Assembly: GCF_024055725.1 (NCBI RefSeq)
Contig: NZ_JAMXMX010000020.1
Location: 1 to 64,000, forward strand
Origin: Actinoallomurus spadix
Lineage (GTDB): Bacteria > Actinomycetota > Actinomycetes > Streptosporangiales > Streptosporangiaceae
Direction: 5' to 3'
Length of the DNA stretch: 64,000 nt
The position numbers and the translations under genes were made by a program. Below, one piece after another: positions 1 to 64,000 of the stretch (positions are counted from its first letter, which is position 1; each line of letters starts with the position of its first letter). The notes under the pieces are model-generated. The model saw nothing but the letters and a program-made list of their open reading frames with translations. It had not been told where the DNA came from and did not search any database.

Positions 1-71
1 TCCGGGGAAACGGACCGGGAGCAATCCCGGCACCGCGCCCCGGGCCTACTCAGCGGTAACAGATTGTGAGG

Positions 72-1607
72 CTATTGGAGGAGGATCCGGTGGCGCAGGA
101 GACGGAAGCCTGCCCGGCCGTACATCTGCCTCTTGATTAGCTTCGTCTTGGTGTTGACGCCCTCGGTGCCGCCGTTGTGGTATTCGCTGGTCAGTGCGGC
201 ACGAACGGCGTCCTGGTCGAGTCGTAGACCGTGGATGAAGGAGTGGAGGCGCGGCAGGTCAGCCTCTTCGGCGGTGCCGATCCACTCCTCCAGCCGGTCC
301 CCGTTGTCGTCGGCGGGGGTGAGGAGCGGGGCGAAGGCGCGGACCAGTGAGGCGAGCTGGCTCATTTCCGGGCAGGCGTTGGTGGTTTTGTGGAGGAGTT
401 CCTGCTGGTCAGGCCTGAGGGTGTCCGGGCGGATGAGTAGCAGCCGGGACAGCCTGCGGGGTGAGAGGGCGGGCCGGTCGTCCTCGACGCGGCCTTGGGT
501 GATGTAGCGGTAGAGGAGGTTCTGGCTGCCGCAGTAGCCGCGTTCCCGGATTTCACGAAGAAGCTGAAGGACGGGGACCGCGGGGTCTTCGGCCCGGCGT
601 TTACGCAGGTACTCGCGGTAGGGATCGACAAGGGTAGGACGGTATTGCGGCGCCCGCCGCATCTGTTCGGGCTCGGCGACCCGCGCGTAACGCTTGACGG
701 TGTTCAGGGCGAGGTTCAGCCGCCGGGCGCACTCCAGAAGGCCGACGCCCGCATCGAGCAGGTCGTGGACCTGATGCCACCGGGCAAGGGTGGTGGTCTG
801 TCCGCCGTCGAGTTTGCGCACCCGGGAGGCGGTGGCCCAGCAGCCGCTGTGAACAGCCACTTCCTTACCGACGGCCTGGGCGAAGTTGTGCCAGATGTGC
901 CACCGATCGCCGACCTGAAGGGCATCGGGCAAGGCCTGGCGCACGGCTTCGGCATAGCCGGCGGCGCCATCACGGCAGACGATCTGAACGCCCGGATGCT
1001 CACGCAGCCAGGCTGTAAGGGTGTCGGACCTGCGGTCGGGCAGGACGTCGATCCGTCGGCGGGTCTCGGCGTCGATCAAGACGGTCGCGTAGGTCTGAGA
1101 GCGTCGCAGTGAGAAGTCATCCACGCCCAGCACCCGCGGCGTCGCCACCGCCGGCAGCGGGATCCGCAGCAGGGCCCGCAGTGCCGTGTGACGGGAGATC
1201 CGCACTCCCAGCGCCAAGAACACGCGGGCACTGGCCCGGCCTGCTAACTCCCGGGCCACCGCCCCGACCTGGGCTGCCAGGCGAACTGTCCGTCTTTGGT
1301 GACGTTCCAGCACCCCAGCGACCTGTTCCCGGAAGGTCCGCCGGGGGCACTGCCAGTCCCGGCAGACCAGCCGGCGCACTCGCACGTTCACCACGACCTG
1401 CCGCCCGTCGACGGGGACATCGGCCACGGTCCGTTCGCACCACGCATGAACATCGGCGGTCTCGAGCGCACATCCCGGGCACGGCACGGGCACCTGCGGG
1501 CTACGGGCCCGCACCCGGATTTGCTCGCCCTCGTCCGTCACATCGTCGATGACCAGGCCGGACAGGCCCGAAAACACCACCTCGACGAGCTGGTTGATCT
1601 CAAGCAT
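72..1607 (-). CDS. ISL3-family transposase
   Basis: A 511-residue DDE transposase of the ISL3 family. Near the N-terminus two Cys pairs (CPGC at 43-46, then C82 and C87) form the family's zinc-binding, DNA-recognition region. The RNase H-like catalytic core follows: GVDDFS gives the first Asp near 163, CRDGAAGY the second near 213, and the Glu lies in the C-terminal NGGTEGVNTKTK stretch. Length and C-terminus look complete for the family, so the gene may be functional. The start is the ATG beside the tandem repeat at 1643-1695, which is probably the right end of the element. I see no matching left inverted repeat between position 1 and the stop codon, so the left end is either outside the window or lost. 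Confidence 0.9.
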   Translation of the reverse strand: MLEINQLVEVVFSGLSGLVIDDVTDEGEQIRVRARSPQVPVPCPGCALETADVHAWCERTVADVPVDGRQVVVNVRVRRLVCRDWQCPRRTFREQVAGVLERHQRRTVRLAAQVGAVARELAGRASARVFLALGVRISRHTALRALLRIPLPAVATPRVLGVDDFSLRRSQTYATVLIDAETRRRIDVLPDRRSDTLTAWLREHPGVQIVCRDGAAGYAEAVRQALPDALQVGDRWHIWHNFAQAVGKEVAVHSGCWATASRVRKLDGGQTTTLARWHQVHDLLDAGVGLLECARRLNLALNTVKRYARVAEPEQMRRAPQYRPTLVDPYREYLRKRRAEDPAVPVLQLLREIRERGYCGSQNLLYRYITQGRVEDDRPALSPRRLSRLLLIRPDTLRPDQQELLHKTTNACPEMSQLASLVRAFAPLLTPADDNGDRLEEWIGTAEEADLPRLHSFIHGLRLDQDAVRAALTSEYHNGGTEGVNTKTKLIKRQMYGRAGFRLLRHRILLQ

Positions 1608-1642
1608 GCCTCAGCGTGACAGGGCAACACCTTCCGTTACCA

Positions 1643-1695
1643 CCGAAAGTGCGACAGAGCCGAAAGTGTGCGACAGAGCCGAAAGTGCGACAGAG
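1643..1695. repeat. Triplicated 17-19 bp motif at the right end of the ISL3 element
   Basis: Three direct copies of CCGAAAGTGCGACAGAG lie head to tail (1643-1659, 1660-1678 with a TG insertion, 1679-1695). Read on the other strand each unit begins CTCTGTCGCACTTTCGG, a plausible IS terminal inverted repeat just upstream of the transposase start. Triplication could come from repeated one-ended insertions or slippage, or the copies could be transposase-binding sites. Confidence 0.5.
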
Positions 1696-1803
1696 CCGTT
1701 AACTGGACACACCCCCACGAGGAGGACGACTCGATGTGATGGACAGAACTTTTTCCGCCGAACGTGCATCCAACCTCAAGAGACGAGCACGAAGGAGTTC
1801 CTG

Positions 1804-2604
1804 ATGCGGTTCGGATCGAGCATTGTGCAGCAGGAAGAGATACTCGACGAGATCAGGCGGCGATTGTCCGATGCCCTGCGTCCGGGCTGGTCCCGGGCGA
1901 GGTTCAGGTGGGTCGGAGTGGTCGGCGGCTCGATGTCGTCGCTGTCGGTCGTGGACGAGGAGGGGAACACCAGGGTCGAGGACCTCCCCGACGGGATCGG
2001 CTTGCTGTGCAGACGGTTGAAGGCGACGATGTACCGGCGGGGCGTGGGCACATGGTTCACCATGACGTATGAACTGTCCGCGGACGGCTCGTACAGGACC
2101 GGCTTCGACTACGAGGGTGAACCCGAGACCGGCGGGTTCGCGCCCGAGGATTACGCCAAGGAGATCACCCGCTTCCCCCGCGATCCGGAGCACATACCGG
2201 CCTGGCTGAGGAAGACCCTCGACCGGGTGCCCAACGTCTACATCGGGATCCATGCCGAACCAGGTGACCGGTACAAGGACGGTTACGGCCCCTGCCCCGA
2301 CGAGATCGCCTGGGCGTTCGTCAAGGAAGGCTGGCAGGCCGGGCACGGCGAATACGGCGGTGAGTTCGAGTTCAGCACGGACTGGGCGACACTGCGGACG
2401 CTGACCGATGACGGAGTGGTGCAACTGGCCGGGAAGATCTATCCCGACCGCTGGGACGACCTGATCGCGGTCTTGACCCGGCAGGGCTGGCGCTTCCGTG
2501 CCGCCCTTCACGACGGCGACGGCATCATCAAGCAGACTGATTCCTTCGCCGAGCCGTCCACTGCCGCACCGGGCAACGGTCACGCTGTCGGCCATGTCGC
2601 GTAG
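1804..2604 (+). CDS. YezG/DUF600-family immunity-type protein
   Basis: A 266-residue protein. Residues about 5-130 match the DUF600 (YezG) fold: an amphipathic N-terminal helix, a middle strand pair with GTWFTMTYELSADGSY, then GFDYEGEP. In Bacillus YezG is the antitoxin to the LXG nuclease YeeF, and related proteins are immunity proteins in polymorphic toxin systems. Residues about 150-255 form a second, unrecognised domain, making the protein longer than a single-domain YezG. The ATG at 1804 was chosen because AAGGAG lies 5 bases upstream and homology begins there; an upstream in-frame extension would run into the IS end. No toxin gene is recognisable beside it. It may be an orphan immunity gene left after IS insertion. 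Confidence 0.65.
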   Translation: MRFGSSIVQQEEILDEIRRRLSDALRPGWSRARFRWVGVVGGSMSSLSVVDEEGNTRVEDLPDGIGLLCRRLKATMYRRGVGTWFTMTYELSADGSYRTGFDYEGEPETGGFAPEDYAKEITRFPRDPEHIPAWLRKTLDRVPNVYIGIHAEPGDRYKDGYGPCPDEIAWAFVKEGWQAGHGEYGGEFEFSTDWATLRTLTDDGVVQLAGKIYPDRWDDLIAVLTRQGWRFRAALHDGDGIIKQTDSFAEPSTAAPGNGHAVGHVA

Positions 2605-2715
2605 GCGCTCGTTGGTGGTGTCGGGTTCTCGGGCCGCCCTCCGGATGATCAGGCCCTGGACGGCGGCCGGGTCGGAGGAAGTCCCTTATCAGCGCTGAGC
2701 GGGAGTATGGCGGCT

Positions 2716-5127
2716 CTACGAAAGCGCGGCACGCACCCCTTCGGCGAGCATCGCCGGCGGCCGCCCCGCCGCTTCGGCTCCGATCCACTCCGTGAGGTCC
2801 GCAGAGGCGTGGAGCTCACGGACACGGCGAGCCCCCGGGCCGAGAACGAGGCGCTCCATGCGCAGCCGGAAGGCGCGCTCGTTCCCCGGTTCCCCCACCA
2901 CGGCCTGGACCAGCGCCTCGATGGCCCCGGGCGACACGCTGACATCCGGCACCGACACCTTCGTCCACAGGTCCGCGGGTGCGCGAAGCGGGAGCCGAGC
3001 CGCGCGGCCGCCTTGGGCGTCCAGCAGCCACGGCAGGGGCGGGAAGAGCACCCCCGTCCAGTCGAGACCGCCGCGTGCGGGAGCACCGGCCGGTCTCCCA
3101 CCCGGTGGGCCCAGTGGGTCACGGGGGATGGTGGCGGGCGAGTCGTCGTACACCAGGGTCATGGCGGCCACCGGCTCGCCGGTCCGCCGGGTGATCTCCA
3201 CGCGGACCTGCCATCGGCCATCGCGGAAGGCCCCGTGACCCTCCTTGGTGATCGATACGTGGTCGCCTTCGATCGTGAGCCGGTCGAGTCTGATGCCGAT
3301 GTCACGGATCTCCGTCAGGTGCAGTCTCGGCCGGCCTGCGGGGACCACCCAGTGACCGGTCGCCACGCCGTACTCCAGGAGCACGCTGACGGGCAGCGCG
3401 TCTCGTCCGTCCACCCGGAACTCCGACAGGCAGGGATGGGCACCGGCGCGCAATCGGGTCGAGGAGCGTATCGAGCGGAACTCCTCATAAGACTCGACCT
3501 CTCCGAGGTAGTGCTCCAGGCTCACCAGGTGCTTCAGCCCGCGGAACCCGCGCAGGTCCCGTAGGCCGGCCAGCTGGGTCGGGAGAATGGCCTCCCCGAG
3601 ATCGCCGAGGAAGACGACCTCCTCGCGATGCGCGGCGCGAATCTCGTCGAGCCAGCGGCGTACGCCGTCGGTCGGATCCACCATCGAACCGTAGCGGGCC
3701 GCGGCCTCATGGTTCGGAACGTTGCCCAGGCCGTCCCACGTCGCCCAGCACAGAGTCTGCACCGGCACGTCCATCGCGTTGCGCGCCCACATTCCCAGAC
3801 GGGCCAGCCCGTCATTGGCTCCGGAGTACGCCACCTGGCCGACCATGCCTCCCACCCGCCCGGACACCGAGCCGACGTTGCACACCAGCCGCAGCGCGCC
3901 ACGTCGTCGCGGGGTGGAGGTCACCGCCCCGAGGAGGGTGGCGAAACCGTCGATCTTGACTTCCACGGAGCGCTGCACCTCCTCGATCGATCGCCTGTCG
4001 AAGCGCCGCCATTCGTCGGCCACGGCGTTGTGCACCACCATGGACGGGCCCGGTGTCAACGAGGCGACCAACGCCTCCACCTGCTCGGCGTCGGTGCAAT
4101 CACACCGCGCGTACTCCACCCGCAGGCCGGCCCGCGCGGCGTCCCTCAGATTGTGGTCGATCTCCCGCAAGTGCTCAACGCGCGCGAGGGTCTTGCGCAG
4201 GCGACCGAACTGCGCGCTGGTGGCCGCGCGTCCCAACTGTTCCTTCTTCCAGCGGGCGAACTGCTCGCCGTTCATGGACAGCCAGGGCTCCGTCGTAGGG
4301 AGCTCACCGCGGCCGGTGACGACAACACGGCAGCCGAAGGACTCGGCGAGCCCCCGGGCGACGGCGAAGCCGACTCCACGGGCACCGCCGCTGATCAGGA
4401 CGGTGTCTGCGGGCCCCAGGTCGATGGTCGGCGCGGGCACGTCCCGCGGTCCCGCGGTGAGGCCATGGCGCCGTCCCGCACGGTATCCGACCTCCACTCT
4501 GTCCCAGGCCGCGCACTCGCTCTCCACCGCCCGTGCGATCGCGGGGGCGGACGCGGTGTCCAGGTCCACGACCTTGATCCCGATGGCGGGGAGTTCGAAA
4601 CGGAGGCCCTTGGCGAGCCCAGCCCAGATCCCGCCGAGGGGCTGGGGAAGAGGGATCTCGTCGTAGCCCATGAGCCCGCCGAGATGGGTCACCGCGAGGT
4701 AGAAGTGGTGACCGTAACGTGGCTCACGCACCCAGGCGGGATACACGGACTGCAGCGCCGCCGTGGTGATGCGCAGGGGCTCACGCCAACACGAGTCCCC
4801 GAACCGGTACACCGTGCCCGTCAGGTTCAGGTCCACGATACCGTCCCAGGCGTGCGCGGCCGGCGGCGCCGAGGACCCGGAGTACGTCTCGGCCCGAGCG
4901 CCACGCGCCCGCAACGCCGAGACGACCTCGTCGATCAGCGTTGCCTCTTGCCCCAGCACGACAACGCGGCGCCCGGCCAGTGCAGAGCCGCCCACGGTAT
5001 CCACGGGCGGCACGGGTTCGGGAGCCCACATCAACCGTTGCAACGGATGAGTGGACGACCACGGTTCACAGACCGCGAAGTCAGGCCCTGCGGCCGCACC
5101 GTTCATGGGCTTGGTCATTGTGCTCAT
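2716..5127 (-). CDS. KR-DH polyketide synthase subunit (last gene of PKS operon)
   Basis: An 803-residue two-domain PKS protein. Residues about 30-220 look like the structural half of a ketoreductase. Residues 240-480 are the catalytic SDR domain with nucleotide motif SGGARGVG (246-253), NVGSVSG and the YSGAND catalytic Tyr (434). Residues 555-790 are a double-hotdog dehydratase: AGAHPCLSEF supplies the catalytic His (564) and PWLLDAQGG the partner Asp (703). It should reduce a beta-keto acyl-ACP and then dehydrate it. The ATG at 5127 overlaps the stop of the upstream KR-DH gene by 4 bases (ATGA), so translation is probably coupled. It has no carrier protein of its own and must act in trans with the AT-ACP protein. 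Product unknown. Confidence 0.85.
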   Translation of the reverse strand: MSTMTKPMNGAAAGPDFAVCEPWSSTHPLQRLMWAPEPVPPVDTVGGSALAGRRVVVLGQEATLIDEVVSALRARGARAETYSGSSAPPAAHAWDGIVDLNLTGTVYRFGDSCWREPLRITTAALQSVYPAWVREPRYGHHFYLAVTHLGGLMGYDEIPLPQPLGGIWAGLAKGLRFELPAIGIKVVDLDTASAPAIARAVESECAAWDRVEVGYRAGRRHGLTAGPRDVPAPTIDLGPADTVLISGGARGVGFAVARGLAESFGCRVVVTGRGELPTTEPWLSMNGEQFARWKKEQLGRAATSAQFGRLRKTLARVEHLREIDHNLRDAARAGLRVEYARCDCTDAEQVEALVASLTPGPSMVVHNAVADEWRRFDRRSIEEVQRSVEVKIDGFATLLGAVTSTPRRRGALRLVCNVGSVSGRVGGMVGQVAYSGANDGLARLGMWARNAMDVPVQTLCWATWDGLGNVPNHEAAARYGSMVDPTDGVRRWLDEIRAAHREEVVFLGDLGEAILPTQLAGLRDLRGFRGLKHLVSLEHYLGEVESYEEFRSIRSSTRLRAGAHPCLSEFRVDGRDALPVSVLLEYGVATGHWVVPAGRPRLHLTEIRDIGIRLDRLTIEGDHVSITKEGHGAFRDGRWQVRVEITRRTGEPVAAMTLVYDDSPATIPRDPLGPPGGRPAGAPARGGLDWTGVLFPPLPWLLDAQGGRAARLPLRAPADLWTKVSVPDVSVSPGAIEALVQAVVGEPGNERAFRLRMERLVLGPGARRVRELHASADLTEWIGAEAAGRPPAMLAEGVRAALS

Positions 5128-7973
5128 CTGTCTTGGGCCCTCGGCTCCCGCACGCCCGGGTACGTCTCCGTGACACGCTCCCGCCGGATGAACTCTCCGC
5201 TCTCCTGGTCGACGTAGCCGAGTATCTCCGCGCTGACGTCCTTGAGCTGGCAGATCATGCGACCGTCGGCATCCGCCGCCACCGACCGGTTCGGCGCGTC
5301 GGCGTCCCGTACGTCGATGTCGAGATGCCCCGGTACGGAGTACAACCACACGGCGGTGCCGGCACGGGCCAGCGCGCTGTCGGTGTGCCCGTCGTACACG
5401 TCGATGCGCCGCATCCCCAGAGGCGCCGCGATGGGGCTCCACCGGCTGGCGACCTTGCCGAAGGCCCCGACCTGGGCGAGCGCGTCCAGGCACACCGCGG
5501 GAACGAGCGTGTCGGGGAACCACCGGTCGATCTTTGAACGGTCCAGCGCCAGCCTTGCCCGGTTCCCCTGCGAGTGGAGCTCACCGTCGCGGGTGGAGGC
5601 GAAGGTACCGCTCAGCCTGACGACGCTTCCTTCGGCGTAGTAGGGGTTGCTCACCGGTTCGGAGGCGCTCTGCGGCCAGGGTTCCCACAACGGTGCGGGC
5701 AGCGGTTCGTCCCGCAGGTGCACCCGCATCGATCCGTGTACCCGGTCCTTCACCAGGACGCGGCCGTCGGGAGAGATGACATCGCTGAGGATACGGATCT
5801 CGATCACGGATTCGCGGTCATCGTGCGACAGCAGGCGGGCGGTGGTCCGCTTCGGCTCCTGACCGTCGGTGCCGTACACACGCAGGAAGCGCTCGAATCG
5901 GACGTCCTCGAACACCACCGGGACGCGATGGGGGACCAGTTCGACGGCGGCCTGGGCGCCGATCTCGACCATGAGCATTCCGGGCAGCGTCGGATGACCG
6001 CTTACCAGGTGGTCTTCCAGGTAACCGTCGCGAGCCAGGTCGAAGGCGCGCAGCACGGTGAGCGCCTCGGGCGAGCGGTCGACCACGTCATCGACGTAGC
6101 ACCTGCCGGTCCGCCCGCCGACGCCGGGTGGGTCCTGTGGCAGCGGGTCGCGTATGACCAGCTGGAACTGGTGCGGTCGCGTGTTCTGGAGCATTCGCAG
6201 CTCGTTGACGCCCAACAGCACGGTTCCCGGGACGTGCGGGTCCTGAGTGAGCTCGTTGAGGAAGTGGTCGATGGCCTCGGCGCTGGTCATGGGGGTGAGC
6301 TCGGCGTTCTCGGCCAGCTGCGATCGCATGAGCGGATCCGTGGCGAGGCCCGTCTCCCCCCACAAGCTCCAGCCGATGGTGTATTCGCGATGGCCGTTCG
6401 CCGTCGCGTCCATCGCGGCGCTCGTCAGAAAGTCGTTCGCGGCGCTGTAGTCGGTCTCGCCGCGCTGGCCGGCGAACCCCGTGGCGGACCCGGAGTTGCA
6501 CCACTCCCTCGGTGGCGACGTCGCGAAGGCACGCTTGAGGTTGGTGTAGGTGTCGAACTTCAGATCCCGAACCGCCTGGAAGTCCGCCAGCGACTTCTGC
6601 CGCACCGCCGCGGCCCGGTTGATCCCGGCGATGTTGAGTAGCAGGTCCACCTGGCCGTGCGCGGCCAGGATCGTCCCCACCGCGGCACTGACGGCGTCGG
6701 CGGCACGCAGGTCGCACTCGATGTAGGTGACGCGATCCGCACCACTGTGCCTCTGGAGGGCTGCCAGCGTGGCGTGCACCTCCCTGGCCTGCGCCATCCT
6801 GCGCCATTCGGCGTTCGCCTGCTTCACCGACACCCTGTCCGGGCCGGTGGAGCGAGCTCGCAGGAAGTCCCGCTTCCGGGCCGCGAACGACGCCTCGTCC
6901 TCCTCAAGCACCTCGGTGCCGTAAGAGGCGATCGGGTTGGAACCCAGGACGTATATTCGGGGGCCGAAGCGTTCGGCGAGTGCCTTGAGCATCTCGGCGC
7001 CGATGCCGCGGCCGCCACCCGCCGCCACCACCACCGAATCGCCGTTCAGCCGGTCCGCGCCGCGACGGGCCGGGCGACGTTCGGCGTGCTGAACGATCCG
7101 CCGGCCGTCCACGTAATACACGGCCGGAAGACGCTCGGCGGACTCGGCCTCCGCCCGCAGATCCGGCATGGCGACCGCCAGCCGGTCGGCGTCATGGGCA
7201 ACGGCCAGCACGCGGACTCCCGGCAGGTCCGCCGAGAGCGCCTTGGCCAGGCCGGTGAAAAGGCCGCTGTACGGATGCGGCACCGCCTCCGCCCCGACAC
7301 CGCGCAGCAGGACGATGAAGAAGGAGGAGTCCTCGTCCATCCATGCGGCGCATTCCCGCGCGGCGAGGAACGTGGCGTCGTGCAGGCGGAGCAGCCGGTG
7401 CGTGTCGGATGCGAGCGGCCGCGGGACGCCGAGGTCGACGACCACGCACACCTGGCGCGGCCGTGCCTCGGATAGCAGCTCGGCGATTCCGCTCTCCAAC
7501 TCTTCCAGCGGCGTCGATCGGCCACCGCGCCGGGCCGTCACCGCGCCGTCGATCTCGATGACCGTCGCGTCCTCCGGGACGCCGGCGCCGTCGAGCAGTG
7601 CGGCGTCCTCCGTGAGGACGACGGCGCCGGACTCGAACGACCAGTCCCGCTCGGTCCCCGGCGGGAGCGTGGTCGGCATCATCGTGATCACGTGGCGTTC
7701 CTGGGCATACGAGGAGGGCACGGTTGTGGCCGGATCGTGCTCCTCCCGTGCGGCCGAGCCGTCCGCGGCGGTCTGACCGTCGGTCGCCTCAGCGGTCCCG
7801 CCGGACGGCGCGTCGGGGCGTCGGAGCCGCAGGATCCGCTCGCCGCGACGGGCGTCGGGGCGCAGCCGCAGCTCCGTGCGGGGCCTGTCCCCCGTGAGGA
7901 AGGCGATGAGATCACGGCCGCCTTCACCACCGAGGAAGGTCGGATCGTGGGCGCCGAATGTGGATCGGCTCAT
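5124..7973 (-). CDS. KR-DH polyketide synthase subunit
   Basis: A 949-residue PKS protein. Residues 1-100 are a low-complexity lead whose first 30 residues (STFGAHDPTF...) may be the tail of the CLF-like domain encoded just upstream. A structural KR half covers about 105-300. The catalytic KR is at 313-560 with AAGGGRGIG, NSGSATG and ETDYSAAND (Tyr 509). A dehydratase-type hotdog region follows at about 640-900, with DGYLEDHLVSGHPTLPG near its start (His 655), a pattern like that of enediyne and PUFA synthase dehydratases. Both ends are ATGA overlaps with the neighbouring genes. Having two KR-DH proteins in one system suggests either different chain-length specificities or one reductive and one structural copy. 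The two proteins are clearly diverged, not a recent duplication. Confidence 0.85.
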   Translation of the reverse strand: MSRSTFGAHDPTFLGGEGGRDLIAFLTGDRPRTELRLRPDARRGERILRLRRPDAPSGGTAEATDGQTAADGSAAREEHDPATTVPSSYAQERHVITMMPTTLPPGTERDWSFESGAVVLTEDAALLDGAGVPEDATVIEIDGAVTARRGGRSTPLEELESGIAELLSEARPRQVCVVVDLGVPRPLASDTHRLLRLHDATFLAARECAAWMDEDSSFFIVLLRGVGAEAVPHPYSGLFTGLAKALSADLPGVRVLAVAHDADRLAVAMPDLRAEAESAERLPAVYYVDGRRIVQHAERRPARRGADRLNGDSVVVAAGGGRGIGAEMLKALAERFGPRIYVLGSNPIASYGTEVLEEDEASFAARKRDFLRARSTGPDRVSVKQANAEWRRMAQAREVHATLAALQRHSGADRVTYIECDLRAADAVSAAVGTILAAHGQVDLLLNIAGINRAAAVRQKSLADFQAVRDLKFDTYTNLKRAFATSPPREWCNSGSATGFAGQRGETDYSAANDFLTSAAMDATANGHREYTIGWSLWGETGLATDPLMRSQLAENAELTPMTSAEAIDHFLNELTQDPHVPGTVLLGVNELRMLQNTRPHQFQLVIRDPLPQDPPGVGGRTGRCYVDDVVDRSPEALTVLRAFDLARDGYLEDHLVSGHPTLPGMLMVEIGAQAAVELVPHRVPVVFEDVRFERFLRVYGTDGQEPKRTTARLLSHDDRESVIEIRILSDVISPDGRVLVKDRVHGSMRVHLRDEPLPAPLWEPWPQSASEPVSNPYYAEGSVVRLSGTFASTRDGELHSQGNRARLALDRSKIDRWFPDTLVPAVCLDALAQVGAFGKVASRWSPIAAPLGMRRIDVYDGHTDSALARAGTAVWLYSVPGHLDIDVRDADAPNRSVAADADGRMICQLKDVSAEILGYVDQESGEFIRRERVTETYPGVREPRAQDR

Positions 7974-10900
7974 CTTCCGTCACCACCCTGGGTCTTGTCG
8001 CGCTCGATGACGGCCAGCACCGGCAGGCCGTCCCGGTCGGCCACCGATCGCCTGGTCAGCACGAACAGGAAGGCGCCCTCGGAGACATCCCGGCCCTCGG
8101 GCTCCGACGACAGCATGCCGCCGATCGGATCGGCCCATTCCGGAAGGCTGTTACCGTTCACGCCCCCGACGAGGGCGATGTCCAGATCGTCGAACTCCAG
8201 ATAGCCGACGGCCACCTCGAACGCTTCGATCAGCGACGCCTCGCCCAGGTCGACCGTCATGTTCAGACCCCGCAGATCGAAGTAGTTCGAGATCCGGGAC
8301 GCGATGATGTTGGGCATCTCACCGGGAAAGGAGTCCTCGGTGGGAGCGGCGAGCAGATCGTCGACGGCGGACCGCAACCGGTAGGCGAACTTGGCCATCC
8401 CCGCACCGCCGGAGGTGGTCAGAACCTCCTCGATGGCGTCCATATGAGCCCGCATGTGGTACAGGTGCGCATGGCGGGTGAGGCCCATGTGACCCACCAG
8501 CACTCCCGCCCGCTCGCCCCGACGCAGGCATGCGTCATGGATCTCGGGAGCGAGGTCTTGCATGCACTCGACGAGCATGAGCTGGGCCCGGTCGAGGGTA
8601 CGAACCGTCGTCGGCGGCACTCTGAACCGCTGGAACGGGGGGGCCGGGTAGGCGTCCCCGAACGAGCGCGGTGGCGCTTCGCTGCCGCCGGCGGCCCACC
8701 GGGCGAGGTCTTCGGAGTCGCCCATCCCCGGAAGCCGACCGGACCATCCGATGATGACGATGTCATCACCGCGACGCCTGCCGTACCCGCCGCTCGACGG
8801 CACGTCCGGCCGGTACTCCCGCAGCAGGACATGGGCGTCGGTCCCACCGAATCCGAACCCCGAGACGGCGCCCAGCCGCGGAGCCTCCGCACGGTCGGCG
8901 GGCCATGCCACCGGCCTGTCCGGGATCACCAGGTTGGTCGTGTCCAGCTCGAAGGCGTCGGGCGCCGAGGAGAAACGGTACTGGGCCGGAATGACTTCGT
9001 ACCGCATCGCGAGGAGAAGGTGGATGACCGAGACGACGCCGGCGGTCCACCCGGTATGGCCGAACAGTGACTTGTTGGAGGTCACCGGAACGGGCCGGGA
9101 CCCGGCGTAGCAGGAACGCAGGGCGGCGAACTCGGCGACGTCGCCGGTCGGCGTTCCGGTCGCGTGCGCGATGATGCAGCTCACGTCCTCGGGGCGGGCT
9201 CCGGCCTTGGCCAGCGCCCGCTGCACCGCAAGACTCTGTCCGGCGCTGGACGGGGCATAGATGGCCTTGCCCTTGCCGTCCGCGGATAGGCCGATCCCGG
9301 CGATCGTCCCGTAGACCGTGTCGCCGTCGGCCAGGGCACGCGACAGCCGCTTGAGCACGATCAGTGCGGCCCCATCCGCGAACAGCACGCCGTCGGCGCC
9401 CTTGTCCAGCGAGCGCACCACCCCGCCCGTCGACAGCCCCTTGAGCTTGGAGAACAACACGGGGGTAGCGGAAATGACGGCGTGCGACCCGCCGCATAGC
9501 GCGATGTCCGCCTTGCCGGACACGATGTCCCGTACGCCGAGGTCGATCGCGTACAACGACGATGAGCAGGCGGTGTCGAGAACGTGGGTTCGCGAGTCAT
9601 CGGGAAGAATCCCCCGCATGGCGTCGGCGACGATCCGGTGGGGGGTGAACCCCTGTGGCCCGGCCGCTCCGCGCCGGAAACGCCGTCCTAGCGCCTCCTC
9701 GGCGCGGGCCGCGTCCGAGGGATCCACCCCCTCGGCCAGATCGCCGCGCAGCGCCCTTCGCACGGCGCCGACCACAAGGGCCTCATCGAGGTTCTGGCTG
9801 CTGTCCGGCGTGTAGCCGACGCTCAGGGAGAACCGATCTCCCGGGCGGGAGGCGACCGACTCCAGCGACTGGTAGAGGCTGTGCCGCAACCACACCATGG
9901 TGGGGTCGTACGCCGGGTCGTCGACGTCCATTTCGGCGCTCAGCCGGGGATGCGGGGTGAAATCGTATATGTAGCCGCTGTTGCGCTGGTAGGTCTTGTC
10001 CGGCGCCTGCGGATCGGGGTCGTAGTACTCGTCGACCGTCCAGCGCTCGGCCGGTGGCTCGACGAAGAGTTCGGCCCCCTGGTTCAGGAGGGTCCACAGC
10101 TGCTCGGGGGAGGAGGCTCCGGGAACGGCCAGCCCCATCCCGACGACGGCGACCGGATCGGAATCGTCGGGTACGACGGCGCCCGGCGCGGCCGGCGCGG
10201 CCGGGGCGGTGGGCGCCGCGGAGGTCACGGGAGCGTCGCCGGACGGCGGGACGGCGGGCGCCATCCGAGCGGCGGCGGCTCCGGCGGGCGTTCGGCCGGG
10301 CGCCGGTTCGGAATCCACCTCCGTTGCGAGTGTGTGCGGGTGGACCTGCGCCTGCGCATCGTTGCCGCGGTCATCAGAGATGGCCGCGAAGCTCTTAGGG
10401 GCCGACATGGCGGCGTTCCCGAGAGAGATGCCGCCATCGGCGAGGATGGTCTGCCCGGTGACCCACCCGGACTCGGGTGAGGCGAGGAAGACGATGACGT
10501 TGGCCAGGTCCTCCTCGGTGGCCAGCCGGCCCAGCGGCGTGTTGGCGATCGTGTTGGCCACCATGGCGTCGAAGCCGGGGAACAACCGCCCGGAGACGGT
10601 GTCGATCAGGCTGCAGGACGCGGTGTTCACCCTGATCCGGTCCGGCGCCAGCTCGACGGCGAGGTAACGCGTCGCGGCCTCCAGCGCCGCCTTCGACGTG
10701 CCGATGGCCAGATAGTTGTCCAGGACGTACGGCGCGCCGATCGACGACACGTTGACCACGGCCCCACCGCCGGCCTTGACCATCAACGGGTGCGCGGCGC
10801 GTGTGCACCACAGCGCTCCCTTGAGGTTGGTGTTCAACGCGCGGTCCAGGTCCTGTTCCGTCACGTTCGACAACGAGGCGAACGCGCCGGCCGCCGCGTT

Positions 10901-11170
10901 GTTGACGAGGATGTCCAGTCGCCCGTATCTCGACTCGACCTTTTCGAACATCGACGTGACCTGCTCGGGCCGAGCCACCGAGCCACGGATGGCCTCGACG
11001 TCCAGACCCTCGTCGCGGAGCCGGGCAGCCCACTCCTTACCCGCGTGGTAGGAGTGGAAGCAGTTCAGCGCCACTTTGGCTCCGCGCCGGGCCAGGCGTT
11101 CGACGACGACCCGGCCGACGTCTCCCGCACCACCGGTGACCAGTGCGACTCTGCCCGACAGATCGGTCAC
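7970..11170 (-). CDS. FabL-like enoyl reductase - ketosynthase - CLF-like fusion (PKS/PUFA-synthase-like)
   Basis: A 1066-residue fusion when started at GTG 11170, which overlaps the upstream stop as GTGA. Residues 2-255 are an SDR closest in pattern to FabL enoyl-ACP reductases: LVTGGAGDVG, NNAAAGA, then YLAIGTSK giving the FabL-type Tyr-x6-Lys pair (153, 160). An Ala/Pro linker (about 265-335) leads to a ketosynthase with DTACSSSL (Cys 535), HATGTPTGD (His 669) and NKSLFGHTGW (His 705), so it is catalytically complete. From about 800 a second KS-like domain begins (DDIVIIGWSGRLPG). Its active-site Cys is replaced by Glu (VDLGEASL, about 977), as in chain-length or decarboxylating factors, but it stops after roughly 260 residues, short of a full domain. 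KS-CLF pairing resembles PfaC of PUFA synthases. Confidence 0.85.
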   Translation of the reverse strand: MTDLSGRVALVTGGAGDVGRVVVERLARRGAKVALNCFHSYHAGKEWAARLRDEGLDVEAIRGSVARPEQVTSMFEKVESRYGRLDILVNNAAAGAFASLSNVTEQDLDRALNTNLKGALWCTRAAHPLMVKAGGGAVVNVSSIGAPYVLDNYLAIGTSKAALEAATRYLAVELAPDRIRVNTASCSLIDTVSGRLFPGFDAMVANTIANTPLGRLATEEDLANVIVFLASPESGWVTGQTILADGGISLGNAAMSAPKSFAAISDDRGNDAQAQVHPHTLATEVDSEPAPGRTPAGAAAARMAPAVPPSGDAPVTSAAPTAPAAPAAPGAVVPDDSDPVAVVGMGLAVPGASSPEQLWTLLNQGAELFVEPPAERWTVDEYYDPDPQAPDKTYQRNSGYIYDFTPHPRLSAEMDVDDPAYDPTMVWLRHSLYQSLESVASRPGDRFSLSVGYTPDSSQNLDEALVVGAVRRALRGDLAEGVDPSDAARAEEALGRRFRRGAAGPQGFTPHRIVADAMRGILPDDSRTHVLDTACSSSLYAIDLGVRDIVSGKADIALCGGSHAVISATPVLFSKLKGLSTGGVVRSLDKGADGVLFADGAALIVLKRLSRALADGDTVYGTIAGIGLSADGKGKAIYAPSSAGQSLAVQRALAKAGARPEDVSCIIAHATGTPTGDVAEFAALRSCYAGSRPVPVTSNKSLFGHTGWTAGVVSVIHLLLAMRYEVIPAQYRFSSAPDAFELDTTNLVIPDRPVAWPADRAEAPRLGAVSGFGFGGTDAHVLLREYRPDVPSSGGYGRRRGDDIVIIGWSGRLPGMGDSEDLARWAAGGSEAPPRSFGDAYPAPPFQRFRVPPTTVRTLDRAQLMLVECMQDLAPEIHDACLRRGERAGVLVGHMGLTRHAHLYHMRAHMDAIEEVLTTSGGAGMAKFAYRLRSAVDDLLAAPTEDSFPGEMPNIIASRISNYFDLRGLNMTVDLGEASLIEAFEVAVGYLEFDDLDIALVGGVNGNSLPEWADPIGGMLSSEPEGRDVSEGAFLFVLTRRSVADRDGLPVLAVIERDKTQGGDGR

Positions 11171-12669
11171 GCCGACACCTCCGCGCGGCCGACTCGCGAC
11201 CACACGTAGTCGACGATCTTGCCGAGCGTCTCGCCTTCGGACAGGGCCTGACCCCTGTCGGCCTCCAGCCCGAATGTCTGCCGTACTTGACCGAGCAGTT
11301 GGGTTTGTTTGACGGAATCCACGCCGAGTTCGGCTTCGAGAAGCGCGTCCTCGGTCATGACCTCTTCCGGGTATTCGAGCGCCTCGGCGTAGAGCGTCTG
11401 GATCCGGGAGAGGATCGCCTCGCGGGAACCGACCGGCTCCGCGGGCCGGGACGAGGAGGACGGCTCCGATGGCGGAACCTGCGCCGGGGGCGCCGCCGGT
11501 GCCCGGGATGCCGCCGGTGCTGCCGTTGCGGCGGGAGCCGACGGGGCGGCGGGTGCCGGGGGCGCGTCCGGTACCAGGACCTGTGCCGAGGCGGCGCCGT
11601 TCGTCAGGGTTGGAGCGTGGCTCGACGGCTGAGGCGGGAGGACGGGCCGCGCCGGCTTCTCGGCCGGAGCACCCCGCCCTATCGCCGCCGTCGATCCGGG
11701 GAGGTAGGCGACGGTGTCCGCGAGAGCCCGCTCCTCGTACCGCCCATCGAGAGGCTGGAGGACCACACAGTCCGGATGGCTCGACTCTACGAGCCTGCCG
11801 AGGACCGCGCCGGCACCCAACTCGACGAAGACGCGGGCACCATGCTCATGGAGCCGGTCCACGGCCGTATCGAAGTACAGCGGAGTCACCAGGTGCAGAC
11901 CGAGCAGCGCGGCCAGGTCATCACCGTCGCGATACCAACGCTGCAGGATCGGCGAGTAGACAGGGATGTTCAACGGATAGCGGCTGTAAGCGCCGATGGC
12001 ACCGGCGAAGGCGGTTCGGGCCGCAGCCAGCAGGGGGTTGTGGAAAGGATGGGGGGAGCGCAGCGGGATGGCGGTGATCCCGATGGTGGAGGCGAGGGCG
12101 GCGACCGTCCGGATGCTCGCGTCCGGTCCGGAGAGCACCGTCTGCCCCGCACTGTTCCGAACGGCGACGAGGAGATCCGGGTCGGCGACCAGGGCGATGA
12201 ACTGCCGAGCCTTTTCCTCGTCGCATGACAGCGCGAGCATCTGCCCACCGCTGTGGTCGAACTGGCGCAGAGCGGAGATGCGGTGGCACAGGATTCTGGC
12301 CGAGTCCGTCAGAGTCCAGGCACCTGCGCAGGCCAGCGCGGTGACCTCCCCCATACTGTGACCGACCAGTGCGGACATGCGCGCGCCACGGTCCTTGAGG
12401 AGCCTGTACGCGGCTGCCGACAGCCCGAAGACGGCGAGTTGGAGAATGTCGGGGTCCTGCGCCAGCAGCTCGTCGGGGCCTGGCGCGTCCTCCGAGAATA
12501 CGGTCGTGGTGACGGTTTTGCCGAGGATCTCCTGCGCCGCGGTATCGACGGCGTCGAAGACCGTGCAGACCGCTTCCTCTCCCCTATACCAGGCGGCCCG
12601 CAAATGGTGCGGACGGTAGGAGCCCTGGCCGGGGAAGAGACCGATTATAGATTCCATCCCAGTGAACAT
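11167..12669 (-). CDS. Acyltransferase - acyl carrier protein (first gene of PKS operon)
   Basis: A 500-residue protein. Residues 5-330 are a malonyl-type acyltransferase: FPGQGS near the N-terminus, GHSMGE with the nucleophilic Ser (105), and HPFH with the catalytic His further on. A long Ala/Pro linker (about 335-420) leads to one ACP whose LGVDSVKQ motif carries the phosphopantetheine Ser (452); this motif resembles the carrier domains of PUFA synthases. I chose the ATG at 12669, preceded by GAAAG; a TTG at 12690 and an ATG at 12657 are alternatives. Only one ACP is visible in the operon, and no phosphopantetheinyl transferase or thioesterase is linked, so activation and release must depend on distant genes. 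Confidence 0.88.
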   Translation of the reverse strand: MFTGMESIIGLFPGQGSYRPHHLRAAWYRGEEAVCTVFDAVDTAAQEILGKTVTTTVFSEDAPGPDELLAQDPDILQLAVFGLSAAAYRLLKDRGARMSALVGHSMGEVTALACAGAWTLTDSARILCHRISALRQFDHSGGQMLALSCDEEKARQFIALVADPDLLVAVRNSAGQTVLSGPDASIRTVAALASTIGITAIPLRSPHPFHNPLLAAARTAFAGAIGAYSRYPLNIPVYSPILQRWYRDGDDLAALLGLHLVTPLYFDTAVDRLHEHGARVFVELGAGAVLGRLVESSHPDCVVLQPLDGRYEERALADTVAYLPGSTAAIGRGAPAEKPARPVLPPQPSSHAPTLTNGAASAQVLVPDAPPAPAAPSAPAATAAPAASRAPAAPPAQVPPSEPSSSSRPAEPVGSREAILSRIQTLYAEALEYPEEVMTEDALLEAELGVDSVKQTQLLGQVRQTFGLEADRGQALSEGETLGKIVDYVWSRVGRAEVSA

Positions 12670-12819
12670 TCGACGAACTTTCTTTCGCAACGATTACAAA
12701 CCGATGAATTCAGCCATCCAGGCCGCGTCGACCTGACAGGAGATCCGTACCATCGGCGCAGGTAGGAGTAGGCCGGGCGGGCGTCCATCGGCGCAGCGAC
12801 CTGTGTTTTGAGTCGGGGT

Positions 12820-13172
12820 TTACGTGCACCGTTCAGAGCAAGGAGCGTCCTCGGCCAGGTTCAACACTGCTGGCTCCGCACCCGCTACGCGTAATCGCCC
12901 AGGTAGTACGGCGTCGGGCTTGAAATCTGCGCCCGGCTCGAGCAGGGCGAAAGAGGGCGTGCCGGTGGTGTCGTGCTCGGCCCTGTGCATGTTCGGCTCA
13001 TCCAGGCCGGAGCCGACCAGGGCATCGTCCCAGCCGAGCAGCTCCGTCAGCATGTAGTCGATCCACGCCCGGCCGCCGGTGCCGTGCGCCGGCCGGGCCC
13101 TATGCAGCACCGGGATGGAGAAGATTGGGTCCGAGATTTGGATGAGGCTGAGCCACGTGTTGTGGTCAAAGC
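12820..13172 (-). pseudogene. N-terminal remnant of an Eco57I/DrmMI-like DNA methyltransferase
   Basis: The open frame reads SFDHNTWLSLIQISDPIF followed by AWIDYMLTELLGWDDALV and TPSFALLEPGADFKPD. This is the start pattern of large type IIL/Eco57I-like methylase proteins, including the adenine methylase DrmMI of class 1 DISARM. About 80 residues remain: an internal deletion removes sequence after the first helix, and the frame ends with no catalytic NPPY motif. It lies directly downstream of the helicase remnant on the same strand, in the drmD-drmMI order of class 1 DISARM. The family assignment is from pattern memory. Confidence 0.5.
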
Positions 13173-13201
13173 TGTCGGGGGTACGGGGAAGCGGGCCACT
13201 C

Positions 13202-13760
13202 TCAAACTGCCTCTCGCTGCGTTACGACGAAGATCACTGCGACGTGGAAGGAGCGGTTGCGGATCGGCGTGCCGGGCGACCGGCTGCTCCAGCTCCCGAT
13301 CTCGCTCGCCTTCGAGCCGCCGCAGGCGTTCTTCCCCGGACCGGCGGTCCCGGTGGTACGGGGCGATCTCGTCCTTGCTCTGCACTTCGACAGTGGAGAA
13401 CAGCGCATCCTGTTCGTCGCTCTTGTCGAGCTGCGCGGACAGCAGCCGGGCGGACATGCCGACCAGCGGACGGCAGCGCTACCACGTCGTCGCGGCCCTT
13501 CGCGATCCGCTGATCGAACGTGACCGGCCGCTGCTTCGGCTCCTGACCGGGGGCGGGGAGTTTCTCCCAGCAGCCGGCGGACGCGCGTTCCCAGGAGCCG
13601 GTCAGCGTCGGCACGTCGTACAGGCCCCGCGCCGGCCCGTTCGGAAAAATCGAACCCATCCTTGGTGATGTCGGGCAGGGAGCCGCTCGGCAGTCTCCGG
13701 CGTGCCGGCTTGACCTCCCAGATGACCGAGAGAGTCTCGTAACGGCCGTCCTCGACACTT
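13202..13760 (-). pseudogene. C-terminal remnant of a DrmD-like SNF2-type helicase
   Basis: The sequence makes sense only when frames are switched: GLYDVPTLTGSW, then RPVTFDQRIAKGRDDVV, then MSARLLSAQLDKSDEQDALF, and a final RNRSFHVAVIFVVTQ. This matches the order at the C-terminus of large SNF2-like helicases (an FDxxxAKGRDDVV segment, a charged coiled coil, a terminal hydrophobic strand). At least two frameshifts are present, and the ATPase motor domains are absent upstream. With the neighbouring methylase stub it looks like a dead class 1 DISARM phage-defence locus. Confidence 0.5.
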
Positions 13761-14005
13761 CTCTCCTTCGAGCATGGCGCTGCGGATCGGGACGTTCGCA
13801 GCGCGGAGATCACCCGGGCGGAAACCTCCCGACCAGAATCGGTCACAGAAGTCATTCCGCCCATCGGCACCGTAGATCACCACAAGAGTCAGTGTCTACG
13901 GTCAATTCAGCAGTGCCGCGGACCGTCAAGCCTGCGCATCGAGTGCAAGAGTGCTGCCGTGGCGCTATATTCGAAGCGGCGTTAGTTCCTTGGAGCTGAT
14001 GCGTC

Positions 14006-14188
14006 ATGCCCTCTGCCTGCATGCGGCACGATGAGTTCTCCCGCGCCCTCCGTCTGCCGACCGAAGCCGAGTACTACATCGGCGTCGGACCCCACCCGCA
14101 GGGCTGCCCGGGCCGCGTCGACCTTGACGACCCGCTCGTTGAGGAGATCACCGAACGGCTGTTCGACCGCGCCGAGGCGGTCGCGTGA
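14006..14188 (+). CDS. Hypothetical small protein (60 aa)
   Basis: A 60-residue open frame beginning MPSACMRHDEFSRALR, preceded by TTGGAG, with an acidic C-terminal helix (VDLDDPLVEEITERLF). No family is recognised. It sits in a decayed region and ends immediately before the permease remnant, so it may be part of an older gene and not an independent one. Confidence 0.25.
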   Translation: MPSACMRHDEFSRALRLPTEAEYYIGVGPHPQGCPGRVDLDDPLVEEITERLFDRAEAVA

Positions 14189-14750
14189 GCCGACCGCGCG
14201 ATCAGCCGCTGGGCCGGCTTCACGATCGGCTGGCTGTACTGGTGGTTCTGGGCCGTCGTCCTGGCCGTCGAGGCGACGGCCGGCGCCAAGATCGTGAACG
14301 GCTGGATCCCCGCCCTGCCACAGTGGCTGCTGGCCCTCATCCTGATGACCCTGCTCACCGCGACGAACCTGTTCTCGGTGGGCAGCTACGGCGAGTTCGA
14401 GTTCTGGTTCAGCTGCATCAAGGTCGTCGCGATCGCGGTGTTCATCGTGCTCGGCCTGCTCGCGATCTTCGTGGTGCTGCCCGGCACGCACGCCGTCGGC
14501 ATGAGCAACCTGACCGGGCACGGCGGCTTCTTCCCGCACGGGTACGGCGCGGTCATCACCGGCCTGCTCACCGTGGTGTTCGCGTTCATGGGCAGTGAGA
14601 TCGTCACCATCGCGGCGGGCGAGTCGCAGGACCCGGGCCGGGCCGTGACCCGCGCCGTCAACAGCGTGATCTGGCGGATCCTGGTCTTCTACCTGGGCTC
14701 CATCGCCGTCGTCATCGCGCTGCTGCCCTGGAACGCCGGGGCGAGGGCAA
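14189..14750 (+). pseudogene. Amino acid permease fragment (GabP/APC type)
   Basis: From just after a stop codon the frame reads WAGFTIGWLYWWFWAVV, then LNGW-type loop and further membrane helices through FGSEIVTIAAGES-like sequence (here FMGSEIVTIAAGESQDPG), ending near IALLPWNAG. This is the middle of an amino acid-polyamine-organocation permease, roughly helices 3-7. The N-terminal helices and the C-terminal half are missing, and the reading frame breaks into unrelated sequence at about 14,745. Confidence 0.7.
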
Positions 14751-14756
14751 GGTCGG

Positions 14757-14870
14757 TGTGCCAGCGCAGCAGCGTGCCAGGCGTGGACCAGCAGGCCGAC
14801 CCGGCGTGATTTCGGGAGTAGCCGGGCCAGCGCGGAGATCACGCCCGCTGGCCCACGACGGCTTTGGCCA
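14757..14870 (-). pseudogene. IS transposase/integrase scrap
   Basis: A short stretch reads VISALARLLPKSRRVGLLV and, with a frame change, a CRWHTDL-like segment. This resembles the ALxRLLPxxxRxxxLVTPGTLLRWHR region of integrase-type transposases. Frameshifts lie on both sides. It abuts the truncated permease and may mark the element that broke that gene. Confidence 0.35.
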
Positions 14871-14954
14871 GGCGACCTGACGGCGTAACACCGCCAGCTG
14901 GTGGCGAAGTACGAGTATCTCGATAACGAGGGTCGCAGGGCGGGCTCTTGGCCG

Positions 14955-16922
14955 TCAGGCCGGCGTGCGGGGGCCCAGGGCCTGGTCGGTCGCGCCGGGG
15001 GTGGCGGGGACGAATACCGGGGCGTCCTGCTGGTAGAAGATGTCGATGTCCGCTTCCTCTCCGCTGACGATCAGCGTGTCCCATGGGCCGCTCTCCTGGA
15101 GCGTCCGAAGGGTCGCGGGGGCCAGCGCGGAGAGGTGGTCCCGCAGCTCCTTGTCGTCGGGCAGGCCCGGAAGGCGTGCCGCGAGGCGGTCGCGGATGGC
15201 GTGCATGCGGTCCAGGAGGATCTCCAGGTCCGCCTCCGCTGATCTGGGAGACACAGAGCCCCCGCCAGCCCGCGCGGCCGATCCGGCGACTCCGGCCTTG
15301 GCCGGGCCTGCCGTATCGTCCATGCTGCGGTCGATGATGTCCTTGATCGCTCGGGTCACGCCTCGCTCGTCCGTCGTGACCATCGCGTTCCACGCGCGGC
15401 TCTTGTGACGGTACTGGAGCATCGACATCGCCGCCTCGTGGCGGATGAAGTCCGCGTCGCGCAGCGGGCGGCCCTGCCAGACGCGGCTGAGGGAGAGCGC
15501 CAAGGAGACGGCGGAGGCGAGGCCGCTGTTCAGGCCGCGGCCGGGCCAGAAGTGGATGGCGTTGGCCGCGTCACCCAGCAGGAAGCCGTATGTCCCGGGG
15601 CGGTCGGCGGCCGGGCGGGTGAGCTGCGCGGTGAACCGCGGGCGCTGCACCATGTCCAGCCGGAACGACGTGATCGCGCTGAGGTCATCCTCGGCCACCG
15701 CGAACAGCCGCAGCCCCTCCTGGATCCGCTTCCACAGCGGCGAGCTGCGCATCAGGGCGGGCAGGAACAGCGTGCCGTGGGTCGGGCAGACGAACTCGTT
15801 GTCCTCGTGGCGGCTCATCACGCACGGCCGGGCCGCGATGCACTCTTCGAAGACCTGCCGCACCGGGTCGATGCCTATGACGTTACGCGCCTCCTCGCGG
15901 GTCAGTCGCATGTTCAGGAAGCCCTCGCCGCGCAGCGAATTGAGCAGGAACCGGTTCTGCGCCACCGTCAGCAGGACGCTCATCGGGTCCGAGAGCCGGG
16001 ACTTGACCCGCAGCCCCAGAACCACGTCCTGGAGGTGTTCGCCGTGGAGGGAGTAGATGGAGGCGTCGGCCACGCCGAAGCGGTCCGTGAAGTGGTCACG
16101 AGTGCGCGACCGGCCACCCTCGCAGATCACCAGCACGTGGTCGCGGGCGATGAGATGTTCGTGCTCTACCGGGTCGAACCGCTTGGCCACCAGCCGGATC
16201 GCGGGCTTACGCTTGGCCAGTTCCAGCAGCTGATCCTCGATGTAGGCGATCCGGATGTTGCGGGGCGGCCGCCCGTCCACGGAGTCGGGGCCCACCGGCC
16301 ACATCTCGGAGAACTGGCCGTCCCCGAACAAAGCCGACCGCATCTCCTCCGTCAGCGCCATGTACTGCCGGCTCTGGACGGTGACGACCTGCTGGCGGCG
16401 GACGTTGCCGTGGGTCTCGTCCTTCCAGGCTACGGTGCTGCCGCTACGAACCCATCTGCCGTCGTAGACGGTGATGGAGGTCCGTCCCGGCAGCGCCTCC
16501 TCCAGCAACAACGCGAAGGCGAGGCCGACCGGACCGCCGCCCGTCACCGTCACCCGTAGCACGCCGGGGTCCACGGCCGCGTCGGCACGAGGCAGGGCGA
16601 GCTGGGAGAGGTCCATGACCGTCTGCATGGCCTCCTGCGTCTCGAATAGGAACGTCTCGTCGCCGATGCGTATGGTGTCGCCGGGCGTCAGCTCGTGCCG
16701 GGTGACGCGCTTGTCGTTGACGTACGTGCCGTTCCTGCTGTCGCGGTCGTGGAGCACGTATGCGCCGTTCTCCGCGACGATCTCGGCGTGCAGCCGGGAG
16801 GCGCTGACGCTGACGACGATGATGTCGTTATCACTCTTGCGTCCGAACGTCAGCGGAGCGTCGCCGAGGACCACGCTCTGACCGGCGAAGGGACCGGTGC
16901 GTCCCACGATGACCGACAACAC
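14955..16922 (-). CDS. FHA domain - FAD-dependent monooxygenase-like fusion
   Basis: A 655-residue protein. Residues 1-100 are a forkhead-associated domain with the phosphothreonine-binding signatures FGRKSDND, SASRLHAEI and DSRNGTYVND. From about 120 there is a group A flavin monooxygenase-like fold: VTGGGPVGLAFALLLEEAL is the Rossmann GxGxxG, and LLGDAANAIHFWPGRGLNSG is the second FAD motif. The C-terminal 100 residues are helical and variable. It lies 60 bases downstream of a Ser/Thr kinase on the same strand, so the FHA domain probably docks on a threonine phosphorylated by that kinase. This fusion is not a common arrangement. Substrate unknown. Confidence 0.85.
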   Translation of the reverse strand: MLSVIVGRTGPFAGQSVVLGDAPLTFGRKSDNDIIVVSVSASRLHAEIVAENGAYVLHDRDSRNGTYVNDKRVTRHELTPGDTIRIGDETFLFETQEAMQTVMDLSQLALPRADAAVDPGVLRVTVTGGGPVGLAFALLLEEALPGRTSITVYDGRWVRSGSTVAWKDETHGNVRRQQVVTVQSRQYMALTEEMRSALFGDGQFSEMWPVGPDSVDGRPPRNIRIAYIEDQLLELAKRKPAIRLVAKRFDPVEHEHLIARDHVLVICEGGRSRTRDHFTDRFGVADASIYSLHGEHLQDVVLGLRVKSRLSDPMSVLLTVAQNRFLLNSLRGEGFLNMRLTREEARNVIGIDPVRQVFEECIAARPCVMSRHEDNEFVCPTHGTLFLPALMRSSPLWKRIQEGLRLFAVAEDDLSAITSFRLDMVQRPRFTAQLTRPAADRPGTYGFLLGDAANAIHFWPGRGLNSGLASAVSLALSLSRVWQGRPLRDADFIRHEAAMSMLQYRHKSRAWNAMVTTDERGVTRAIKDIIDRSMDDTAGPAKAGVAGSAARAGGGSVSPRSAEADLEILLDRMHAIRDRLAARLPGLPDDKELRDHLSALAPATLRTLQESGPWDTLIVSGEEADIDIFYQQDAPVFVPATPGATDQALGPRTPA

Positions 16923-16981
16923 GGAAACTCCTTAGGGGATGCCAGCGTGGTTGGATTATGTACGATGCGCCGCGAGGTCAC

Positions 16982-18715
16982 TCACCCACTGCTCGGACGG
17001 CACGTCACCGAGAAGGGCACCGAGTTGGACTTCGCGTCGAAGGGCGACCGGATCTCCACCGCCATGGCGCTTCGCAGCGTCCCCGCCTGCGCGTACGTCG
17101 ACAGCCGCACCGTCTCCTGCTTGGTGGTCGACTCGCCCTCCCGGAACGACAGCGTCCGCCACTGCCGGTCGACCACCGACCCGTTCTCCGAGACCCACCG
17201 GTAGGAGAACTGGACGGGCGGCCGGGCCGTCCTGAACGTCGCGGTGAACCAGGGCGCCTGGCCGTCGCCCGGAGGGCAGCTCCCGTCGTAGGTGGTCGCG
17301 CCGCCCGCCACCGTCACCGACACGGGCTGCGACGCGCTCGCGCCGTTTCCCGTCTCGCCGTCACCTCCCCTGCCTACGAGCGCGTAAGCCAGACCCCCGC
17401 CGAGCAGGATCAGCAGGGCCGCTCCCGCTCCGATCAGGTACGCGGTACTGCGGTTGCGCCGCGCGGGGGCGGGCGCGGCGCCAGTGTTGGGGCCGGCGCC
17501 GGGAGCCTCGATCACGGATCCGAAGCTAACCGCTCCGCTGGGGGGGCCGAACGACGACACCGGCGCCGGTGGGGCCGCTGCGGCGACCTCCGGCACCGAC
17601 GCGGTCTCCGTTCCGCTGGTCACGGGCGCCTCCGGCGTGGGCTTCCCCGCCGTCGGGGTGACGGTCGTCGTGCCGGCCGTGACTCCCGTGGCCGTCGTTT
17701 CCCCATCGGCCGCCGTCGGTGCGGTCTGTCCCGGTGCGGATCCGGCGGTGGGCAACTCCTCCGCCGCCATCACCTCGGCCGTCATCGCGCCCGTGGCCGA
17801 GGTCGTGACCCCGGCTGTGGTCGCGGCGACAGCGGTGTCGTTGGCGGTGTCCGCCTCCGAAGGGGCCACCGACTCCCGGAGGGCCAGGCGCAGTTCTCGC
17901 TCGGCCTGCTCGGGCGTCATCCGCTCCTCGGGATCCTTGCGCATCAGGCCCTCGATGACCGCCGTGAGCGGGCCCGCCCGGTGCGGCGGAGGCAGTTCGT
18001 CCTCCACGACGGCGCGCAGCGTCGCAAGAGCCGTCGTCCGACGGAACGGCGAACGGCCCTGTACGGCCGTGTAGAGAAGCGCGCCCAGGGACCACAGGTC
18101 GCACGCGGTGCCAGGCGTCTGGCCCAACGCCTGCTCCGGTGCCAGGTACTCCGGCGAGCCGAGGATCTCGCCGGTCAACGTCAACGCCGTGTCCCCCTCC
18201 ACCGCGGCTATGCCGAAGTCGGTCAGCACGACCCGGCCGTCGTCGGCGAGAAGAACGTTGGCGGGCTTCACGTCACGATGCAACACTCCCGCACCGTGCG
18301 CCGCGCGCAGTGCTGCCAGCACCTCGACACCGATGTGCGCGGCCTCCTTCGGCGGCAAGGCTCCCCCGGCGCCGATCACGTCGGCCAGCGACCGGCCGCG
18401 AACGAGTTCCATCACGATCCACGGCCGACCGTCGAAGGTGGCCACGTCATAGATGGTCACCACCCCACGGGCGTTAACCCGCGCCGCCGCCCACGCCTCC
18501 CGCTCCATCCGGGCGTACATCCGCGCGCTGCGGTCCGCCGGCAGTTCGGCGGAGGCACGCACCTCCTTGACGGCCACCTCGCGGTGCAGCACCTCGTCGC
18601 GGGCGCGCCACACTGTGCCCATACCGCCCTCGCCGAGCACGGACAACAACCGGTACCGCCCGGCGACCAGCCGTTCGCCACCGCCGTCCGGCGAGGCCGC
18701 GTCCTGATTGTGCAT
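16982..18715 (-). CDS. Membrane Ser/Thr protein kinase (PknB-like)
   Basis: A 577-residue eukaryotic-type kinase. Residues 18-275 are the kinase domain: LGEGGMGTVW glycine loop, VAVKEV lysine, HRDVKPANV catalytic loop, DFGIA metal motif and SPEYLAPEQ activation segment. An Ala/Thr/Pro-rich juxtamembrane stretch of about 150 residues leads to one transmembrane helix (LIGAGAALLILLGGGLAYAL). A roughly 120-residue extracellular domain with two Cys follows; it lacks PASTA repeats. The ATG at 18715 has AGGGAG 7 bases upstream. It is cotranscribed with the FHA-monooxygenase gene, its most likely substrate. Confidence 0.92.
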   Translation of the reverse strand: MHNQDAASPDGGGERLVAGRYRLLSVLGEGGMGTVWRARDEVLHREVAVKEVRASAELPADRSARMYARMEREAWAAARVNARGVVTIYDVATFDGRPWIVMELVRGRSLADVIGAGGALPPKEAAHIGVEVLAALRAAHGAGVLHRDVKPANVLLADDGRVVLTDFGIAAVEGDTALTLTGEILGSPEYLAPEQALGQTPGTACDLWSLGALLYTAVQGRSPFRRTTALATLRAVVEDELPPPHRAGPLTAVIEGLMRKDPEERMTPEQAERELRLALRESVAPSEADTANDTAVAATTAGVTTSATGAMTAEVMAAEELPTAGSAPGQTAPTAADGETTATGVTAGTTTVTPTAGKPTPEAPVTSGTETASVPEVAAAAPPAPVSSFGPPSGAVSFGSVIEAPGAGPNTGAAPAPARRNRSTAYLIGAGAALLILLGGGLAYALVGRGGDGETGNGASASQPVSVTVAGGATTYDGSCPPGDGQAPWFTATFRTARPPVQFSYRWVSENGSVVDRQWRTLSFREGESTTKQETVRLSTYAQAGTLRSAMAVEIRSPFDAKSNSVPFSVTCRPSSG

Positions 18716-18960
18716 GGGGTCAACTCCCTATCTCTGCTAACTGCTGGGAACAGCGACCGCTCAAGTGGACCACCCGGTACGGTCTCTGCGCACGGTGATC
18801 ATTCTGAGCGCCAGAGGCCGGCTGCCAGGCCAAAAGAGCCGGGCAGTTATGTGGGTCGGCTCTGGTCCACTTCTTGTGGTCCGGTGACGCTCGGTCACGC
18901 CAGTAGGATCCGTTTACCCGTTGACCGAATCAAAAGCGCTGTTTCTGCAGATCAAGCGGC

Positions 18961-19362
18961 ATGTTCTGGTTCGCTCCTCTAGGGTTGATGCCCGTGGACT
19001 TCGATGAGGAGTACAGTGGGGCGTCCTTGCTCGTTCCTGCGGCCGGGTCTTTAGTCGTGACCGGCGATCGGTGGGAGCCGTACCGGCTTTTCGATGGTAG
19101 CGGGGCGGTGGTCGAGGCGGTGACGTCGTTCTTCCGTGACTTGCAGGCGGCCGGGCGCAGCCCAGCCACGGTGCGTTCCTATGGGCTGGACCTGTTGCGC
19201 TGGTTCCGGTTCCTGCGGTCGCTGCGCCACACCGGCGCCTTCCATTTCGATCGCCAGGGCGTCGTTGTAGTGGTCCCCGAATCCAGCAACGGGGACGACG
19301 AAGAGTTCGGCCATGCCCGAGACGATCCGCCGACGCTCGTCCCATGTCTCGCAACAGTCTGA
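18961..19362 (+). pseudogene. Tyrosine recombinase (XerD-like integrase) N-terminal fragment
   Basis: The frame contains the SAM-like core-binding start of a site-specific integrase: AVTSFFRDLQAAGRSPATVR, SYGLDLLRWFRFL. After about 100 residues the homology ends. The catalytic R-H-R-Y domain is absent, so this is a truncated, inactive integrase. The likely original start is the ATG that gives MPVDFDEEYSG. It is about 650 bases from the first tRNA-derived repeat, which fits an integrated element that has decayed. Confidence 0.6.
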
Positions 19363-20004
19363 CAGAGAGGGACCGTAAGACCGCCGCGGCCGCGGGCGTG
19401 AACGGCGTGCTGTTCAGCGCGACCGAACGCGGCGGGACCGGCCCGGTTAACCTCGGCGTGGACTACCGGAAATTCAGCGACGCCTTCGGCGGCAACTACG
19501 GCTCCCGGCTCCGCCTGTTGACGCTGCCGGCCTGCGCGATGACCGCCCCGCAAAACCCCGCCTGCCGAACCCAGACCCCGCTGTCGGCCGCGCGGAATAT
19601 GGTGCGAGCCCAGACGGTCTACGCGCACCACCCACGGGCCGCTGTTTCGCGCTCCACCAACGGCACTGGCGGATAAGCGGAGCTTCGTCGGTACCCCCTG
19701 CGAACCGTTAGGCGTAACCGAGGTCGCCAAGACGGGACCGGAGCCGGGCCGCCGTGGCTTCGCGCCGTTCGTCGTGTAGAAGGCGCGGACGGGTGGGAAG
19801 CGCGACGGCCGTCCGGTCAGACACCCATACGGGTGCGGTGAAGATCTGGGCGGAGGACCTCCAGGGGGCTGACGGAGCGCCGTGATCACGATGGTCCTAC
19901 GCGCAGGCACGCGCTGGTCGGCGTGCGCACTGCTCGATTAGGCCGCCTGATGGTTCCCGGCAGAATCACGAAATGGCGTCGGGCGTGGGGGCTCAGAGGT
20001 AGAT
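19363..20004. other. No supportable gene
   Basis: A 640-base stretch after the broken integrase. Open frames exist on both strands but none shows a family motif or convincing ribosome-binding site; it looks like decayed sequence. Confidence 0.5.
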
Positions 20005-20269
20005 GCGATGCATAGTCATCCAAGCCCAACGGTCGACGCGGGTGCTCCGTGGGTGCTCGTATGTCGCGGTACCGCCCGGCAGCACCCGGTACGCCGTCGG
20101 GATGATACGGGGGGAGTGAATCGCGAACGCGGACCAAGTGGCACGTAGTGACCCTGTGGAACAGGACGCGGTAGCGCGTTGAGCAGGGGACTCTTGCGGA
20201 GCTGTGAACTTTTAATCCATAGGTTCTGGGTTCGAGTCCCAGGCGCCCTACCACTCATCTGGTCGTTGG
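20005..20269 (+). repeat. Dispersed tRNA-tail repeat, copy 1
   Basis: A roughly 265-bp unit that begins GCGATGCATAGTCATCC, contains GGTGCTCCGTGGGTGCTCG and a shared middle segment (GAATCGCGAACGCGGACC), and ends with a tRNA-like anticodon-loop to CCA segment plus ACTCATCTGG. Copies 2 (35634-35889) and 3 (45739-45890) keep the same order of blocks on the same strand. The GGGTGCTCCGTGGGTGCTCGT block also recurs at about 20,320, bracketing this copy. Copy 1 is the most complete. Confidence 0.75.
20203..20253 (+). pseudogene. tRNA-Lys(TTT) 3'-half remnant
   Basis: The segment contains an anticodon loop CTTTTAA (anticodon TTT), a perfect T-arm (CTGGG TTCGAGT CCCAG) and an acceptor-like GCGCCCTACCA. 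There is no D-arm or 5' acceptor strand upstream, and the 5' anticodon stem (GTGAA) does not pair with TCCAT. It is therefore a 3' half, as left by tRNA-targeting integrases at attachment sites. Confidence 0.6.
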
Positions 20270-20788
20270 CCAGCGGTTTCTCCGGTCCAACTGATCTTTC
20301 AGTGATCATTACGGGCTTGTGGGTGCTCCGTGGGTGCTCGTTTGTCGCGATCTTGTGCAGCGGGGCCTCCACGGGTGTGCTCTCTACTGCATAGCTATTC
20401 ACGTCGACGGTGTCGGGTTGCTGGATGCGCCGTAGAAGACGCCTGGTCGGTTGGTCCGTCACGGACGTACGTGCGCTGCTGGACGACGGGCTGGTCGTCC
20501 ATGCACGTTCACCTCTACCGTCCCGATGTGCGCGTTGGTGGCGCTTACTCCCACCGCGGTACCCCCGGCGGGCCGCCTTCGCAGGGTGACCTACCGCAGG
20601 ATGGGGGGTAGCTGGGCGGCGACTACGGTGGAGTAATGCCGTATCGGCTGGTCTGGCCGATGCGGGCCGCTCGGCCATCGAGGTCTCCGCGCCGCCCCTG
20701 ACCGATTGCCTGAAAAACGCTCGCGGGCGTGTGTCGCGTTCGCCGCGCACACCGCCGAGACCGGCTCCTGATCGGGGGAGAAACGATC
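20270..20788. other. Region without supportable gene
   Basis: About 500 bases holding a second GGGTGCTCCGTGGGTGCTCG block near 20,320 and no recognisable coding sequence. It may be the internal edge of a lost element. Confidence 0.4.
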
Positions 20789-20923
20789 GTGGAATACCGT
20801 GAGGCCGTCCAGGTCAGGCAGCGCAAGGGCAGCGTGCTCGGGCGGGCGGAGATCCGCGACGAGATCGCCGGCGTGGCCGACCAGCCGCCGATGGATTACC
20901 ACGCGCTGCTGCCGGAGCCATGA
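20789..20923 (+). CDS. Small hypothetical protein coupled to the LAL regulator
   Basis: A 44-residue frame starting at GTG 20789 with a strong GGGGGAG 8 bases upstream. It ends in a TGA that overlaps the ATG of the following regulator (ATGA). The peptide is charged (VEYREAVQVRQRKGSVLG...) and unrecognised. The good ribosome site and coupling suggest translation, either as a leader cistron or as the surviving end of a longer gene. Confidence 0.4.
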   Translation: MEYREAVQVRQRKGSVLGRAEIRDEIAGVADQPPMDYHALLPEP

Positions 20924-23823
20924 TGTCCACCGTTCCGACGCACTGCACCGAGGATGCTCATAGGCCGGTGACGATGCGCGGCCGTGCGGCCGAATGGAGC
21001 GCCGTCCTCGATCTGCTGGCCGCGGCGCAGGACGGGCGCTCTGGAGTCCTGCTCGTCGAGGGCGAGCCCGGCATCGGCAAGAGCCTCCTCCTCCGCGAGG
21101 CGACGCGAACGGCCCGCGCGCGGGGCGTCTTGTCGGTGACGGTCGGCGCCCCCGAGCTCGACCGGATGCCGCTCGTGGAGTCGCTGCTCTCGGCGCTCGG
21201 CGAGGACGTGATCGCCGACGGCGAGGGACCGTCCGCCGAGCAGGACCGGCACATGTGGCGGGTCGAGAGGATCCGCGCCGGTCTCGACGAACGAGCCGGA
21301 GCCGGCCCCGTGCTGGTCAGCCTCGACGACCTTCAGCTGGTGACGCCGACGGCCCTCGCGACGCTGCGGGCCTGGACGTCACAGCTCGCCGGCCGGCCCG
21401 TCGCGTGGCTGCTGGCCCGCAGCACGGTGAAGGAGGGGAAGGCCGCCGGCCGCCTCTTCGGCCTCCTCGAATACGACGGCGTGCGGCAGATCACCCTGCC
21501 GCCCCTCGACGACGATGCGCTGACCAGGATCGTCATCGACATGCTCGGTGCCGTGCCCGACCCGCGGCTGGCGGCGCTCGCCGGCCAGTCAGGCGGCAAC
21601 CCGTACCTCCTCACCGCGCTCATCGCCGGACTGCGCGGCGAGAATGGGATCCAGATTCGCGACGGCAGCGCACGTCTCGTCGCGGCCGGCCTGCCGCGGC
21701 GGTCCCAGGCGGCGGCACGGCATCTGCTCGACCGGTTGAGTCCGCGGACGCGCCATCTGCTGACCGTGACCGCGGTCCTGGCACGCTCGTTCTCGCCGGA
21801 CGCCGCGGCCGCGGTGCTCGGCACGACCCCCACCGCGATCGTCCCGCAGCTCGACGAGGCGCTGTCGGCGGGCGTGCTCGCCGTCGCGGGCGAGGAACTG
21901 GCCTTCCGGCACGGCCTGCTGTGGCAGGCGGTCACCGACGCCGTTCCGGTTCCCATCCGGAAGGCGCTGCACCAGCAGATCGGCGAGGTCCTGTTCGACC
22001 GGGGCGGGCCTGCGACGGCGGCCGCGGCGCACCTGATGCAGGGTGCCCGCACGGGCGATCCCCGTGGCCTCGCCGAGCTGGACCGGCTGGTCGACGACAT
22101 CCTGCCGGTCTCACCGCAGACCGCGGTGGACATCGCGCTGCGGGTAGTGCGCCTCACCGGTCCCGCCGAACCGGCCCGAACCGATCGCACGCTGACCGCC
22201 GTCCGCACGCTCATCGAGGCGGGCCGGCTGGACGAGGCCGCCGCTTTCACCGAATCGGCCCTCACCCGGCCGATGACCGCCGCCGCCCACGCGCGCCTGT
22301 GCTGTCTCCGGTCGGAGATCCTGCACATGCAGGGCCGGTCGGCCGAGGCCGCGGTGGACGCCGCGACCATACTGGCCGAACCGGGCCTACCGGACCGGCT
22401 CCGCGACGCCGCTGAACTCGCGCTACTCAACGCGCAGGTCGCTGCCCGTGACGGTACGCTCGCGCGTCGGCACGCGCAGGCGATCGTCGAGGCCGCCGAC
22501 GAGCACGGCGACGCCCTCGTCACCGGAGCGTTCATCACGCTCGCGTTGGCCGCGTGGGACACGGACGACCTGGCCGAGGGCCTGCGGCTCGCCCGCGAGG
22601 CCGTCAGCCGGGCGGCGTCCATCGACGCCTGGTGCCTGCACCCCCGGATGATCCTGGCGATGCTCCTGACCGACGTCCGGCGGCTGGACGAGGCAAGTTC
22701 GGTGATGGCGAGCGCGGGCGACGACATCAAGGTGCGCGGACGTCTCGTGTGGGCGGCGGCGCCCGCCGTGCTCCGCGCCCGCCTGCATCTGGCCGCGGGC
22801 CGTTTCGACGACGCGATCGCCGAGGCCGAGGCGGGCCTGGCGGCCACCAGCGGGTCGGGCCCGCATGTGCTGATGTCGTCCGCGCTGGCGGTGCTCGCCG
22901 TCGCCGCGCTGCGGTCCGGGGGCCCGAACACCGCACAGCGGTACGTCGACCGGGTACGGCCGGGGCTGTCGCAGTACGGATCGCCACACGCGGAGGCCCG
23001 CTTCGCGCTCGTGACGAGCCAGATCGCGATGGCGCGCGATGGTGCCGGTGCCGTGGCGACGGCGTTCGCGGAGCTGTGCGAGCAGGTGCCGGAGCACTCC
23101 TGGGCGCTGGTCAGCGATCCCACCGCGGCGGCCTGGCTGGTACGCACCGCACTCGCCTTGGACGATCGCGTGCGAGCCGAGAGCGTGGTCGGCGCCTCGG
23201 AACGGCTCGCCCGCGAGAACCCGGGCTTTCCCAGCGTCGCGGCGGCCGCCGAACACGCCCGCGGCCTGCTGGACGGCGACGAGTGCGCGCTGGACCGCGC
23301 GTCCCTGGACCACGCCGACCCGTGGGCGCGCGCGTCCGCGGCGGAGGACCTCGGCGCACTGGCCGCGAGCCGGGGCACCGGGTCACGGCAGTCGGCCATC
23401 ACCAGCCTGGACCAGGCGCTGGCCGGCTACGACGGCATCGGCGCGGCCTGGGACGCCGCTCGGGTGCGCCGCCGGCTTCGCCGGCTGGGCGTGCGGCGTC
23501 GGCACTGGACACAGGGCGACCGCCCCGTCTCGGGTTGGGGCAGCCTCACCGACACCGAGAGCCGGATCGCCGAGTTGGTCGCCCAAGGACTGACCAACCG
23601 GCAGGTGGCCGACCAGCTGTTCATCAGCGTGCACACGACCGCCTTCCACCTCCGTCACATCTTCCGCAAGCTCGAAATCGGCTCACGCTTCGAGCTGGCC
23701 AGGCGGGTCATGGAGGAGAACCGGCAACGGACGCCGTCCAACGCACATCTCGGCGCGGCGACACCGGTCAGCACACACCTCCCTGGCCACGTTAGGGGGA
23801 GCCATGGCAGTGAAGCTGAGTGA
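20920..23823 (+). CDS. LAL-type LuxR transcriptional regulator with AAA ATPase
   Basis: A 967-residue large ATP-binding LuxR regulator. Walker A is GEPGIGKS (48-55) and a Walker B-like SLDDLQ follows. Residues about 300-850 are helical TPR-like repeats. The C-terminus carries a LuxR-type helix-turn-helix (about 876-932: LTDTESRIAELVAQGLTNRQ, then FISVHTTAFHLRHIFRKLEI). Such proteins activate catabolic or antibiotic operons on binding an inducer. No obvious target cluster is beside it. It overlaps the small gene on each side (4 bases upstream, 20 bases downstream), so the three may form one transcript. A second start is possible at 20923. Confidence 0.92.
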   Translation: MMSTVPTHCTEDAHRPVTMRGRAAEWSAVLDLLAAAQDGRSGVLLVEGEPGIGKSLLLREATRTARARGVLSVTVGAPELDRMPLVESLLSALGEDVIADGEGPSAEQDRHMWRVERIRAGLDERAGAGPVLVSLDDLQLVTPTALATLRAWTSQLAGRPVAWLLARSTVKEGKAAGRLFGLLEYDGVRQITLPPLDDDALTRIVIDMLGAVPDPRLAALAGQSGGNPYLLTALIAGLRGENGIQIRDGSARLVAAGLPRRSQAAARHLLDRLSPRTRHLLTVTAVLARSFSPDAAAAVLGTTPTAIVPQLDEALSAGVLAVAGEELAFRHGLLWQAVTDAVPVPIRKALHQQIGEVLFDRGGPATAAAAHLMQGARTGDPRGLAELDRLVDDILPVSPQTAVDIALRVVRLTGPAEPARTDRTLTAVRTLIEAGRLDEAAAFTESALTRPMTAAAHARLCCLRSEILHMQGRSAEAAVDAATILAEPGLPDRLRDAAELALLNAQVAARDGTLARRHAQAIVEAADEHGDALVTGAFITLALAAWDTDDLAEGLRLAREAVSRAASIDAWCLHPRMILAMLLTDVRRLDEASSVMASAGDDIKVRGRLVWAAAPAVLRARLHLAAGRFDDAIAEAEAGLAATSGSGPHVLMSSALAVLAVAALRSGGPNTAQRYVDRVRPGLSQYGSPHAEARFALVTSQIAMARDGAGAVATAFAELCEQVPEHSWALVSDPTAAAWLVRTALALDDRVRAESVVGASERLARENPGFPSVAAAAEHARGLLDGDECALDRASLDHADPWARASAAEDLGALAASRGTGSRQSAITSLDQALAGYDGIGAAWDAARVRRRLRRLGVRRRHWTQGDRPVSGWGSLTDTESRIAELVAQGLTNRQVADQLFISVHTTAFHLRHIFRKLEIGSRFELARRVMEENRQRTPSNAHLGAATPVSTHLPGHVRGSHGSEAE

Positions 23824-24154
23824 GCGGTCCTTCGCGTACGCGAAGAGACTGATCGACGAGGGGAGAGCCGCCGTCGACGAGATGGGCGAATGGAGCGAAC
23901 ACCAGCCGTCCACGCAGCAGGAGAACGAGTTCATCGAGACGTTCGGATTCGACGATTACGGCAGGTGGTACCTCGGCGAAGACGACGACTACTCCAAGGA
24001 CGAGAAATCCAGGTACGAGTTCCCCTACGGGGACTTCGAGAGGGCCCACCGGTGCGGCGTGATCGCCGCGGAGGTGCGGGCGGCGCAGCGGAAGTACGAC
24101 GACATCGAGGTCGCCGCGGCCCACCTGCACGGCATGCTCGACGAGCTGAAGTAG
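23804..24154 (+). CDS. Conserved-looking hypothetical protein (116 aa)
   Basis: A 116-residue acidic protein rich in aromatic residues (FGFDDYGRWYLGEDDDY). It starts at an ATG with GGGGAG just upstream, inside the last 20 bases of the LAL gene. Helical ends (LSERSFAYAKRLIDEG; AAEVRAAQRKYDDIEVAAAH) suggest a small soluble fold. I recognise no family; the overlap suggests co-expression with the regulator. Confidence 0.65.
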   Translation: MAVKLSERSFAYAKRLIDEGRAAVDEMGEWSEHQPSTQQENEFIETFGFDDYGRWYLGEDDDYSKDEKSRYEFPYGDFERAHRCGVIAAEVRAAQRKYDDIEVAAAHLHGMLDELK

Positions 24155-24251
24155 ACCGACGTCCGGATCGTCGGCGGGGACGGGACCGCGACCCTGCTGC
24201 GCCTGCGTCCGGACCCGCCCTGCCTCCTCCCTGAGCCCGCCGGTGGAGGCC

Positions 24252-24277
24252 GTGTGGCGGGGCGGCCTCCGCCACAC
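24252..24277. terminator. Bidirectional terminator hairpin
   Basis: GTGTGGCGG (24252-24260) and CCGCCACAC (24269-24277) form a perfect 9-bp stem with an 8-base loop. It sits between two convergent genes, the 116-aa gene and the TrxR-like gene, so it can end both transcripts. Confidence 0.6.
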
Positions 24278-24285
24278 CGTCCGAA

Positions 24286-25872
24286 TCACCCGCTGAGACG
24301 CTCGTGGACCAGCCGGACGGCCATCGCGCCTTCGCCCACGGCCGACGCGACCCGCTTGATGGACCCGCTCCTGACGTCGCCGACCGCGAATACGCCCGGC
24401 AGGCTGGTCTCCAGGGGCAGCGTGTCGCCGGTGCGGATGAAGCCTTTCCCGTCCAGCTCGACCTGGCCGGCCAGCCAGCCGACACAGGGGTCGGCGCCTA
24501 TGAAGATGAACAGGTTCCGGGCCTCGTGGACGCGCCGTTCGCCGGTGCGGCCGTCCTCGACGACGACCGCCTCCAGCGTCTCGTCGCCGATCAGTTCGCG
24601 CACCTCGGTGCGCAGGTGAACCTCGATGCCCGGAGCGCGCTCGATCTGGTCGATCAGGTAGCGGGACATGCTCTTGCCCAGGTCACCGCCCCGAACCAAC
24701 AGCCTGACCCGCTTCGCGCGCTCAGCGAGATAGAGAGCGGCCTGGCCGGCCGAGTTGCCGCCGCCGACGACCGCGACGGGCAGGCGGACGCACTGCAGCG
24801 CCTCGACCTCGGTGGCGGCGTAGTAGACGCCGCCGCCCTCGAACCGTTCGAGGCCAGGGACGTCGAGCGACCGGTAGCGAGCGCCGGTGGCGAGCACCAC
24901 CGTGCGGGCGCTGATCCGGCCGCCATCGCCGAGGGCGACGCCGTAGCCGGCGTTCTCGACCTCGAGCGCGGTGGCCTCCGCGGGGACACCGAGCCGCGCA
25001 CCGAACTTCTCGGCCTGGATGACCGCACGCTCGGCGAGTTCGGCGCCGGAGATTCCAGAGGGGAACCCCAGGTAGTTCTCAATGCGGGAGGACGTGCCGG
25101 CCTGGCCGCCCGTGGCGACCGCGTCGACGACGACCGTGTTCAGGCCCTCGGACGCGCCGTAGACGGCCGCGGCCAGCCCGGCCGGCCCCGCACCGACGAT
25201 CACGAGGTCGGCGACGTCGCCGTGGGCGGCCGGTGTCGGCAGGCCGATCGCGCGGGCCAGCTCGGCGTTGCTCGGGTTGCGCAGGATCCGGTCGCCGTTG
25301 AGGATCACCAGCGGGGTCTCCTCGGGCCGGACGCACAGCCGCCGCAGCGCCTGTTCGGCCTGCGTGTCCTGTTCCAGGTCGATCCACCGGTGCGGGAGCC
25401 GGTTGCGCGCCGCGAAGTCCCGCAGCCGGCGGGTGTCGGGGGAGAACCGGGAGCCGATGATCCGCAGTCCGGCACCGAGCTCGATCAGCAGGGAGCGCCG
25501 GATGAAATACGCACGCAGGACGAGGTCCCCGAGCGCGGAGTCCCGGGCGATCAGCAGGCGCAGGCGCTCCGCCGGGATCCGCAGGACCGCTCCCGGCTCA
25601 TCGACCACGGCTCCGACCAGCGCCGCCTGCCCGGTGAGCAGGCCGAGCTCGCCGAGGAACCGACCCGGGCCGTGCACACGGATGACCTCGTCGGCGTCGA
25701 CCATCGCGACCGAGCCCTCCAGGACCACGAAGAAGTCGTAGTCCGGCTCGCCCTGCCGGAACAGGACGTCGCCCTGCCGGGTCGGGATCCGCTCGCCGTG
25801 CGTGGACAGGCGCTGAATCTTCTCGGGGTCCAGCCGCGGCCACGCGCCGTGCAGGTCAGGTGTCTCTTGCAA
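24286..25872 (-). CDS. Cyclic-nucleotide-binding - glutaredoxin-like - thioredoxin-reductase-like fusion
   Basis: A 528-residue flavoprotein. Residues 12-120 are a cNMP/CRP-type beta-barrel (RQGEPDYDFFVVLEGSVAMV). Residues 135-210 look like a glutaredoxin/GST-N fold in which the usual CxxC is SRFS (141-144). Residues 222-528 are a TrxR-like FAD/NAD(P)H module: GAGPAG (227-232), GGGNSAG (370-376), GVFAVGDVRSGS. The CATC dithiol of real thioredoxin reductases is absent; VYYAATE stands there. It probably oxidises NAD(P)H but cannot reduce thioredoxin by the standard route. The likely start is TTG 25872 with GGAG upstream, overlapping the thioredoxin stop by 17 bases; it is the last gene of the chaperone operon. 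Confidence 0.88.
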   Translation of the reverse strand: MQETPDLHGAWPRLDPEKIQRLSTHGERIPTRQGDVLFRQGEPDYDFFVVLEGSVAMVDADEVIRVHGPGRFLGELGLLTGQAALVGAVVDEPGAVLRIPAERLRLLIARDSALGDLVLRAYFIRRSLLIELGAGLRIIGSRFSPDTRRLRDFAARNRLPHRWIDLEQDTQAEQALRRLCVRPEETPLVILNGDRILRNPSNAELARAIGLPTPAAHGDVADLVIVGAGPAGLAAAVYGASEGLNTVVVDAVATGGQAGTSSRIENYLGFPSGISGAELAERAVIQAEKFGARLGVPAEATALEVENAGYGVALGDGGRISARTVVLATGARYRSLDVPGLERFEGGGVYYAATEVEALQCVRLPVAVVGGGNSAGQAALYLAERAKRVRLLVRGGDLGKSMSRYLIDQIERAPGIEVHLRTEVRELIGDETLEAVVVEDGRTGERRVHEARNLFIFIGADPCVGWLAGQVELDGKGFIRTGDTLPLETSLPGVFAVGDVRSGSIKRVASAVGEGAMAVRLVHERLSG

Positions 25873-26281
25873 TGCTCTTCTCCACCCATGCGCGCAGGAC
25901 CGGAGCGGGCGCGGCGCCGGCCTGCCGATCGATCACCTTGCCGTCCCCCATGAGGAGCAGGGTCGGCACGGCCTGGACGGCGAACCGCTCCTGGATCTTC
26001 GGCGCCCGGTCGACGTCGACCTTCACGAGCTTGATCCGGCCGGCCATCTCGCGGGCGAGCTGTTCGAGCGCCGGGCTGACCATGCGGCACGGGCCGCACC
26101 AGGTCGCCCACAGGTCGACCACGACGGGCACGGAGGCGCGCTCGGCGACGTCGGCGAAGTCGTCATCGCCGGCGTCGGCGATCCACGGAAGCGGCCGGTG
26201 GCAGTTCCCGCAGCGCGGCGTACCGTCGGCCACCGCCGGCACGCGGTTGCGCTTGCCGCAGTGCGGGCATTGGACGGTCAT
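25856..26281 (-). CDS. Thioredoxin with N-terminal zinc ribbon (TrxC/Trx2-like)
   Basis: A 141-residue thioredoxin 2-type protein. The N-terminal 30 residues have CPHC and CGNC pairs for zinc, and the thioredoxin fold follows with VDLWATWCGPCRMVSP (active CGPC) and the cis-Pro loop AVPTLLLM. It reduces disulfides in cytosolic proteins, often under oxidative stress. It lies 10 bases after clpB and overlaps the TrxR-like fusion, which would be its natural partner despite lacking the dithiol. Confidence 0.92.
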   Translation of the reverse strand: MTVQCPHCGKRNRVPAVADGTPRCGNCHRPLPWIADAGDDDFADVAERASVPVVVDLWATWCGPCRMVSPALEQLAREMAGRIKLVKVDVDRAPKIQERFAVQAVPTLLLMGDGKVIDRQAGAAPAPVLRAWVEKSIARDT

Positions 26282-26291
26282 CGATGCCCCC

Positions 26292-28867
<2,576 letters not shown>

Positions 28868-28877
<10 letters not shown>

Positions 28878-29182
28878 GATCGATCTCCGGAGCGTTGGTG
28901 AGCGCGATGTCTCTGGGCCGCCTCCAGGGCGGCGATGCGGTCGAGCAGGTCGCACACCAGGCCGACCGCCGCGTAGTTGAGCGAGAACCCGGCGCGGAGC
29001 CGCTGCACGCGCGCGAGGACCGCGAGCTGCTCGCGGAGGAACCAGAGCCCGCCGGAGGCGTCACGGTCGGCATCGAGGATGCCCAGCGCGACGAACCGGC
29101 GGATCAGCTCCGGGTGGACGTGGGCGTCGCGGGCGAAGGTCTCCAGGTCGACCCGTACCGGCCGCATGAGCGCGTACCTCAT
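28868..29182 (-). CDS. CbpM/MerR-like chaperone modulator
   Basis: A 104-residue protein with the compact helix-turn-helix fold of CbpM/HspR-type modulators ([20 protein letters not shown], then [20 protein letters not shown]). In CbpA-CbpM pairs it inhibits the J-protein; HspR relatives repress the dnaK operon. It starts inside the dnaJ stop (TGATG) and overlaps clpB. The short length fits CbpM better than HspR. I see no HspR-type inverted repeat upstream of dnaK, which also supports a CbpM role. Confidence 0.75.
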
Positions 29183-30141
29183 CACCGCCTCCTCGGATCG
29201 AACGTCGACGTGGCGGCCAGCTCCTCGAAGAGCCGCCTCTCCTCGGGGCCCGGCTCGGGCGGCACCTTGATCTGAACCTCGGCGTACAGGTCGCCCGGAG
29301 TACCGCGGGGGTTGGGCAGGCCGCGGCCGCGCAACCGCAGCCGCCTGCCGCAGGACGAACCGGGCGGCACCTTCACCTTCGCCTCGCCGGCCGGCGTCTC
29401 GACCGGGGCCCTGGTGCCGAGCGCCGCCTCCCACGGGGCGAGCGGCAGCCGTACCGTGACATCACGGCCGTCGACGCGGTACCTCGGGTCCGGCCTGATC
29501 CGCACGATCAGGTACAGGTCGCCCGACTGCCCACCGTTGCCGCCGCGGCCGCCCTGCCCGGCGAGCCGGATCCGCTGGCCGTCGGTGACCCCGGCCGGGA
29601 TGTCCACGTCGATGGTCCGGCCATCGAGACCGATCGTGCGATGCCCGCCGCGGTACGCCTCGTCCAGACCGATCTCCAGCTCGGCCTCCTGGTCGGCGCC
29701 GGGCATCGGCCCCCAGCCGAAACCGCCTGGACGGTGACCCCGCCCGGCGCGGCCGGCGCGCCCTCCGAAGATGCCGCCGAGCAGATCCTCCAGGTCGACC
29801 TCCTCGCCCCCCGTACCGAACCCGCCGAACCCGTCGGCCCCGGCGCCCGCACGCGTCCGCCTCCCCGCGCCGGCGCGGGCTCGCGCCCAGGCCTCCGGGT
29901 CGACGTCCGGCGGCACGCGCCGGAAGTCCTCGCCGAAGGCGTCGTAGCGTTTGCGTTGTTCGGGGTCGGACAGCACGGCGTACGCCTCGGACGCCTCCTT
30001 GAAGCGGTCCTCCGCGTCGGGGGTCTTGTTGACGTCGGGGTGGTATGCACGGGCGAGCTTGCGGTACGCGCGCTGGATCTCGTCCTGCCCGGCCGTTCGG
30101 GGCACGCCGAGGATCTCGTAGAAGTCACGGGCCGGAGCCAT
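29182..30141 (-). CDS. dnaJ: DnaJ/CbpA-type J-domain protein
   Basis: A 319-residue class B J-protein. Residues 5-70 are the J-domain with HPD (34-36). A Gly/Phe-rich linker with GGIFGG follows, then two C-terminal beta domains with no zinc-finger CxxCxGxG repeats, as in CbpA. It delivers clients to DnaK and stimulates its ATPase. It overlaps the grpE stop by 17 bases and the modulator start by 1 base. Confidence 0.93.
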   Translation of the reverse strand: MAPARDFYEILGVPRTAGQDEIQRAYRKLARAYHPDVNKTPDAEDRFKEASEAYAVLSDPEQRKRYDAFGEDFRRVPPDVDPEAWARARAGAGRRTRAGAGADGFGGFGTGGEEVDLEDLLGGIFGGRAGRAGRGHRPGGFGWGPMPGADQEAELEIGLDEAYRGGHRTIGLDGRTIDVDIPAGVTDGQRIRLAGQGGRGGNGGQSGDLYLIVRIRPDPRYRVDGRDVTVRLPLAPWEAALGTRAPVETPAGEAKVKVPPGSSCGRRLRLRGRGLPNPRGTPGDLYAEVQIKVPPEPGPEERRLFEELAATSTFDPRRR

Positions 30142-30622
30142 CGGCCTGCCGCCCCTTCGAGACCACCACCTGCGCCGGACGCAGCTGGTTCTCGCCGTGG
30201 CCGTATCCGGGCCTGGTCACCTGCACGATCGTTCCTTCCGGGGCGTCGGCGTCGGGAACGGCGGCGACCGCCTCGTGCCGGGTCGGGTCGAATAGGCGCC
30301 CTGTGTCGTCCTGGCGTGGATAGCCGAGCCGGGCGAGCACCGTGAGCGCCTGGTCGCGAACGGCGCGTACGCCATCGAGGAGGACGTCGGGCTCGGCGCC
30401 GGCGTGCTCGATGGCCCGTTCGAGGTTGTCCACGACGGGCAGCCACTCGGCGGCGGTCCTGGCCCGCTCATCGGACCGCAGCCGCTCGGCGTCGCGCGCG
30501 GCGCGCTTACGGTGGTTCTCCAGGTCGGCGAGCGCGCGCTTCCACCGGTCCTCCAGCTCGGCGAGCTTCGTCGCCAGGCCGCCGTCCTCTTCTGCCGGTT
30601 GTTCCGGCCGCATGTCACTCAT
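30125..30622 (-). CDS. grpE: GrpE nucleotide exchange factor
   Basis: A 165-residue GrpE: an N-terminal coiled-coil helix ([20 protein letters not shown]), the conserved [11 protein letters not shown] dimer segment, and a C-terminal beta domain with [20 protein letters not shown]. It releases ADP from DnaK. It overlaps the dnaK stop by 8 bases. It is somewhat short at the N-terminus compared with the housekeeping actinobacterial form. Confidence 0.93.
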
Positions 30623-32540
30623 CGGTCGTGAACTCCGCGTCGATCACGTCCTCGTCGCCTCCGGTGGTTCCGCCACCGGCGCCCGGACTGCCCGGACTGC
30701 CCGGACCGCCGGGGCCTCCCGGCCCTGTCGCACCCGGTCCGGCGCCGGCCGTCACGGTGCCGAGCCCGTAGTAGACCTGCTGGAGCTCGGCGGTCAGATT
30801 CCGGAGCCGCTCGACCGGCGCCTCTTCCTTGATCGCCTGGCGGGCGTCGCCGACGAGCATCTGGGCGCGCGCCTTCTCGTGCGCCGGCACACCCTCCCCG
30901 AGCTCCTGGACCCGCTTTTCGACCTGGTAGGCGATGGAGTCGAGCTGGTTGCGGGCGTCGATCGCCTCGCGCAGGCGCTCGTCCTCGGAGCGGTGCTGCT
31001 CGGCGTCCTGGATCATCCGCTCGATCTCGGACTGGTCGAGGTTGGTGGTCTCGCTGATGGTGACCGTCTGCTCGACGCCGGTGTCCTTGTCCCGTGCGGA
31101 GACGTTGAGGATCCCGTTGGCGTCGATGTCGAAGGTCACCTCGATCTGCGGTACGCCGCGTGGGGCGGGCCGGATGTTCTCCAGCCGGAATCGCGCGAGG
31201 ACCCGGTTGTCGGCGGCGCGTTCGCGTTCGCCCTGCAGGACGACGACGTCCACCGCGGTCTGGTTGTCCTCGGCGGTGCTGAAGGTCTCCGTGCGGCGGG
31301 CCGGGATGGTGGTGTTCCGCTCGATGATCTTGGTCATGACGCCGCCGAGCGTCTCCAGGCCGAGCGACAGCGGGGTGACGTCCAGCAGGACGACGTCCTC
31401 GACCTCGCCCTTGATGACGCCGGCCTGGGCGGCCGCGCCGAGGGCGACGACCTCGTCCGGGTTGACCGTCATGTTAGGGTCCTTGCCGCCGGTCATCCTG
31501 CGGACGAGCTCCTGCACGGCCGGGATGCGGGTGGACCCGCCCACGAGGATGACCTCGTCGATGTCGTTCGCCGTGGTCTTCGCGTCGGCCATCGCCGTCT
31601 GCACCGGGCCCTTGGTGCGTTCGATGAGGTCGCCGGTGATCTGCTCGAAGGTCGAGCGCATCAGGGTGGTGTTCAGGTGCTTGGGGCCGGTCGCGTCCGC
31701 GGTGACGAACGGCAGGCTGATCGTCGTCTGGGTCACCGAGGACAGCTCGACCTTCGCCTTCTCCGCGGCCTCGAACAGCCGCTGCAGCGCCTGGGGGTCG
31801 CGGCGCAGGTCGATGCCGGTGTCCCGCTGAAATTCATCGGCGAGGTGATCGACGATGCGGCGGTCGAAGTCGTCGCCGCCGAGGTGCCCGTCACCGGCGG
31901 TCGCGAGGACCTCCACTACACCTTCGCCGATGCTGAGCAGGCTCACGTCGAACGTGCCGCCGCCGAGGTCGAAGACCAGCACCGTCTCGTTCGCGCCCTT
32001 GTCCAGCCCGTAGGCCAGCGCCGCGGCGGTCGGCTCGTTGATGATCCGCAGGACCTCCAGGCCCGCGATCTTGCCGGCGTCCCGCGTGGCCTGGCGCTGG
32101 GCGTCGTTGAAGTAGGCGGGGACCGTGATGACGGCTTCGGTCACCCGCTCACCGAGGAACTTGCCCGCGTCGTCGGCGAGTTTGCGCAGCACGAGCGCGG
32201 AGATCTCCTCCGGAGCGTACTGCTTGCCGCGGACGTCGAAGCGGACCGCGCCGTCCGGACCGGACACCACGTCGAACGACACTGCGTTGATCTCGCTGGC
32301 CACCTCGTCGTACCGGCGGCCGATGAACCGTTTCGCCGAGTAGATCGTGCCCTTGGGGTTGAGGATCGCCTGCCGGCGCGCGAGTTGCCCGACCAGGCGC
32401 TCACCCTGCTCGGTGAAGGCCACCACCGACGGCGTCGTGCGCGACCCCTCGCTGTTGGGGATCACCGTGGGGTGACCGTCCTCGGTGGTAGCGATGACCG
32501 AGTTCGTGGTTCCGAGATCGATTCCGACTGCCTTGGCCAT
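30615..32540 (-). CDS. dnaK: DnaK (Hsp70) chaperone, first gene of the operon
   Basis: A 641-residue Hsp70. The ATPase domain begins [13 protein letters not shown] and holds [14 protein letters not shown] and [15 protein letters not shown]-like motifs; the substrate domain starts near 390 ([16 protein letters not shown]), and the lid ends in a Gly/Pro-rich tail with an acidic end. The ATG at 32540 has GGAGGAG upstream. The operon order dnaK-grpE-dnaJ-modulator-clpB-trx-TrxR-like links folding and redox repair. The 295-base gap upstream should carry the promoter; I found no CIRCE or HAIR repeat in it. Confidence 0.95.
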
Positions 32541-32835
32541 GCTCTCCTCCTCGCCGGACCGACGGAGCCCCGGCCTTCGACGGAGAACAGCGTGATCGGC
32601 TGGACGTTCGGAGCTCCTGCATCAAGATGGCGTTACACCATCCAAGGCTCGCCCTTCGCATGGCCGCTCGCATCCTCAGCCTTGGTAGACATGGCGTCCG
32701 CGTCTCGGCGGTGGCGCGGTCTTCCGGGCCGTGCCGAGGGTGGGGATCGACGCCGGACGAACTCCGCCCCGGTGGGCGCTCGCGTGACGTCCTCGATCGT
32801 GTAGTACGGCCGCCGTCGGGTGCTCTCGTAGTGGC

Positions 32836-33285
32836 CTACAGCAGGAGGTCGAACACGCGGGCGACGCGTTCCCAGTGCTCGGTGTGCGGGTTCTTCAGCT
32901 TCGGATCGATCAGTTTGAACGCGCGGGCGAGCGCGACGGTCAGTCCTCCGGCGATCTGCGGCAGGTCGGCCTCGGTCTCGTCCGCGACCATCAGCTCGAG
33001 CGGCGGGTGCTTGGCGAGCCGTTCGAGGAGCGACTCGAGTTCGACCTCCTCCTCGAGCTTGCGGAACTCGTGGATGCACTCCTGCAGGCCCTTGGTCACG
33101 GGTAGATCGTGCGGCTGGATGATGTCGCGGGCGTTGGCCTTGGCGCGTGCCTGGCCGATGAGGATCAGGTCGTAGATCTTGCCGTCGACGAAGTCGTCGT
33201 AGCGCTTGAGGTCGTCCTTGTCGACGTCCAGGCTCGCGGCGGCACGGAACAGGCGCTGAAACTGCGGGATGCCGGTCGGGGGCAT
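32836..33285 (-). CDS. DUF1931 histone-fold protein
   Basis: A 149-residue member of DUF1931, a bacterial family with two histone folds in one chain. Visible parts: IPQFQRLFRAAASLDVDKDD, FVDGKIYDLILIGQARAKAN, then a second fold starting LPVTKGLQECIHEF. Start at ATG 33285, with AGGAGGTGG just upstream, the best ribosome site in the area. Its role is uncertain: chromatin-like DNA binding has been suggested, but the family lacks the full set of DNA-contact residues of archaeal histones. It stands upstream of dnaK on the same strand. Confidence 0.8.
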   Translation of the reverse strand: MPPTGIPQFQRLFRAAASLDVDKDDLKRYDDFVDGKIYDLILIGQARAKANARDIIQPHDLPVTKGLQECIHEFRKLEEEVELESLLERLAKHPPLELMVADETEADLPQIAGGLTVALARAFKLIDPKLKNPHTEHWERVARVFDLLL

Positions 33286-33624
33286 GGGTACCACCTCCTG
33301 CCTCCAGCATCGTCCGGTGGTCCGCCTCCGGCATCCCACGACCGGACGGGTCTGAGCCGCCCCGGCGGCACGTTCCGGGCGCAGCGGTCCTCGGCGCGCT
33401 TCCGCCACCCGACGGGCGGGGTCAGCGCGCAGCAGCTTGGCCTCGGACCGTCATTGTTCGGGCCACCGTGAGTGTCACCTGAGCGCACCGCCGGTGGGGG
33501 ATCTTCCGGCCGGCCCGCGCCGGCCGGAACGCGGTCCGGTGCGGCGGCCATGGGCATCCCATGTGGTCACGAGGCCTCCTAAGTCCGATTCGGGCGGGCC
33601 GACCGGTGTTCTGGCATCGGACCT

Positions 33625-33650
33625 GGTCAAAGGCCCATAATGGCCTGACC
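33625..33650. promoter_or_regulatory. Interrupted palindrome in the DUF1931/zinc-ribbon intergenic region
   Basis: GGTCAAAGGCC and GGCCTGACC flank CATAAT (inverted repeat with a two-base asymmetry). It lies about 105 bases upstream of the zinc-ribbon gene and between divergent genes in a 470-base gap, so it may be an operator or promoter element. The rest of this gap shows nothing else I can support. Confidence 0.35.
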
Positions 33651-33754
33651 CTGCCCTGACGGAGTGACCTGAACACCGGTGGCGCCTTTGCCTGGCCGTG
33701 CCGGCGCCCATGAGGCGTGAAGCCTGCAGAGCCGGTCCATGAACAGGGGTTGTT

Positions 33755-34117
33755 ATGGCGATGTTGGCCGACGTCGCCGTCGAGCGCTACAGGTCCGTCC
33801 GCGGGCGCTGCGGCCACACCTGGACCGCCGACTACGACGTGCAGTACGTGACCGACGACGTCGGCGCCACGTTCGCGTTCTATCGGCTTGACGGCGTGCC
33901 GGTGCCGCCGAGGAGAGGTGACCTGCCCGAACCGCGGCGCCATGGGCGTCGCCGTGATCCCCGAGGGGCGGCGCGACAGCCCGCCCGTGCGCCTGGACAG
34001 CGACGAGCCGCGCGAGCGTGTCACCACCACCGCCGAGCAACGCCGGGCGTCCGTTCCGCACCTGCCGGGGCTCGTCGGCCCCGCGCGACGGTGTCCGGCC
34101 GGCCCGGCGGAGGGTGA
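33755..34117 (+). pseudogene. Frameshifted small zinc-ribbon-like protein
   Basis: The first 50 residues (VERYRSVRGRCGHTWTADYD, then GATFAFYRLDGVPVPP) look like a conserved small actinobacterial protein. The natural continuation, EVTCPNRGAMGVAVIPEGRR, is in another frame that opens at about 33,900. One frameshift near 33,910 therefore splits it. Cys residues in both halves suggest a zinc ribbon, with one expected Cys now Arg (CPNR). A sequencing error is an alternative to real decay. Confidence 0.5.
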
Positions 34118-34357
34118 CGGCGCGGCACATCGGCGGCTTCGGTCGCGTCGATGGCAGCTCGCGAGGAACAGGGAACCGGGGAACCGGGTACCGCCCGGCG
34201 GCGGCCGGCGCTGGGCATCGGTGCTCGCCGGACGGCCATGCCGGAGAGTAAAGCTTTCCCGTCTACATTGACATCGGTACGAGAGGTGGGAACCTCGAAA
34301 TAGGGGCATTGGCCTGCGGATATCTCTATTTCCGGCAGGCGTTGGGTGATTGTCGGG

Positions 34358-34378
34358 TGTCGCCGACAGTCGGCGACA
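34358..34378. promoter_or_regulatory. Perfect inverted repeat upstream of the formaldehyde dehydrogenase-like gene
   Basis: TGTCGCCGA and TCGGCGACA flank a 3-base centre, ending 49 bases before the ATG at 34428. Its position suits a repressor operator in or near the promoter. A second small palindrome, GAGGT-GGGA-ACCTC, lies near 34,283. The regulator is unknown. Confidence 0.45.
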
Positions 34379-34427
34379 TTACTTGGCGGCCGATATTCCA
34401 TTGATCGACTAGATCGAGGTATTCGCC

Positions 34428-35582
34428 ATGAGAGCCGTTGTCTACGAGGGACCGCGTACGGTCGGGGTCGAGGAAGTGCCGGACGCGAGGATCGAACGGG
34501 CCACAGACGCGCTGGTGAGGATCACCACGACCAACATCTGCGGTTCGGACCTGCACATGTACGAGGGCCGTACGGACCTGGACACCGGTCGCGTGCTCGG
34601 CCACGAGAACCTCGGTGAGGTGGTGGAGGTCGGCGAGGCCGTGGACCGGGTCAAGGTCGGCGATCTGGTGTGCATGCCCTTCAACGTCAGCTGTGGCTTC
34701 TGTGAGAACTGTGAGAAGGGGCTCACCGCCTTCTGCCTCATCGCGAACCCGGATCCGAACATAGCGGGGGCCGCGTACGGCTTCGCGGACATGGGGCCCT
34801 ACAACGGCGGCCAGGCCGAACTGCTCCGCGTTCCCTACGCCGACTTCAACTGCCTTATCCTGCCGCCGGAGGCGGAGGAGCGGCAGACGGACTACGTCAT
34901 GCTGGCCGACATCTTCCCGACGGGCTGGCACGCTACCGAGCTGGCCCGCGTACGGGCCGGCGAGACGGTCGTCATCTACGGTGCCGGGCCGGTCGGCCTG
35001 ATGGCGGCCCTGTCATCGACGCTCAAGAGCGCGAGCAAGGTCTTCGTCGTCGACCGGCATCCAGACCGGCTCAAGCTCGCCGAGGAGATCGGCGCCATCC
35101 CGATCGACGACTCGAAGGTGGCGCCCGTCGAGGCGATCCTGGACCAGACCGACGGCATGGGCGCCGACCGCGGCTGCGAGTGCGTCGGCTACCAGGCACA
35201 TGACCCGGAGGGGCATGAGCACCCGAACCTGACGCTGAACAACCTGGTCAGGTCCGTACGCTTCGCCGGCTCCATCGGAGTCGTCGGCGTGTACCTGCCG
35301 CAGGACCCGGGGAGTCCCGACCCGCTCTACAAGGAGGGCGAGGTCGCCTTCGACTATGGCCTGTTCTGGTTCAAGGGCCAGAGCGTCGGAAACGGCCAGT
35401 GCAACGTCAAGGCATACAACCGCGAACTCATGCGCCTCATTCATACGGGCCGGGCCCGGCCGTCGTGGGTCGTCTCGCACGAGCTCCCGCTGGGGGAGGC
35501 GCCGGAGGGCTATGAGCACTTCGACCACCGGGACCCCGGCTGGACGAAGGTCGTTCTGCATCCGAACGGGCAGCCGCGCTGA
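34428..35582 (+). CDS. Zinc-dependent formaldehyde dehydrogenase-like alcohol dehydrogenase
   Basis: A 384-residue medium-chain dehydrogenase of the glutathione-independent formaldehyde dehydrogenase/dismutase group. Catalytic zinc ligands are C38 (NICGSD) and H59-E60 (GHEN); the structural zinc Cys cluster is at C89, C92, C95 and C103 (CGFCENCEKG). The NAD site is VIYGAGPVGLMAA. The long insert after 220 and the ending with DHRDPGWTKVVLHP are typical of this group. It likely oxidises aldehydes or alcohols with NAD held by the enzyme. It stands alone, behind an inverted repeat, beside the stress operon. Confidence 0.88.
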   Translation: MRAVVYEGPRTVGVEEVPDARIERATDALVRITTTNICGSDLHMYEGRTDLDTGRVLGHENLGEVVEVGEAVDRVKVGDLVCMPFNVSCGFCENCEKGLTAFCLIANPDPNIAGAAYGFADMGPYNGGQAELLRVPYADFNCLILPPEAEERQTDYVMLADIFPTGWHATELARVRAGETVVIYGAGPVGLMAALSSTLKSASKVFVVDRHPDRLKLAEEIGAIPIDDSKVAPVEAILDQTDGMGADRGCECVGYQAHDPEGHEHPNLTLNNLVRSVRFAGSIGVVGVYLPQDPGSPDPLYKEGEVAFDYGLFWFKGQSVGNGQCNVKAYNRELMRLIHTGRARPSWVVSHELPLGEAPEGYEHFDHRDPGWTKVVLHPNGQPR

Positions 35583-35633
35583 GCCGCTCGCCATGTCATC
35601 GACCGCCGAGCCAAGGCCGGCGGAGGAGCAGGC

Positions 35634-35889
35634 GCGATGCATAGCCATCCAAGCCCAACGGCCGGTTCGGGTGCTCGGCGGGTGGTCGTACGTCGCGGTA
35701 TCGTCCGGCACCACGCGGCACCCCGTCGGGCTGGTATGCCGTGAAGCGAATGGCGAACGCGGACCGGGTGACACGTAGTGGCACTGTGGAGGAAGACGCG
35801 GTAGCGCATCGAGTAGGCATCGCGCATTTCCGTGGACTTTCAATCCATAGGTTCTGGGTTCGAGTCCCAGGCTCATCTGGCCGTTGACC
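35634..35889 (+). repeat. Dispersed tRNA-tail repeat, copy 2
   Basis: Same block order as copy 1: GCGATGCATAGCCATCC, a diverged GGTGCTCGGCGGGTGGTCG, GAATGGCGAACGCGGACC, then an anticodon-like CTTTCAA loop and a T-arm CTGGG TTCGAGT CCCAG. The acceptor end is lost: the T-arm runs straight into GCTCATCTGGCCGTTGACC, where copy 1 has GCGCCCTACCACTCATCTGG. So 10-11 bases including CCA are deleted. Confidence 0.7.
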
Positions 35890-36009
35890 TGTGGTTCCTT
35901 CAGGTTGGCGGACCTTGTCGAGCCCACCCGAGATCGGGTTCATCTGCTGCATGAGAACCTCGACACCACCACGCCCGGCGGGGGCTAGTCGTCCACGTCT
36001 TCGCAGCCT

Positions 36010-36240
36010 TGGCGGAGTTCATCCGGGAGCTCATCCTGGCCGGCACCCGCGAGTGCCTGCCGCCGCCCGGGAGAGGCAGGGGTGGGGAAGACCGTCCTGC
36101 AGGACGCCGCGGCCGACCGGGCTGCCGCCATGGGAACATCCCCTCCCGGTTCGACGAGCTGCGCGAGGATCAGCGGGAGGCTCTCATGGTCGCGCTCCGG
36201 CTGGCCATCGGTCCGGTGCCTGAACGGATGGTGGTCACCA
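36010..36240 (+). pseudogene. Remnant of a LAL-type LuxR regulator (ATPase part)
   Basis: A Walker A-like stretch is readable in one frame (GEAGVGKTVL-like near 36,075) and then, in another, FDELREDQREALMVALRLAI followed by GPVPERMVV, a conserved segment of LAL ATPase domains. Large parts are missing and frames shift, so this is a dead fragment. The same family is intact at 20920-23823. Confidence 0.45.
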
Positions 36241-36344
36241 ACGCGTGTCTGAGCCAGCGGACGAGGGGAACTTCCTTCGGCACAGCGGGCTGCCGGCCCG
36301 TCCAAGACGCGGGAGAGCCTGTTGGCCATGGCGCTGCGAAGAGA

Positions 36345-36575
36345 TCGATCGGCTGCTGTCGGAGTCAGCGGCGCTCCGCACGGCATGGCGTGACGCCGTT
36401 GACGTCGCCACCTGGGAGATGCTCGCCGACTGTCTCGATCGGCTGGAGCGAAAGCTCGTCGAGCACCTGACCGTCGAAGAGGAGAAGGTGCTCACCACAG
36501 TCAGCGAATACAGGAGTCCGGAAGAGTGGCACAAGATCGATGAGCTTGCGATCAAAGGTCTTCCATCAGCTGCAG
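36345..36575 (+). pseudogene. Hemerythrin-like domain fragment
   Basis: About 75 residues read LDRLERKLVEHLTVEEEKVL and SEYRSPEEWHKIDELAIKGL. The HLxxEExxxLP-like helix is the last iron-binding helix of hemerythrin-like proteins. The N-terminal His-containing helices are missing, and the frame joins unrelated sequence at both ends. Confidence 0.5.
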
Positions 36576-36672
36576 GTCCGCCGATGAGTATAGGTTGGAG
36601 GCACCGAGATGCGTCGATGTCCCGCCCTTCGCTGACCCAGGAGACGTTGATAACAAAGGCTGGTGTGGGCAA

Positions 36673-37941
36673 ATGGAAAATGAGCCGATGTTTCACCAGG
36701 CCGCGGTGGACCGCTCGGAAGGGTTCGGCGAGCGGTTGTTGGGCGTGCTGTTGGACCGGGCTCACGGGATGACGCCCCAATCGATCGCCCCACTGGTCGC
36801 GGAAGAGGTCACCAGAATCGGCGGTCGGGACATTTCGGTCCTACTGCAGGACTATGACCAGCTGATGCTCGTCCCTCTACCAGGCGAAGGACTCAGAGTG
36901 GGCGCCGCTGAGAGTATCGATGGCTCCCCGGCCGGCTGGGCGTTCCTCCACGCGATTCCCGTCGAACAGCCAGTGCCCAACGGCGTACGAATCTTCCTGC
37001 CGCTCCTGGACGGCGGCGACGAAGTGGGGGTCATGGCGGTCACCTTCGACGCCGTCAAGGACGAGGACCGGCGGTTGCTGTGGCGACTGGCCGGCCTTGT
37101 CGCCGACATGCTGGTCACCAAGAACAGCTACACCGATCAGTTCTTCAGGACCCGGCGCCGCGAGCAGATGAGCGTGGCCGCGGAGATCCAGTGGTCACTG
37201 CTGCCCCCGCTGACCATGGTCACCCCGCAGGTCGCGGCGGCGGGGATCCTTGAGCCGGCCTACGACGTCGCTGGCGACAGTTTCGACTACGCGCTCAACG
37301 ACGACACCTTTCACATGGCCGTCATCGACGCGATGGGCCACGGTCTGAACGCGGCGGTACTGGCCACCGTCGCCATCGGCGCCTATCGGCACGCCAGGCG
37401 CGCCGGAATCGGGCTCGCTGAACTGTACGCCTTCATGGATAGGTCTATCGACGAGCAGTTCGGTCCGGACCAGTTCGTTACGGCGCAGATGATGCGACTG
37501 AACATCGCAACAGGTCATCTGGAATGGGTCAACGCCGGGCATCCCGCACCGCTGCTGATCCGCGATCACCAGGTGATCCAGAGGCTGGAGGGCCCCGGAA
37601 CATTGCCGGTCGGATTCGGGGGCGACCAGCCGCGGATCAGCGAGCAAATGCTCCATCGTGGCGACCGGGTCCTGTTCTTCACCGACGGTCTCGTCGAGGA
37701 GCATAAGGCGGGTGGAGAGCAGTTCGGTGAGGAACGTTTGATCGACTTCGTTGAGAGCGCTGGGCGCGTCAGTCAGGGCGTGCGGGAGATGGTGCGAGCT
37801 TTGTCTCATGCGCTGATGAGGGAACGGGGTGGGATCACCACCGATGATGCGACCCTTTTCCTGGTCGAATGGCGCGGTGGCACCGTCGGCAACCACGCCG
37901 CGGGCCAACGCCTCAGCGAGCGGACCAGCGCAGCGCCGTAG
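36673..37941 (+). CDS. GAF-SpoIIE PP2C-type phosphatase (RsbU-like)
   Basis: A 422-residue regulator of the partner-switching type. Residues 1-165 are a GAF-like sensor with no clear ligand motif. A helix (EQMSVAAEIQWSLLPPL) leads into the SpoIIE/PP2C domain with AGDSFDYAL, VIDAMGHGLNAA, VNAGHPAPLLI and DRVLFFTDGLVEE, which hold the metal-binding Asp residues. Such enzymes dephosphorylate STAS anti-anti-sigma proteins to free alternative sigma factors. A broken STAS gene lies 0.9 kb downstream. Start at ATG 36673; ATG 36688 is also possible. Confidence 0.9.
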   Translation: MENEPMFHQAAVDRSEGFGERLLGVLLDRAHGMTPQSIAPLVAEEVTRIGGRDISVLLQDYDQLMLVPLPGEGLRVGAAESIDGSPAGWAFLHAIPVEQPVPNGVRIFLPLLDGGDEVGVMAVTFDAVKDEDRRLLWRLAGLVADMLVTKNSYTDQFFRTRRREQMSVAAEIQWSLLPPLTMVTPQVAAAGILEPAYDVAGDSFDYALNDDTFHMAVIDAMGHGLNAAVLATVAIGAYRHARRAGIGLAELYAFMDRSIDEQFGPDQFVTAQMMRLNIATGHLEWVNAGHPAPLLIRDHQVIQRLEGPGTLPVGFGGDQPRISEQMLHRGDRVLFFTDGLVEEHKAGGEQFGEERLIDFVESAGRVSQGVREMVRALSHALMRERGGITTDDATLFLVEWRGGTVGNHAAGQRLSERTSAAP

Positions 37942-38191
37942 ACCTGCATCCGCCCCGGAGACTCCGCGGCGCAGTCGGCGGTCCCATCGCCCTCTGGTTC
38001 TGCGCGTTCAGTCCGTGACGAGGCGAACGTGTGCTCAACGCGGTCTTTACCTCTCGAACCGAAGTGATCAAGAGGATCAGAGATAGTCTTTAACCACCGA
38101 GGACTTTTCGTGCGTTGGCATTCAGGTCGGCGTCGCCCCCGGCGATACCCGAGATCGAACCTTTCGCAGGCTCTGGACAGGCCAGGCGGTC

Positions 38192-38992
38192 ATGATGCCG
38201 ACGCTACTTTCTCACCGCACGCCGCTCAACGCGGTCGCGAGTGCGCTCCCCGTGGTCGACTCCCCGGTGAGACTGGGTTTGGATCCCGTACGTGCCGGGC
38301 GAGGCTCGCTGGACGGGGCATGGTGGCCCTACTCCCAGGACGCCGCGGCAGAACTACCCGGCCTCATCGCCGCTGTCGATCAACGGCTGGGCCGGACCAC
38401 GCTTCGTATCTGCCTGCACACCGACGCCTGGGAGCACGTCCCCGGCTGTATCCCGGCCCGGGGACGCCAGATCGAAGTGGGCCGGCTCTACGGCACTGAT
38501 CCCCGCCTGGTCACGCTGATGTTCGCGGGGACCGACGCCGTCAACCTGGTCACCATGCCGTCGGACAGGACGGGCGGTCCGGTGGCGGCTGGGTTCGGCA
38601 CTGCATTCGGGGGCACTTTTGACCTGCGTCCGCTCGATCTTTCTCACCACCGCCCGCCGTCTGCTTCGTCCGGCCTTGGCACGCCGGACCGTCATGGATC
38701 GGCCGGTGATGAGAACGACACAGCGGATCGCGACGACGACCACAGGGCACACCATGTCCTGGCACGGGCATCGCCTGCGGTGACTCGGACTGTGCCCGAA
38801 ACCGCCGGCGGCCGACTGGCCGGCACCCGTCACCCGTCTTCGAGAGGGGCACCGCGAGTGACCATCGTCGATACCGCCCCATTCGGCAGGGCCGACCCGT
38901 CGGCCCCGACGACCATCCAGTTGTCCGGTGAGATCGATCGCTTCACCGGCCCGGCCCTTGCGCGAGGCTTTGCTGAGCGTCCTGTTGCGTAG
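38192..38992 (+). CDS. DUF5994-family protein with a run-on C-terminus
   Basis: Residues about 20-135 match DUF5994, a small actinobacterial family: VRLGLDPVRAGRGSLDGAWW, ELPGLIAAVDQRLG, LHTDAWEHVPG. The normal protein ends soon after. Here the frame runs on through low-complexity sequence into the start of the STAS gene, ending at 38992, so the last 110 residues are probably not native. The gene's role is unknown; DUF5994 genes often sit near STAS and phosphatase genes, as here. Confidence 0.6.
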   Translation: MMPTLLSHRTPLNAVASALPVVDSPVRLGLDPVRAGRGSLDGAWWPYSQDAAAELPGLIAAVDQRLGRTTLRICLHTDAWEHVPGCIPARGRQIEVGRLYGTDPRLVTLMFAGTDAVNLVTMPSDRTGGPVAAGFGTAFGGTFDLRPLDLSHHRPPSASSGLGTPDRHGSAGDENDTADRDDDHRAHHVLARASPAVTRTVPETAGGRLAGTRHPSSRGAPRVTIVDTAPFGRADPSAPTTIQLSGEIDRFTGPALARGFAERPVA

Positions 38993-39194
38993 TAGGAGGA
39001 CGCTTATCTTCGACCTGTCCGGCGTGACGTTCTGCGATGGCTCGGGCTGGCGCATCCTGGTCGGCATCCAGAACCGCGCGCGATCGATGGGGATCACCGT
39101 CGCCCTGACCGCGCCCCGTCCGAGCATGTCCCGGCTGCTGCGTATCACCGGTGTCGACCGCAGCATGCCGCTGTTGCGCCCGTCCACCAGGTGA
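38858..39194 (+). pseudogene. Frameshifted STAS-domain anti-sigma factor antagonist
   Basis: From GTG 38858 the first part reads PTTIQLSGEIDRFTGPA. The continuation, TLIFDLSGVTFCDGSGWRIL with the phosphorylatable Ser (DGSG) and NRARSMGITVALTAPRP, lies in another frame from about 38,955. One frameshift breaks the gene in its first third. Together with the phosphatase at 36673 it would have formed a partner-switching module. Confidence 0.65.
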
Positions 39195-39270
39195 CGAAAC
39201 GATGTGGCCGCCGTGGGTCTCCGAGTCCTGGAAGGGTGCCGGCGGGCTTACGCGGCTTACGCATCGTGCT

Positions 39271-40404
39271 TCAGGCGAGCGCCCGGAGGTCTGTGGCTGG
39301 TGGTTCTGCCGGTGCGGTGCGGTGATGTCGGGGCCCGGGGAAGGCGAGTCGCAGGATCCGCTTGTAGACCGAGCCGGTCTGACGGGCCAGTGAGCCGGAG
39401 GTGTAGGGGAGTCCGAATCGTTCGCACAGGTCGCGGACTCGCGGTGCTATCTCGGCGTACCGGTTGCTCGGCATATCGGGGAACAGGTGGTGCTCGATCT
39501 GGTGGCTGAGGTTGCCGCTCATGAGGTGCAAGAGGCGGCCGCCGTCGATGTTGCAGGAGCCGAGCAGCTGGCGGACGTACCACTCGCCGCGGGTCTCGCC
39601 CTCCAACTGGTCTTCGGTGAAGACTTCGGCGCCTTCGGGGAAGTGGCCGCAGAAGATGATGGTGTGCGCCCATACGTTGCGGGTCAGGTTCGCGGTGAGG
39701 TTGCCGAGCAGGACGGGCATGAAGCCGGGGCCGGCCAGCATCGGGAACGCGAGATAGTCCTTGATGATCTGGCGCCGCACCTTGCCGGCAATGGCGCGCA
39801 GCTGCGTCCAGGTCTCTTTCAGGCTCTTGTCCCCGGCCGGTATGCGTTCGACCTCAAGGTCGTACAGCGCGATGCCGTACTCGAAGACGAGCGCGAGGAA
39901 CACGTTGTAGACCGGTTGGAGAAGGTAGACCCGGTGCCAGGGTTGCTCCGGGCTGACCCGCAAGAGCGTGTAGCCGATGTCGCGGTCCTTGCCCAGCACG
40001 TTCGTCCAGGTGTGGTGGACGACGTTGTGGGAGTGTTTCCACTGGGCGGATGGTGAGGCGAGGTCCGACTCCCAGGTCGTGGAGTGGATCTTCGGGTCGC
40101 GCATCCAGTCCCACTGCCCGTGCAGAACGTTGTGGCCGATCTCCATGTTCTCCAGGATTTTCGCGGTGGCCAGCGCCGCGGTCCCGGCGATCCAGGCGGG
40201 CGGCAGCCAGGAGGCGAACAGCAGTGCCCGGCCCGCCAGCTCCAGCTTGCGCTGGGTCGCGATGACGCCGCGGATGTACTGTGCGTCCCTGTCACCGAGG
40301 GTCCCGATGATCTCGTCGCGGAGTTCGTCGAGCTCACGTCCGAAGTCCTCGATGTCGGTCGGACTGGCAAGCGCGGTGGTCGACATGGTCCCCCTCGGCG
40401 TCAT
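39271..40404 (-). CDS. Membrane fatty acid desaturase (DesA3-like)
   Basis: A 377-residue di-iron desaturase with three His boxes: HNVLHGQ (91-97), HSHNVVHH (124-131) and HQIEHH near 300, plus four hydrophobic stretches. It introduces a double bond in acyl chains in the membrane, fed by electrons from the cotranscribed ferredoxin reductase. The ATG at 40404 overlaps the reductase stop as ATGA; an internal ATG at 40386 has a better ribosome site (GAGGGGG). Confidence 0.92.
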   Translation of the reverse strand: MTPRGTMSTTALASPTDIEDFGRELDELRDEIIGTLGDRDAQYIRGVIATQRKLELAGRALLFASWLPPAWIAGTAALATAKILENMEIGHNVLHGQWDWMRDPKIHSTTWESDLASPSAQWKHSHNVVHHTWTNVLGKDRDIGYTLLRVSPEQPWHRVYLLQPVYNVFLALVFEYGIALYDLEVERIPAGDKSLKETWTQLRAIAGKVRRQIIKDYLAFPMLAGPGFMPVLLGNLTANLTRNVWAHTIIFCGHFPEGAEVFTEDQLEGETRGEWYVRQLLGSCNIDGGRLLHLMSGNLSHQIEHHLFPDMPSNRYAEIAPRVRDLCERFGLPYTSGSLARQTGSVYKRILRLAFPGPRHHRTAPAEPPATDLRALA

Positions 40405-41543
40405 AGCTCGATTTCGACTGGTCCGGCGGCGGCCGACACGCAGGTCTGGACAAGGTCGCCCGGTTCGCCGTGAATCTGGCCGGTGCGCAGGTCACGGACC
40501 TGCCCCGAGGCGAGCCGTCCCACGCAGGTGTGACAGATCCCCATCCGGCAGCCGCTCGGCATCAGGACACCCGCCCGCTCCCCGGCGATCAGCAGCGACG
40601 TGCCGCCGTCGGCGTCGGTCTGCCGCCCGCTTCTGGTGAACCGGATCCGGCCCCCCTCGCCCCCCGCCGTCGGCGTGGCCGGGCGAAAGCGCTCGACGTG
40701 CAGCCGATCAGCCGATCCGGCCCAGTGGTCCTCGGCCTCCTGGAGCATCTCGGGCGGCCCGCAGACCCAGGCCGTGCGTTCGGTCCAGTCCGGGCACAGG
40801 TCCGGCACGTCGGACGGCCTGAGACGCCCCCCGGTTCGCGTGTGCCGCTCGTACAGCCGCAGATTCGCGAATCGCACCGCCAAGGCCCGCAGCTCCGCGC
40901 CGAAGATGACATCGGCCGGTGTGGGCGCCGAGTGCAGCAGGACCACATCGGGCAGCCCACGGCACCCGGTATCTCGGCGAGGTGAGGCGGCTCCGGGCCT
41001 GGCCGCACCCCTCGTGGCCGGGCCGTACAGGAGGCCGTGCAGCATCGCCCGTACGGGCGTGATGCCGCTGCCGGCCGTCAGGAACAGCAGACGCGGCGGT
41101 GGCGGTTCCGGGAGGACGAACTCCCCGTCCGGCCCAGCCAGGTGGACGATCATGCCAGGCGCTGCCTGCCGTACCAGGTGGTGTGAGACCAGCCCGTCCG
41201 GGACCGCCTTGACGGTGATGGTGATGCATTCGTCCGGGCCTCCCGGCGGGCAGGACAGCGAAAACGTCCGCCAGTGACGCACCCCCTCGATATCGACACC
41301 GACCCGGACCCACTGCCCCGCCCGGTGCCGAACCCAACCACGGCCCGGACGGATCACCAGCGTCGCCGCGTCCGCGGTCTCCGGATGGATCGCCTCAATT
41401 CGGCCCCGCAACTCCCGTCCGCACCATAGTGGGTCGAATAGCGCGAGATAGTCATCTGGAACCAGCGGAGTGGTCAGCGGCCGTACAGCGCCCGCCAGCC
41501 ACCGCAAGGCGGCGGACGGGACGGCGGATCCAGGCGCGCTCAA
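40401..41543 (-). CDS. Ferredoxin-NAD(P) reductase with C-terminal 2Fe-2S domain (desaturase partner)
   Basis: A protein of about 380 residues: an FAD-binding barrel (RAGQWVRVGV, HWRTFSLSCPPGG), an NAD(P) domain (LLFLTAGSGITPVRAML, VCGPPEMLQ), and a plant-type 2Fe-2S domain (MPSGCRMGICHTCVG, later QTC). This is the DesB/Rv3230c layout that reduces DesA3-type desaturases. The N-terminus borders decayed PKS sequence. TTG 41543 after CTGGAG is my choice because family homology starts just inside it (SAALRWLAGAVRPLTTPLVP). The open frame continues upstream, but only into foreign sequence. Confidence 0.85.
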   Translation of the reverse strand: MSAPGSAVPSAALRWLAGAVRPLTTPLVPDDYLALFDPLWCGRELRGRIEAIHPETADAATLVIRPGRGWVRHRAGQWVRVGVDIEGVRHWRTFSLSCPPGGPDECITITVKAVPDGLVSHHLVRQAAPGMIVHLAGPDGEFVLPEPPPPRLLFLTAGSGITPVRAMLHGLLYGPATRGAARPGAASPRRDTGCRGLPDVVLLHSAPTPADVIFGAELRALAVRFANLRLYERHTRTGGRLRPSDVPDLCPDWTERTAWVCGPPEMLQEAEDHWAGSADRLHVERFRPATPTAGGEGGRIRFTRSGRQTDADGGTSLLIAGERAGVLMPSGCRMGICHTCVGRLASGQVRDLRTGQIHGEPGDLVQTCVSAAAGPVEIEL

Positions 41544-41689
41544 GAAGTAGTTCTCCAGCGAAGCGCCTGCAACCAGAACCTCAACCGCCCGCCGTCCCCG
41601 TCGATCGAACCGGTCCCCATGATCCCGTGATACCCGGCATGGAGACCGCGCATACCATCGGCCGTCGACGGGCGAGATGCCAGGCGAAA

Positions 41690-41890
41690 GCGGCGCGTTC
41701 GTCGACCTCCGGCGCGTCGTCGAACCGGTCGAGACCGTAGAAGACCTGGTCCTGTCCGAGGAGCGCCGCCAGTTGCCGGTACACGCCACTGTCGCCACCC
41801 GCCGCGTGCACGCAGAAGAACGGCAGCGGCCCGGACGTCGTGTCGCCCGCCGAGTGCCGGCGTGCGCCCTCGGTCAGCGGCCGTACGATG
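41690..41890 (-). pseudogene. Thioesterase-domain fragment
   Basis: About 65 residues match the start of a PKS/NRPS thioesterase: PLPFFCVHAAGGDSGVYRQL, then ALLGQDQVFYGLDRFDD. The nucleophile (GxSxG) and the rest of the hydrolase are gone. It is fused by frame to the upstream region of the ferredoxin reductase. Confidence 0.55.
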
Positions 41891-41929
41891 CGGCGCGTGA
41901 CCGCGGCGGAGACCTCGGTGGAGGTGGCG

Positions 41930-42500
41930 CGGGCGGGCAGGCCGAGCAGGCCGCACAGCGCCTGCGGCTGGCCGACCTGCGGCCCGCCCGCCCCCGGGTG
42001 CCGTTCTACTCCACCGTGCTCGACGACCCGCGACGCGTCCCGTCGTTCGACGCCGGCTACTGGGCGGCCAACCTGCGCAATCCGGTCCGGCTGGTCGACG
42101 CCGTCCAGGCGGCCGCCGAAGACGGGCACCGGACGTTCGTCGAGATCTCCGCGCATCCCCTGCTCACCCACGCGCTCACCGAGACCGTCGAGGACGCCCT
42201 GGTCGTCCCGACCCTGCGGCGTCCCGCGGAGGGGGAGCGGGCCGACGACACGATCACCTTCCACACCCGGCTGGCCGCGCTCCGGCTCGGCGGCCTGCCC
42301 GTCCGGCTGCCCACCGGCGGGCGGATCGTCGACCTGCCGAGCCCGCCCTGGCGGCATCAACGGCACTGGGCGCGGACCGGCCGCCCACAGGCGGCATCGT
42401 CCCATCCGCTGCTCGGCTCGCACGTCCGGCTGCCGGGTACACGGGAGCGGCACGCCTGGACCGCGAACGGCGCCGGTTTCGGAGACGACGGTCGCGCGGG
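41930..42500 (+). pseudogene. Acyltransferase C-end and dehydratase N-end of a MAS-like PKS
   Basis: Reads RPRVPFYSTVLDDPRRVPSF, YWAANLRNPVRLVDAVQAA, FVEISAHPLLTHAL, then PPWRHQRHW and HPLLGSHVRLPGTRERHAW. This is the end of an acyltransferase domain, its post-AT linker, and the first residues of a dehydratase, as in mycocerosic acid synthase-like PKSs. It is truncated at both ends and ends 130 bases before the lipoprotein stub. Confidence 0.75.
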
Positions 42501-42630
42501 CGAGCACCGACCAGCCTCCCGCGGGCGTCCGGGTCTGCACCGTGCTTGCCGGCGGCCGGTTCGGACTGCCTGGCTGTGAACGCCCCTGACCTTCTACTTG
42601 AGTTCGTAGCACATCCTGGAGACCCCTCGA

Positions 42631-42718
42631 ATGAAGCTCACCCATCTGGCCGCGGCCGTGACCCTCGTCGCCGTGGCGGGTTGTTCGATCGGCGAGGCCG
42701 GCACCAACGGGCACAACG
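42631..42718 (+). pseudogene. Lipoprotein signal peptide stub
   Basis: An ATG preceded by GGAG starts MKLTHLAAAVTLVAVAGCSI, a good lipoprotein signal with lipobox VAGC, followed by only a few residues before the frame leaves into PKS sequence. It is the 5' end of a lost lipoprotein gene. Confidence 0.5.
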
Positions 42719-43066
42719 GTGCACACGCTCCTGCTCTCCGACGTCGCGGCCGACCGGGTCGGTGAGTACGCCGGGCTGCTCGCCGGTGACCTGGGCGAGC
42801 CGGCGGACGTCGCGTGCACGCTCGCGCGCCGGTTCGGCCGGGGCCGGTACGGCGCGGCCGTGGTGGGACGCGACCGCGACACGCTCGCCGCAGGCCTGCG
42901 AGCGCTGCACACCGGGCGTCCCTCGCCCGCCGTCGTCACCGGCACGGACGTCGGAGCCTCGGCGCCGGCCTGGGTGTTCTCCGGATACGGCGCGCAGTGG
43001 CCCGGAATGGCGCACCGGCTCCTCACCGAGGAACCCGCGTTCGCCGAGGCGATCGAGTTGCCCGTC
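42719..43066 (+). pseudogene. KS-AT linker and acyltransferase N-end of a PKS
   Basis: About 115 residues: LLLSDVAADRVGEYAGLLAG, VACTLARRFGRGRYGAAVVG, then PAWVFSGYGAQWPGMAHRL, the oxyanion GxGxQ-like start of an AT domain. It stops before the active-site GHSxGE. It may derive from the same PKS as the 41930-42500 fragment, but the order is inverted (AT start lies after AT end), so rearrangement occurred. Confidence 0.7.
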
Positions 43067-43068
43067 GG

Positions 43069-43167
43069 TCAGCGTCGACACCGCCTGCTCATGCCCATGA
43101 AGGCGAGCACCGGGACGAAGGCTCCGCTCGCTGTGGGGGCGGGCCGGTCGGTCGACGTGTGCGTCAT
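43069..43167 (-). pseudogene. N-terminal stub of an MFS transporter
   Basis: A 32-residue frame: after a polar lead comes GAFVPVLAFMGM, the start of the first membrane helix of MFS permeases, and then an Arg-rich end and stop where the sequence runs into the PKS fragment. Short evidence, so only a moderate call. Confidence 0.4.
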
Positions 43168-43335
43168 GAGGGACGGTCTCCAGGCCGGGGGGTGGGTTGT
43201 TCCGTGCGGGATGCCGGGTCCACCCGGCTCGGCCCGTGGACTTTCACAGGCTGAGCCAGGTGGCGACGGTCGCGCCGTCCGTCGAGGCGTTGCGGGCCTC
43301 GCGCTCGGGAGTGATGAGCGGGGTGCCAGCCGAGC

Positions 43336-44277
43336 TCACTCAGAGGCGGATCCACTTTTCTCCGGGCCGCCTGTCGCCCATGCGCCGAGGGCGAATCCAT
43401 CACCCGCCCGCCGGACCTCCACCGCGCCCGCACCACCGAAGTGCGCGGGGACGAGCAGCTCCCGTTCATCGGCCGCCCTGCCGAGGATCCGACGGCGACT
43501 GGCCACCGCTTGTTCCGGGGCCAGGCAGGCGCTGCTGTTGCAACAGGGCTGGAGGATCTGCACCGGGCTGTGCAGCAGGTCTCCGACGAAAACCGCCCGG
43601 TCGCTCCCGGATGCGAGGCGCAGCACGGACGAGCCGGGGGTGTGGCCGGGCGCGGACTCCAGGGTGAGGTGTTCGTCGATGCGATGGAGGCCGTCCCACA
43701 GCACGGCCTGTCCGGCCTGGTGGATGGGCGCGATGCTGTCTTCGTAGATCAGACGGTCGACCTCCTGCGCGCCGTTGCCGTACGCGTTGTCCGGACCGTA
43801 ATGGAAGTCGTCGGCGGCCGGAATGAGGTATTGAGCGTTGGGGAACGTCGGTACCCACTGCCCGTCCGCGTCGACGGTGTTCCAGCCGACGTGATCGACA
43901 TGGAGATGGGTGTTGACGACCACGTCCACATCCTGCGGGCGAACACCGGCCTCCGTCAGAAGGCCGGGAAGATCACTCTGAGACCGGTGGAAGGGCCCCA
44001 TGCCCGGTCGTTCGCGCCCGTTGCCCGCGCCGGTGTCGACCAGGACGGTCCGCCCACCGCTGCGCAGTACCCAGGTCTGCAGAGCGAGCACCGCCCGGTC
44101 GCCGTCCGGCTCCCAGTGGTCCGGTGCCAGCCAGCCCTCGTTGTCCTTCCACACCTCGGCGGCGACCGCCGGGAACATGCCTGAGGTGGGCAGGAACGGC
44201 TCGTGCCATTCAACGACCCGGATGACCTCGACATCCCCCAGCACCATGCTCTGCACACGCTCGTTCTCGCTCGTCAT
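43336..44277 (-). CDS. Metallo-beta-lactamase-fold hydrolase
   Basis: A 313-residue MBL-fold enzyme with NTHLHVDHVGWN (HxHxDH metal motif), a downstream APGHTPGSS His, VFVGDLLHSP (bridging Asp) and LVPAHFGG (last His). This pattern fits lactonase-like or quinone-type hydrolases (the AttM/AidC-like group), but the substrate is not clear. Divergently transcribed from an AraC regulator with a 102-base gap, so probably under its control. Confidence 0.85.
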   Translation of the reverse strand: MTSENERVQSMVLGDVEVIRVVEWHEPFLPTSGMFPAVAAEVWKDNEGWLAPDHWEPDGDRAVLALQTWVLRSGGRTVLVDTGAGNGRERPGMGPFHRSQSDLPGLLTEAGVRPQDVDVVVNTHLHVDHVGWNTVDADGQWVPTFPNAQYLIPAADDFHYGPDNAYGNGAQEVDRLIYEDSIAPIHQAGQAVLWDGLHRIDEHLTLESAPGHTPGSSVLRLASGSDRAVFVGDLLHSPVQILQPCCNSSACLAPEQAVASRRRILGRAADERELLVPAHFGGAGAVEVRRAGDGFALGAWATGGPEKSGSASE

Positions 44278-44379
44278 GTGCTCGACCGTAGAGAGATCGA
44301 ATGATTCCCTCGATGCCTGTGAAGCTCAATAAAATACGAATTCGTCTCACGCCTTAGGCGAGATAGGTATTCTGGACAG
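44278..44379. promoter_or_regulatory. Divergent promoter region between the MBL hydrolase and AraC regulator
   Basis: AT-rich for this genome (AATAAAATACGAATTCG) and contains the palindrome CGCCTTAGGCG (44350-44360) 20 bases before the AraC start. It is a likely shared operator and promoter site. Confidence 0.45.
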
Positions 44380-45321
44380 ATGGACGTGGTGAGTGACGCG
44401 ATCTCTGCCGTGCGCCTCGGGCACCCGTCGTTCCACCGAGTGCGGACGAGGGGGAGCTGGTGCGCGCGGCTGGACCCGTACGACGGTGCGGGCTTTCACG
44501 TCGTCCTGAAGGGCAACTGCTGGCTACGGACCGATGGCGGCGCACAGGTGTCCCTCGGCGTGGGTGATGCGGTGCTGCTGCCTCACGGCACCGGCCATGT
44601 GATCGCCGATGCCCCCATCGATGCCGCGGTCGTGGCGCAGAAGACGGTGTCGTTCGAGCAATGGCTCGGGGAGACAGGGGCGCGAGCCCGGCCCGACCGC
44701 GACGGCACGGAGCTGCTCTGCGGCAAGTACTGGCTCGACTGCAGCCGCATGCACCCGCTGATGGCAGAGTTGCCCGAGATCGTCCACCTTCCCAGCCGAG
44801 TGGGCAGCCACCTCGAACTCCGTGCCGCGATCGACCTGCTCGCCGGTGAGCTGGACGAGACGCGGCCCGGCTCCTGCGCGGTGCTACCGAACCTGCTCGA
44901 CCTCCTTCTCGTCTACATGATCCGCTCCTGGATGACCGAAACCGAGGCCGAGACGGCCGGCGGAGTCTGGCCCACCGCATTGGGCGACCCGGTGACGGCC
45001 GCCGCCCTGCGGGCGATGCACTCGAAACCGGGCGCGCCGTGGAGCATCGAGCGCCTGGCCGCGGAGGCGGGCGTCTCCCGTCCCACCCTGGCGCGCCGGT
45101 TCACCGCCCTGGTCGGCCGCAGTCCGATGGCCTACCTCACCTGGTGGCGCGTGATCCTCGCCGCCACCCTGCTCCGCGACACCAAGGAGACCCTGGCCAC
45201 CATCGCCGGCCGAGTCGGCTACGGCAGCCCGTACGCACTCTCACACGCCTTCGAGAGGGAGTTCGGCACGACACCGGGGCGGTACCGAGCGCAGGCCACA
45301 GGCCGATCCGCCGTTGGGTGA
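44380..45321 (+). CDS. AraC-family regulator with cupin sensor
   Basis: A 313-residue AraC regulator. Residues 1-185 are an AraC-binding cupin (GAGFHVVLKGNCWL, GVGDAVLLPHGTGHVI). Residues 205-305 hold two helix-turn-helix motifs (WSIERLAAEAGVSRPTLARR; ETLATIAGRVGYGSPYALSH, AFEREFGTTPGRYR). It probably regulates the divergent MBL hydrolase. Confidence 0.92.
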   Translation: MDVVSDAISAVRLGHPSFHRVRTRGSWCARLDPYDGAGFHVVLKGNCWLRTDGGAQVSLGVGDAVLLPHGTGHVIADAPIDAAVVAQKTVSFEQWLGETGARARPDRDGTELLCGKYWLDCSRMHPLMAELPEIVHLPSRVGSHLELRAAIDLLAGELDETRPGSCAVLPNLLDLLLVYMIRSWMTETEAETAGGVWPTALGDPVTAAALRAMHSKPGAPWSIERLAAEAGVSRPTLARRFTALVGRSPMAYLTWWRVILAATLLRDTKETLATIAGRVGYGSPYALSHAFEREFGTTPGRYRAQATGRSAVG

Positions 45322-45453
45322 CGGCGGGATGCCGCGCGCACGCCCACACCGAAAGAGCCCATGGACCGGCCGGTTCGTCACGGGCGCCGGCACAGTACGG
45401 GGCCAGGGTGGTCGAAGAAGTCCGAGTTCCCGGTAGAGCGCGGTTACAAGCTC

Positions 45454-45684
45454 TCACTGGCTGCGTAGCTCGGTGAGTGCGAGGAATTCGCTGCGGGAGC
45501 GGGCGTCGGTGCGCAGCGCGCCGAGCAGGGTGGAGGTCAGGGTGCGGGAGCCGGTGGCCTGGACCCCGCGCAGGGTCATGCAGGTGTGCTCGGCTTCGAT
45601 GACCACGCCCACGCCTTTGGGTTCCAGGTGGGTCTGTAGCCAGTCCGCGACCTGTTTGGTGAGGCGTTCTTGGACTTGGGGCCG
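45454..45684 (-). pseudogene. folE: GTP cyclohydrolase I 3' fragment
   Basis: The last 76 residues of FolE are intact: [53 protein letters not shown]. This includes the zinc-binding Cys in HTCM and catalytic contacts, but the first two thirds are missing. Upstream it runs out about 55 bases before repeat copy 3, suggesting that arrival or recombination of that repeat cut the gene. Confidence 0.8.
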
Positions 45685-45738
45685 GCAGGTCCGCGACTTC
45701 GGCTGCCGTGCGCGCAGGGTGACCTGGTCAGGAGAGGT

Positions 45739-45890
45739 GCGATGCATGGCCGTCCACGGCCAATGGCCGGTTCAGGTGCTCCGTGGGTGCTCGCATGTCG
45801 CGGTACCGCCCCGGCAGCACCCGGTGTCCCGTCGGGCTGCCGGCTCCGGGTTCGAGTCCCGGGCGCCCTGCCACTCACCTGGCCGTTCGC
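45739..45890 (+). repeat. Dispersed tRNA-tail repeat, copy 3 (internally deleted)
   Basis: Starts GCGATGCATGGCCGTCC, has GGTGCTCCGTGGGTGCTCG almost identical to copy 1, then jumps from GTCGGGCTGC straight to a T-arm (CTCCGGG TTCGAGT CCCGGG) with GCGCCCTGCCACTCACCTGG. The anticodon part and about 100 bases are missing. The changed T-stem pairs are compensated (G-C kept), as in a functional tRNA end. Confidence 0.7.
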
Positions 45891-45923
45891 CGGTGGTTTC
45901 GTCGGCTCGGCGGACCTCGAAGA

Positions 45924-46796
45924 TTAAAGTCTGCGCAGTCCTTCCAGGACCTTCTGCAGCACCTCAATCGGGTGGCCGTCCTGTTGGCGCGGCGTGATGA
46001 CCGAGACGAGCCCCTCGTGTGACATGTCGGCGATGAGGACCCGGGCGACGCCCAGCGGGACGGCCAGCAGCGCGGACACCTCGGCGATCGAGATGGGGGT
46101 CTCGCACATCCGGCAGATGGCCGCCTGTTCGCTGACCAGCATGTGAGCCAGCGCACGGCCCTTCTCGGTGGTGAGCGTGAGCGCCTCGATGGCGAGTTCG
46201 CGTCCCGCGTGGGTGCGACCGCCGGTGATGACGTACGGGCGGATCAGTGGCTCGTCCGGCCGGTTCTGGACGGGCGGGGCGACAGGACCCGGGGCGGGGT
46301 GCGGGGCGGCGTCCGGGGGTGCCGGCGGGTGCGGCGGGAATGTCCGGTCGGGCGGGAGCCGGTAGGGGGCGGCAGCACCTGGCGCGGCGTGCGGGGCGGC
46401 GACCGGGGGCGCCGGCGGGAGCGGCGGCGATGTCTGGCCGGGCGGGAGCCGGTAGGGGGCGGCAGGGTTGGATCGCGCCGGGGGCGGGGGCGGGGCGGGT
46501 GCGGGCGGTGCGTGGCCGGCGTCGGGGACGGCCTCCATGGGAGGAACGCCTCTGGGCGGCGCCGGGCTAGGCGGTGCCGGGCGTTTCTTGGTCGCCTTAG
46601 CGTGATCTTTTTCCGGCTTCAGTGCACTCGCAGGATTTTTCTTTCCGGCACCGCCGGGCCGCCCCGTCTCCGGCTCGTCGGAATCGGCGTGCGCAGCCCG
46701 CGGCGTGAAGCCATGCTCAGCCCATTCGCGGTAGCTGTACCAGCCACCGAACCGGAGTGGGCCGAGACCATCCTTGGATGGCATTCGCGTCGCCAC
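45924..46796 (-). CDS. DUF742 protein with long proline-rich N-terminus
   Basis: A protein of up to 290 residues. The C-terminal 110 residues are DUF742 (RPYVITGGRTHAGRELAIEA, ISIAEVSALLAVPLGVARVL, HPIEVLQKVLEGLRRL), a winged-helix-like part of the actinobacterial conservon (cvn) systems that also use roadblock and small GTPase proteins. Those partners are absent here. Residues about 75-185 are Pro/Ala-rich with two near copies of a 33-residue unit (YRLPPxxxxPPxPPAPP). The start is uncertain: ATG 46796 or the next ATG 12 bases in. Confidence 0.75.
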   Translation of the reverse strand: MATRMPSKDGLGPLRFGGWYSYREWAEHGFTPRAAHADSDEPETGRPGGAGKKNPASALKPEKDHAKATKKRPAPPSPAPPRGVPPMEAVPDAGHAPPAPAPPPPPARSNPAAPYRLPPGQTSPPLPPAPPVAAPHAAPGAAAPYRLPPDRTFPPHPPAPPDAAPHPAPGPVAPPVQNRPDEPLIRPYVITGGRTHAGRELAIEALTLTTEKGRALAHMLVSEQAAICRMCETPISIAEVSALLAVPLGVARVLIADMSHEGLVSVITPRQQDGHPIEVLQKVLEGLRRL

Positions 46797-46858
46797 CGTT
46801 CGCTTGCTCTCTGGACCGGAAAATCATTCCAGCAATTGCACGAGGGGTATGCAAACCT

Positions 46859-46888
46859 CTGTTGCATGGCCTCGGGGCCATGCAACAG
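46859..46888. promoter_or_regulatory. Perfect hairpin/palindrome upstream of the DUF742 gene
   Basis: CTGTTGCATGGCC and GGCCATGCAACAG form a 13-bp perfect stem with a TCGG loop, 63 bases upstream of the DUF742 start. It could be an operator or a leader hairpin; no poly-T run follows. Confidence 0.45.
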
Positions 46889-47119
46889 AAATCCGAGGAT
46901 AGGGATCCCTGGTAGTGCACGTCAATGGATCGGGCGTGGGGCGTCCGCTTCGGCCGCTGCCCCGCTGTCGGCGGTGACCTGGGCGATTGGCTGGTCGGTC
47001 GCTGGGGCGAGAGGGTCGACTAATCTCCGTCCGAAGGTGCATAGTAGGGCGCATCGTGCGGCCTTATGAAGGTCAGTTCTAGGAATTCCTAATGTCCCGT
47101 CCGATGCGGGGACGCGGTC

Positions 47120-47159
47120 AGGCGGTCTGGTGATCGACCCTTCGATCACCAGACCGCCT
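47120..47159. terminator. Strong perfect hairpin before the PTS gene
   Basis: An 18-bp perfect stem (AGGCGGTCTGGTGATCGA paired with 47142-47159) closes on a CCCT loop. It has only a weak T-run after it. There is no upstream plus-strand gene to terminate, so it may be an attenuator or antiterminator target in the leader of the EIIC gene, whose ATG is 100 bases downstream. Confidence 0.5.
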
Positions 47160-47258
47160 TGTCCGTCCCCGGAGTCACACCTGCGTTGGTAACGGGTGCG
47201 GTGGGTGCGACAGCGCCCAGCCGCCACCCCTCCGTGCCGACTCATTCAGGAGAACCGA

Positions 47259-48362
47259 ATGGCCATGGCGAACGTCCCCGAGGCGACAGACGGCGGTTTC
47301 AAGGTACGAGCGCAGCGGTTGGGCGGCTATCTCGCCGCGATGGTGATGCCGAACATCGGCGCATTCATCGCCTGGGGGCTGATCACCGCGCTGTTCATCC
47401 CGACCGGCTGGCTGCCCGACAAGCAGTTCGCCGTGCTGGTCGACCCGATGATCAACATCCTGCTGCCGGTTCTCATCGGGTACACGGGCGGCCGGATGGT
47501 GCACGGCCAGCGCGGCGCCGTGGTCGGCGCGATCGCGACCGTCGGCGTGGTCGTCGGCTCGGGCATCCCCATGTTCCTGGGGGCGATGGTCATGGGCCCG
47601 CTCGCGGCCTACGTGGTCAAGCGGGTCGACGAGTTCACCGGCCGGGTGACCCCCTCGGGCTTCGAGATGCTCGTGGACAACTTCACCGCGGGCATCGTCG
47701 GCGCGGCGGGGGCGCTCTTCGGGATCTGGGGAGTGGGACCGGTCGTCCGCCACGCCACCGCCGCCGCGGGCACCGGCGTTGAATGGCTGATCAACCACCA
47801 CCTGCTGCCCCTCGCCTCGGTGTTGATCGAACCGGCCAAGGTGCTGTTCCTCAACAACGCGGTCAACCACGGCGTGCTCGGGCCGCTGGGAGTCGCCGAG
47901 GCGAGCGGGCACGGCAAGTCGATCCTGTTCATGCTGGAGTCCAACCCCGGGCCCGGCTTCGGGGTGCTGCTGGCCTACCTGCTGTTCGGTCCCCGGGCGC
48001 TGCGGCCGAGCACCCCCGCAGCGATGATCATTCAGTTCCTCGGCGGCATTCACGAGATCTACTTCCCGTACGTGCTGATGAAGCCGCGCTTGATCCTCGC
48101 CACCATCGCCGGCGGCGCGGCCGGGATCACGATCTTCATGGTCACCGGCGTCGGACTGATCGCGACCCCGGCGCCCGGGAGCATCTTCGCCTTCATCGCG
48201 GAGACCCCACGAGGAGACTGGATCGGGGTCCTCGCCGGGGTGATCGTCTCGGGAGCCGTCTCGTTCCTGGTGGCGTCCCTGCTCCTCGGCTTCGGCGCCT
48301 TCGCGGAGTCGCGTCCTGCCGCCCGCCACGCGGGCCAGGAGCACCTCGTCGTCGAGCGCTGA
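47259..48362 (+). CDS. mtlA: PTS mannitol-type EIIC permease
   Basis: A 367-residue EIIC of the mannitol family: LGGYLAAMVMPNIGAFIAWG, PVLIGYTGGRMVHGQRG, then VLFLNNAVNHGVLGPLG and QFLGGIHEIYFPYVLMKPRL (GGIHEIYFPYVLM is the substrate signature). About eight membrane helices. It ends after the C domain, so the EIIB and EIIA parts found in full-length MtlA are missing and no separate copies are near. It needs phosphoryl partners encoded elsewhere. Start at ATG 47259 after AGGAGA. Confidence 0.9.
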   Translation: MAMANVPEATDGGFKVRAQRLGGYLAAMVMPNIGAFIAWGLITALFIPTGWLPDKQFAVLVDPMINILLPVLIGYTGGRMVHGQRGAVVGAIATVGVVVGSGIPMFLGAMVMGPLAAYVVKRVDEFTGRVTPSGFEMLVDNFTAGIVGAAGALFGIWGVGPVVRHATAAAGTGVEWLINHHLLPLASVLIEPAKVLFLNNAVNHGVLGPLGVAEASGHGKSILFMLESNPGPGFGVLLAYLLFGPRALRPSTPAAMIIQFLGGIHEIYFPYVLMKPRLILATIAGGAAGITIFMVTGVGLIATPAPGSIFAFIAETPRGDWIGVLAGVIVSGAVSFLVASLLLGFGAFAESRPAARHAGQEHLVVER

Positions 48363-48564
48363 GCCGAGCGAGCCGTCCTCGCCACCTGAACCCGGGATTA
48401 TGGGCCGTAGTCCTCTTTGTGGATGCTTTGTCGGCCCTCCGGGTTCGGGTGACATCCATCACGGCAGAGGGAACGAAGGATTCGGCTTCTCCGGCGAACC
48501 TCATGCCGTTACCGGGCATCGGAGTTATCAACCGAGTCAGTAAACAACCGGAGAGGTTTTACCG

Positions 48565-49200
48565 ATGCCGTTCAAGCGCCTGCGTACGACCGCTGCTCTG
48601 GCTTGTGGTGGCGGGATGATCGCTCTCGCCCTCACCGGCTGCAACGCCGACGACAAGGAGGCGGCGCCGGCGGCGTCGAGTGCGTCGACGAACACGACGT
48701 CGGCCGCCAATGGAACGCCTGACCAGCAAGCGGCGGCGTACACCGGTCAGAGTGACACGCCGAGTTGCATGGCATCCGAGCTGAAAGCCGATCTCCAGCT
48801 TCAGGATCCCGGTGCCAATGAATCGGAAGCGGAAAAGGCGATCGCCACGCTGATCCTCACCAACCGGTCGGGCGAAACCTGCTACCTGCCGGCCGGCTGG
48901 GCGCCGCTCGGTAAGGGCGGGCGGAACAACTACACCGCGATTCCCGCGACTCGGGTGAGCTACCCAGGCGCGGGGATGAGGATCACGCTGCGGCCCGGGC
49001 GCTCGGCCTTCGCCGGAACCAAGTGGCACACCACGAAGGGCTGCCCCGGCGGCACCACCGACGGCCTCGGCGTCGCCTGGCACAGCACCTGGATCCCGCT
49101 CACCTACCACGGCCTCGACGACGGCTACCAGCCGCCGATCTGCGACAGCCTCACCCTGGGGACCCTCCAGCCCGCCATGAACGGCGTCAACTTCACCTGA
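48565..49200 (+). CDS. DUF4232 lipoprotein
   Basis: A 211-residue secreted lipoprotein: basic start, hydrophobic segment and lipobox ALTGC, then a Thr/Ser/Ala linker and a DUF4232 beta-sandwich (ILTNRSGETCYLPAGWAPLG; paired Cys residues). The role of DUF4232 is unknown; it is a common actinobacterial surface domain. Start at ATG 48565 with GGAGAGG upstream. Confidence 0.85.
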   Translation: MPFKRLRTTAALACGGGMIALALTGCNADDKEAAPAASSASTNTTSAANGTPDQQAAAYTGQSDTPSCMASELKADLQLQDPGANESEAEKAIATLILTNRSGETCYLPAGWAPLGKGGRNNYTAIPATRVSYPGAGMRITLRPGRSAFAGTKWHTTKGCPGGTTDGLGVAWHSTWIPLTYHGLDDGYQPPICDSLTLGTLQPAMNGVNFT

Positions 49201-49333
49201 CCCGTACTGAACGGGACGGGCCAGGCCGATGGGGCCGCGGGGAGCGGGAGCGCAGATTCCGCTCCCTGCGTGCGTCAAATACGGGCCGGTGGCCGCGACG
49301 ACTTGATCGATGAGTTCGAATCCTGTTTCGCTG

Positions 49334-49480
49334 TTATCGGCTTCCGAAGCGTGCGCGGAGGTGAGGGAGGACCTCGGTGCCGAGTCGCGTGATGTTCTCG
49401 CGGGTCCGGTCCGGGGATCCGGTGCCTTCCACCATGAGGATCAGGTGGCGGATGCCGGTGCGTTCTACCGTTGTGGCCAT
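49334..49480 (-). pseudogene. C-terminal fragment of an LLM-class flavin oxidoreductase
   Basis: A 48-residue frame: GIRHLILMVEGTGSPDRTR, ENITRLGTEVLPHLRARFG, stop. This is the usual C-terminal end of F420/FMN luciferase-like monooxygenases. The body of the enzyme is missing, replaced by remains of the TIGR03943 gene. Confidence 0.65.
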
Positions 49481-49599
49481 GCCCGGGGAACTTGGCCGCC
49501 AGCAAGAAAACGCCTACCCGCATGCTTCCCCACTTTGCCGGATACGTCGCGGCGTAGGCGCCGGCGTCTCCTCCTGCCCGGCGAACACACCTCAAGGTG

Positions 49600-49940
49600 T
49601 CGTGCCCGGCCTTGGCCTGGAACGCGCGGGCGATGAATTCCGTCAGCGAGATCCGGGCAGGGCGGCCTGTGGACAGTGCGGCCAGGTCGTGTCCGGCCGG
49701 CGGTGGGGCCTGGTCGGTGGCGCGTGACGCGGTGAAGGAGCCCAAGGCCGCGGGCGCGATCGCGGCGATCAGGAGCGGCGGGAGCAGGAGCAGCCATGCA
49801 GCCCGTCCATGGCTGTGATCGTGCTCGTGGGTTCTCTCGGCAATGGCTCCCGTGTCGTTGGGGCGCCAGGTGGTGGCGATGCCGAGCACGCCGAGCGCGC
49901 ATAGGACGACTCCGGCGGCGACTTCATCGCCCGGGGGAGA
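49600..49940 (-). pseudogene. TIGR03943 (YcgQ-like) membrane protein fragment
   Basis: Directly after the Fur-family stop, in the same frame, comes VLCALGVLGIATTWRP, a His-rich THEHDHSHG, the helix LLLLPPLLIAAIAPAALGSF and GRPARISLTEFIARAF. This is the middle of TIGR03943 proteins, which accompany zinc-regulated permeases. The start helix and the C-terminal half are missing. Confidence 0.6.
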
Positions 49941-50393
49941 TCAGTGGCGCCGGCCGGCACAGTCGGGGCACAGGCCGAAGATCTCCACGGTGTGGTCGAC
50001 ATCGGTGAAACCGGCCTCGGCGGCGACGCGTTCGGCCCAGCGCTCGACCGTGCGCCCTTCGACCTCGACGCTGCGGCCGCACGAGCGGCAGGTCACGTGG
50101 TGGTGGTGAACGCTGGTTTCACAGCGACGGTAGAGCGTCTCGCCGGTCTCGTCGCGGAGGGTGTCGACCGCACCGTCCTCGCTGAGGACCTGCAGATGGC
50201 GGTAGACGGTGGTCAGTCCGACGCGCTCGCCGCGCCGGCGCAGCTCGGCGTGAATGTCCTGGGCACTGCTGAACCCCGGCAGGTCCGTCAGCACCTGGTT
50301 CAATGCCTCGGCCTGCCGGGTCCCTCGCACACGGGTTCCCCGGCCGACCGCGGGGACGCGCCGCTCTCGGTTTTCGGTCGAGTGCGAGGTCAT
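49941..50393 (-). CDS. Fur-family regulator (probable Zur)
   Basis: A 150-residue Fur-type regulator: winged helix with SSAQDIHAELRRRGERVGLT and TVYRHLQVLSEDGAV, then VHHHHVTCRSCGRSVEVEG and EIFGLCPDCAGRRH. Two CxxC pairs hold the structural zinc and the HHHH run part of the sensory site. Beside a TIGR03943 remnant, zinc sensing (Zur) is likelier than iron. Start at ATG 50393. Confidence 0.88.
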   Translation of the reverse strand: MTSHSTENRERRVPAVGRGTRVRGTRQAEALNQVLTDLPGFSSAQDIHAELRRRGERVGLTTVYRHLQVLSEDGAVDTLRDETGETLYRRCETSVHHHHVTCRSCGRSVEVEGRTVERWAERVAAEAGFTDVDHTVEIFGLCPDCAGRRH

Positions 50394-50897
50394 GGGCGAC
50401 GCTCCGGCCGGTCGGTCATCTGACAAGAGTGGTGTTTCGACCGTATCGCCATGCGCACCGCTCTGGAGAACCACTTCGGCGTACGACTGGCCTTCCAGAA
50501 CTGCCACCGCGTCGCCGTCTTCCGGCCTGGCGCCGACCGCGCGTACCGGCAGTTCATCACCGCCCGCGCTCAGATCCTTAACCAGAAACCCGAACTGGTC
50601 GACTGCTGAGATACCGAGCCGTACGGCGCGTCGCCATGGCCTCGCGGTCGGGGTGAGCGTGCGGCCCGACTCGAGATCCTGACCCTTGTCCTCCTCGTGC
50701 TCGGCCCGCTCGCGTGGTTCCGCCTCGGTCGGCGTGGAGGACCGATCGGCGGGCCGGGTCGCCGCACCCGGGCCGACTAAGAGCCCACGAGAAGCACAAA
50801 GATTTTTAAGCTTTCTCTTGACTATGGGGGCGGTGAGGCGTGAGATTGGGCCCCTAGTAGAGAGGGTCATTGCCTCTCGTGGGTGAAAGGCCTGCCC
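50394..50897. other. Decayed region with unrecognised short frames
   Basis: Holds a plus-strand 52-residue frame at 50451-50609 (GVRLAFQNCHRVAVFRPG and a polar end) of unknown family, and at about 50,675-50,780 a C-terminal-like membrane helix (LEILTLVLLVLGPLAWFRLG) followed by a basic tail and stop. Neither has a convincing start. The last 100 bases are AT-richer (AAAGATTTTTAAGCTTTC) and probably carry the promoter of the ABC operon. Confidence 0.4.
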
Positions 50898-51908
50898 ATG
50901 GCAGAACCTAGAGTACGTCTCCTCCGCCGCCTCGCCGCCGTGTTGGCAGGTACGGCACTCACCACAACAGCGCTGTCCGGTTGCTCCGGCGGGGCCCCAA
51001 CTGCCAAGGGCAAGCGCACGATCGCGATCGCCCATATCAGCCGACTCAGCGTCATCGACGACAACGTCGCCGCCTTCAAGGCGGAGCTCGCCCAACGGGG
51101 CTACGTCGACGGCAAGAACGTCAAGTTCGTCCAGCAGGACGCCAACGGCCAGCGGTCGAACATTTCGTTGCTCGCACATTCGATGGTCGGCCAGCGCGCG
51201 GCCCTCATCTACGCCCTGGGCACCGACCTCAACCTCGCCTTCGCCCAGCTGACGAAGACGCCGGTGATCTTCGGGCTGACCACCGATCCGGTGGGCGCCG
51301 GCCTCATCCCCGACCTCAAGCACCCCGGCGGCACCACGACGGGTACGAGCGACTTCATCGACCCTGCCACCTACTTCGACTACCTGCAGCTCGCCGTGCC
51401 CGGCGCCAAGAGGGTGGCGCTCATGGGCAACATCGGCGAGTCCAACACGGCGACGCAGATCAAGGCCTTCGCGGCGGAGGCCAGGAAGCGAAGCCTCGAC
51501 CCGGTGACCGCGCCGGTGCCGACGACCAACGACATCGTCCCCGCCATCCGCTCACTCAAGGGCCGTGCGGACGTCATCCTGATCGGAGCCGACTCGACCC
51601 TGTCCAGCGCCGACGCCGTCGTCATCAAGACGGCCACCGACGCCGGCATCCCGGTCGTCTTCAACGGCTCGGCCGAGGCGGGCAAGGGCGCACTCATCGG
51701 ACTGGGCCCCGACTACGCGAAGCTGGGGAAGGTCGCCGGTGACCTTGCCGCCGACGTGCTCGAGGGGAAGAAGCCGGGCGACATCCCCGTCGCGCTGCCG
51801 AGCGCGCTCAACCTCGTGAAGGCGACGGTGAACAGAAAGGTCGCCGCCTCGTTCGGCCTGAAGGTATCCGACGAACTGGCAGCCAAAGCGACTGCCGTCG
51901 GCGACTGA
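50898..51908 (+). CDS. ABC transporter substrate-binding lipoprotein (TrpX-like)
   Basis: A 336-residue lipoprotein with signal LTTTALSGC and a PF04392-type periplasmic fold (AFKAELAQRGYVDGKNVKF, PVIFGLTTDPVGAGLIPDL, GGTTTGTSDF). This family, including TrpX, binds aromatic or other amino acids. Start at ATG 50898 after GAAAGG. First gene of a transport operon that continues into metabolic genes. Confidence 0.88.
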   Translation: MAEPRVRLLRRLAAVLAGTALTTTALSGCSGGAPTAKGKRTIAIAHISRLSVIDDNVAAFKAELAQRGYVDGKNVKFVQQDANGQRSNISLLAHSMVGQRAALIYALGTDLNLAFAQLTKTPVIFGLTTDPVGAGLIPDLKHPGGTTTGTSDFIDPATYFDYLQLAVPGAKRVALMGNIGESNTATQIKAFAAEARKRSLDPVTAPVPTTNDIVPAIRSLKGRADVILIGADSTLSSADAVVIKTATDAGIPVVFNGSAEAGKGALIGLGPDYAKLGKVAGDLAADVLEGKKPGDIPVALPSALNLVKATVNRKVAASFGLKVSDELAAKATAVGD

Positions 51909-51917
51909 GGCACGGCC

Positions 51918-52847
51918 ATGAACTACATAGGTGTCCTCCTCGACGCGCTCGAGACGGGCATGCCCTTCGCCATCGCGTACCTCGGCGTATGGATGGTCTT
52001 CCGCCTCCAGGACGACTTCGACCTGACCGTGGGCAGCACCTTCACCATGGGTGCCTGCCTCACCGGGACGTGGCTCCTCCACGGGCACAACCCGTGGGCC
52101 GCCCTCGTCATCTCGGCAGTGGTGGCCGGCGCCGCCGGCGCCATCACCTTCGCCGCGATGCGGCTGCTGGGGCTCTCGCTCGTGCTCGCCAGCATCGTGG
52201 TCAATGTCGGCCTGTTCTCGGTGAACCTGGCGATCCTCGGTGCTCCGCAGGCCAACTTCTTCTCCGCCGGCACGATCTTCGCCTCCTGGTCCCGGGCGAC
52301 CGGCATCCACGACACCCAATACGCCAACATCCTGCTCGGCGGGGGCATCACGGCCATCGTCGTCGCCATCCTCAGCTTCTTCTTGCTCACCGAGACCGGT
52401 GCCGCCCTGCGGGCCAGCGGGATGAACCCCCGCATGGTGCGCAGCGTCGGCGTCTCCCCGGCGGTGATGCTGTTCATCACCATCGTCGCCGGCAACGCCC
52501 TGTGCGGTCTCGCCGGCAGCCTGGTCGCACAGCAGCAGCGGTTCAGCGACGTCAACATGGGGATCGACACCATCATCGTGGGGGTCACGGCGGTCTTGCT
52601 GGGAGAGCTGGTCCTGCGCGGTCGGAGCGTGGTGCTCCACGGCGTCATCGCGGTGGTGATCGGCACGATCCTCTACCGGTGCCTGATCAGCTACGTCCTG
52701 CGGCTGGGCGTCAACCCGAACTACTTCAACGCCATCACGGCGGTGGTCGTCTTCTCCGCCGTGTTCGTCCGCAAGAGTGCCGGCGTCCGGTGGCGATTCC
52801 GCCCGTCGATCGCATCACGGCTCCTCCCGAAAGGCGCGGTCAAATGA
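51918..52847 (+). CDS. ABC transporter permease (TrpY-like)
   Basis: A 309-residue inner-membrane permease of the BPD_transp_2 type with about nine hydrophobic helices and the typical GMNPRMVRSVGVSPAVMLF coupling loop. Starts 10 bases after the binding protein and ends in an ATGA overlap with the ATPase gene. Confidence 0.9.
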   Translation: MNYIGVLLDALETGMPFAIAYLGVWMVFRLQDDFDLTVGSTFTMGACLTGTWLLHGHNPWAALVISAVVAGAAGAITFAAMRLLGLSLVLASIVVNVGLFSVNLAILGAPQANFFSAGTIFASWSRATGIHDTQYANILLGGGITAIVVAILSFFLLTETGAALRASGMNPRMVRSVGVSPAVMLFITIVAGNALCGLAGSLVAQQQRFSDVNMGIDTIIVGVTAVLLGELVLRGRSVVLHGVIAVVIGTILYRCLISYVLRLGVNPNYFNAITAVVVFSAVFVRKSAGVRWRFRPSIASRLLPKGAVK

Positions 52848-53644
52848 GCTCGTCCGTCGCGCTGCACGGAGTCACCGTCTCCTACGGCACCCGTGCCGAG
52901 CGCGTCACGGCGCTCGACGACATCGACGTCTCGATCGAGGCCGGCGAGTACGTGACGGTGATCGGATCCAACGGTGCGGGCAAGAGCACGCTGGTCAACG
53001 TCATCGCCGGAGCCGTCATCCCGAGCGCCGGCCAGGTGAGGATCGGGTCGGCGGACGTCACGCGGTTGCCCGACAATCGACGGGCGGGGCGGGTGAGCCG
53101 CGTCTTCCAGGACGTGACCGCCGGGACGTGCGCAGACCTCACGATCGCCGAGAACATGGCGTTGGCGTCGCTTCGTGAGCGCGGGCGCTCGCCCTTCAGG
53201 CGCATCCTCAGCCGCCGGCGCACGGCTGAGTTCCACTCCGAGCTTCGCCATCTCGGCTGCGGCCTGGAGGATCGTCTCAAGCGGCCGGCGGGCCTCCTGT
53301 CCGGTGGCCAGCGACAGCTGGTGTCGCTGGTGATGGCCACCATGGGGGATCCGGCCGTCCTCCTCCTCGACGAGCACACGTCCGCGCTCGATCCGAGCAT
53401 GGCCGAGCTGGTGATGAACAGGACGGACACCGTGGTCCGCGAACGCGGCCTGACCGCGGTCATGGTGACGCACAACATGCGCCACGCCGCGTTGTACGGC
53501 GACCGCGTGCTGATCATGACGCAAGGCCGCATCGTCGACGACATCTCAGGGCGGGAGCGCACCGCGCTCACGGAGGACAGGCTCATCGCGCGGTTCCGCG
53601 ACCTCGCCGGCGGTGAGATCACCGATCGGATCATCGGTGTCTGA
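52844..53644 (+). CDS. ABC transporter ATP-binding protein
   Basis: A 266-residue ABC ATPase: Walker A SNGAGKSTL, Q-loop VFQDVTAGTCADLTI, signature LLSGGQRQLVSLV, Walker B AVLLLDEHTSAL and switch His in VTHNMRHA. Pairs with the two preceding genes as a complete importer. Confidence 0.93.
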   Translation: MSSSVALHGVTVSYGTRAERVTALDDIDVSIEAGEYVTVIGSNGAGKSTLVNVIAGAVIPSAGQVRIGSADVTRLPDNRRAGRVSRVFQDVTAGTCADLTIAENMALASLRERGRSPFRRILSRRRTAEFHSELRHLGCGLEDRLKRPAGLLSGGQRQLVSLVMATMGDPAVLLLDEHTSALDPSMAELVMNRTDTVVRERGLTAVMVTHNMRHAALYGDRVLIMTQGRIVDDISGRERTALTEDRLIARFRDLAGGEITDRIIGV

Positions 53645-53696
53645 AGGACGCCTCCTCGCCGGCACGCCCCACACGCAGCTCAGGAAGCGGAGCCCC

Positions 53697-54803
53697 ATGA
53701 CCTTGACCTTCATCGTCGACCGAGCGGAGACGGATCAGAGGAGGCGCGACGCCGCCCTCCGCGAGCTCTCCTTCGGAGCGGCACCCACCGACCACATGAT
53801 CACGATCGAGTACCACGTTGATCGCGGGTGGCACGAGGCCCGCGTTCGTCCCTACGGACCGTTCGAGGTGGTCCCCACCTCGCGGGCGCTCCACTACGGG
53901 CAGGGCATCTTCGAGGGCATGAAGATCTTCGGCACGGAGGAGGGCGGCGCGGTCGCGTTCCGGCCCGACCTGCACGCGGCCCGGTTCCGTCGTTCCGCCG
54001 AGCGCATGGCCATGCCGCCGTTGCCCGCAGAGCTGTTCATCGAGGCCTTGGAGATGTTCGCCTCGGTCGACGGCGACTGGCTGCCCTCGGGCCGTGGCAC
54101 GTCCCTCTACATGCGGCCCTTCATGTTCGGCACGGAGGAGACGCTCGGTTTCCGGCCCGCCCGGCAGTTTCGCTTCTGCCTGTTCGGCACGCCGGCCGGC
54201 AGCTACTACGACGAGAGCGTCGGGTCGCTGAGTGTCTGGGTCAGCCACGAGCATGTGCGAGCGGCTCCCGGCGGTACGGGCGCGGCGAAGTGCGTGGGCA
54301 ACTACGGCGGCAGCCTCCTGGCCCACACCCGGGCGGTCGCCGAGGGCTGCGACCAGGTGCTCTGGCTCGACGCCCACGATCGCGCGTACGTCGAGGAGCT
54401 GGGCGGCATGAACGTGTTCTGCGTCGTCGTCGAGGACGGCGAGACGGTGCTCCGCACCCCACCCGCCTCGGACACGATCCTGAACGGCGTCACTCGGCGC
54501 AGCGTCATCGAGCTCGCGGGTGACCTCGGTCTGCGCGTCGTCGAGGACCGTCTGGCGATCGCGGACCTGCACGAAATGGCCCAGGACGGCCGGCTGCGGG
54601 AGATGTTCGCCTGCGGGACGGCGGCGGGTGTCGCCGCGATCGGCCGGATCAAGGACGGCGAGCACGACACACGGATCGGTGGTGAACGGACGCCGGGTGC
54701 GGTGACCTCGGCGCTGCGCGAGCGGCTCCTCGACGTGCAGCACGGCCGGGTGGCGAGTCGCATGGCGTGGCTGCGCCCCTTGAACGCCGGGCGGACTCGA
54801 TGA
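53697..54803 (+). CDS. Branched-chain aminotransferase-like PLP enzyme (fold IV)
   Basis: A 368-residue IlvE-like aminotransferase: RALHYGQGIFEGMKIF, LYMRPFMFGTEETLG, the PLP Lys in AAKCVGNYGGSLLAH, and VEELGGMNVF. It transfers amino groups between glutamate and branched or related 2-oxo acids. It sits between an amino-acid-type importer and a HisC-like enzyme (ATGA overlap with it), suggesting a dedicated pathway rather than housekeeping leucine synthesis. Confidence 0.88.
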   Translation: MTLTFIVDRAETDQRRRDAALRELSFGAAPTDHMITIEYHVDRGWHEARVRPYGPFEVVPTSRALHYGQGIFEGMKIFGTEEGGAVAFRPDLHAARFRRSAERMAMPPLPAELFIEALEMFASVDGDWLPSGRGTSLYMRPFMFGTEETLGFRPARQFRFCLFGTPAGSYYDESVGSLSVWVSHEHVRAAPGGTGAAKCVGNYGGSLLAHTRAVAEGCDQVLWLDAHDRAYVEELGGMNVFCVVVEDGETVLRTPPASDTILNGVTRRSVIELAGDLGLRVVEDRLAIADLHEMAQDGRLREMFACGTAAGVAAIGRIKDGEHDTRIGGERTPGAVTSALRERLLDVQHGRVASRMAWLRPLNAGRTR

Positions 54804-55903
54804 CCCTCGCCTTCGTCCAGCACCTCGCGGGGCTTCCGGCCTACACCGCCGCCAAGCGACCCGAAGCGGGCCGAGCCTACGCGCGGCTCGCCGCCAACGA
54901 GAGCCCGTACGAGCCGCTTCCCGGCGTGGCCGAGGCCCTGACGCTCGAGCTCGGCCGGATCAACCGGTACCCCGACTCCCACTCCGGCGCTCTGCGCGAA
55001 CGACTGGCTGAGCACTATGACGTGTCAGCCGACCAGTTCGTCGTCGCCACAGGCTCGGTGGCGCTGCTGGGGCAGGTGCTTCGCTTGGTGGTCGGGGCGG
55101 AGGACGACGAGATCCTGTTCCCCTGGCGCAGCTTCGAGGCCTATCCCGTCTTCAGCCGGCTGTCGGGAGGACGGCCGGTGCCGGTCCCGCTGAAGGACCA
55201 CGGCCTGGACCTGGACGGGATCCTCGATCACATCGGCCCGCGCACGAAGGCGATCTTCCTGTGCAACCCCAACAACCCCACGGGGAGCCTGTTGTCCCCG
55301 GAGGAGATCCGAGCATTCTGCCGCGCCGTGCCGGAGCACATCCTGGTCGTGCTGGACGAGGCGTACGCCGAGTTCGTGAACGACGACGCGATCCGGGACG
55401 TCTCGATCCTCGGCGAGCACACGAATGTCTGCATCCTGCGGACGTTCTCGAAGGCCTACGGGCTGGCCGGCCTGCGGATCGGCTACGCCATCGCGTCCCG
55501 GGAGGTGGCGGGGACACTGCGGACCGCCGCCGTGCCCTTCGCGGCGAACTCCCTCGGACAGGCCGCCGCGGCCGCAGCGCTCGGCTGTCAGGGCGACCTG
55601 CGCGACCGCCTGGCCGGCCTCCGGGCGGAACGCCGGCGTGTGATCGCTGCCTTGCGGGGGCGAGGGCTCGGCGTTCCGGAGTCCCACGCGAACTTCGTCT
55701 GGCTCCCGCTCGGTGACCTGACCCCCGGCTTCGCGGCGCACTGCGAGGCGCAGGGGGTCCTGGTGCGTCCGTACACGTCGGACGGCTGTCGCGTGACCAT
55801 CGCGACGCCAAGCGACAACGACCTCTTCCTCGCCGCTGTTGACAGCTGGCCGGAGATCTCGTCAATCCGCCGGACAGGAGGGACGTCCGATAGGAGATCA
55901 TGA
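54800..55903 (+). CDS. Histidinol-phosphate-aminotransferase-like PLP enzyme (fold I)
   Basis: A 367-residue HisC-like aminotransferase: NESPYEPLPG, NRYPDSHSGALRERLAEHY, FLCNPNNPTG, the PLP Lys in FSKAYGLAGLRIGYA, and VWLPLG. It may act on an aromatic or other 2-oxo acid rather than imidazole acetol-phosphate, since no his genes are near. Translationally coupled to the IlvE-like gene. Confidence 0.88.
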   Translation: MTLAFVQHLAGLPAYTAAKRPEAGRAYARLAANESPYEPLPGVAEALTLELGRINRYPDSHSGALRERLAEHYDVSADQFVVATGSVALLGQVLRLVVGAEDDEILFPWRSFEAYPVFSRLSGGRPVPVPLKDHGLDLDGILDHIGPRTKAIFLCNPNNPTGSLLSPEEIRAFCRAVPEHILVVLDEAYAEFVNDDAIRDVSILGEHTNVCILRTFSKAYGLAGLRIGYAIASREVAGTLRTAAVPFAANSLGQAAAAAALGCQGDLRDRLAGLRAERRRVIAALRGRGLGVPESHANFVWLPLGDLTPGFAAHCEAQGVLVRPYTSDGCRVTIATPSDNDLFLAAVDSWPEISSIRRTGGTSDRRS

Positions 55904-56003
55904 CATCCGGAACGACGCGCGGGTCGCTCTGACGCGGGCTCTGAGCGCTCATCACTAGCCAGGCCGCCACCGATGTGCGGTCGGGGACCGGGAAGGAGGG
56001 GCC

Positions 56004-56630
56004 GTGGTGCGGGAGCGGTCGGTTCACCGCAAGGACGCGCTTCGCACGCGCGAGCACCTGCTCGACGTCATCGGCGAGCTCATCGAGGAGCATGGGCCCG
56101 GGTTCGGCATCCCCGACCTGGCCCGGCGCTCGGGCGTGTCGGCGCCGACGGTGTACCGACACTTCAAGGACGTTGCGGCCGCGATCGAGGCCTACCAGTC
56201 ACGCCTGGTCGCCCGCCTGGCCGACGCGCTGCACGCTGTGCCCGACGGGGGAGCGGCGACCGAACGCCTGTGGCGGATGTGCGACGTCTGGGTCGCGGAA
56301 GGTGAAAGGTGGGGGGCGGCGGCCGCGCGGGTGCGCCCATCGACGGCGGTGGTCGCCAGGCTGCGATCCGGCAACCCTCGGACCGCCAAGCTCTACGCGG
56401 CCCTGCGCCCGGTCGTCGACGCCCTGATCGAGGAGCGGGCCATCCCCGAGCAGTCGGCCGACTACGTGATCCTCATGTGGTTCACCCTGCTGGACGAGCG
56501 ACTCCTCCTGGAACTGCGCCGGGAGTTCGGCTGGTCGCACGAGGTGGTCGTCGAGCAGCTCTTCGAGGCCCTGCTGGCCGTTTGCCGTGCGCCGGCCGCC
56601 CATCTCCGGATCGCCTCTCCCGGACAGTGA
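56004..56630 (+). CDS. TetR-family regulator
   Basis: A 208-residue TetR regulator with an N-terminal helix-turn-helix (FGIPDLARRSGVSAPTVYRH, FKDVAAAIEAYQ) and an all-helical ligand domain. GTG start with AAGGAGGGG upstream. Placed between the aminotransferases and the aldolase, it probably controls this cluster. Confidence 0.9.
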   Translation: MVRERSVHRKDALRTREHLLDVIGELIEEHGPGFGIPDLARRSGVSAPTVYRHFKDVAAAIEAYQSRLVARLADALHAVPDGGAATERLWRMCDVWVAEGERWGAAAARVRPSTAVVARLRSGNPRTAKLYAALRPVVDALIEERAIPEQSADYVILMWFTLLDERLLLELRREFGWSHEVVVEQLFEALLAVCRAPAAHLRIASPGQ

Positions 56631-56757
56631 GCGCGCCGGCGAGGGTCGCCCTCGGCGGCGGATGAAGAAGCACGACCACCTCCGGAAATGACGTTCGAGC
56701 TCGACGACGGCTCTGAATGCCACCACGGGGTGGCGAAACCACGGGAAGAAGGATTCG

Positions 56758-57546
56758 ATGGCTGACGTCACCACTCGGGCGGAAACGACCCACAGCACCC
56801 TCCGGCACCGGATGCGATCCGGCGCCCCTCTGCTCGTCTCCCTGCAGTCGATCCCGGATCCGGCGATCACGACGATCCTGGGCTGGAGTGGGTTCGACGC
56901 CGTCATCCTCGATGGGGAGCACGGGCCCTTCACCCTCGAGAGCCTGCGGCACTGCCTGGACGCCGTGTCGACCACGCCGGCAGAGGCCGTCGTGCGCGTG
57001 CGATCGGCGGAGGCGGGATTGATCAAGCAGGTGCTCGAGCTCGGCGCCGCCGGGATCCTCGCGCCCTCGATCTCCACCGCCGATGAGGCTGCGGCACTCG
57101 TCAGCGCGTGCAAGTACCCGCCGCTCGGTATGCGCGGGACCGGGACCGGTCGTGCCGCTCGCTACGGACTCGCGAGCAGGTCCTACCGAGCAACGGCGAA
57201 CGACGAGGTCGTCGTCCTCGCCATGATCGAGACGAAGGCCGGTGTCGCCAACGCGAAGGAGATCGCGACCGTGGAGGGCCTGGACGGGATCTTCCTCGGC
57301 CCGCACGATCTCGCCGCCGAGCTGGGCGTGGACGACCACGACCCGGTCATCACCGACGCGACGCGCACGGTGGTGGGCCATGGGCGAGGCGCAGGCATCG
57401 CCGTCGGCAGCTTCGTCCCGCCCGCGGACGTGCGAGCCGCGGCCGAGGCCGGGATGACGTTGATGATGTCCTACACCGACTTCGCGGGCCTGGCCCAGTC
57501 GTCGCACGGTGCGTTCCTCCAAGCGGCCGAGGGCGTGGCGTCATGA
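56758..57546 (+). CDS. HpcH/HpaI-family class II aldolase
   Basis: A 262-residue aldolase: DAVILDGEHGPF, AEAVVRVRSAE (catalytic Arg), AGILAPSISTADEAAALV, VVVLAMIETKAGVANAKEI (metal Glu) and GIFLGPHDLAAELG (metal Asp). Such enzymes reversibly join pyruvate and an aldehyde into a 4-hydroxy-2-oxo acid. Next to two aminotransferases it could make or break a hydroxy amino acid. Confidence 0.9.
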   Translation: MADVTTRAETTHSTLRHRMRSGAPLLVSLQSIPDPAITTILGWSGFDAVILDGEHGPFTLESLRHCLDAVSTTPAEAVVRVRSAEAGLIKQVLELGAAGILAPSISTADEAAALVSACKYPPLGMRGTGTGRAARYGLASRSYRATANDEVVVLAMIETKAGVANAKEIATVEGLDGIFLGPHDLAAELGVDDHDPVITDATRTVVGHGRGAGIAVGSFVPPADVRAAAEAGMTLMMSYTDFAGLAQSSHGAFLQAAEGVAS

Positions 57547-57681
57547 GGCCGGTACTCGTTGAGGGAGCCAGTGCGGCGGTTGCCTGTCTCAACGCTGCGT
57601 CGTGACCCGCGGTGGGATCTCCCGTGCTCGCCGTGTACCCGATGACCTGCGTCCTGGCGACCTGGCGCCGCGAACGGGAAA

Positions 57682-57721
57682 TCCCGGACCGTGACGTCAC
57701 ACTCCCGTCACAGGTCCGGGA
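57682..57721. terminator. Bidirectional terminator hairpin
   Basis: TCCCGGACCGTGACG pairs with CGTCACAGGTCCGGGA (57706-57721) with one bulged base and a 9-base loop. It lies between the convergent aldolase and CPBP protease genes. Confidence 0.65.
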
Positions 57722-57738
57722 CATGCCCCGGTAGTCGA

Positions 57739-58572
57739 TCACTGGGCGAGCGTCTGAGCCGCGGCGACCCGTGCGCTGCGCCGACGAGGAACCACGTTGC
57801 CGCGCCGGTGGGCCAGCCACATGAACACGATCGTCAGCAGCACGCCGAACGTGACCGCGGACGGGCTCGCCTCCGGCCCGAACTTGCCGCCGGTGATGTA
57901 CGCCGGGCCCGACATCACACTGTGCAGCAGCCCGTCGTTCGACCCATTGCCGGAGACCTCGGTGCTGAAGATGGCGGCCTCCGCGAAGTTCCAGCCGAAG
58001 TGCAGCCCGATCGGCACCCACAGGTTGCGCGTGGCGGCGTAGGCGGCGGCCAGCGTGCCACCGGCCTCGACGGCGATGGCGATGGCCCCCCACAAGGTGG
58101 CGTCCGGGTTGAGGAGGTGGTATCCACCGAACAGCACACTCGTCACCACCATCGCCACATAGGTGCCGGTGCGTCCCTCCATGATCCGGAACAACACGCC
58201 GCGGAACATCAGCTCTTCGGTCACCGCGGCGGCGGCCATGAAGCCGAACAACCCGATGGGACCGCTCACCGACCCGAAGCCGTCGATCCGGTAGTCCTTG
58301 TTGAACGCGATGTTCCCGATGACGGCGCTGAACCAGGCGACACCGATGAGCAACCCCAGGCCGAGGCGGACGGGGGCACCCTTCAGGGCCACCTCCACCG
58401 GCGCGCGGCGCTCGGACCACCGCACCGTCCAGGCGTACACGAGCACCGCGAGAACGGCGGCCACGGTACCGATGACCAGGCGCAAAAGCGCATCGTCCCC
58501 TACCGCGGTAACGAGCTGGCCACCGACCAAAGCGACCACCATGACGGGCAGGAGCTGCTTCAACAAGCGCAT
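57739..58572 (-). CDS. CPBP-family intramembrane metalloprotease
   Basis: A 277-residue membrane protein with about eight helices and the CPBP (CAAX protease) motifs: EELMFRG, then HLLNP and HFGWNF with the metal-binding His residues. Members process bacteriocins or act in self-protection and signalling. The start at ATG 58572 has AAGGA upstream; no substrate gene is adjacent. Confidence 0.88.
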   Translation of the reverse strand: MRLLKQLLPVMVVALVGGQLVTAVGDDALLRLVIGTVAAVLAVLVYAWTVRWSERRAPVEVALKGAPVRLGLGLLIGVAWFSAVIGNIAFNKDYRIDGFGSVSGPIGLFGFMAAAAVTEELMFRGVLFRIMEGRTGTYVAMVVTSVLFGGYHLLNPDATLWGAIAIAVEAGGTLAAAYAATRNLWVPIGLHFGWNFAEAAIFSTEVSGNGSNDGLLHSVMSGPAYITGGKFGPEASPSAVTFGVLLTIVFMWLAHRRGNVVPRRRSARVAAAQTLAQ

Positions 58573-59044
58573 GACTGTTCCTTTTCGGGGGGTTTTAGGG
58601 ATCCTGCGGGCGGAACACCGCGGCGACGTGAAGAACCTAGGGGTCCGCCGGCCAGAAATCGTCACCGTGCGGTGGACACCTGGCTGTAGCTCGCACAGGG
58701 GACAAGCGGGGCGATCTTCGAGCTGCGGGCTTCGCGACGAGCGAGCGTCGGCGTGCGCGGCTGCGTACTGATCGTTTGACTCATGGAGGGGAGACCGGGG
58801 CGTCGGCGCGCCCAGGTCCGACGCCGCTTGAGCGAGAGGCGTCAGACCACATCCGCGGTGGTCGATTCTCCTCCGCAATCGGTCCGGAAAATGCCCGGTG
58901 TCACTGCGGCCATCATGCTGAGAACAATTTTGTTAGTCGTTGACAAGAGATTCCCTCAACTCGCTATTTCGTGCTCCGCGATCGGGTCACGAGTCTTGTG
59001 ATGCGGTGAGGGATGAGAAAGTTCGAAGTACGAAGCCTGAACGA
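58573..59044. other. Upstream region of the CPBP gene
   Basis: About 470 bases with no supportable gene. The part near 58,920-58,970 is unusually AT-rich (ACAATTTTGTTAGTCGTTGA) and could hold a promoter, but no flanking gene is oriented to use it closely. Confidence 0.4.
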
Positions 59045-59081
59045 CGTACGTGCCCGGGACGTGGCGTCCCGGGCACGTACG
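59045..59081. terminator. Terminator hairpin after the propeller gene
   Basis: A perfect 16-bp stem (CGTACGTGCCCGGGAC with 59066-59081) closes on GTGGC. It lies about 60 bases downstream of the stop of the minus-strand gene at 59140. Confidence 0.6.
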
Positions 59082-59139
59082 AAGAGTCGGCCGGCGCGGC
59101 CGGTCGGCGGATGACCGCAGCGCGCGGCCGGCCGGCCGA

Positions 59140-60186
59140 TCAGCCGTTACGGAGGTAGATCCCCTGACCGGTCGGGTCGTCCGGGTCGCCCTGCGGGAAC
59201 GATCCGCCGGCCGACCAGATGGTCTTCGTGCCCGCCCGGTTCTTGAGCGTGGTCAGGTTCACGTCGTAGTGAGCCGGCTGCGGTGCGGCGGCGGACGTGA
59301 ACGTGTCACCCGTGACGTGCACGAACTTGGGGCTCCACGCGCCCTGCAGCAGCCACGCGCCGCCCGACCCGTCGGCCGCCACCTTGGTGTACCCGACGCC
59401 CTTCGAGGCGACGAACGTCTTGGCCTTGCTCCCGGTGAGCCGGAGCACGAGCGGCTTGTAGCAGACGTCGTCACCATCCACACCGCAGGACCACGACTGC
59501 GAGCCGACGGCCCAGACGCTCTTGCCCGAGACCGTGACGTCCATGAAGGAGATGTCCGCGTACTCGTCCGGCTTCGGCAGGGAGACGGTCTTGGCGACCT
59601 TCCACGCCTTACCGTTCCAGTGGATCACGGCGGCCTTGGACATGCCGATGGAGCCGGCCGCCCAGATGTTCTTACCGGACACCGCGTGGATGGAGCCGAC
59701 CCGAGCGGGCAGCTTGACGGTCGCCCACTTCTTGCCGTTCCAGTGCCGCGCCGTGGTGCCGTTGACCGCCCACACGTCGGAGGCGCCGATCGCCGCGGCG
59801 TCCGTCGGATGGAAGCCACCACCGAACTTCGCCGACGACCACTTCTTGCCGTTCCAGTGCGCGATCGAGCCGTCTTCGCCGAACGCCCAGACGTTCTTGC
59901 TCGATGACGCGTCGACGACCTTCAACGGTGTCTTCCACGTCGCCGGCACCGTCACGTCCTTCCAGGTCGTCCCAGAAAGGTGCTGGACGACCGGGAGGGT
60001 CTTCCCCGCCTTGGTCCGCTCGCCGACGGCCCAGGCGCTCCCGGTGGGCGCGATCGTCAGGTCGTGGATCTCGTAGTGGGCCGTCAGTTGGCTGATCTGC
60101 CAGGCCGGAGTCGCCGCGTGCGCCGTACCGGCGCCGATTCCGAGGGCCAGCGCCGCCGCGCCGGCCCCTGCGAGCATTCGTCGCAT
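59140..60186 (-). CDS. Secreted beta-propeller-like protein
   Basis: A 348-residue protein with a signal peptide (LAGAGAAALALGIGAGTAHA, cleavage after AHA). The rest repeats a blade of about 45 residues built around HWNGKKW and VWAVG (for example IAHWNGKKWSSAKF, TARHWNGKKWATVKL, VIHWNGKAWKVAK). This suggests a six- or seven-bladed propeller secreted outside the cell. Function unknown; repeats in actinomycetes of this type often decorate the cell surface. Start ATG 60186 after GAAAGGG. Confidence 0.8.
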   Translation of the reverse strand: MRRMLAGAGAAALALGIGAGTAHAATPAWQISQLTAHYEIHDLTIAPTGSAWAVGERTKAGKTLPVVQHLSGTTWKDVTVPATWKTPLKVVDASSSKNVWAFGEDGSIAHWNGKKWSSAKFGGGFHPTDAAAIGASDVWAVNGTTARHWNGKKWATVKLPARVGSIHAVSGKNIWAAGSIGMSKAAVIHWNGKAWKVAKTVSLPKPDEYADISFMDVTVSGKSVWAVGSQSWSCGVDGDDVCYKPLVLRLTGSKAKTFVASKGVGYTKVAADGSGGAWLLQGAWSPKFVHVTGDTFTSAAAPQPAHYDVNLTTLKNRAGTKTIWSAGGSFPQGDPDDPTGQGIYLRNG

Positions 60187-60394
60187 CGTCACCCTTTCGG
60201 TGAACCGCTCAGTGAGATTCGGTGAGGGACGGTCGGCGCTCATTCCAGGGCGCCACCGGTTCGGCTCGGGCGACCGCCGTGCGATCGCCGGATGGGGCCG
60301 AGGCGGCTGCGCCCGCGCGCCTGCCGTATGCGTCCCTTCACTGAGGAGACGCCGGGCGTGATCGTTTGGTTCACGCGATCGGCGCTTCCCGGAT

Positions 60395-60797
60395 CCCGGC
60401 GCACCACGAGGCGGGGATCCACGTCCTGCGGCTCATCCTCGCCGGAGTCTTCGAACAACTCCCCGACCTGCAGGTCATCAGCGGTCACTGGGGCGAGATG
60501 GTCCCCTTCTACCTCAGCCGCCTGGACGACGTCCTCTCACCCGGTGACACCGGGCTGTCGCGGACGATCACGGAGGTCTACCGCTCGAACGTCTGGGTCA
60601 CCCCGAGCGGGATGTTCCATCGCCCCCAGTTCGACTTCATCCGCGCCGTCGTGGGACTCGACCGATTGATCTGGTCGGCCGACTACCCCTTCCTTCACCT
60701 CGACGGCACGCGGGAGTTCTTCGACGAACTCGACCTCACGCCCGAAGAGCGAGAGAAGATCACCCACCTCAACGCGGAGCGCCTCTTCCGGCTGTGA
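60395..60797 (+). pseudogene. Amidohydrolase (Amidohydro_2) C-terminal fragment
   Basis: Reads HHEAGIHVLRLILAGVFEQL, LQVISGHWGEMVPFYLSRLD, NVWVTPSGMF, LIWSADYPF, and ends normally (NAERLFRL). These are the last two metal-site regions (GHWGE, SADYPF) of TIM-barrel amidohydrolases or decarboxylases. The first half, with the HxH motif, is missing. Confidence 0.75.
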
Positions 60798-60885
60798 GTA
60801 CCCGGTCGGCGGCGCCCGGCAGCGCTCGGCACGGCCCGGGCGGACCCATCACCACCGGTCCCAGCGGTGATCACGCGCCGCCGTC

Positions 60886-61833
60886 TCACCGCTGTGCGGT
60901 GCCGGCCTCGAGGTCGAGCAGGGCCAGGTCGGCGCGGGTCGGCAGGCCCTCCCAGTCGCCGGCGGAGGCCACGGCGAACGCTCCGCAGGCGACCGCCCGC
61001 TCGAGCCGGGCGGACACGGCGAGGCCATCGAGCGTCGCGGACAGCAGCCCCGCGACGAACGCGTCACCCGCGCCGATCGTGTCGGCCACCCGCACCGTGC
61101 GGGCCGGGCGGTCGACCCGGCCGCCGGCGCCGTACAGCGACGCGCCTCGCGCGCCGCGCTTGATGACGACCTCGGCGACGCCGGCGTCGAGCAGCGCGGC
61201 GACCCGGTCCTCCTCGGTACGAGCGGCCGCCGGTGCCGCCAGATGCAGCTCGTCCTCGGAGGCGATCAGCAGACGCGTGCCAGGTGCCAACCGGCGTAGG
61301 TACTCCGCGGCCGCGCTCTCCGTCCACAGCCGCCCCCGGAAGTTCACGTCGAGGCTGATCGGTACGCCGGTGCGGCGTGCCTGGGCGACGGCGGCGTCGA
61401 CGGCGCCACGCGCCCGGTCGCCGAGCGCCGGCGTGATCCCGGTCAGGTGCACCCAGGACGGTGACAGGCGGAAGCCGGCCGCGACGTCCTCGGCGGACAC
61501 GGCCGAGCCGGCGGATCCGGAACGGTGGTAGATCACACTGGTGAGGTCGCTGATGCGGCGTTCGACGACCATCATCCCCGTCGGGCGGTCCGGATCGACC
61601 CGGGCCGCGTCCAGCGCCACGCCCTCGGCGCGCAGCGTCCGGAGTATCAGCGTGCCGAGCTCGTCGGTGCCGACGACGCCCACCCAGCCGGCGCTGTGGC
61701 CGAGCCGGGCGAGGCCGATGGCGACATTGCTCTCCGCGCCCGCGACCGACAGCGACATCGGCCCGCCGAGCCTCAGCGGCGCGATCGCCCGCATCGAGGC
61801 CATGGTCTCGCCGACGGTGAGGACATCGGTCAT
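60886..61833 (-). CDS. kdgK: PfkB sugar kinase (2-keto-3-deoxy-sugar-acid kinase)
   Basis: A 315-residue ribokinase-family kinase: LSVAGAESNVAIGLARLG, SLDVNFRGRLW and the catalytic DTIGAGDAFVAGLLSA. Placed after the aldolase and galactonate dehydratase genes, it should phosphorylate 2-keto-3-deoxygalactonate to the 6-phosphate. The ATG overlaps the aldolase stop by 4 bases. Confidence 0.88.
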   Translation of the reverse strand: MTDVLTVGETMASMRAIAPLRLGGPMSLSVAGAESNVAIGLARLGHSAGWVGVVGTDELGTLILRTLRAEGVALDAARVDPDRPTGMMVVERRISDLTSVIYHRSGSAGSAVSAEDVAAGFRLSPSWVHLTGITPALGDRARGAVDAAVAQARRTGVPISLDVNFRGRLWTESAAAEYLRRLAPGTRLLIASEDELHLAAPAAARTEEDRVAALLDAGVAEVVIKRGARGASLYGAGGRVDRPARTVRVADTIGAGDAFVAGLLSATLDGLAVSARLERAVACGAFAVASAGDWEGLPTRADLALLDLEAGTAQR

Positions 61834-62468
61834 GACAGGCGCGCCTCGTCGACGGCGGCGCGGAAGCGTGCCGCCCGAGCGGCGAGCGCCGTCAGATCTC
61901 CGCCGCGTGGTGCGTCACCGAGCAGGGGCGACCCGGCGCCGACGGCGATCGCTCCGCAGGAGAGGTACTCCCGTGCGGTCTCCAGGTCGACCCCACCGAC
62001 CGGTACGACGTCGGTGTGCGGCAGCGGGTCGCGCAGCGCGCGCAGGTACGACGGGCCGAACGCCGACGCGGGGAACAGCTTGACGATGTGGCCGGCCTGG
62101 TCCGCCGCGATCGCCTCGCTCGGGGTGAGACAGCCCGCGAGGACCGGCATGCCGAGCCGGGCCGCCTCGGTGACTCCGGGGGCGGCACCGGGCGTGACGA
62201 CGAACGCGGCGCCGGCGTCCTGGACGCGGCGGGCGTCGGCCGCGGTGAGCACGGTTCCGGCGCCGAGGGTGATCCCGGGTTCCTCGGCGGCCAGCCGCTC
62301 GATGATTCTCACGGCGTCGGTGCTGGTGAGGGACACCTCGATCAACCGGACGCCGGCGTCGGCGAGGACCCGTACCGAGGCGACGCACGCGTCGGGGTCG
62401 GTGCCGCGGACGATCGCCAGCAGCCCGTCTCGCCGGAGCAGCGATCGGAATTCGTCGGTGGCTACCAT
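61830..62468 (-). CDS. KDPG/KDPGal aldolase
   Basis: A 212-residue class I aldolase of the Eda/DgoA type: IRLIEVSLTS-like VRLIEVSLTSTDAVRII, GAGTVLTAADARRVQDAGA, and the Schiff-base Lys in HIVKLFPASAFGPSYL. It cleaves 2-keto-3-deoxy-6-phosphogalactonate (or -gluconate) to pyruvate and glyceraldehyde 3-phosphate. It overlaps dgoD by 7 bases. Confidence 0.9.
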   Translation of the reverse strand: MVATDEFRSLLRRDGLLAIVRGTDPDACVASVRVLADAGVRLIEVSLTSTDAVRIIERLAAEEPGITLGAGTVLTAADARRVQDAGAAFVVTPGAAPGVTEAARLGMPVLAGCLTPSEAIAADQAGHIVKLFPASAFGPSYLRALRDPLPHTDVVPVGGVDLETAREYLSCGAIAVGAGSPLLGDAPRGGDLTALAARAARFRAAVDEARLS

Positions 62469-63607
62469 GCGGTGAACGCTCCGTCCTTGTCGCGCCAGAT
62501 CGGGTTGCGCCAGGCGTGGCCGTGCTTGTCGGCACGCCGGACGCTCGTCTCGTCGATCTCGACGCCGAGGCCGGGACCGGCGGGCAGCGACGCGTAACCG
62601 CCGGTGAAGTCGAACGGCCGGCGGTCGGTGACGTAGTCGAGCAGGTCGGCGCCCTGGTTGTAGTGGATGCCGGCGCTCTGCTCCTGGATCAGGAAGTTCG
62701 GCGTCGTGAACGCCACCTGCAGGCTCGCCGCCAGCGCGATCGGCCCGAGCGGGCAGTGCGGGGCGAGCAGCACGTCGAAGGTCTCGGCCAGTGCCGCGAT
62801 CCGGCGGACCTCGGTGATGCCGCCGGCATGGGATAGATCCGGCTGCGCCACCGCGATACCCGCCTGGAGCGGGCCCAGGAAATCCGACCGCGAGTAGAGC
62901 CGCTCCCCGCAGGCGACCGGCACGCTGCTGCTCGCGACGATCTCGGCGAGCCGCCCACCGTGCTCGGGGAGCACGGGTTCCTCGACGAACAGCGGGTGCA
63001 GGGGCTCGAGGGCGACGAGCAACCGCTTGGCGTCGGCGGCGCTGACGCGGCCGTGGAAGTCCAGGGCCATGTCGCGCTCGGGACCGAGTACGGCGCGGAC
63101 CGTCTCCGCACGCTCGATCACCGCCCGGGTGTCGGCGGGCGAGGCCGCGGACGGGAACCGGCCGGAGGCGTTCATCTTGACCGCGGTGAAGCCGTGCTCG
63201 ATCTGTTCCTGGACCGCGTCACGGAGCTCCGCGGGCTCGTCGCCGCCGACCCAGGAGTACAGCCGGACCCGGTCGCGGACATGACCGCCGAGCAGGGCGT
63301 GCACCGGCAGGCCGAGCGACTTGCCGGCGATGTCCCACAGGGCCTGGTCCAGCCCGGCCACCGCGCTGGAGAGCTCCGGGCCGCCGTGATAGAAGCCGCC
63401 CTTGGTCATCACCTGCCAGTGGTCCTGGATGCGCATGGGGTCGCGGCCGACGAGGTACTCCGCGAACAGTTCCACCGCGGTGCGGACGACCTCCGCGCGC
63501 CCCTCGACGACGGGCTCGCCCCAGCCGACGAGACCGTCGTCGGTCTCGACACGGCAGAACAGCCACCGCGGCGGGACGAGGAAGGTCTCGATCCGTTCAA
63601 TCTTCAC
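62462..63607 (-). CDS. dgoD: D-galactonate dehydratase
   Basis: A 381-residue enolase-superfamily dehydratase: FTAVKMNASGRFP, MALDFHGRVS (metal Asp), FVEEPVLPEH (metal Glu), VACGERLYSR (metal Glu), QPDLSHAGGITE and APHCPLGPIALAA (catalytic His). These are the D-galactonate dehydratase marks; it forms 2-keto-3-deoxygalactonate. Its stop overlaps the aldolase start, and its start overlaps the regulator stop by 11 bases. Confidence 0.92.
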   Translation of the reverse strand: MKIERIETFLVPPRWLFCRVETDDGLVGWGEPVVEGRAEVVRTAVELFAEYLVGRDPMRIQDHWQVMTKGGFYHGGPELSSAVAGLDQALWDIAGKSLGLPVHALLGGHVRDRVRLYSWVGGDEPAELRDAVQEQIEHGFTAVKMNASGRFPSAASPADTRAVIERAETVRAVLGPERDMALDFHGRVSAADAKRLLVALEPLHPLFVEEPVLPEHGGRLAEIVASSSVPVACGERLYSRSDFLGPLQAGIAVAQPDLSHAGGITEVRRIAALAETFDVLLAPHCPLGPIALAASLQVAFTTPNFLIQEQSAGIHYNQGADLLDYVTDRRPFDFTGGYASLPAGPGLGVEIDETSVRRADKHGHAWRNPIWRDKDGAFTAW

Positions 63608-64000
63608 GCGGCACCCTCCCGTGCTGTCGTGATGCCGCGGCCCGCCGCGAGTCGACCCGCGCCTTGGTCAGCAGGTCCCGTACGGCCCGTTCGGCCGCGA
63701 CGGGATCACCGTCGCGAACCGCCTCCAGCACTGCCGAGTGGCTGGGGATCGCGTCGTCGATGTGGCCGGCCGCGTGCACGATCTGGTCACGTCGTGCGAG
63801 GCCGACCTCCAGCACGATCTCCATTTGTTCCAGTAGTTCGTTCTGCGCCGCGACCAGCAGCGCGCGGTGGAAGGCCAGGTCCGCGGAGACCGCCTGCTCG
63901 GGGCCGTCGGCGGCCACCATCGCGCTCAGCGCGCGCTCCAGCCGTTCGAGGTCGGCGCCGGTGCGGCGTTCGGCCGCGAGCCGTGCCGCCGCCGGCTCGA
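63597..64000 (-). CDS. GntR-family (FadR/FCD) regulator, partial at window edge
   Basis: The C-terminal about 133 residues of an FCD-domain GntR regulator: ADLAFHRALLVAAQNELLEQ, IPSHSAVLEAVRDGDPVAAE. The DNA-binding N-terminus lies beyond the right edge. It is the first visible gene of the galactonate operon and likely a DgoR-type repressor of it. Confidence 0.85.
   Translation of the reverse strand, partial: EPAAARLAAERRTGADLERLERALSAMVAADGPEQAVSADLAFHRALLVAAQNELLEQMEIVLEVGLARRDQIVHAAGHIDDAIPSHSAVLEAVRDGDPVAAERAVRDLLTKARVDSRRAAASRQHGRVPRED

Follow-up and report, generated by a model that had tools for sequence, protein, structure and literature searches.

The window analysed here, a stretch of 64,000 nucleotides from Actinoallomurus spadix, carries four adjoining genes on the minus strand: the AT-ACP gene (12669–11167, 500 aa), the SDR(ER)-KS-CLF gene (11170–7970, 1066 aa), the gene for KR-DH protein 1 (7973–5124, 949 aa) and the gene for KR-pseudoDH protein 2 (5127–2716, 803 aa). 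The open reading frame list also gives longer first-possible starts at 12690, 11203 and 5523. As originally predicted, the genes are joined by 4-bp start/stop overlaps, the three junctions being GTGA, ATGA and ATGA. The four frames contain no internal stops and the GC content at the third codon position is 0.81–0.87. Pfam places an AT and one ACP in protein 1, an SDR with KS N- and C-terminal parts in protein 2, a KR with PKS_DH_N in protein 3 and a KR in protein 4. The domain order of the original prediction (AT-ACP, ER-KS-CLF-like, KR-DH, KR-DH) stands as far as the presence of the domains is concerned, but the CLF is half a KS and the second DH appears to be catalytically dead, as described below.

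The acyltransferase domain (12636–11785, minus strand) has the motifs GHSMGE and HPFH, and the carrier protein (11406–11203, minus strand) has the motif LGVDSVKQ. Pfam finds a single ACP, as had been predicted. This is not the distinguishing trait that it was thought to be; by motif count, two carrier motifs occur in 12 of the 56 loci whose 400–1100-aa open reading frames hold the motif, and one versus two ACPs does not separate the family.

The SDR domain in front of the KS (10421–11161, minus strand) contains the sequence NYLAIGTSK, with the tyrosine and lysine in a Y(x6)K spacing that an excerpt of PMC9260719 gives as the FabL signature. Its top PDB chain is FabL (186.7 bits; the next, a FabG, scores 143.2) and its best NCBIfam SDR model is likewise FabL (231 bits; next 196). 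Where an SDR lies just upstream of the KS (68 loci), the tyrosine is kept in 65 and the lysine at Y+7 in 67, while a lysine at the ketoreductase position Y+4 is found in none. The domain is FabL-like and a predicted enoyl reductase, in agreement with the FabL-type assignment made originally. For it to be an ordinary ketoreductase seems very improbable. SDR folds are shared, the FabL active site has itself been described as a FabI/FabG hybrid (same excerpt of PMC9260719), and the 231 bits fall short of the curated NCBIfam FabL cut-off of 328 bits; against this, all listed FabG models and chains score below FabL, the Y(x6)K spacing is kept in 65–67 of the 68 loci, and the operon already has two other KRs. 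Bacillus subtilis FabL (PDB 3OIC/3OID) shares the Y(x6)K SDR but acts in fatty acid synthesis as an enzyme of its own, whereas the window domain is fused to a KS.

The ketosynthase domain (8804–10159, minus strand) has the Cys-His-His residues, which are kept in 73/73 of the first 73 loci collected. The segment that follows (7988–8785, minus strand) is homologous only to the N-terminal half of a KS: the cysteine is replaced by glutamate and the half with both histidines is missing. Pfam reports three ketoacyl-synt stretches in this protein, with coordinates for the best only, and does not settle the CLF. In a profile–profile comparison, the segment aligned with KS columns 3–305 of 469 (probability 98.7, E 3.9e-16), while two crossed controls gave a probability of 0.1. 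The cysteine is present in none of the first 73 loci. The ‘CLF’ is the N-terminal half of a ketosynthase only, and we refer to it as a half-CLF.

KR-DH protein 1 contains a KR with the K-S-Y-N residues (7031–6357, minus strand) and a DH with HxxxGxxxxP and the aspartate (about 6107–5229, minus strand). Among the first 73 loci, the KR1 lysine, serine and tyrosine are kept in 71/71, the DH1 histidine in 71/71 and the aspartate in 70/70. The second KR (4404–3733, minus strand) also has K-S-Y-N, and these four residues are kept in all 57 loci whose second KR stands apart. At E 0.001, Pfam leaves the fourth protein without a DH, and the DH homologue there (about 3522–2725, minus strand) was recognized by profile–profile comparison with the first DH (probability 95.9, E 5e-9). 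Its catalytic histidine is replaced by phenylalanine and its aspartate by glutamate; in the 57 loci the histidine is never present, and the change to glutamate occurs in 49 of the 50 measured. Judged by these residues, the second DH is a catalytically dead, conserved pseudo-DH.

The fusion of the reductase to the KS, to which the original prediction drew attention, is not unique: it is present in 68 of the 80 collected loci, across five phyla. AT, fused SDR-KS, CLF, KR1 and KR2 are all present in 55 of the first 73 loci. Most of loci L001–L073 are uncharacterized SDR-KS-CLF-KR-DH plus KR-DH clusters that have the core parts in common with the window and, in the 57 loci that carry the second KR protein, also its dead second DH. 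They differ in that KS and KR-DH1 are mostly fused (66/73), the two being split in the window, L001, L028, L030, L033 and L071, and in that P450, FMO or FAD monooxygenase genes are linked to many of them. Neighbouring genes in the first 73 loci include P450 (26), FAD monooxygenase (18), FMO (15) and SnoaL (7). A plasmid collection gave three records at E 1e-80, with 35–47% identity and gene names that, where given, are generic.

KS-CLF pairing and the LGVDSVKQ motif had been taken to indicate a PUFA or enediyne-like synthase. An enediyne PKS is one KS-AT-ACP-KR-DH-PPTase polypeptide, whereas the window has four proteins with no PPTase domain in them, and membership of that class was rejected. 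A carrier motif of the form LGxDSxK is PUFA-like. Together with the KS-CLF pairing and matches of the PfaA model in all four proteins (241, 123, 72 and 57 bits, the cut-off of 1010 being far above), it would fit a secondary lipid synthase resembling the PUFA synthases, with a long fatty acyl chain as its product and an SDR in the place of PfaD. We consider such a synthase unlikely. The PKS_plus_SDR model beats PfaA for the KS protein (296 bits) and the AT-ACP protein (139 bits). There is one ACP and no tandem array, the CLF is only a half domain, and a PfaD-like domain was not found among the 26 window open reading frames scanned. In a quick KS tree, the window KS lies apart from the Pfa-type rows, which were L072 and L074–L080 (marine PfaA or PfaC rows not included) and of which the outgroup row L074 (protein at 3771–9995, 2074 aa) is PfaA by the curated cut-off, with 1443 bits; the KS groups instead with galbonolide-like rows. 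The P450, FAD monooxygenase, FMO and SnoaL neighbours of the relatives would also fit polyketide tailoring better than a membrane lipid. With a best score of 241 of the 1010 bits required, membership of the Pfa synthases was rejected as well. The likeness to PfaA–E and the other secondary lipid synthases (types A–T of Shulse and Allen, in an excerpt of PMC3098273) lies in KS-CLF pairing, a discrete AT and iterative use, and the window KR-DH region resembles the PfaA C-terminus; the differences are the lack of tandem ACPs, a PfaD not seen, the FabL-type ER, the half-CLF and the other KS clade. The streptoaminal/5aTHQ cluster, with two KS/CLF sets, was also rejected; PMC12187902, in the part consulted, places it under type II-like polyketides.

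The tree points to another class. A clade of 83 rows holds the window and the galbonolide-like rows (SH-aLRT 100), the latter on a long branch (1.5) that joins the very long row L125. One of these clusters, L165 (Streptomyces iranensis), encodes an AT(-ACP) protein of 527 aa and an SDR-KS-CLF-KR-DH protein of 2003 aa, which is 35.8% identical to the window protein over residues 14–1063, together with KAS III-like, P450, Rieske, 3HCDH, ACP, acyl-CoA dehydrogenase and FkbH genes. L167 (S. antioxidans) agrees with it in the PKS and in the KAS III-like, P450 and Rieske genes, and also has FkbH. The original prediction knew of no described product class with this architecture; since AT-ACP and SDR-KS-CLF-KR-DH proteins occur in clusters of galbonolide-like gene content, there is probably a described class that comes close to it. 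According to excerpts of two papers, galABCDE is enough for galbonolide B and galGHIJK is needed for A (PMC11074319), and a gbnB knock-out abolishes galbonolides (PMC11463028). Through L165 and L167, the single-module type I galbonolide (rustmicin) synthase GalA–C/gbnA–C, whose products are antifungal, would share with the window the AT-ACP, the order SDR(ER)-KS-half-CLF-KR-DH, the Y(x6)K of the SDR and the KS clade. This link is drawn from gene content and a published abstract, and the comparison was made with the galbonolide-like clusters instead of the published GalA–C sequences.

In contrast to these clusters, the window has KS-CLF split from KR-DH and an extra KR-pseudoDH protein, which has no match in them. 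KAS III-like (GalC), P450, Rieske oxygenase and methoxymalonyl-ACP genes are absent from the 26 window open reading frames scanned, which include the four core genes but are not all those of the window; a thioesterase or another release enzyme was likewise not found among those scanned. As the KR serine is replaced by threonine in 3/3 galbonolide-like clusters and the proline of the DH motif by alanine in 2/3, these clusters are diverged. In open papers, we found no described SDR-KS-CLF synthase beyond the galbonolide lead; as far as found, no product has been described for the window's own branch, the one that has the second KR and pseudo-DH.

The four genes are therefore best read, with a probability of about 0.75, as a single-module, highly reducing iterative type I PKS of the galbonolide-synthase type, spread over four polypeptides, in a variant with a second KR and a pseudo-DH. 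Because the fusion is widespread in bacteria and is found in galbonolide-like clusters, this is a little-studied variant and not a new kind of synthase. Beyond the domains and catalytic residues seen in the four proteins, we infer iteration, a division of labour between KR1 and KR2, and a product that would be an acyl chain or macrolactone, hydroxylated and partly reduced. The likely function of the set is to assemble a reduced carbon chain in repeated cycles. The AT would put an extender unit onto the single ACP, and the KS, paired with the dead half-KS, would extend the chain repeatedly. KR1 and DH1 would reduce and then dehydrate, the FabL-type SDR would carry out enoyl reduction in some or all cycles, and KR2, locked to the pseudo-DH, would reduce the beta-keto group in cycles that keep the hydroxyl.

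For iterative PKSs, it is an open question how one domain set picks the reduction level from cycle to cycle. In the window, the two KRs belong to different polypeptides, KR1 being joined to a live DH and KR2 to a pseudo-DH (His 0/57), so that this choice could be probed by single-subunit removal. The family is of use for genome mining as well; of the iterative KS subclasses of bacteria, the cited part of the NaPDoS2 description names four (aromatic, PTM, enediyne and PUFA), and the window family is not among them. More tentatively, the loci could form a large unnamed multi-phylum branch of single-module iterative synthases, in which the half-KS replaces a full chain length factor, KR2-pseudo-DH decides which cycles keep the hydroxyl, and the products are a class of hydroxylated, partly reduced polyketides or macrolactones whose genes have yet to be assigned.

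The operon lies beside the start of its contig (C12), where an ISL3 transposase occupies 72–1607, and since the window begins at this end, partner genes may be missing from it. No tailoring gene was recognized next to the operon, and none of seven genus mates has the operon. These observations would suit a stranded or incomplete, possibly silent cluster whose tailoring, release and regulatory genes were lost or lie on another contig. That state is compatible with a galbonolide-type PKS but is itself rather unlikely: all four frames are uninterrupted and show a coding GC profile, their catalytic residues are conserved, and the sister loci L028 and L033 (Nonomuraea), as well as L030, also have essentially these four genes in common with the window. 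When the P450 of a Microbispora relative was compared with the window's own genome, the best match was 30% and on another contig, so there is no sign of a split-off partner of this P450 kind.

Rfam gave no matches across the window at the gathering threshold, and a promoter/terminator scan of 12500–15200 found none (shuffles gave 0.1 and 1.0). An FHA-flavoprotein (14955–16922) was not assigned to the pathway, since tblastn at E 1e-8 matched it in none of the 80 loci and a permease-like fragment lies in between. The desaturase/reductase pair is confirmed at 39–42 kb, about 27 kb from the operon, and had rightly been considered too distant to assign. A kinase (16982–18715) is matched in 4/80 loci, the L028 copy (52%) lying directly upstream of the AT-ACP gene. 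Given how common kinases are, this one is at most a candidate pathway gene.

The polyketide synthase (PKS) operon reads on the minus strand from 12669 to 2716 as four open frames with no internal stops and a third-position GC of 0.81–0.87. The 4-bp stop/start overlaps predicted between the genes were borne out by the sequence of the junctions (GTGA at 11170–11167, ATGA at 7973–7970 and ATGA at 5127–5124); for the fourth gene, the longest frame starts at 5523 and the overlap start is 5127. Pfam placed an acyltransferase and one PP-binding domain in the first protein, in agreement with the single ACP originally predicted, adh_short_C2 and both ketoacyl-synthase domains in the second, KR and PKS_DH_N in the third, and KR in the fourth. 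Beside the operon, an ISL3 transposase gene (72–1607) lies at the start of the contig, which is also where the window begins.

We noted that FabL was both the top NCBIfam SDR model for the domain preceding the KS (231 bits, under the curated cut-off of 328) and its top PDB chain (3oic, 186.7 bits; the next was a FabG, 143.2 bits). In the 3oic alignment, NYLAIGTSK of the window lies on NYTTVGVSK of FabL, and Y(x6)K is given as the FabL signature in PMC9260719. Related loci numbered 127, of which the best 80 were kept for comparison. Among these 80, an SDR was aligned directly 5′ of the KS and fused to it in 68, spanning Actinomycetota, Pseudomonadota, Bacillota, Chloroflexota and Myxococcota. 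The tyrosine is kept in 65 of the 68 (Phe in L037 and L039, Gln in L063), and lysine stands at +7 from it in 67 and at +4 in none, so the FabL-type assignment held. No SDR was aligned ahead of the KS in L030, L068, L069, L070, L072 and L074–L080. L068 and L069 carry, ahead of the KS, what looks by eye like a shortened SDR remnant. The loci L030, L068, L069 and L070, with no aligned ER domain, would be predicted to make more unsaturated products.

The comparison established the domains of the synthase, their order, their catalytic residues and their conservation. In the first 73 of the best 80 loci (L001–L073), some of which are cut off by a contig end and one of which, L072, is not part of the KS clade, the AT was upstream in 70, the CLF was present in 73, KR1 in 72 and KR2 in 57, and KS and KR1 were fused in 66; AT, fused SDR-KS, CLF, KR1 and KR2 occurred together in 55. 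The KS Cys-His-His triad is present in all 73 of these loci. The CLF-like part that follows matches columns 3–305 of the 469 KS columns (probability 98.7, E = 3.9e-16), and the half holding both histidines is therefore missing. It also lacks the cysteine in 73/73; across all of the best 80, one has the cysteine and one has no alignment there. Across 39 chosen sequences, this part shows good conservation (60% mean column identity), and its AlphaFold2 model has a mean pLDDT of 80.1.

In the same first 73 of the best 80, the K, S and Y of KR1 are found in 71/71 and the N in 70/71, and DH1 has His and Pro in 71/71, Asp in 70/70 and the motif Gly in 64/71. DH2 is homologous to DH1 (probability 95.9, E = 5e-9; crossed controls 0.1). 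In its model (pLDDT 91.6), two long helices appear, on our own reading of the DSSP line, to be positioned as in a double hotdog. Among the 57 loci that encode the second KR on a protein of its own, all retain K, S, Y and N in KR2 and none has His at the DH2 His place (F 49, V 5, C 1, A 1, Y 1); the Asp place holds Glu in 49 and Asp in one of the 50 measured.

The original prediction had pointed to a PUFA- or enediyne-like iterative synthase. A quick IQ-TREE analysis of 97 KS rows gave an 83-row clade (SH-aLRT 100) of the window, its relatives and the rows from galbonolide-like clusters, with L072 and L074–L080 outside. One of the excluded loci, L074, encodes a 2074-aa protein that exceeds the PfaA cut-off (1443 against 1010 bits), which argues against the PUFA assignment; the remaining scanned outgroup stretches gave fragmentary matches to PfaA and other PKS models. 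The window is sister to Saccharopolyspora L030 (support 99), followed by Nonomuraea and Microbispora (99), with the branching order within the clade unsure because the galbonolide-like rows are long-branched and joined by the very long L125 row.

We put the probability that the window operon is a galbonolide-type synthase at about three in four. Kim et al. (2014) reportedly described GalA–C as a single-module PKS, GalD as a P450 and GalE as a Rieske protein. The galbonolide-like cluster of S. iranensis (L165) encodes a 527-aa AT protein, in which the ACP serine aligned with no Pfam ACP call at 1e-5, a 2003-aa SDR-KS-CLF-KR-DH protein whose nearest SDR model is also FabL (192 bits), a 342-aa KAS III-like protein, P450, Rieske/KshA, 3HCDH, PP-binding (26.3 bits) and acyl-CoA dehydrogenase. 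That of S. antioxidans (L167) has a predicted 2287-aa PKS frame with KAS III-like, P450 and Rieske genes, and L168, which lies on a replicon of Streptomyces, combines AT-ACP with a 2068-aa PKS, KAS III-like and P450. In all three clusters, Y(x6)K of the SDR and the catalytic triad of the KS are intact. Thr replaces the KR serine in 3/3 and Ala the DH proline in 2/3, a divergence that slightly lowers our confidence. According to two papers, galABCDE is enough for galbonolide B and galbonolide A needs galGHIJK (PMC11074319), and a gbnB knock-out, in which a 5-kb internal fragment was replaced, lacked galbonolides (PMC11463028); given the size of that fragment, gbnB would fit a 6-kb gene.

The architecture had been thought to match no described product class. 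The characterised galbonolide synthase probably comes close to it, and the window operon differs as a variant that adds a KR-pseudoDH protein and splits the KS and KR-DH genes; among uncharacterised SDR-KS-CLF clusters it is one further member. A literature search of open papers found none naming the branch. In each of the genomes of S. iranensis and S. antioxidans, a second CLF homolog lies ∼9 kb from an FkbH gene and shares 35% identity with the CLF of L015. Both genomes hold two synthases of the family, a galbonolide-like one and one with a second KR.

A CLF-part query was positive in 13 of 297 genomes of the window's family, its own included, and in 0/7 genus mates; with the L015 CLF part, 47 of 392 genomes in the genus of S. 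iranensis were positive at E = 1e-15, the weakest possibly being ordinary KS. This patchy occurrence suggests horizontal transfer of the synthase family.

In a galbonolide-type synthase of this form, the single ACP would carry the chain over repeated rounds, KR1-DH1-ER would yield full reduction or an alkene, KR2-pseudoDH would serve cycles halting at the hydroxyl and the half-CLF would shape the KS cavity. No release enzyme was seen among the ORFs scanned in the window; release might perhaps proceed by lactonisation or hydrolysis through an unlinked enzyme.

Neighbouring genes in the first 73 of the best 80 loci were grouped by single linkage, each family being named after one scanned member: P450 26 (KR2-fused ones excluded), SDR 21, FAD_binding_3 18, MFS 16, FMO 15, IclR 12 and SnoaL 7. 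On a Paraburkholderia ginsengisoli plasmid (L126, 17148–21182), a P450 is fused ahead of the KR2 protein, linking a tailoring oxygenase to the synthase chain. When the genes flanking L001, L028, L030 and L033 were compared with the window, the only matches other than the operon itself were a kinase for L028 and, ∼45 kb off in the window, a CAAX-protease-like protein for L030. The kinase gene of L028, a Nonomuraea locus, adjoins the AT-ACP gene, and its kinase domain is 52% identical to that of the window, where the gene lies ∼4 kb upstream of the operon. On the minus strand at 14955–18715, this Ser/Thr kinase gene adjoins one whose product joins an FHA domain to a flavoprotein (weakly FAD_binding_3-like), possibly as a phosphorylation-controlled oxygenase pair; the FHA gene had no match in the best 80 loci.

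Between the operon and the FHA gene, a short plus-strand frame (14294–14809) resembles by eye an amino acid permease fragment. Elsewhere in the window are a cyclic-nucleotide-binding domain fused with a pyridine nucleotide-disulphide reductase (24286–25872), a minus-strand chaperone group of ClpB-like AAA protein, DnaJ, Hsp70 and DUF1931 protein (26292–33408), and, with a 4-bp overlap, genes for a fatty acid desaturase and a ferredoxin-type reductase (39271–41798).
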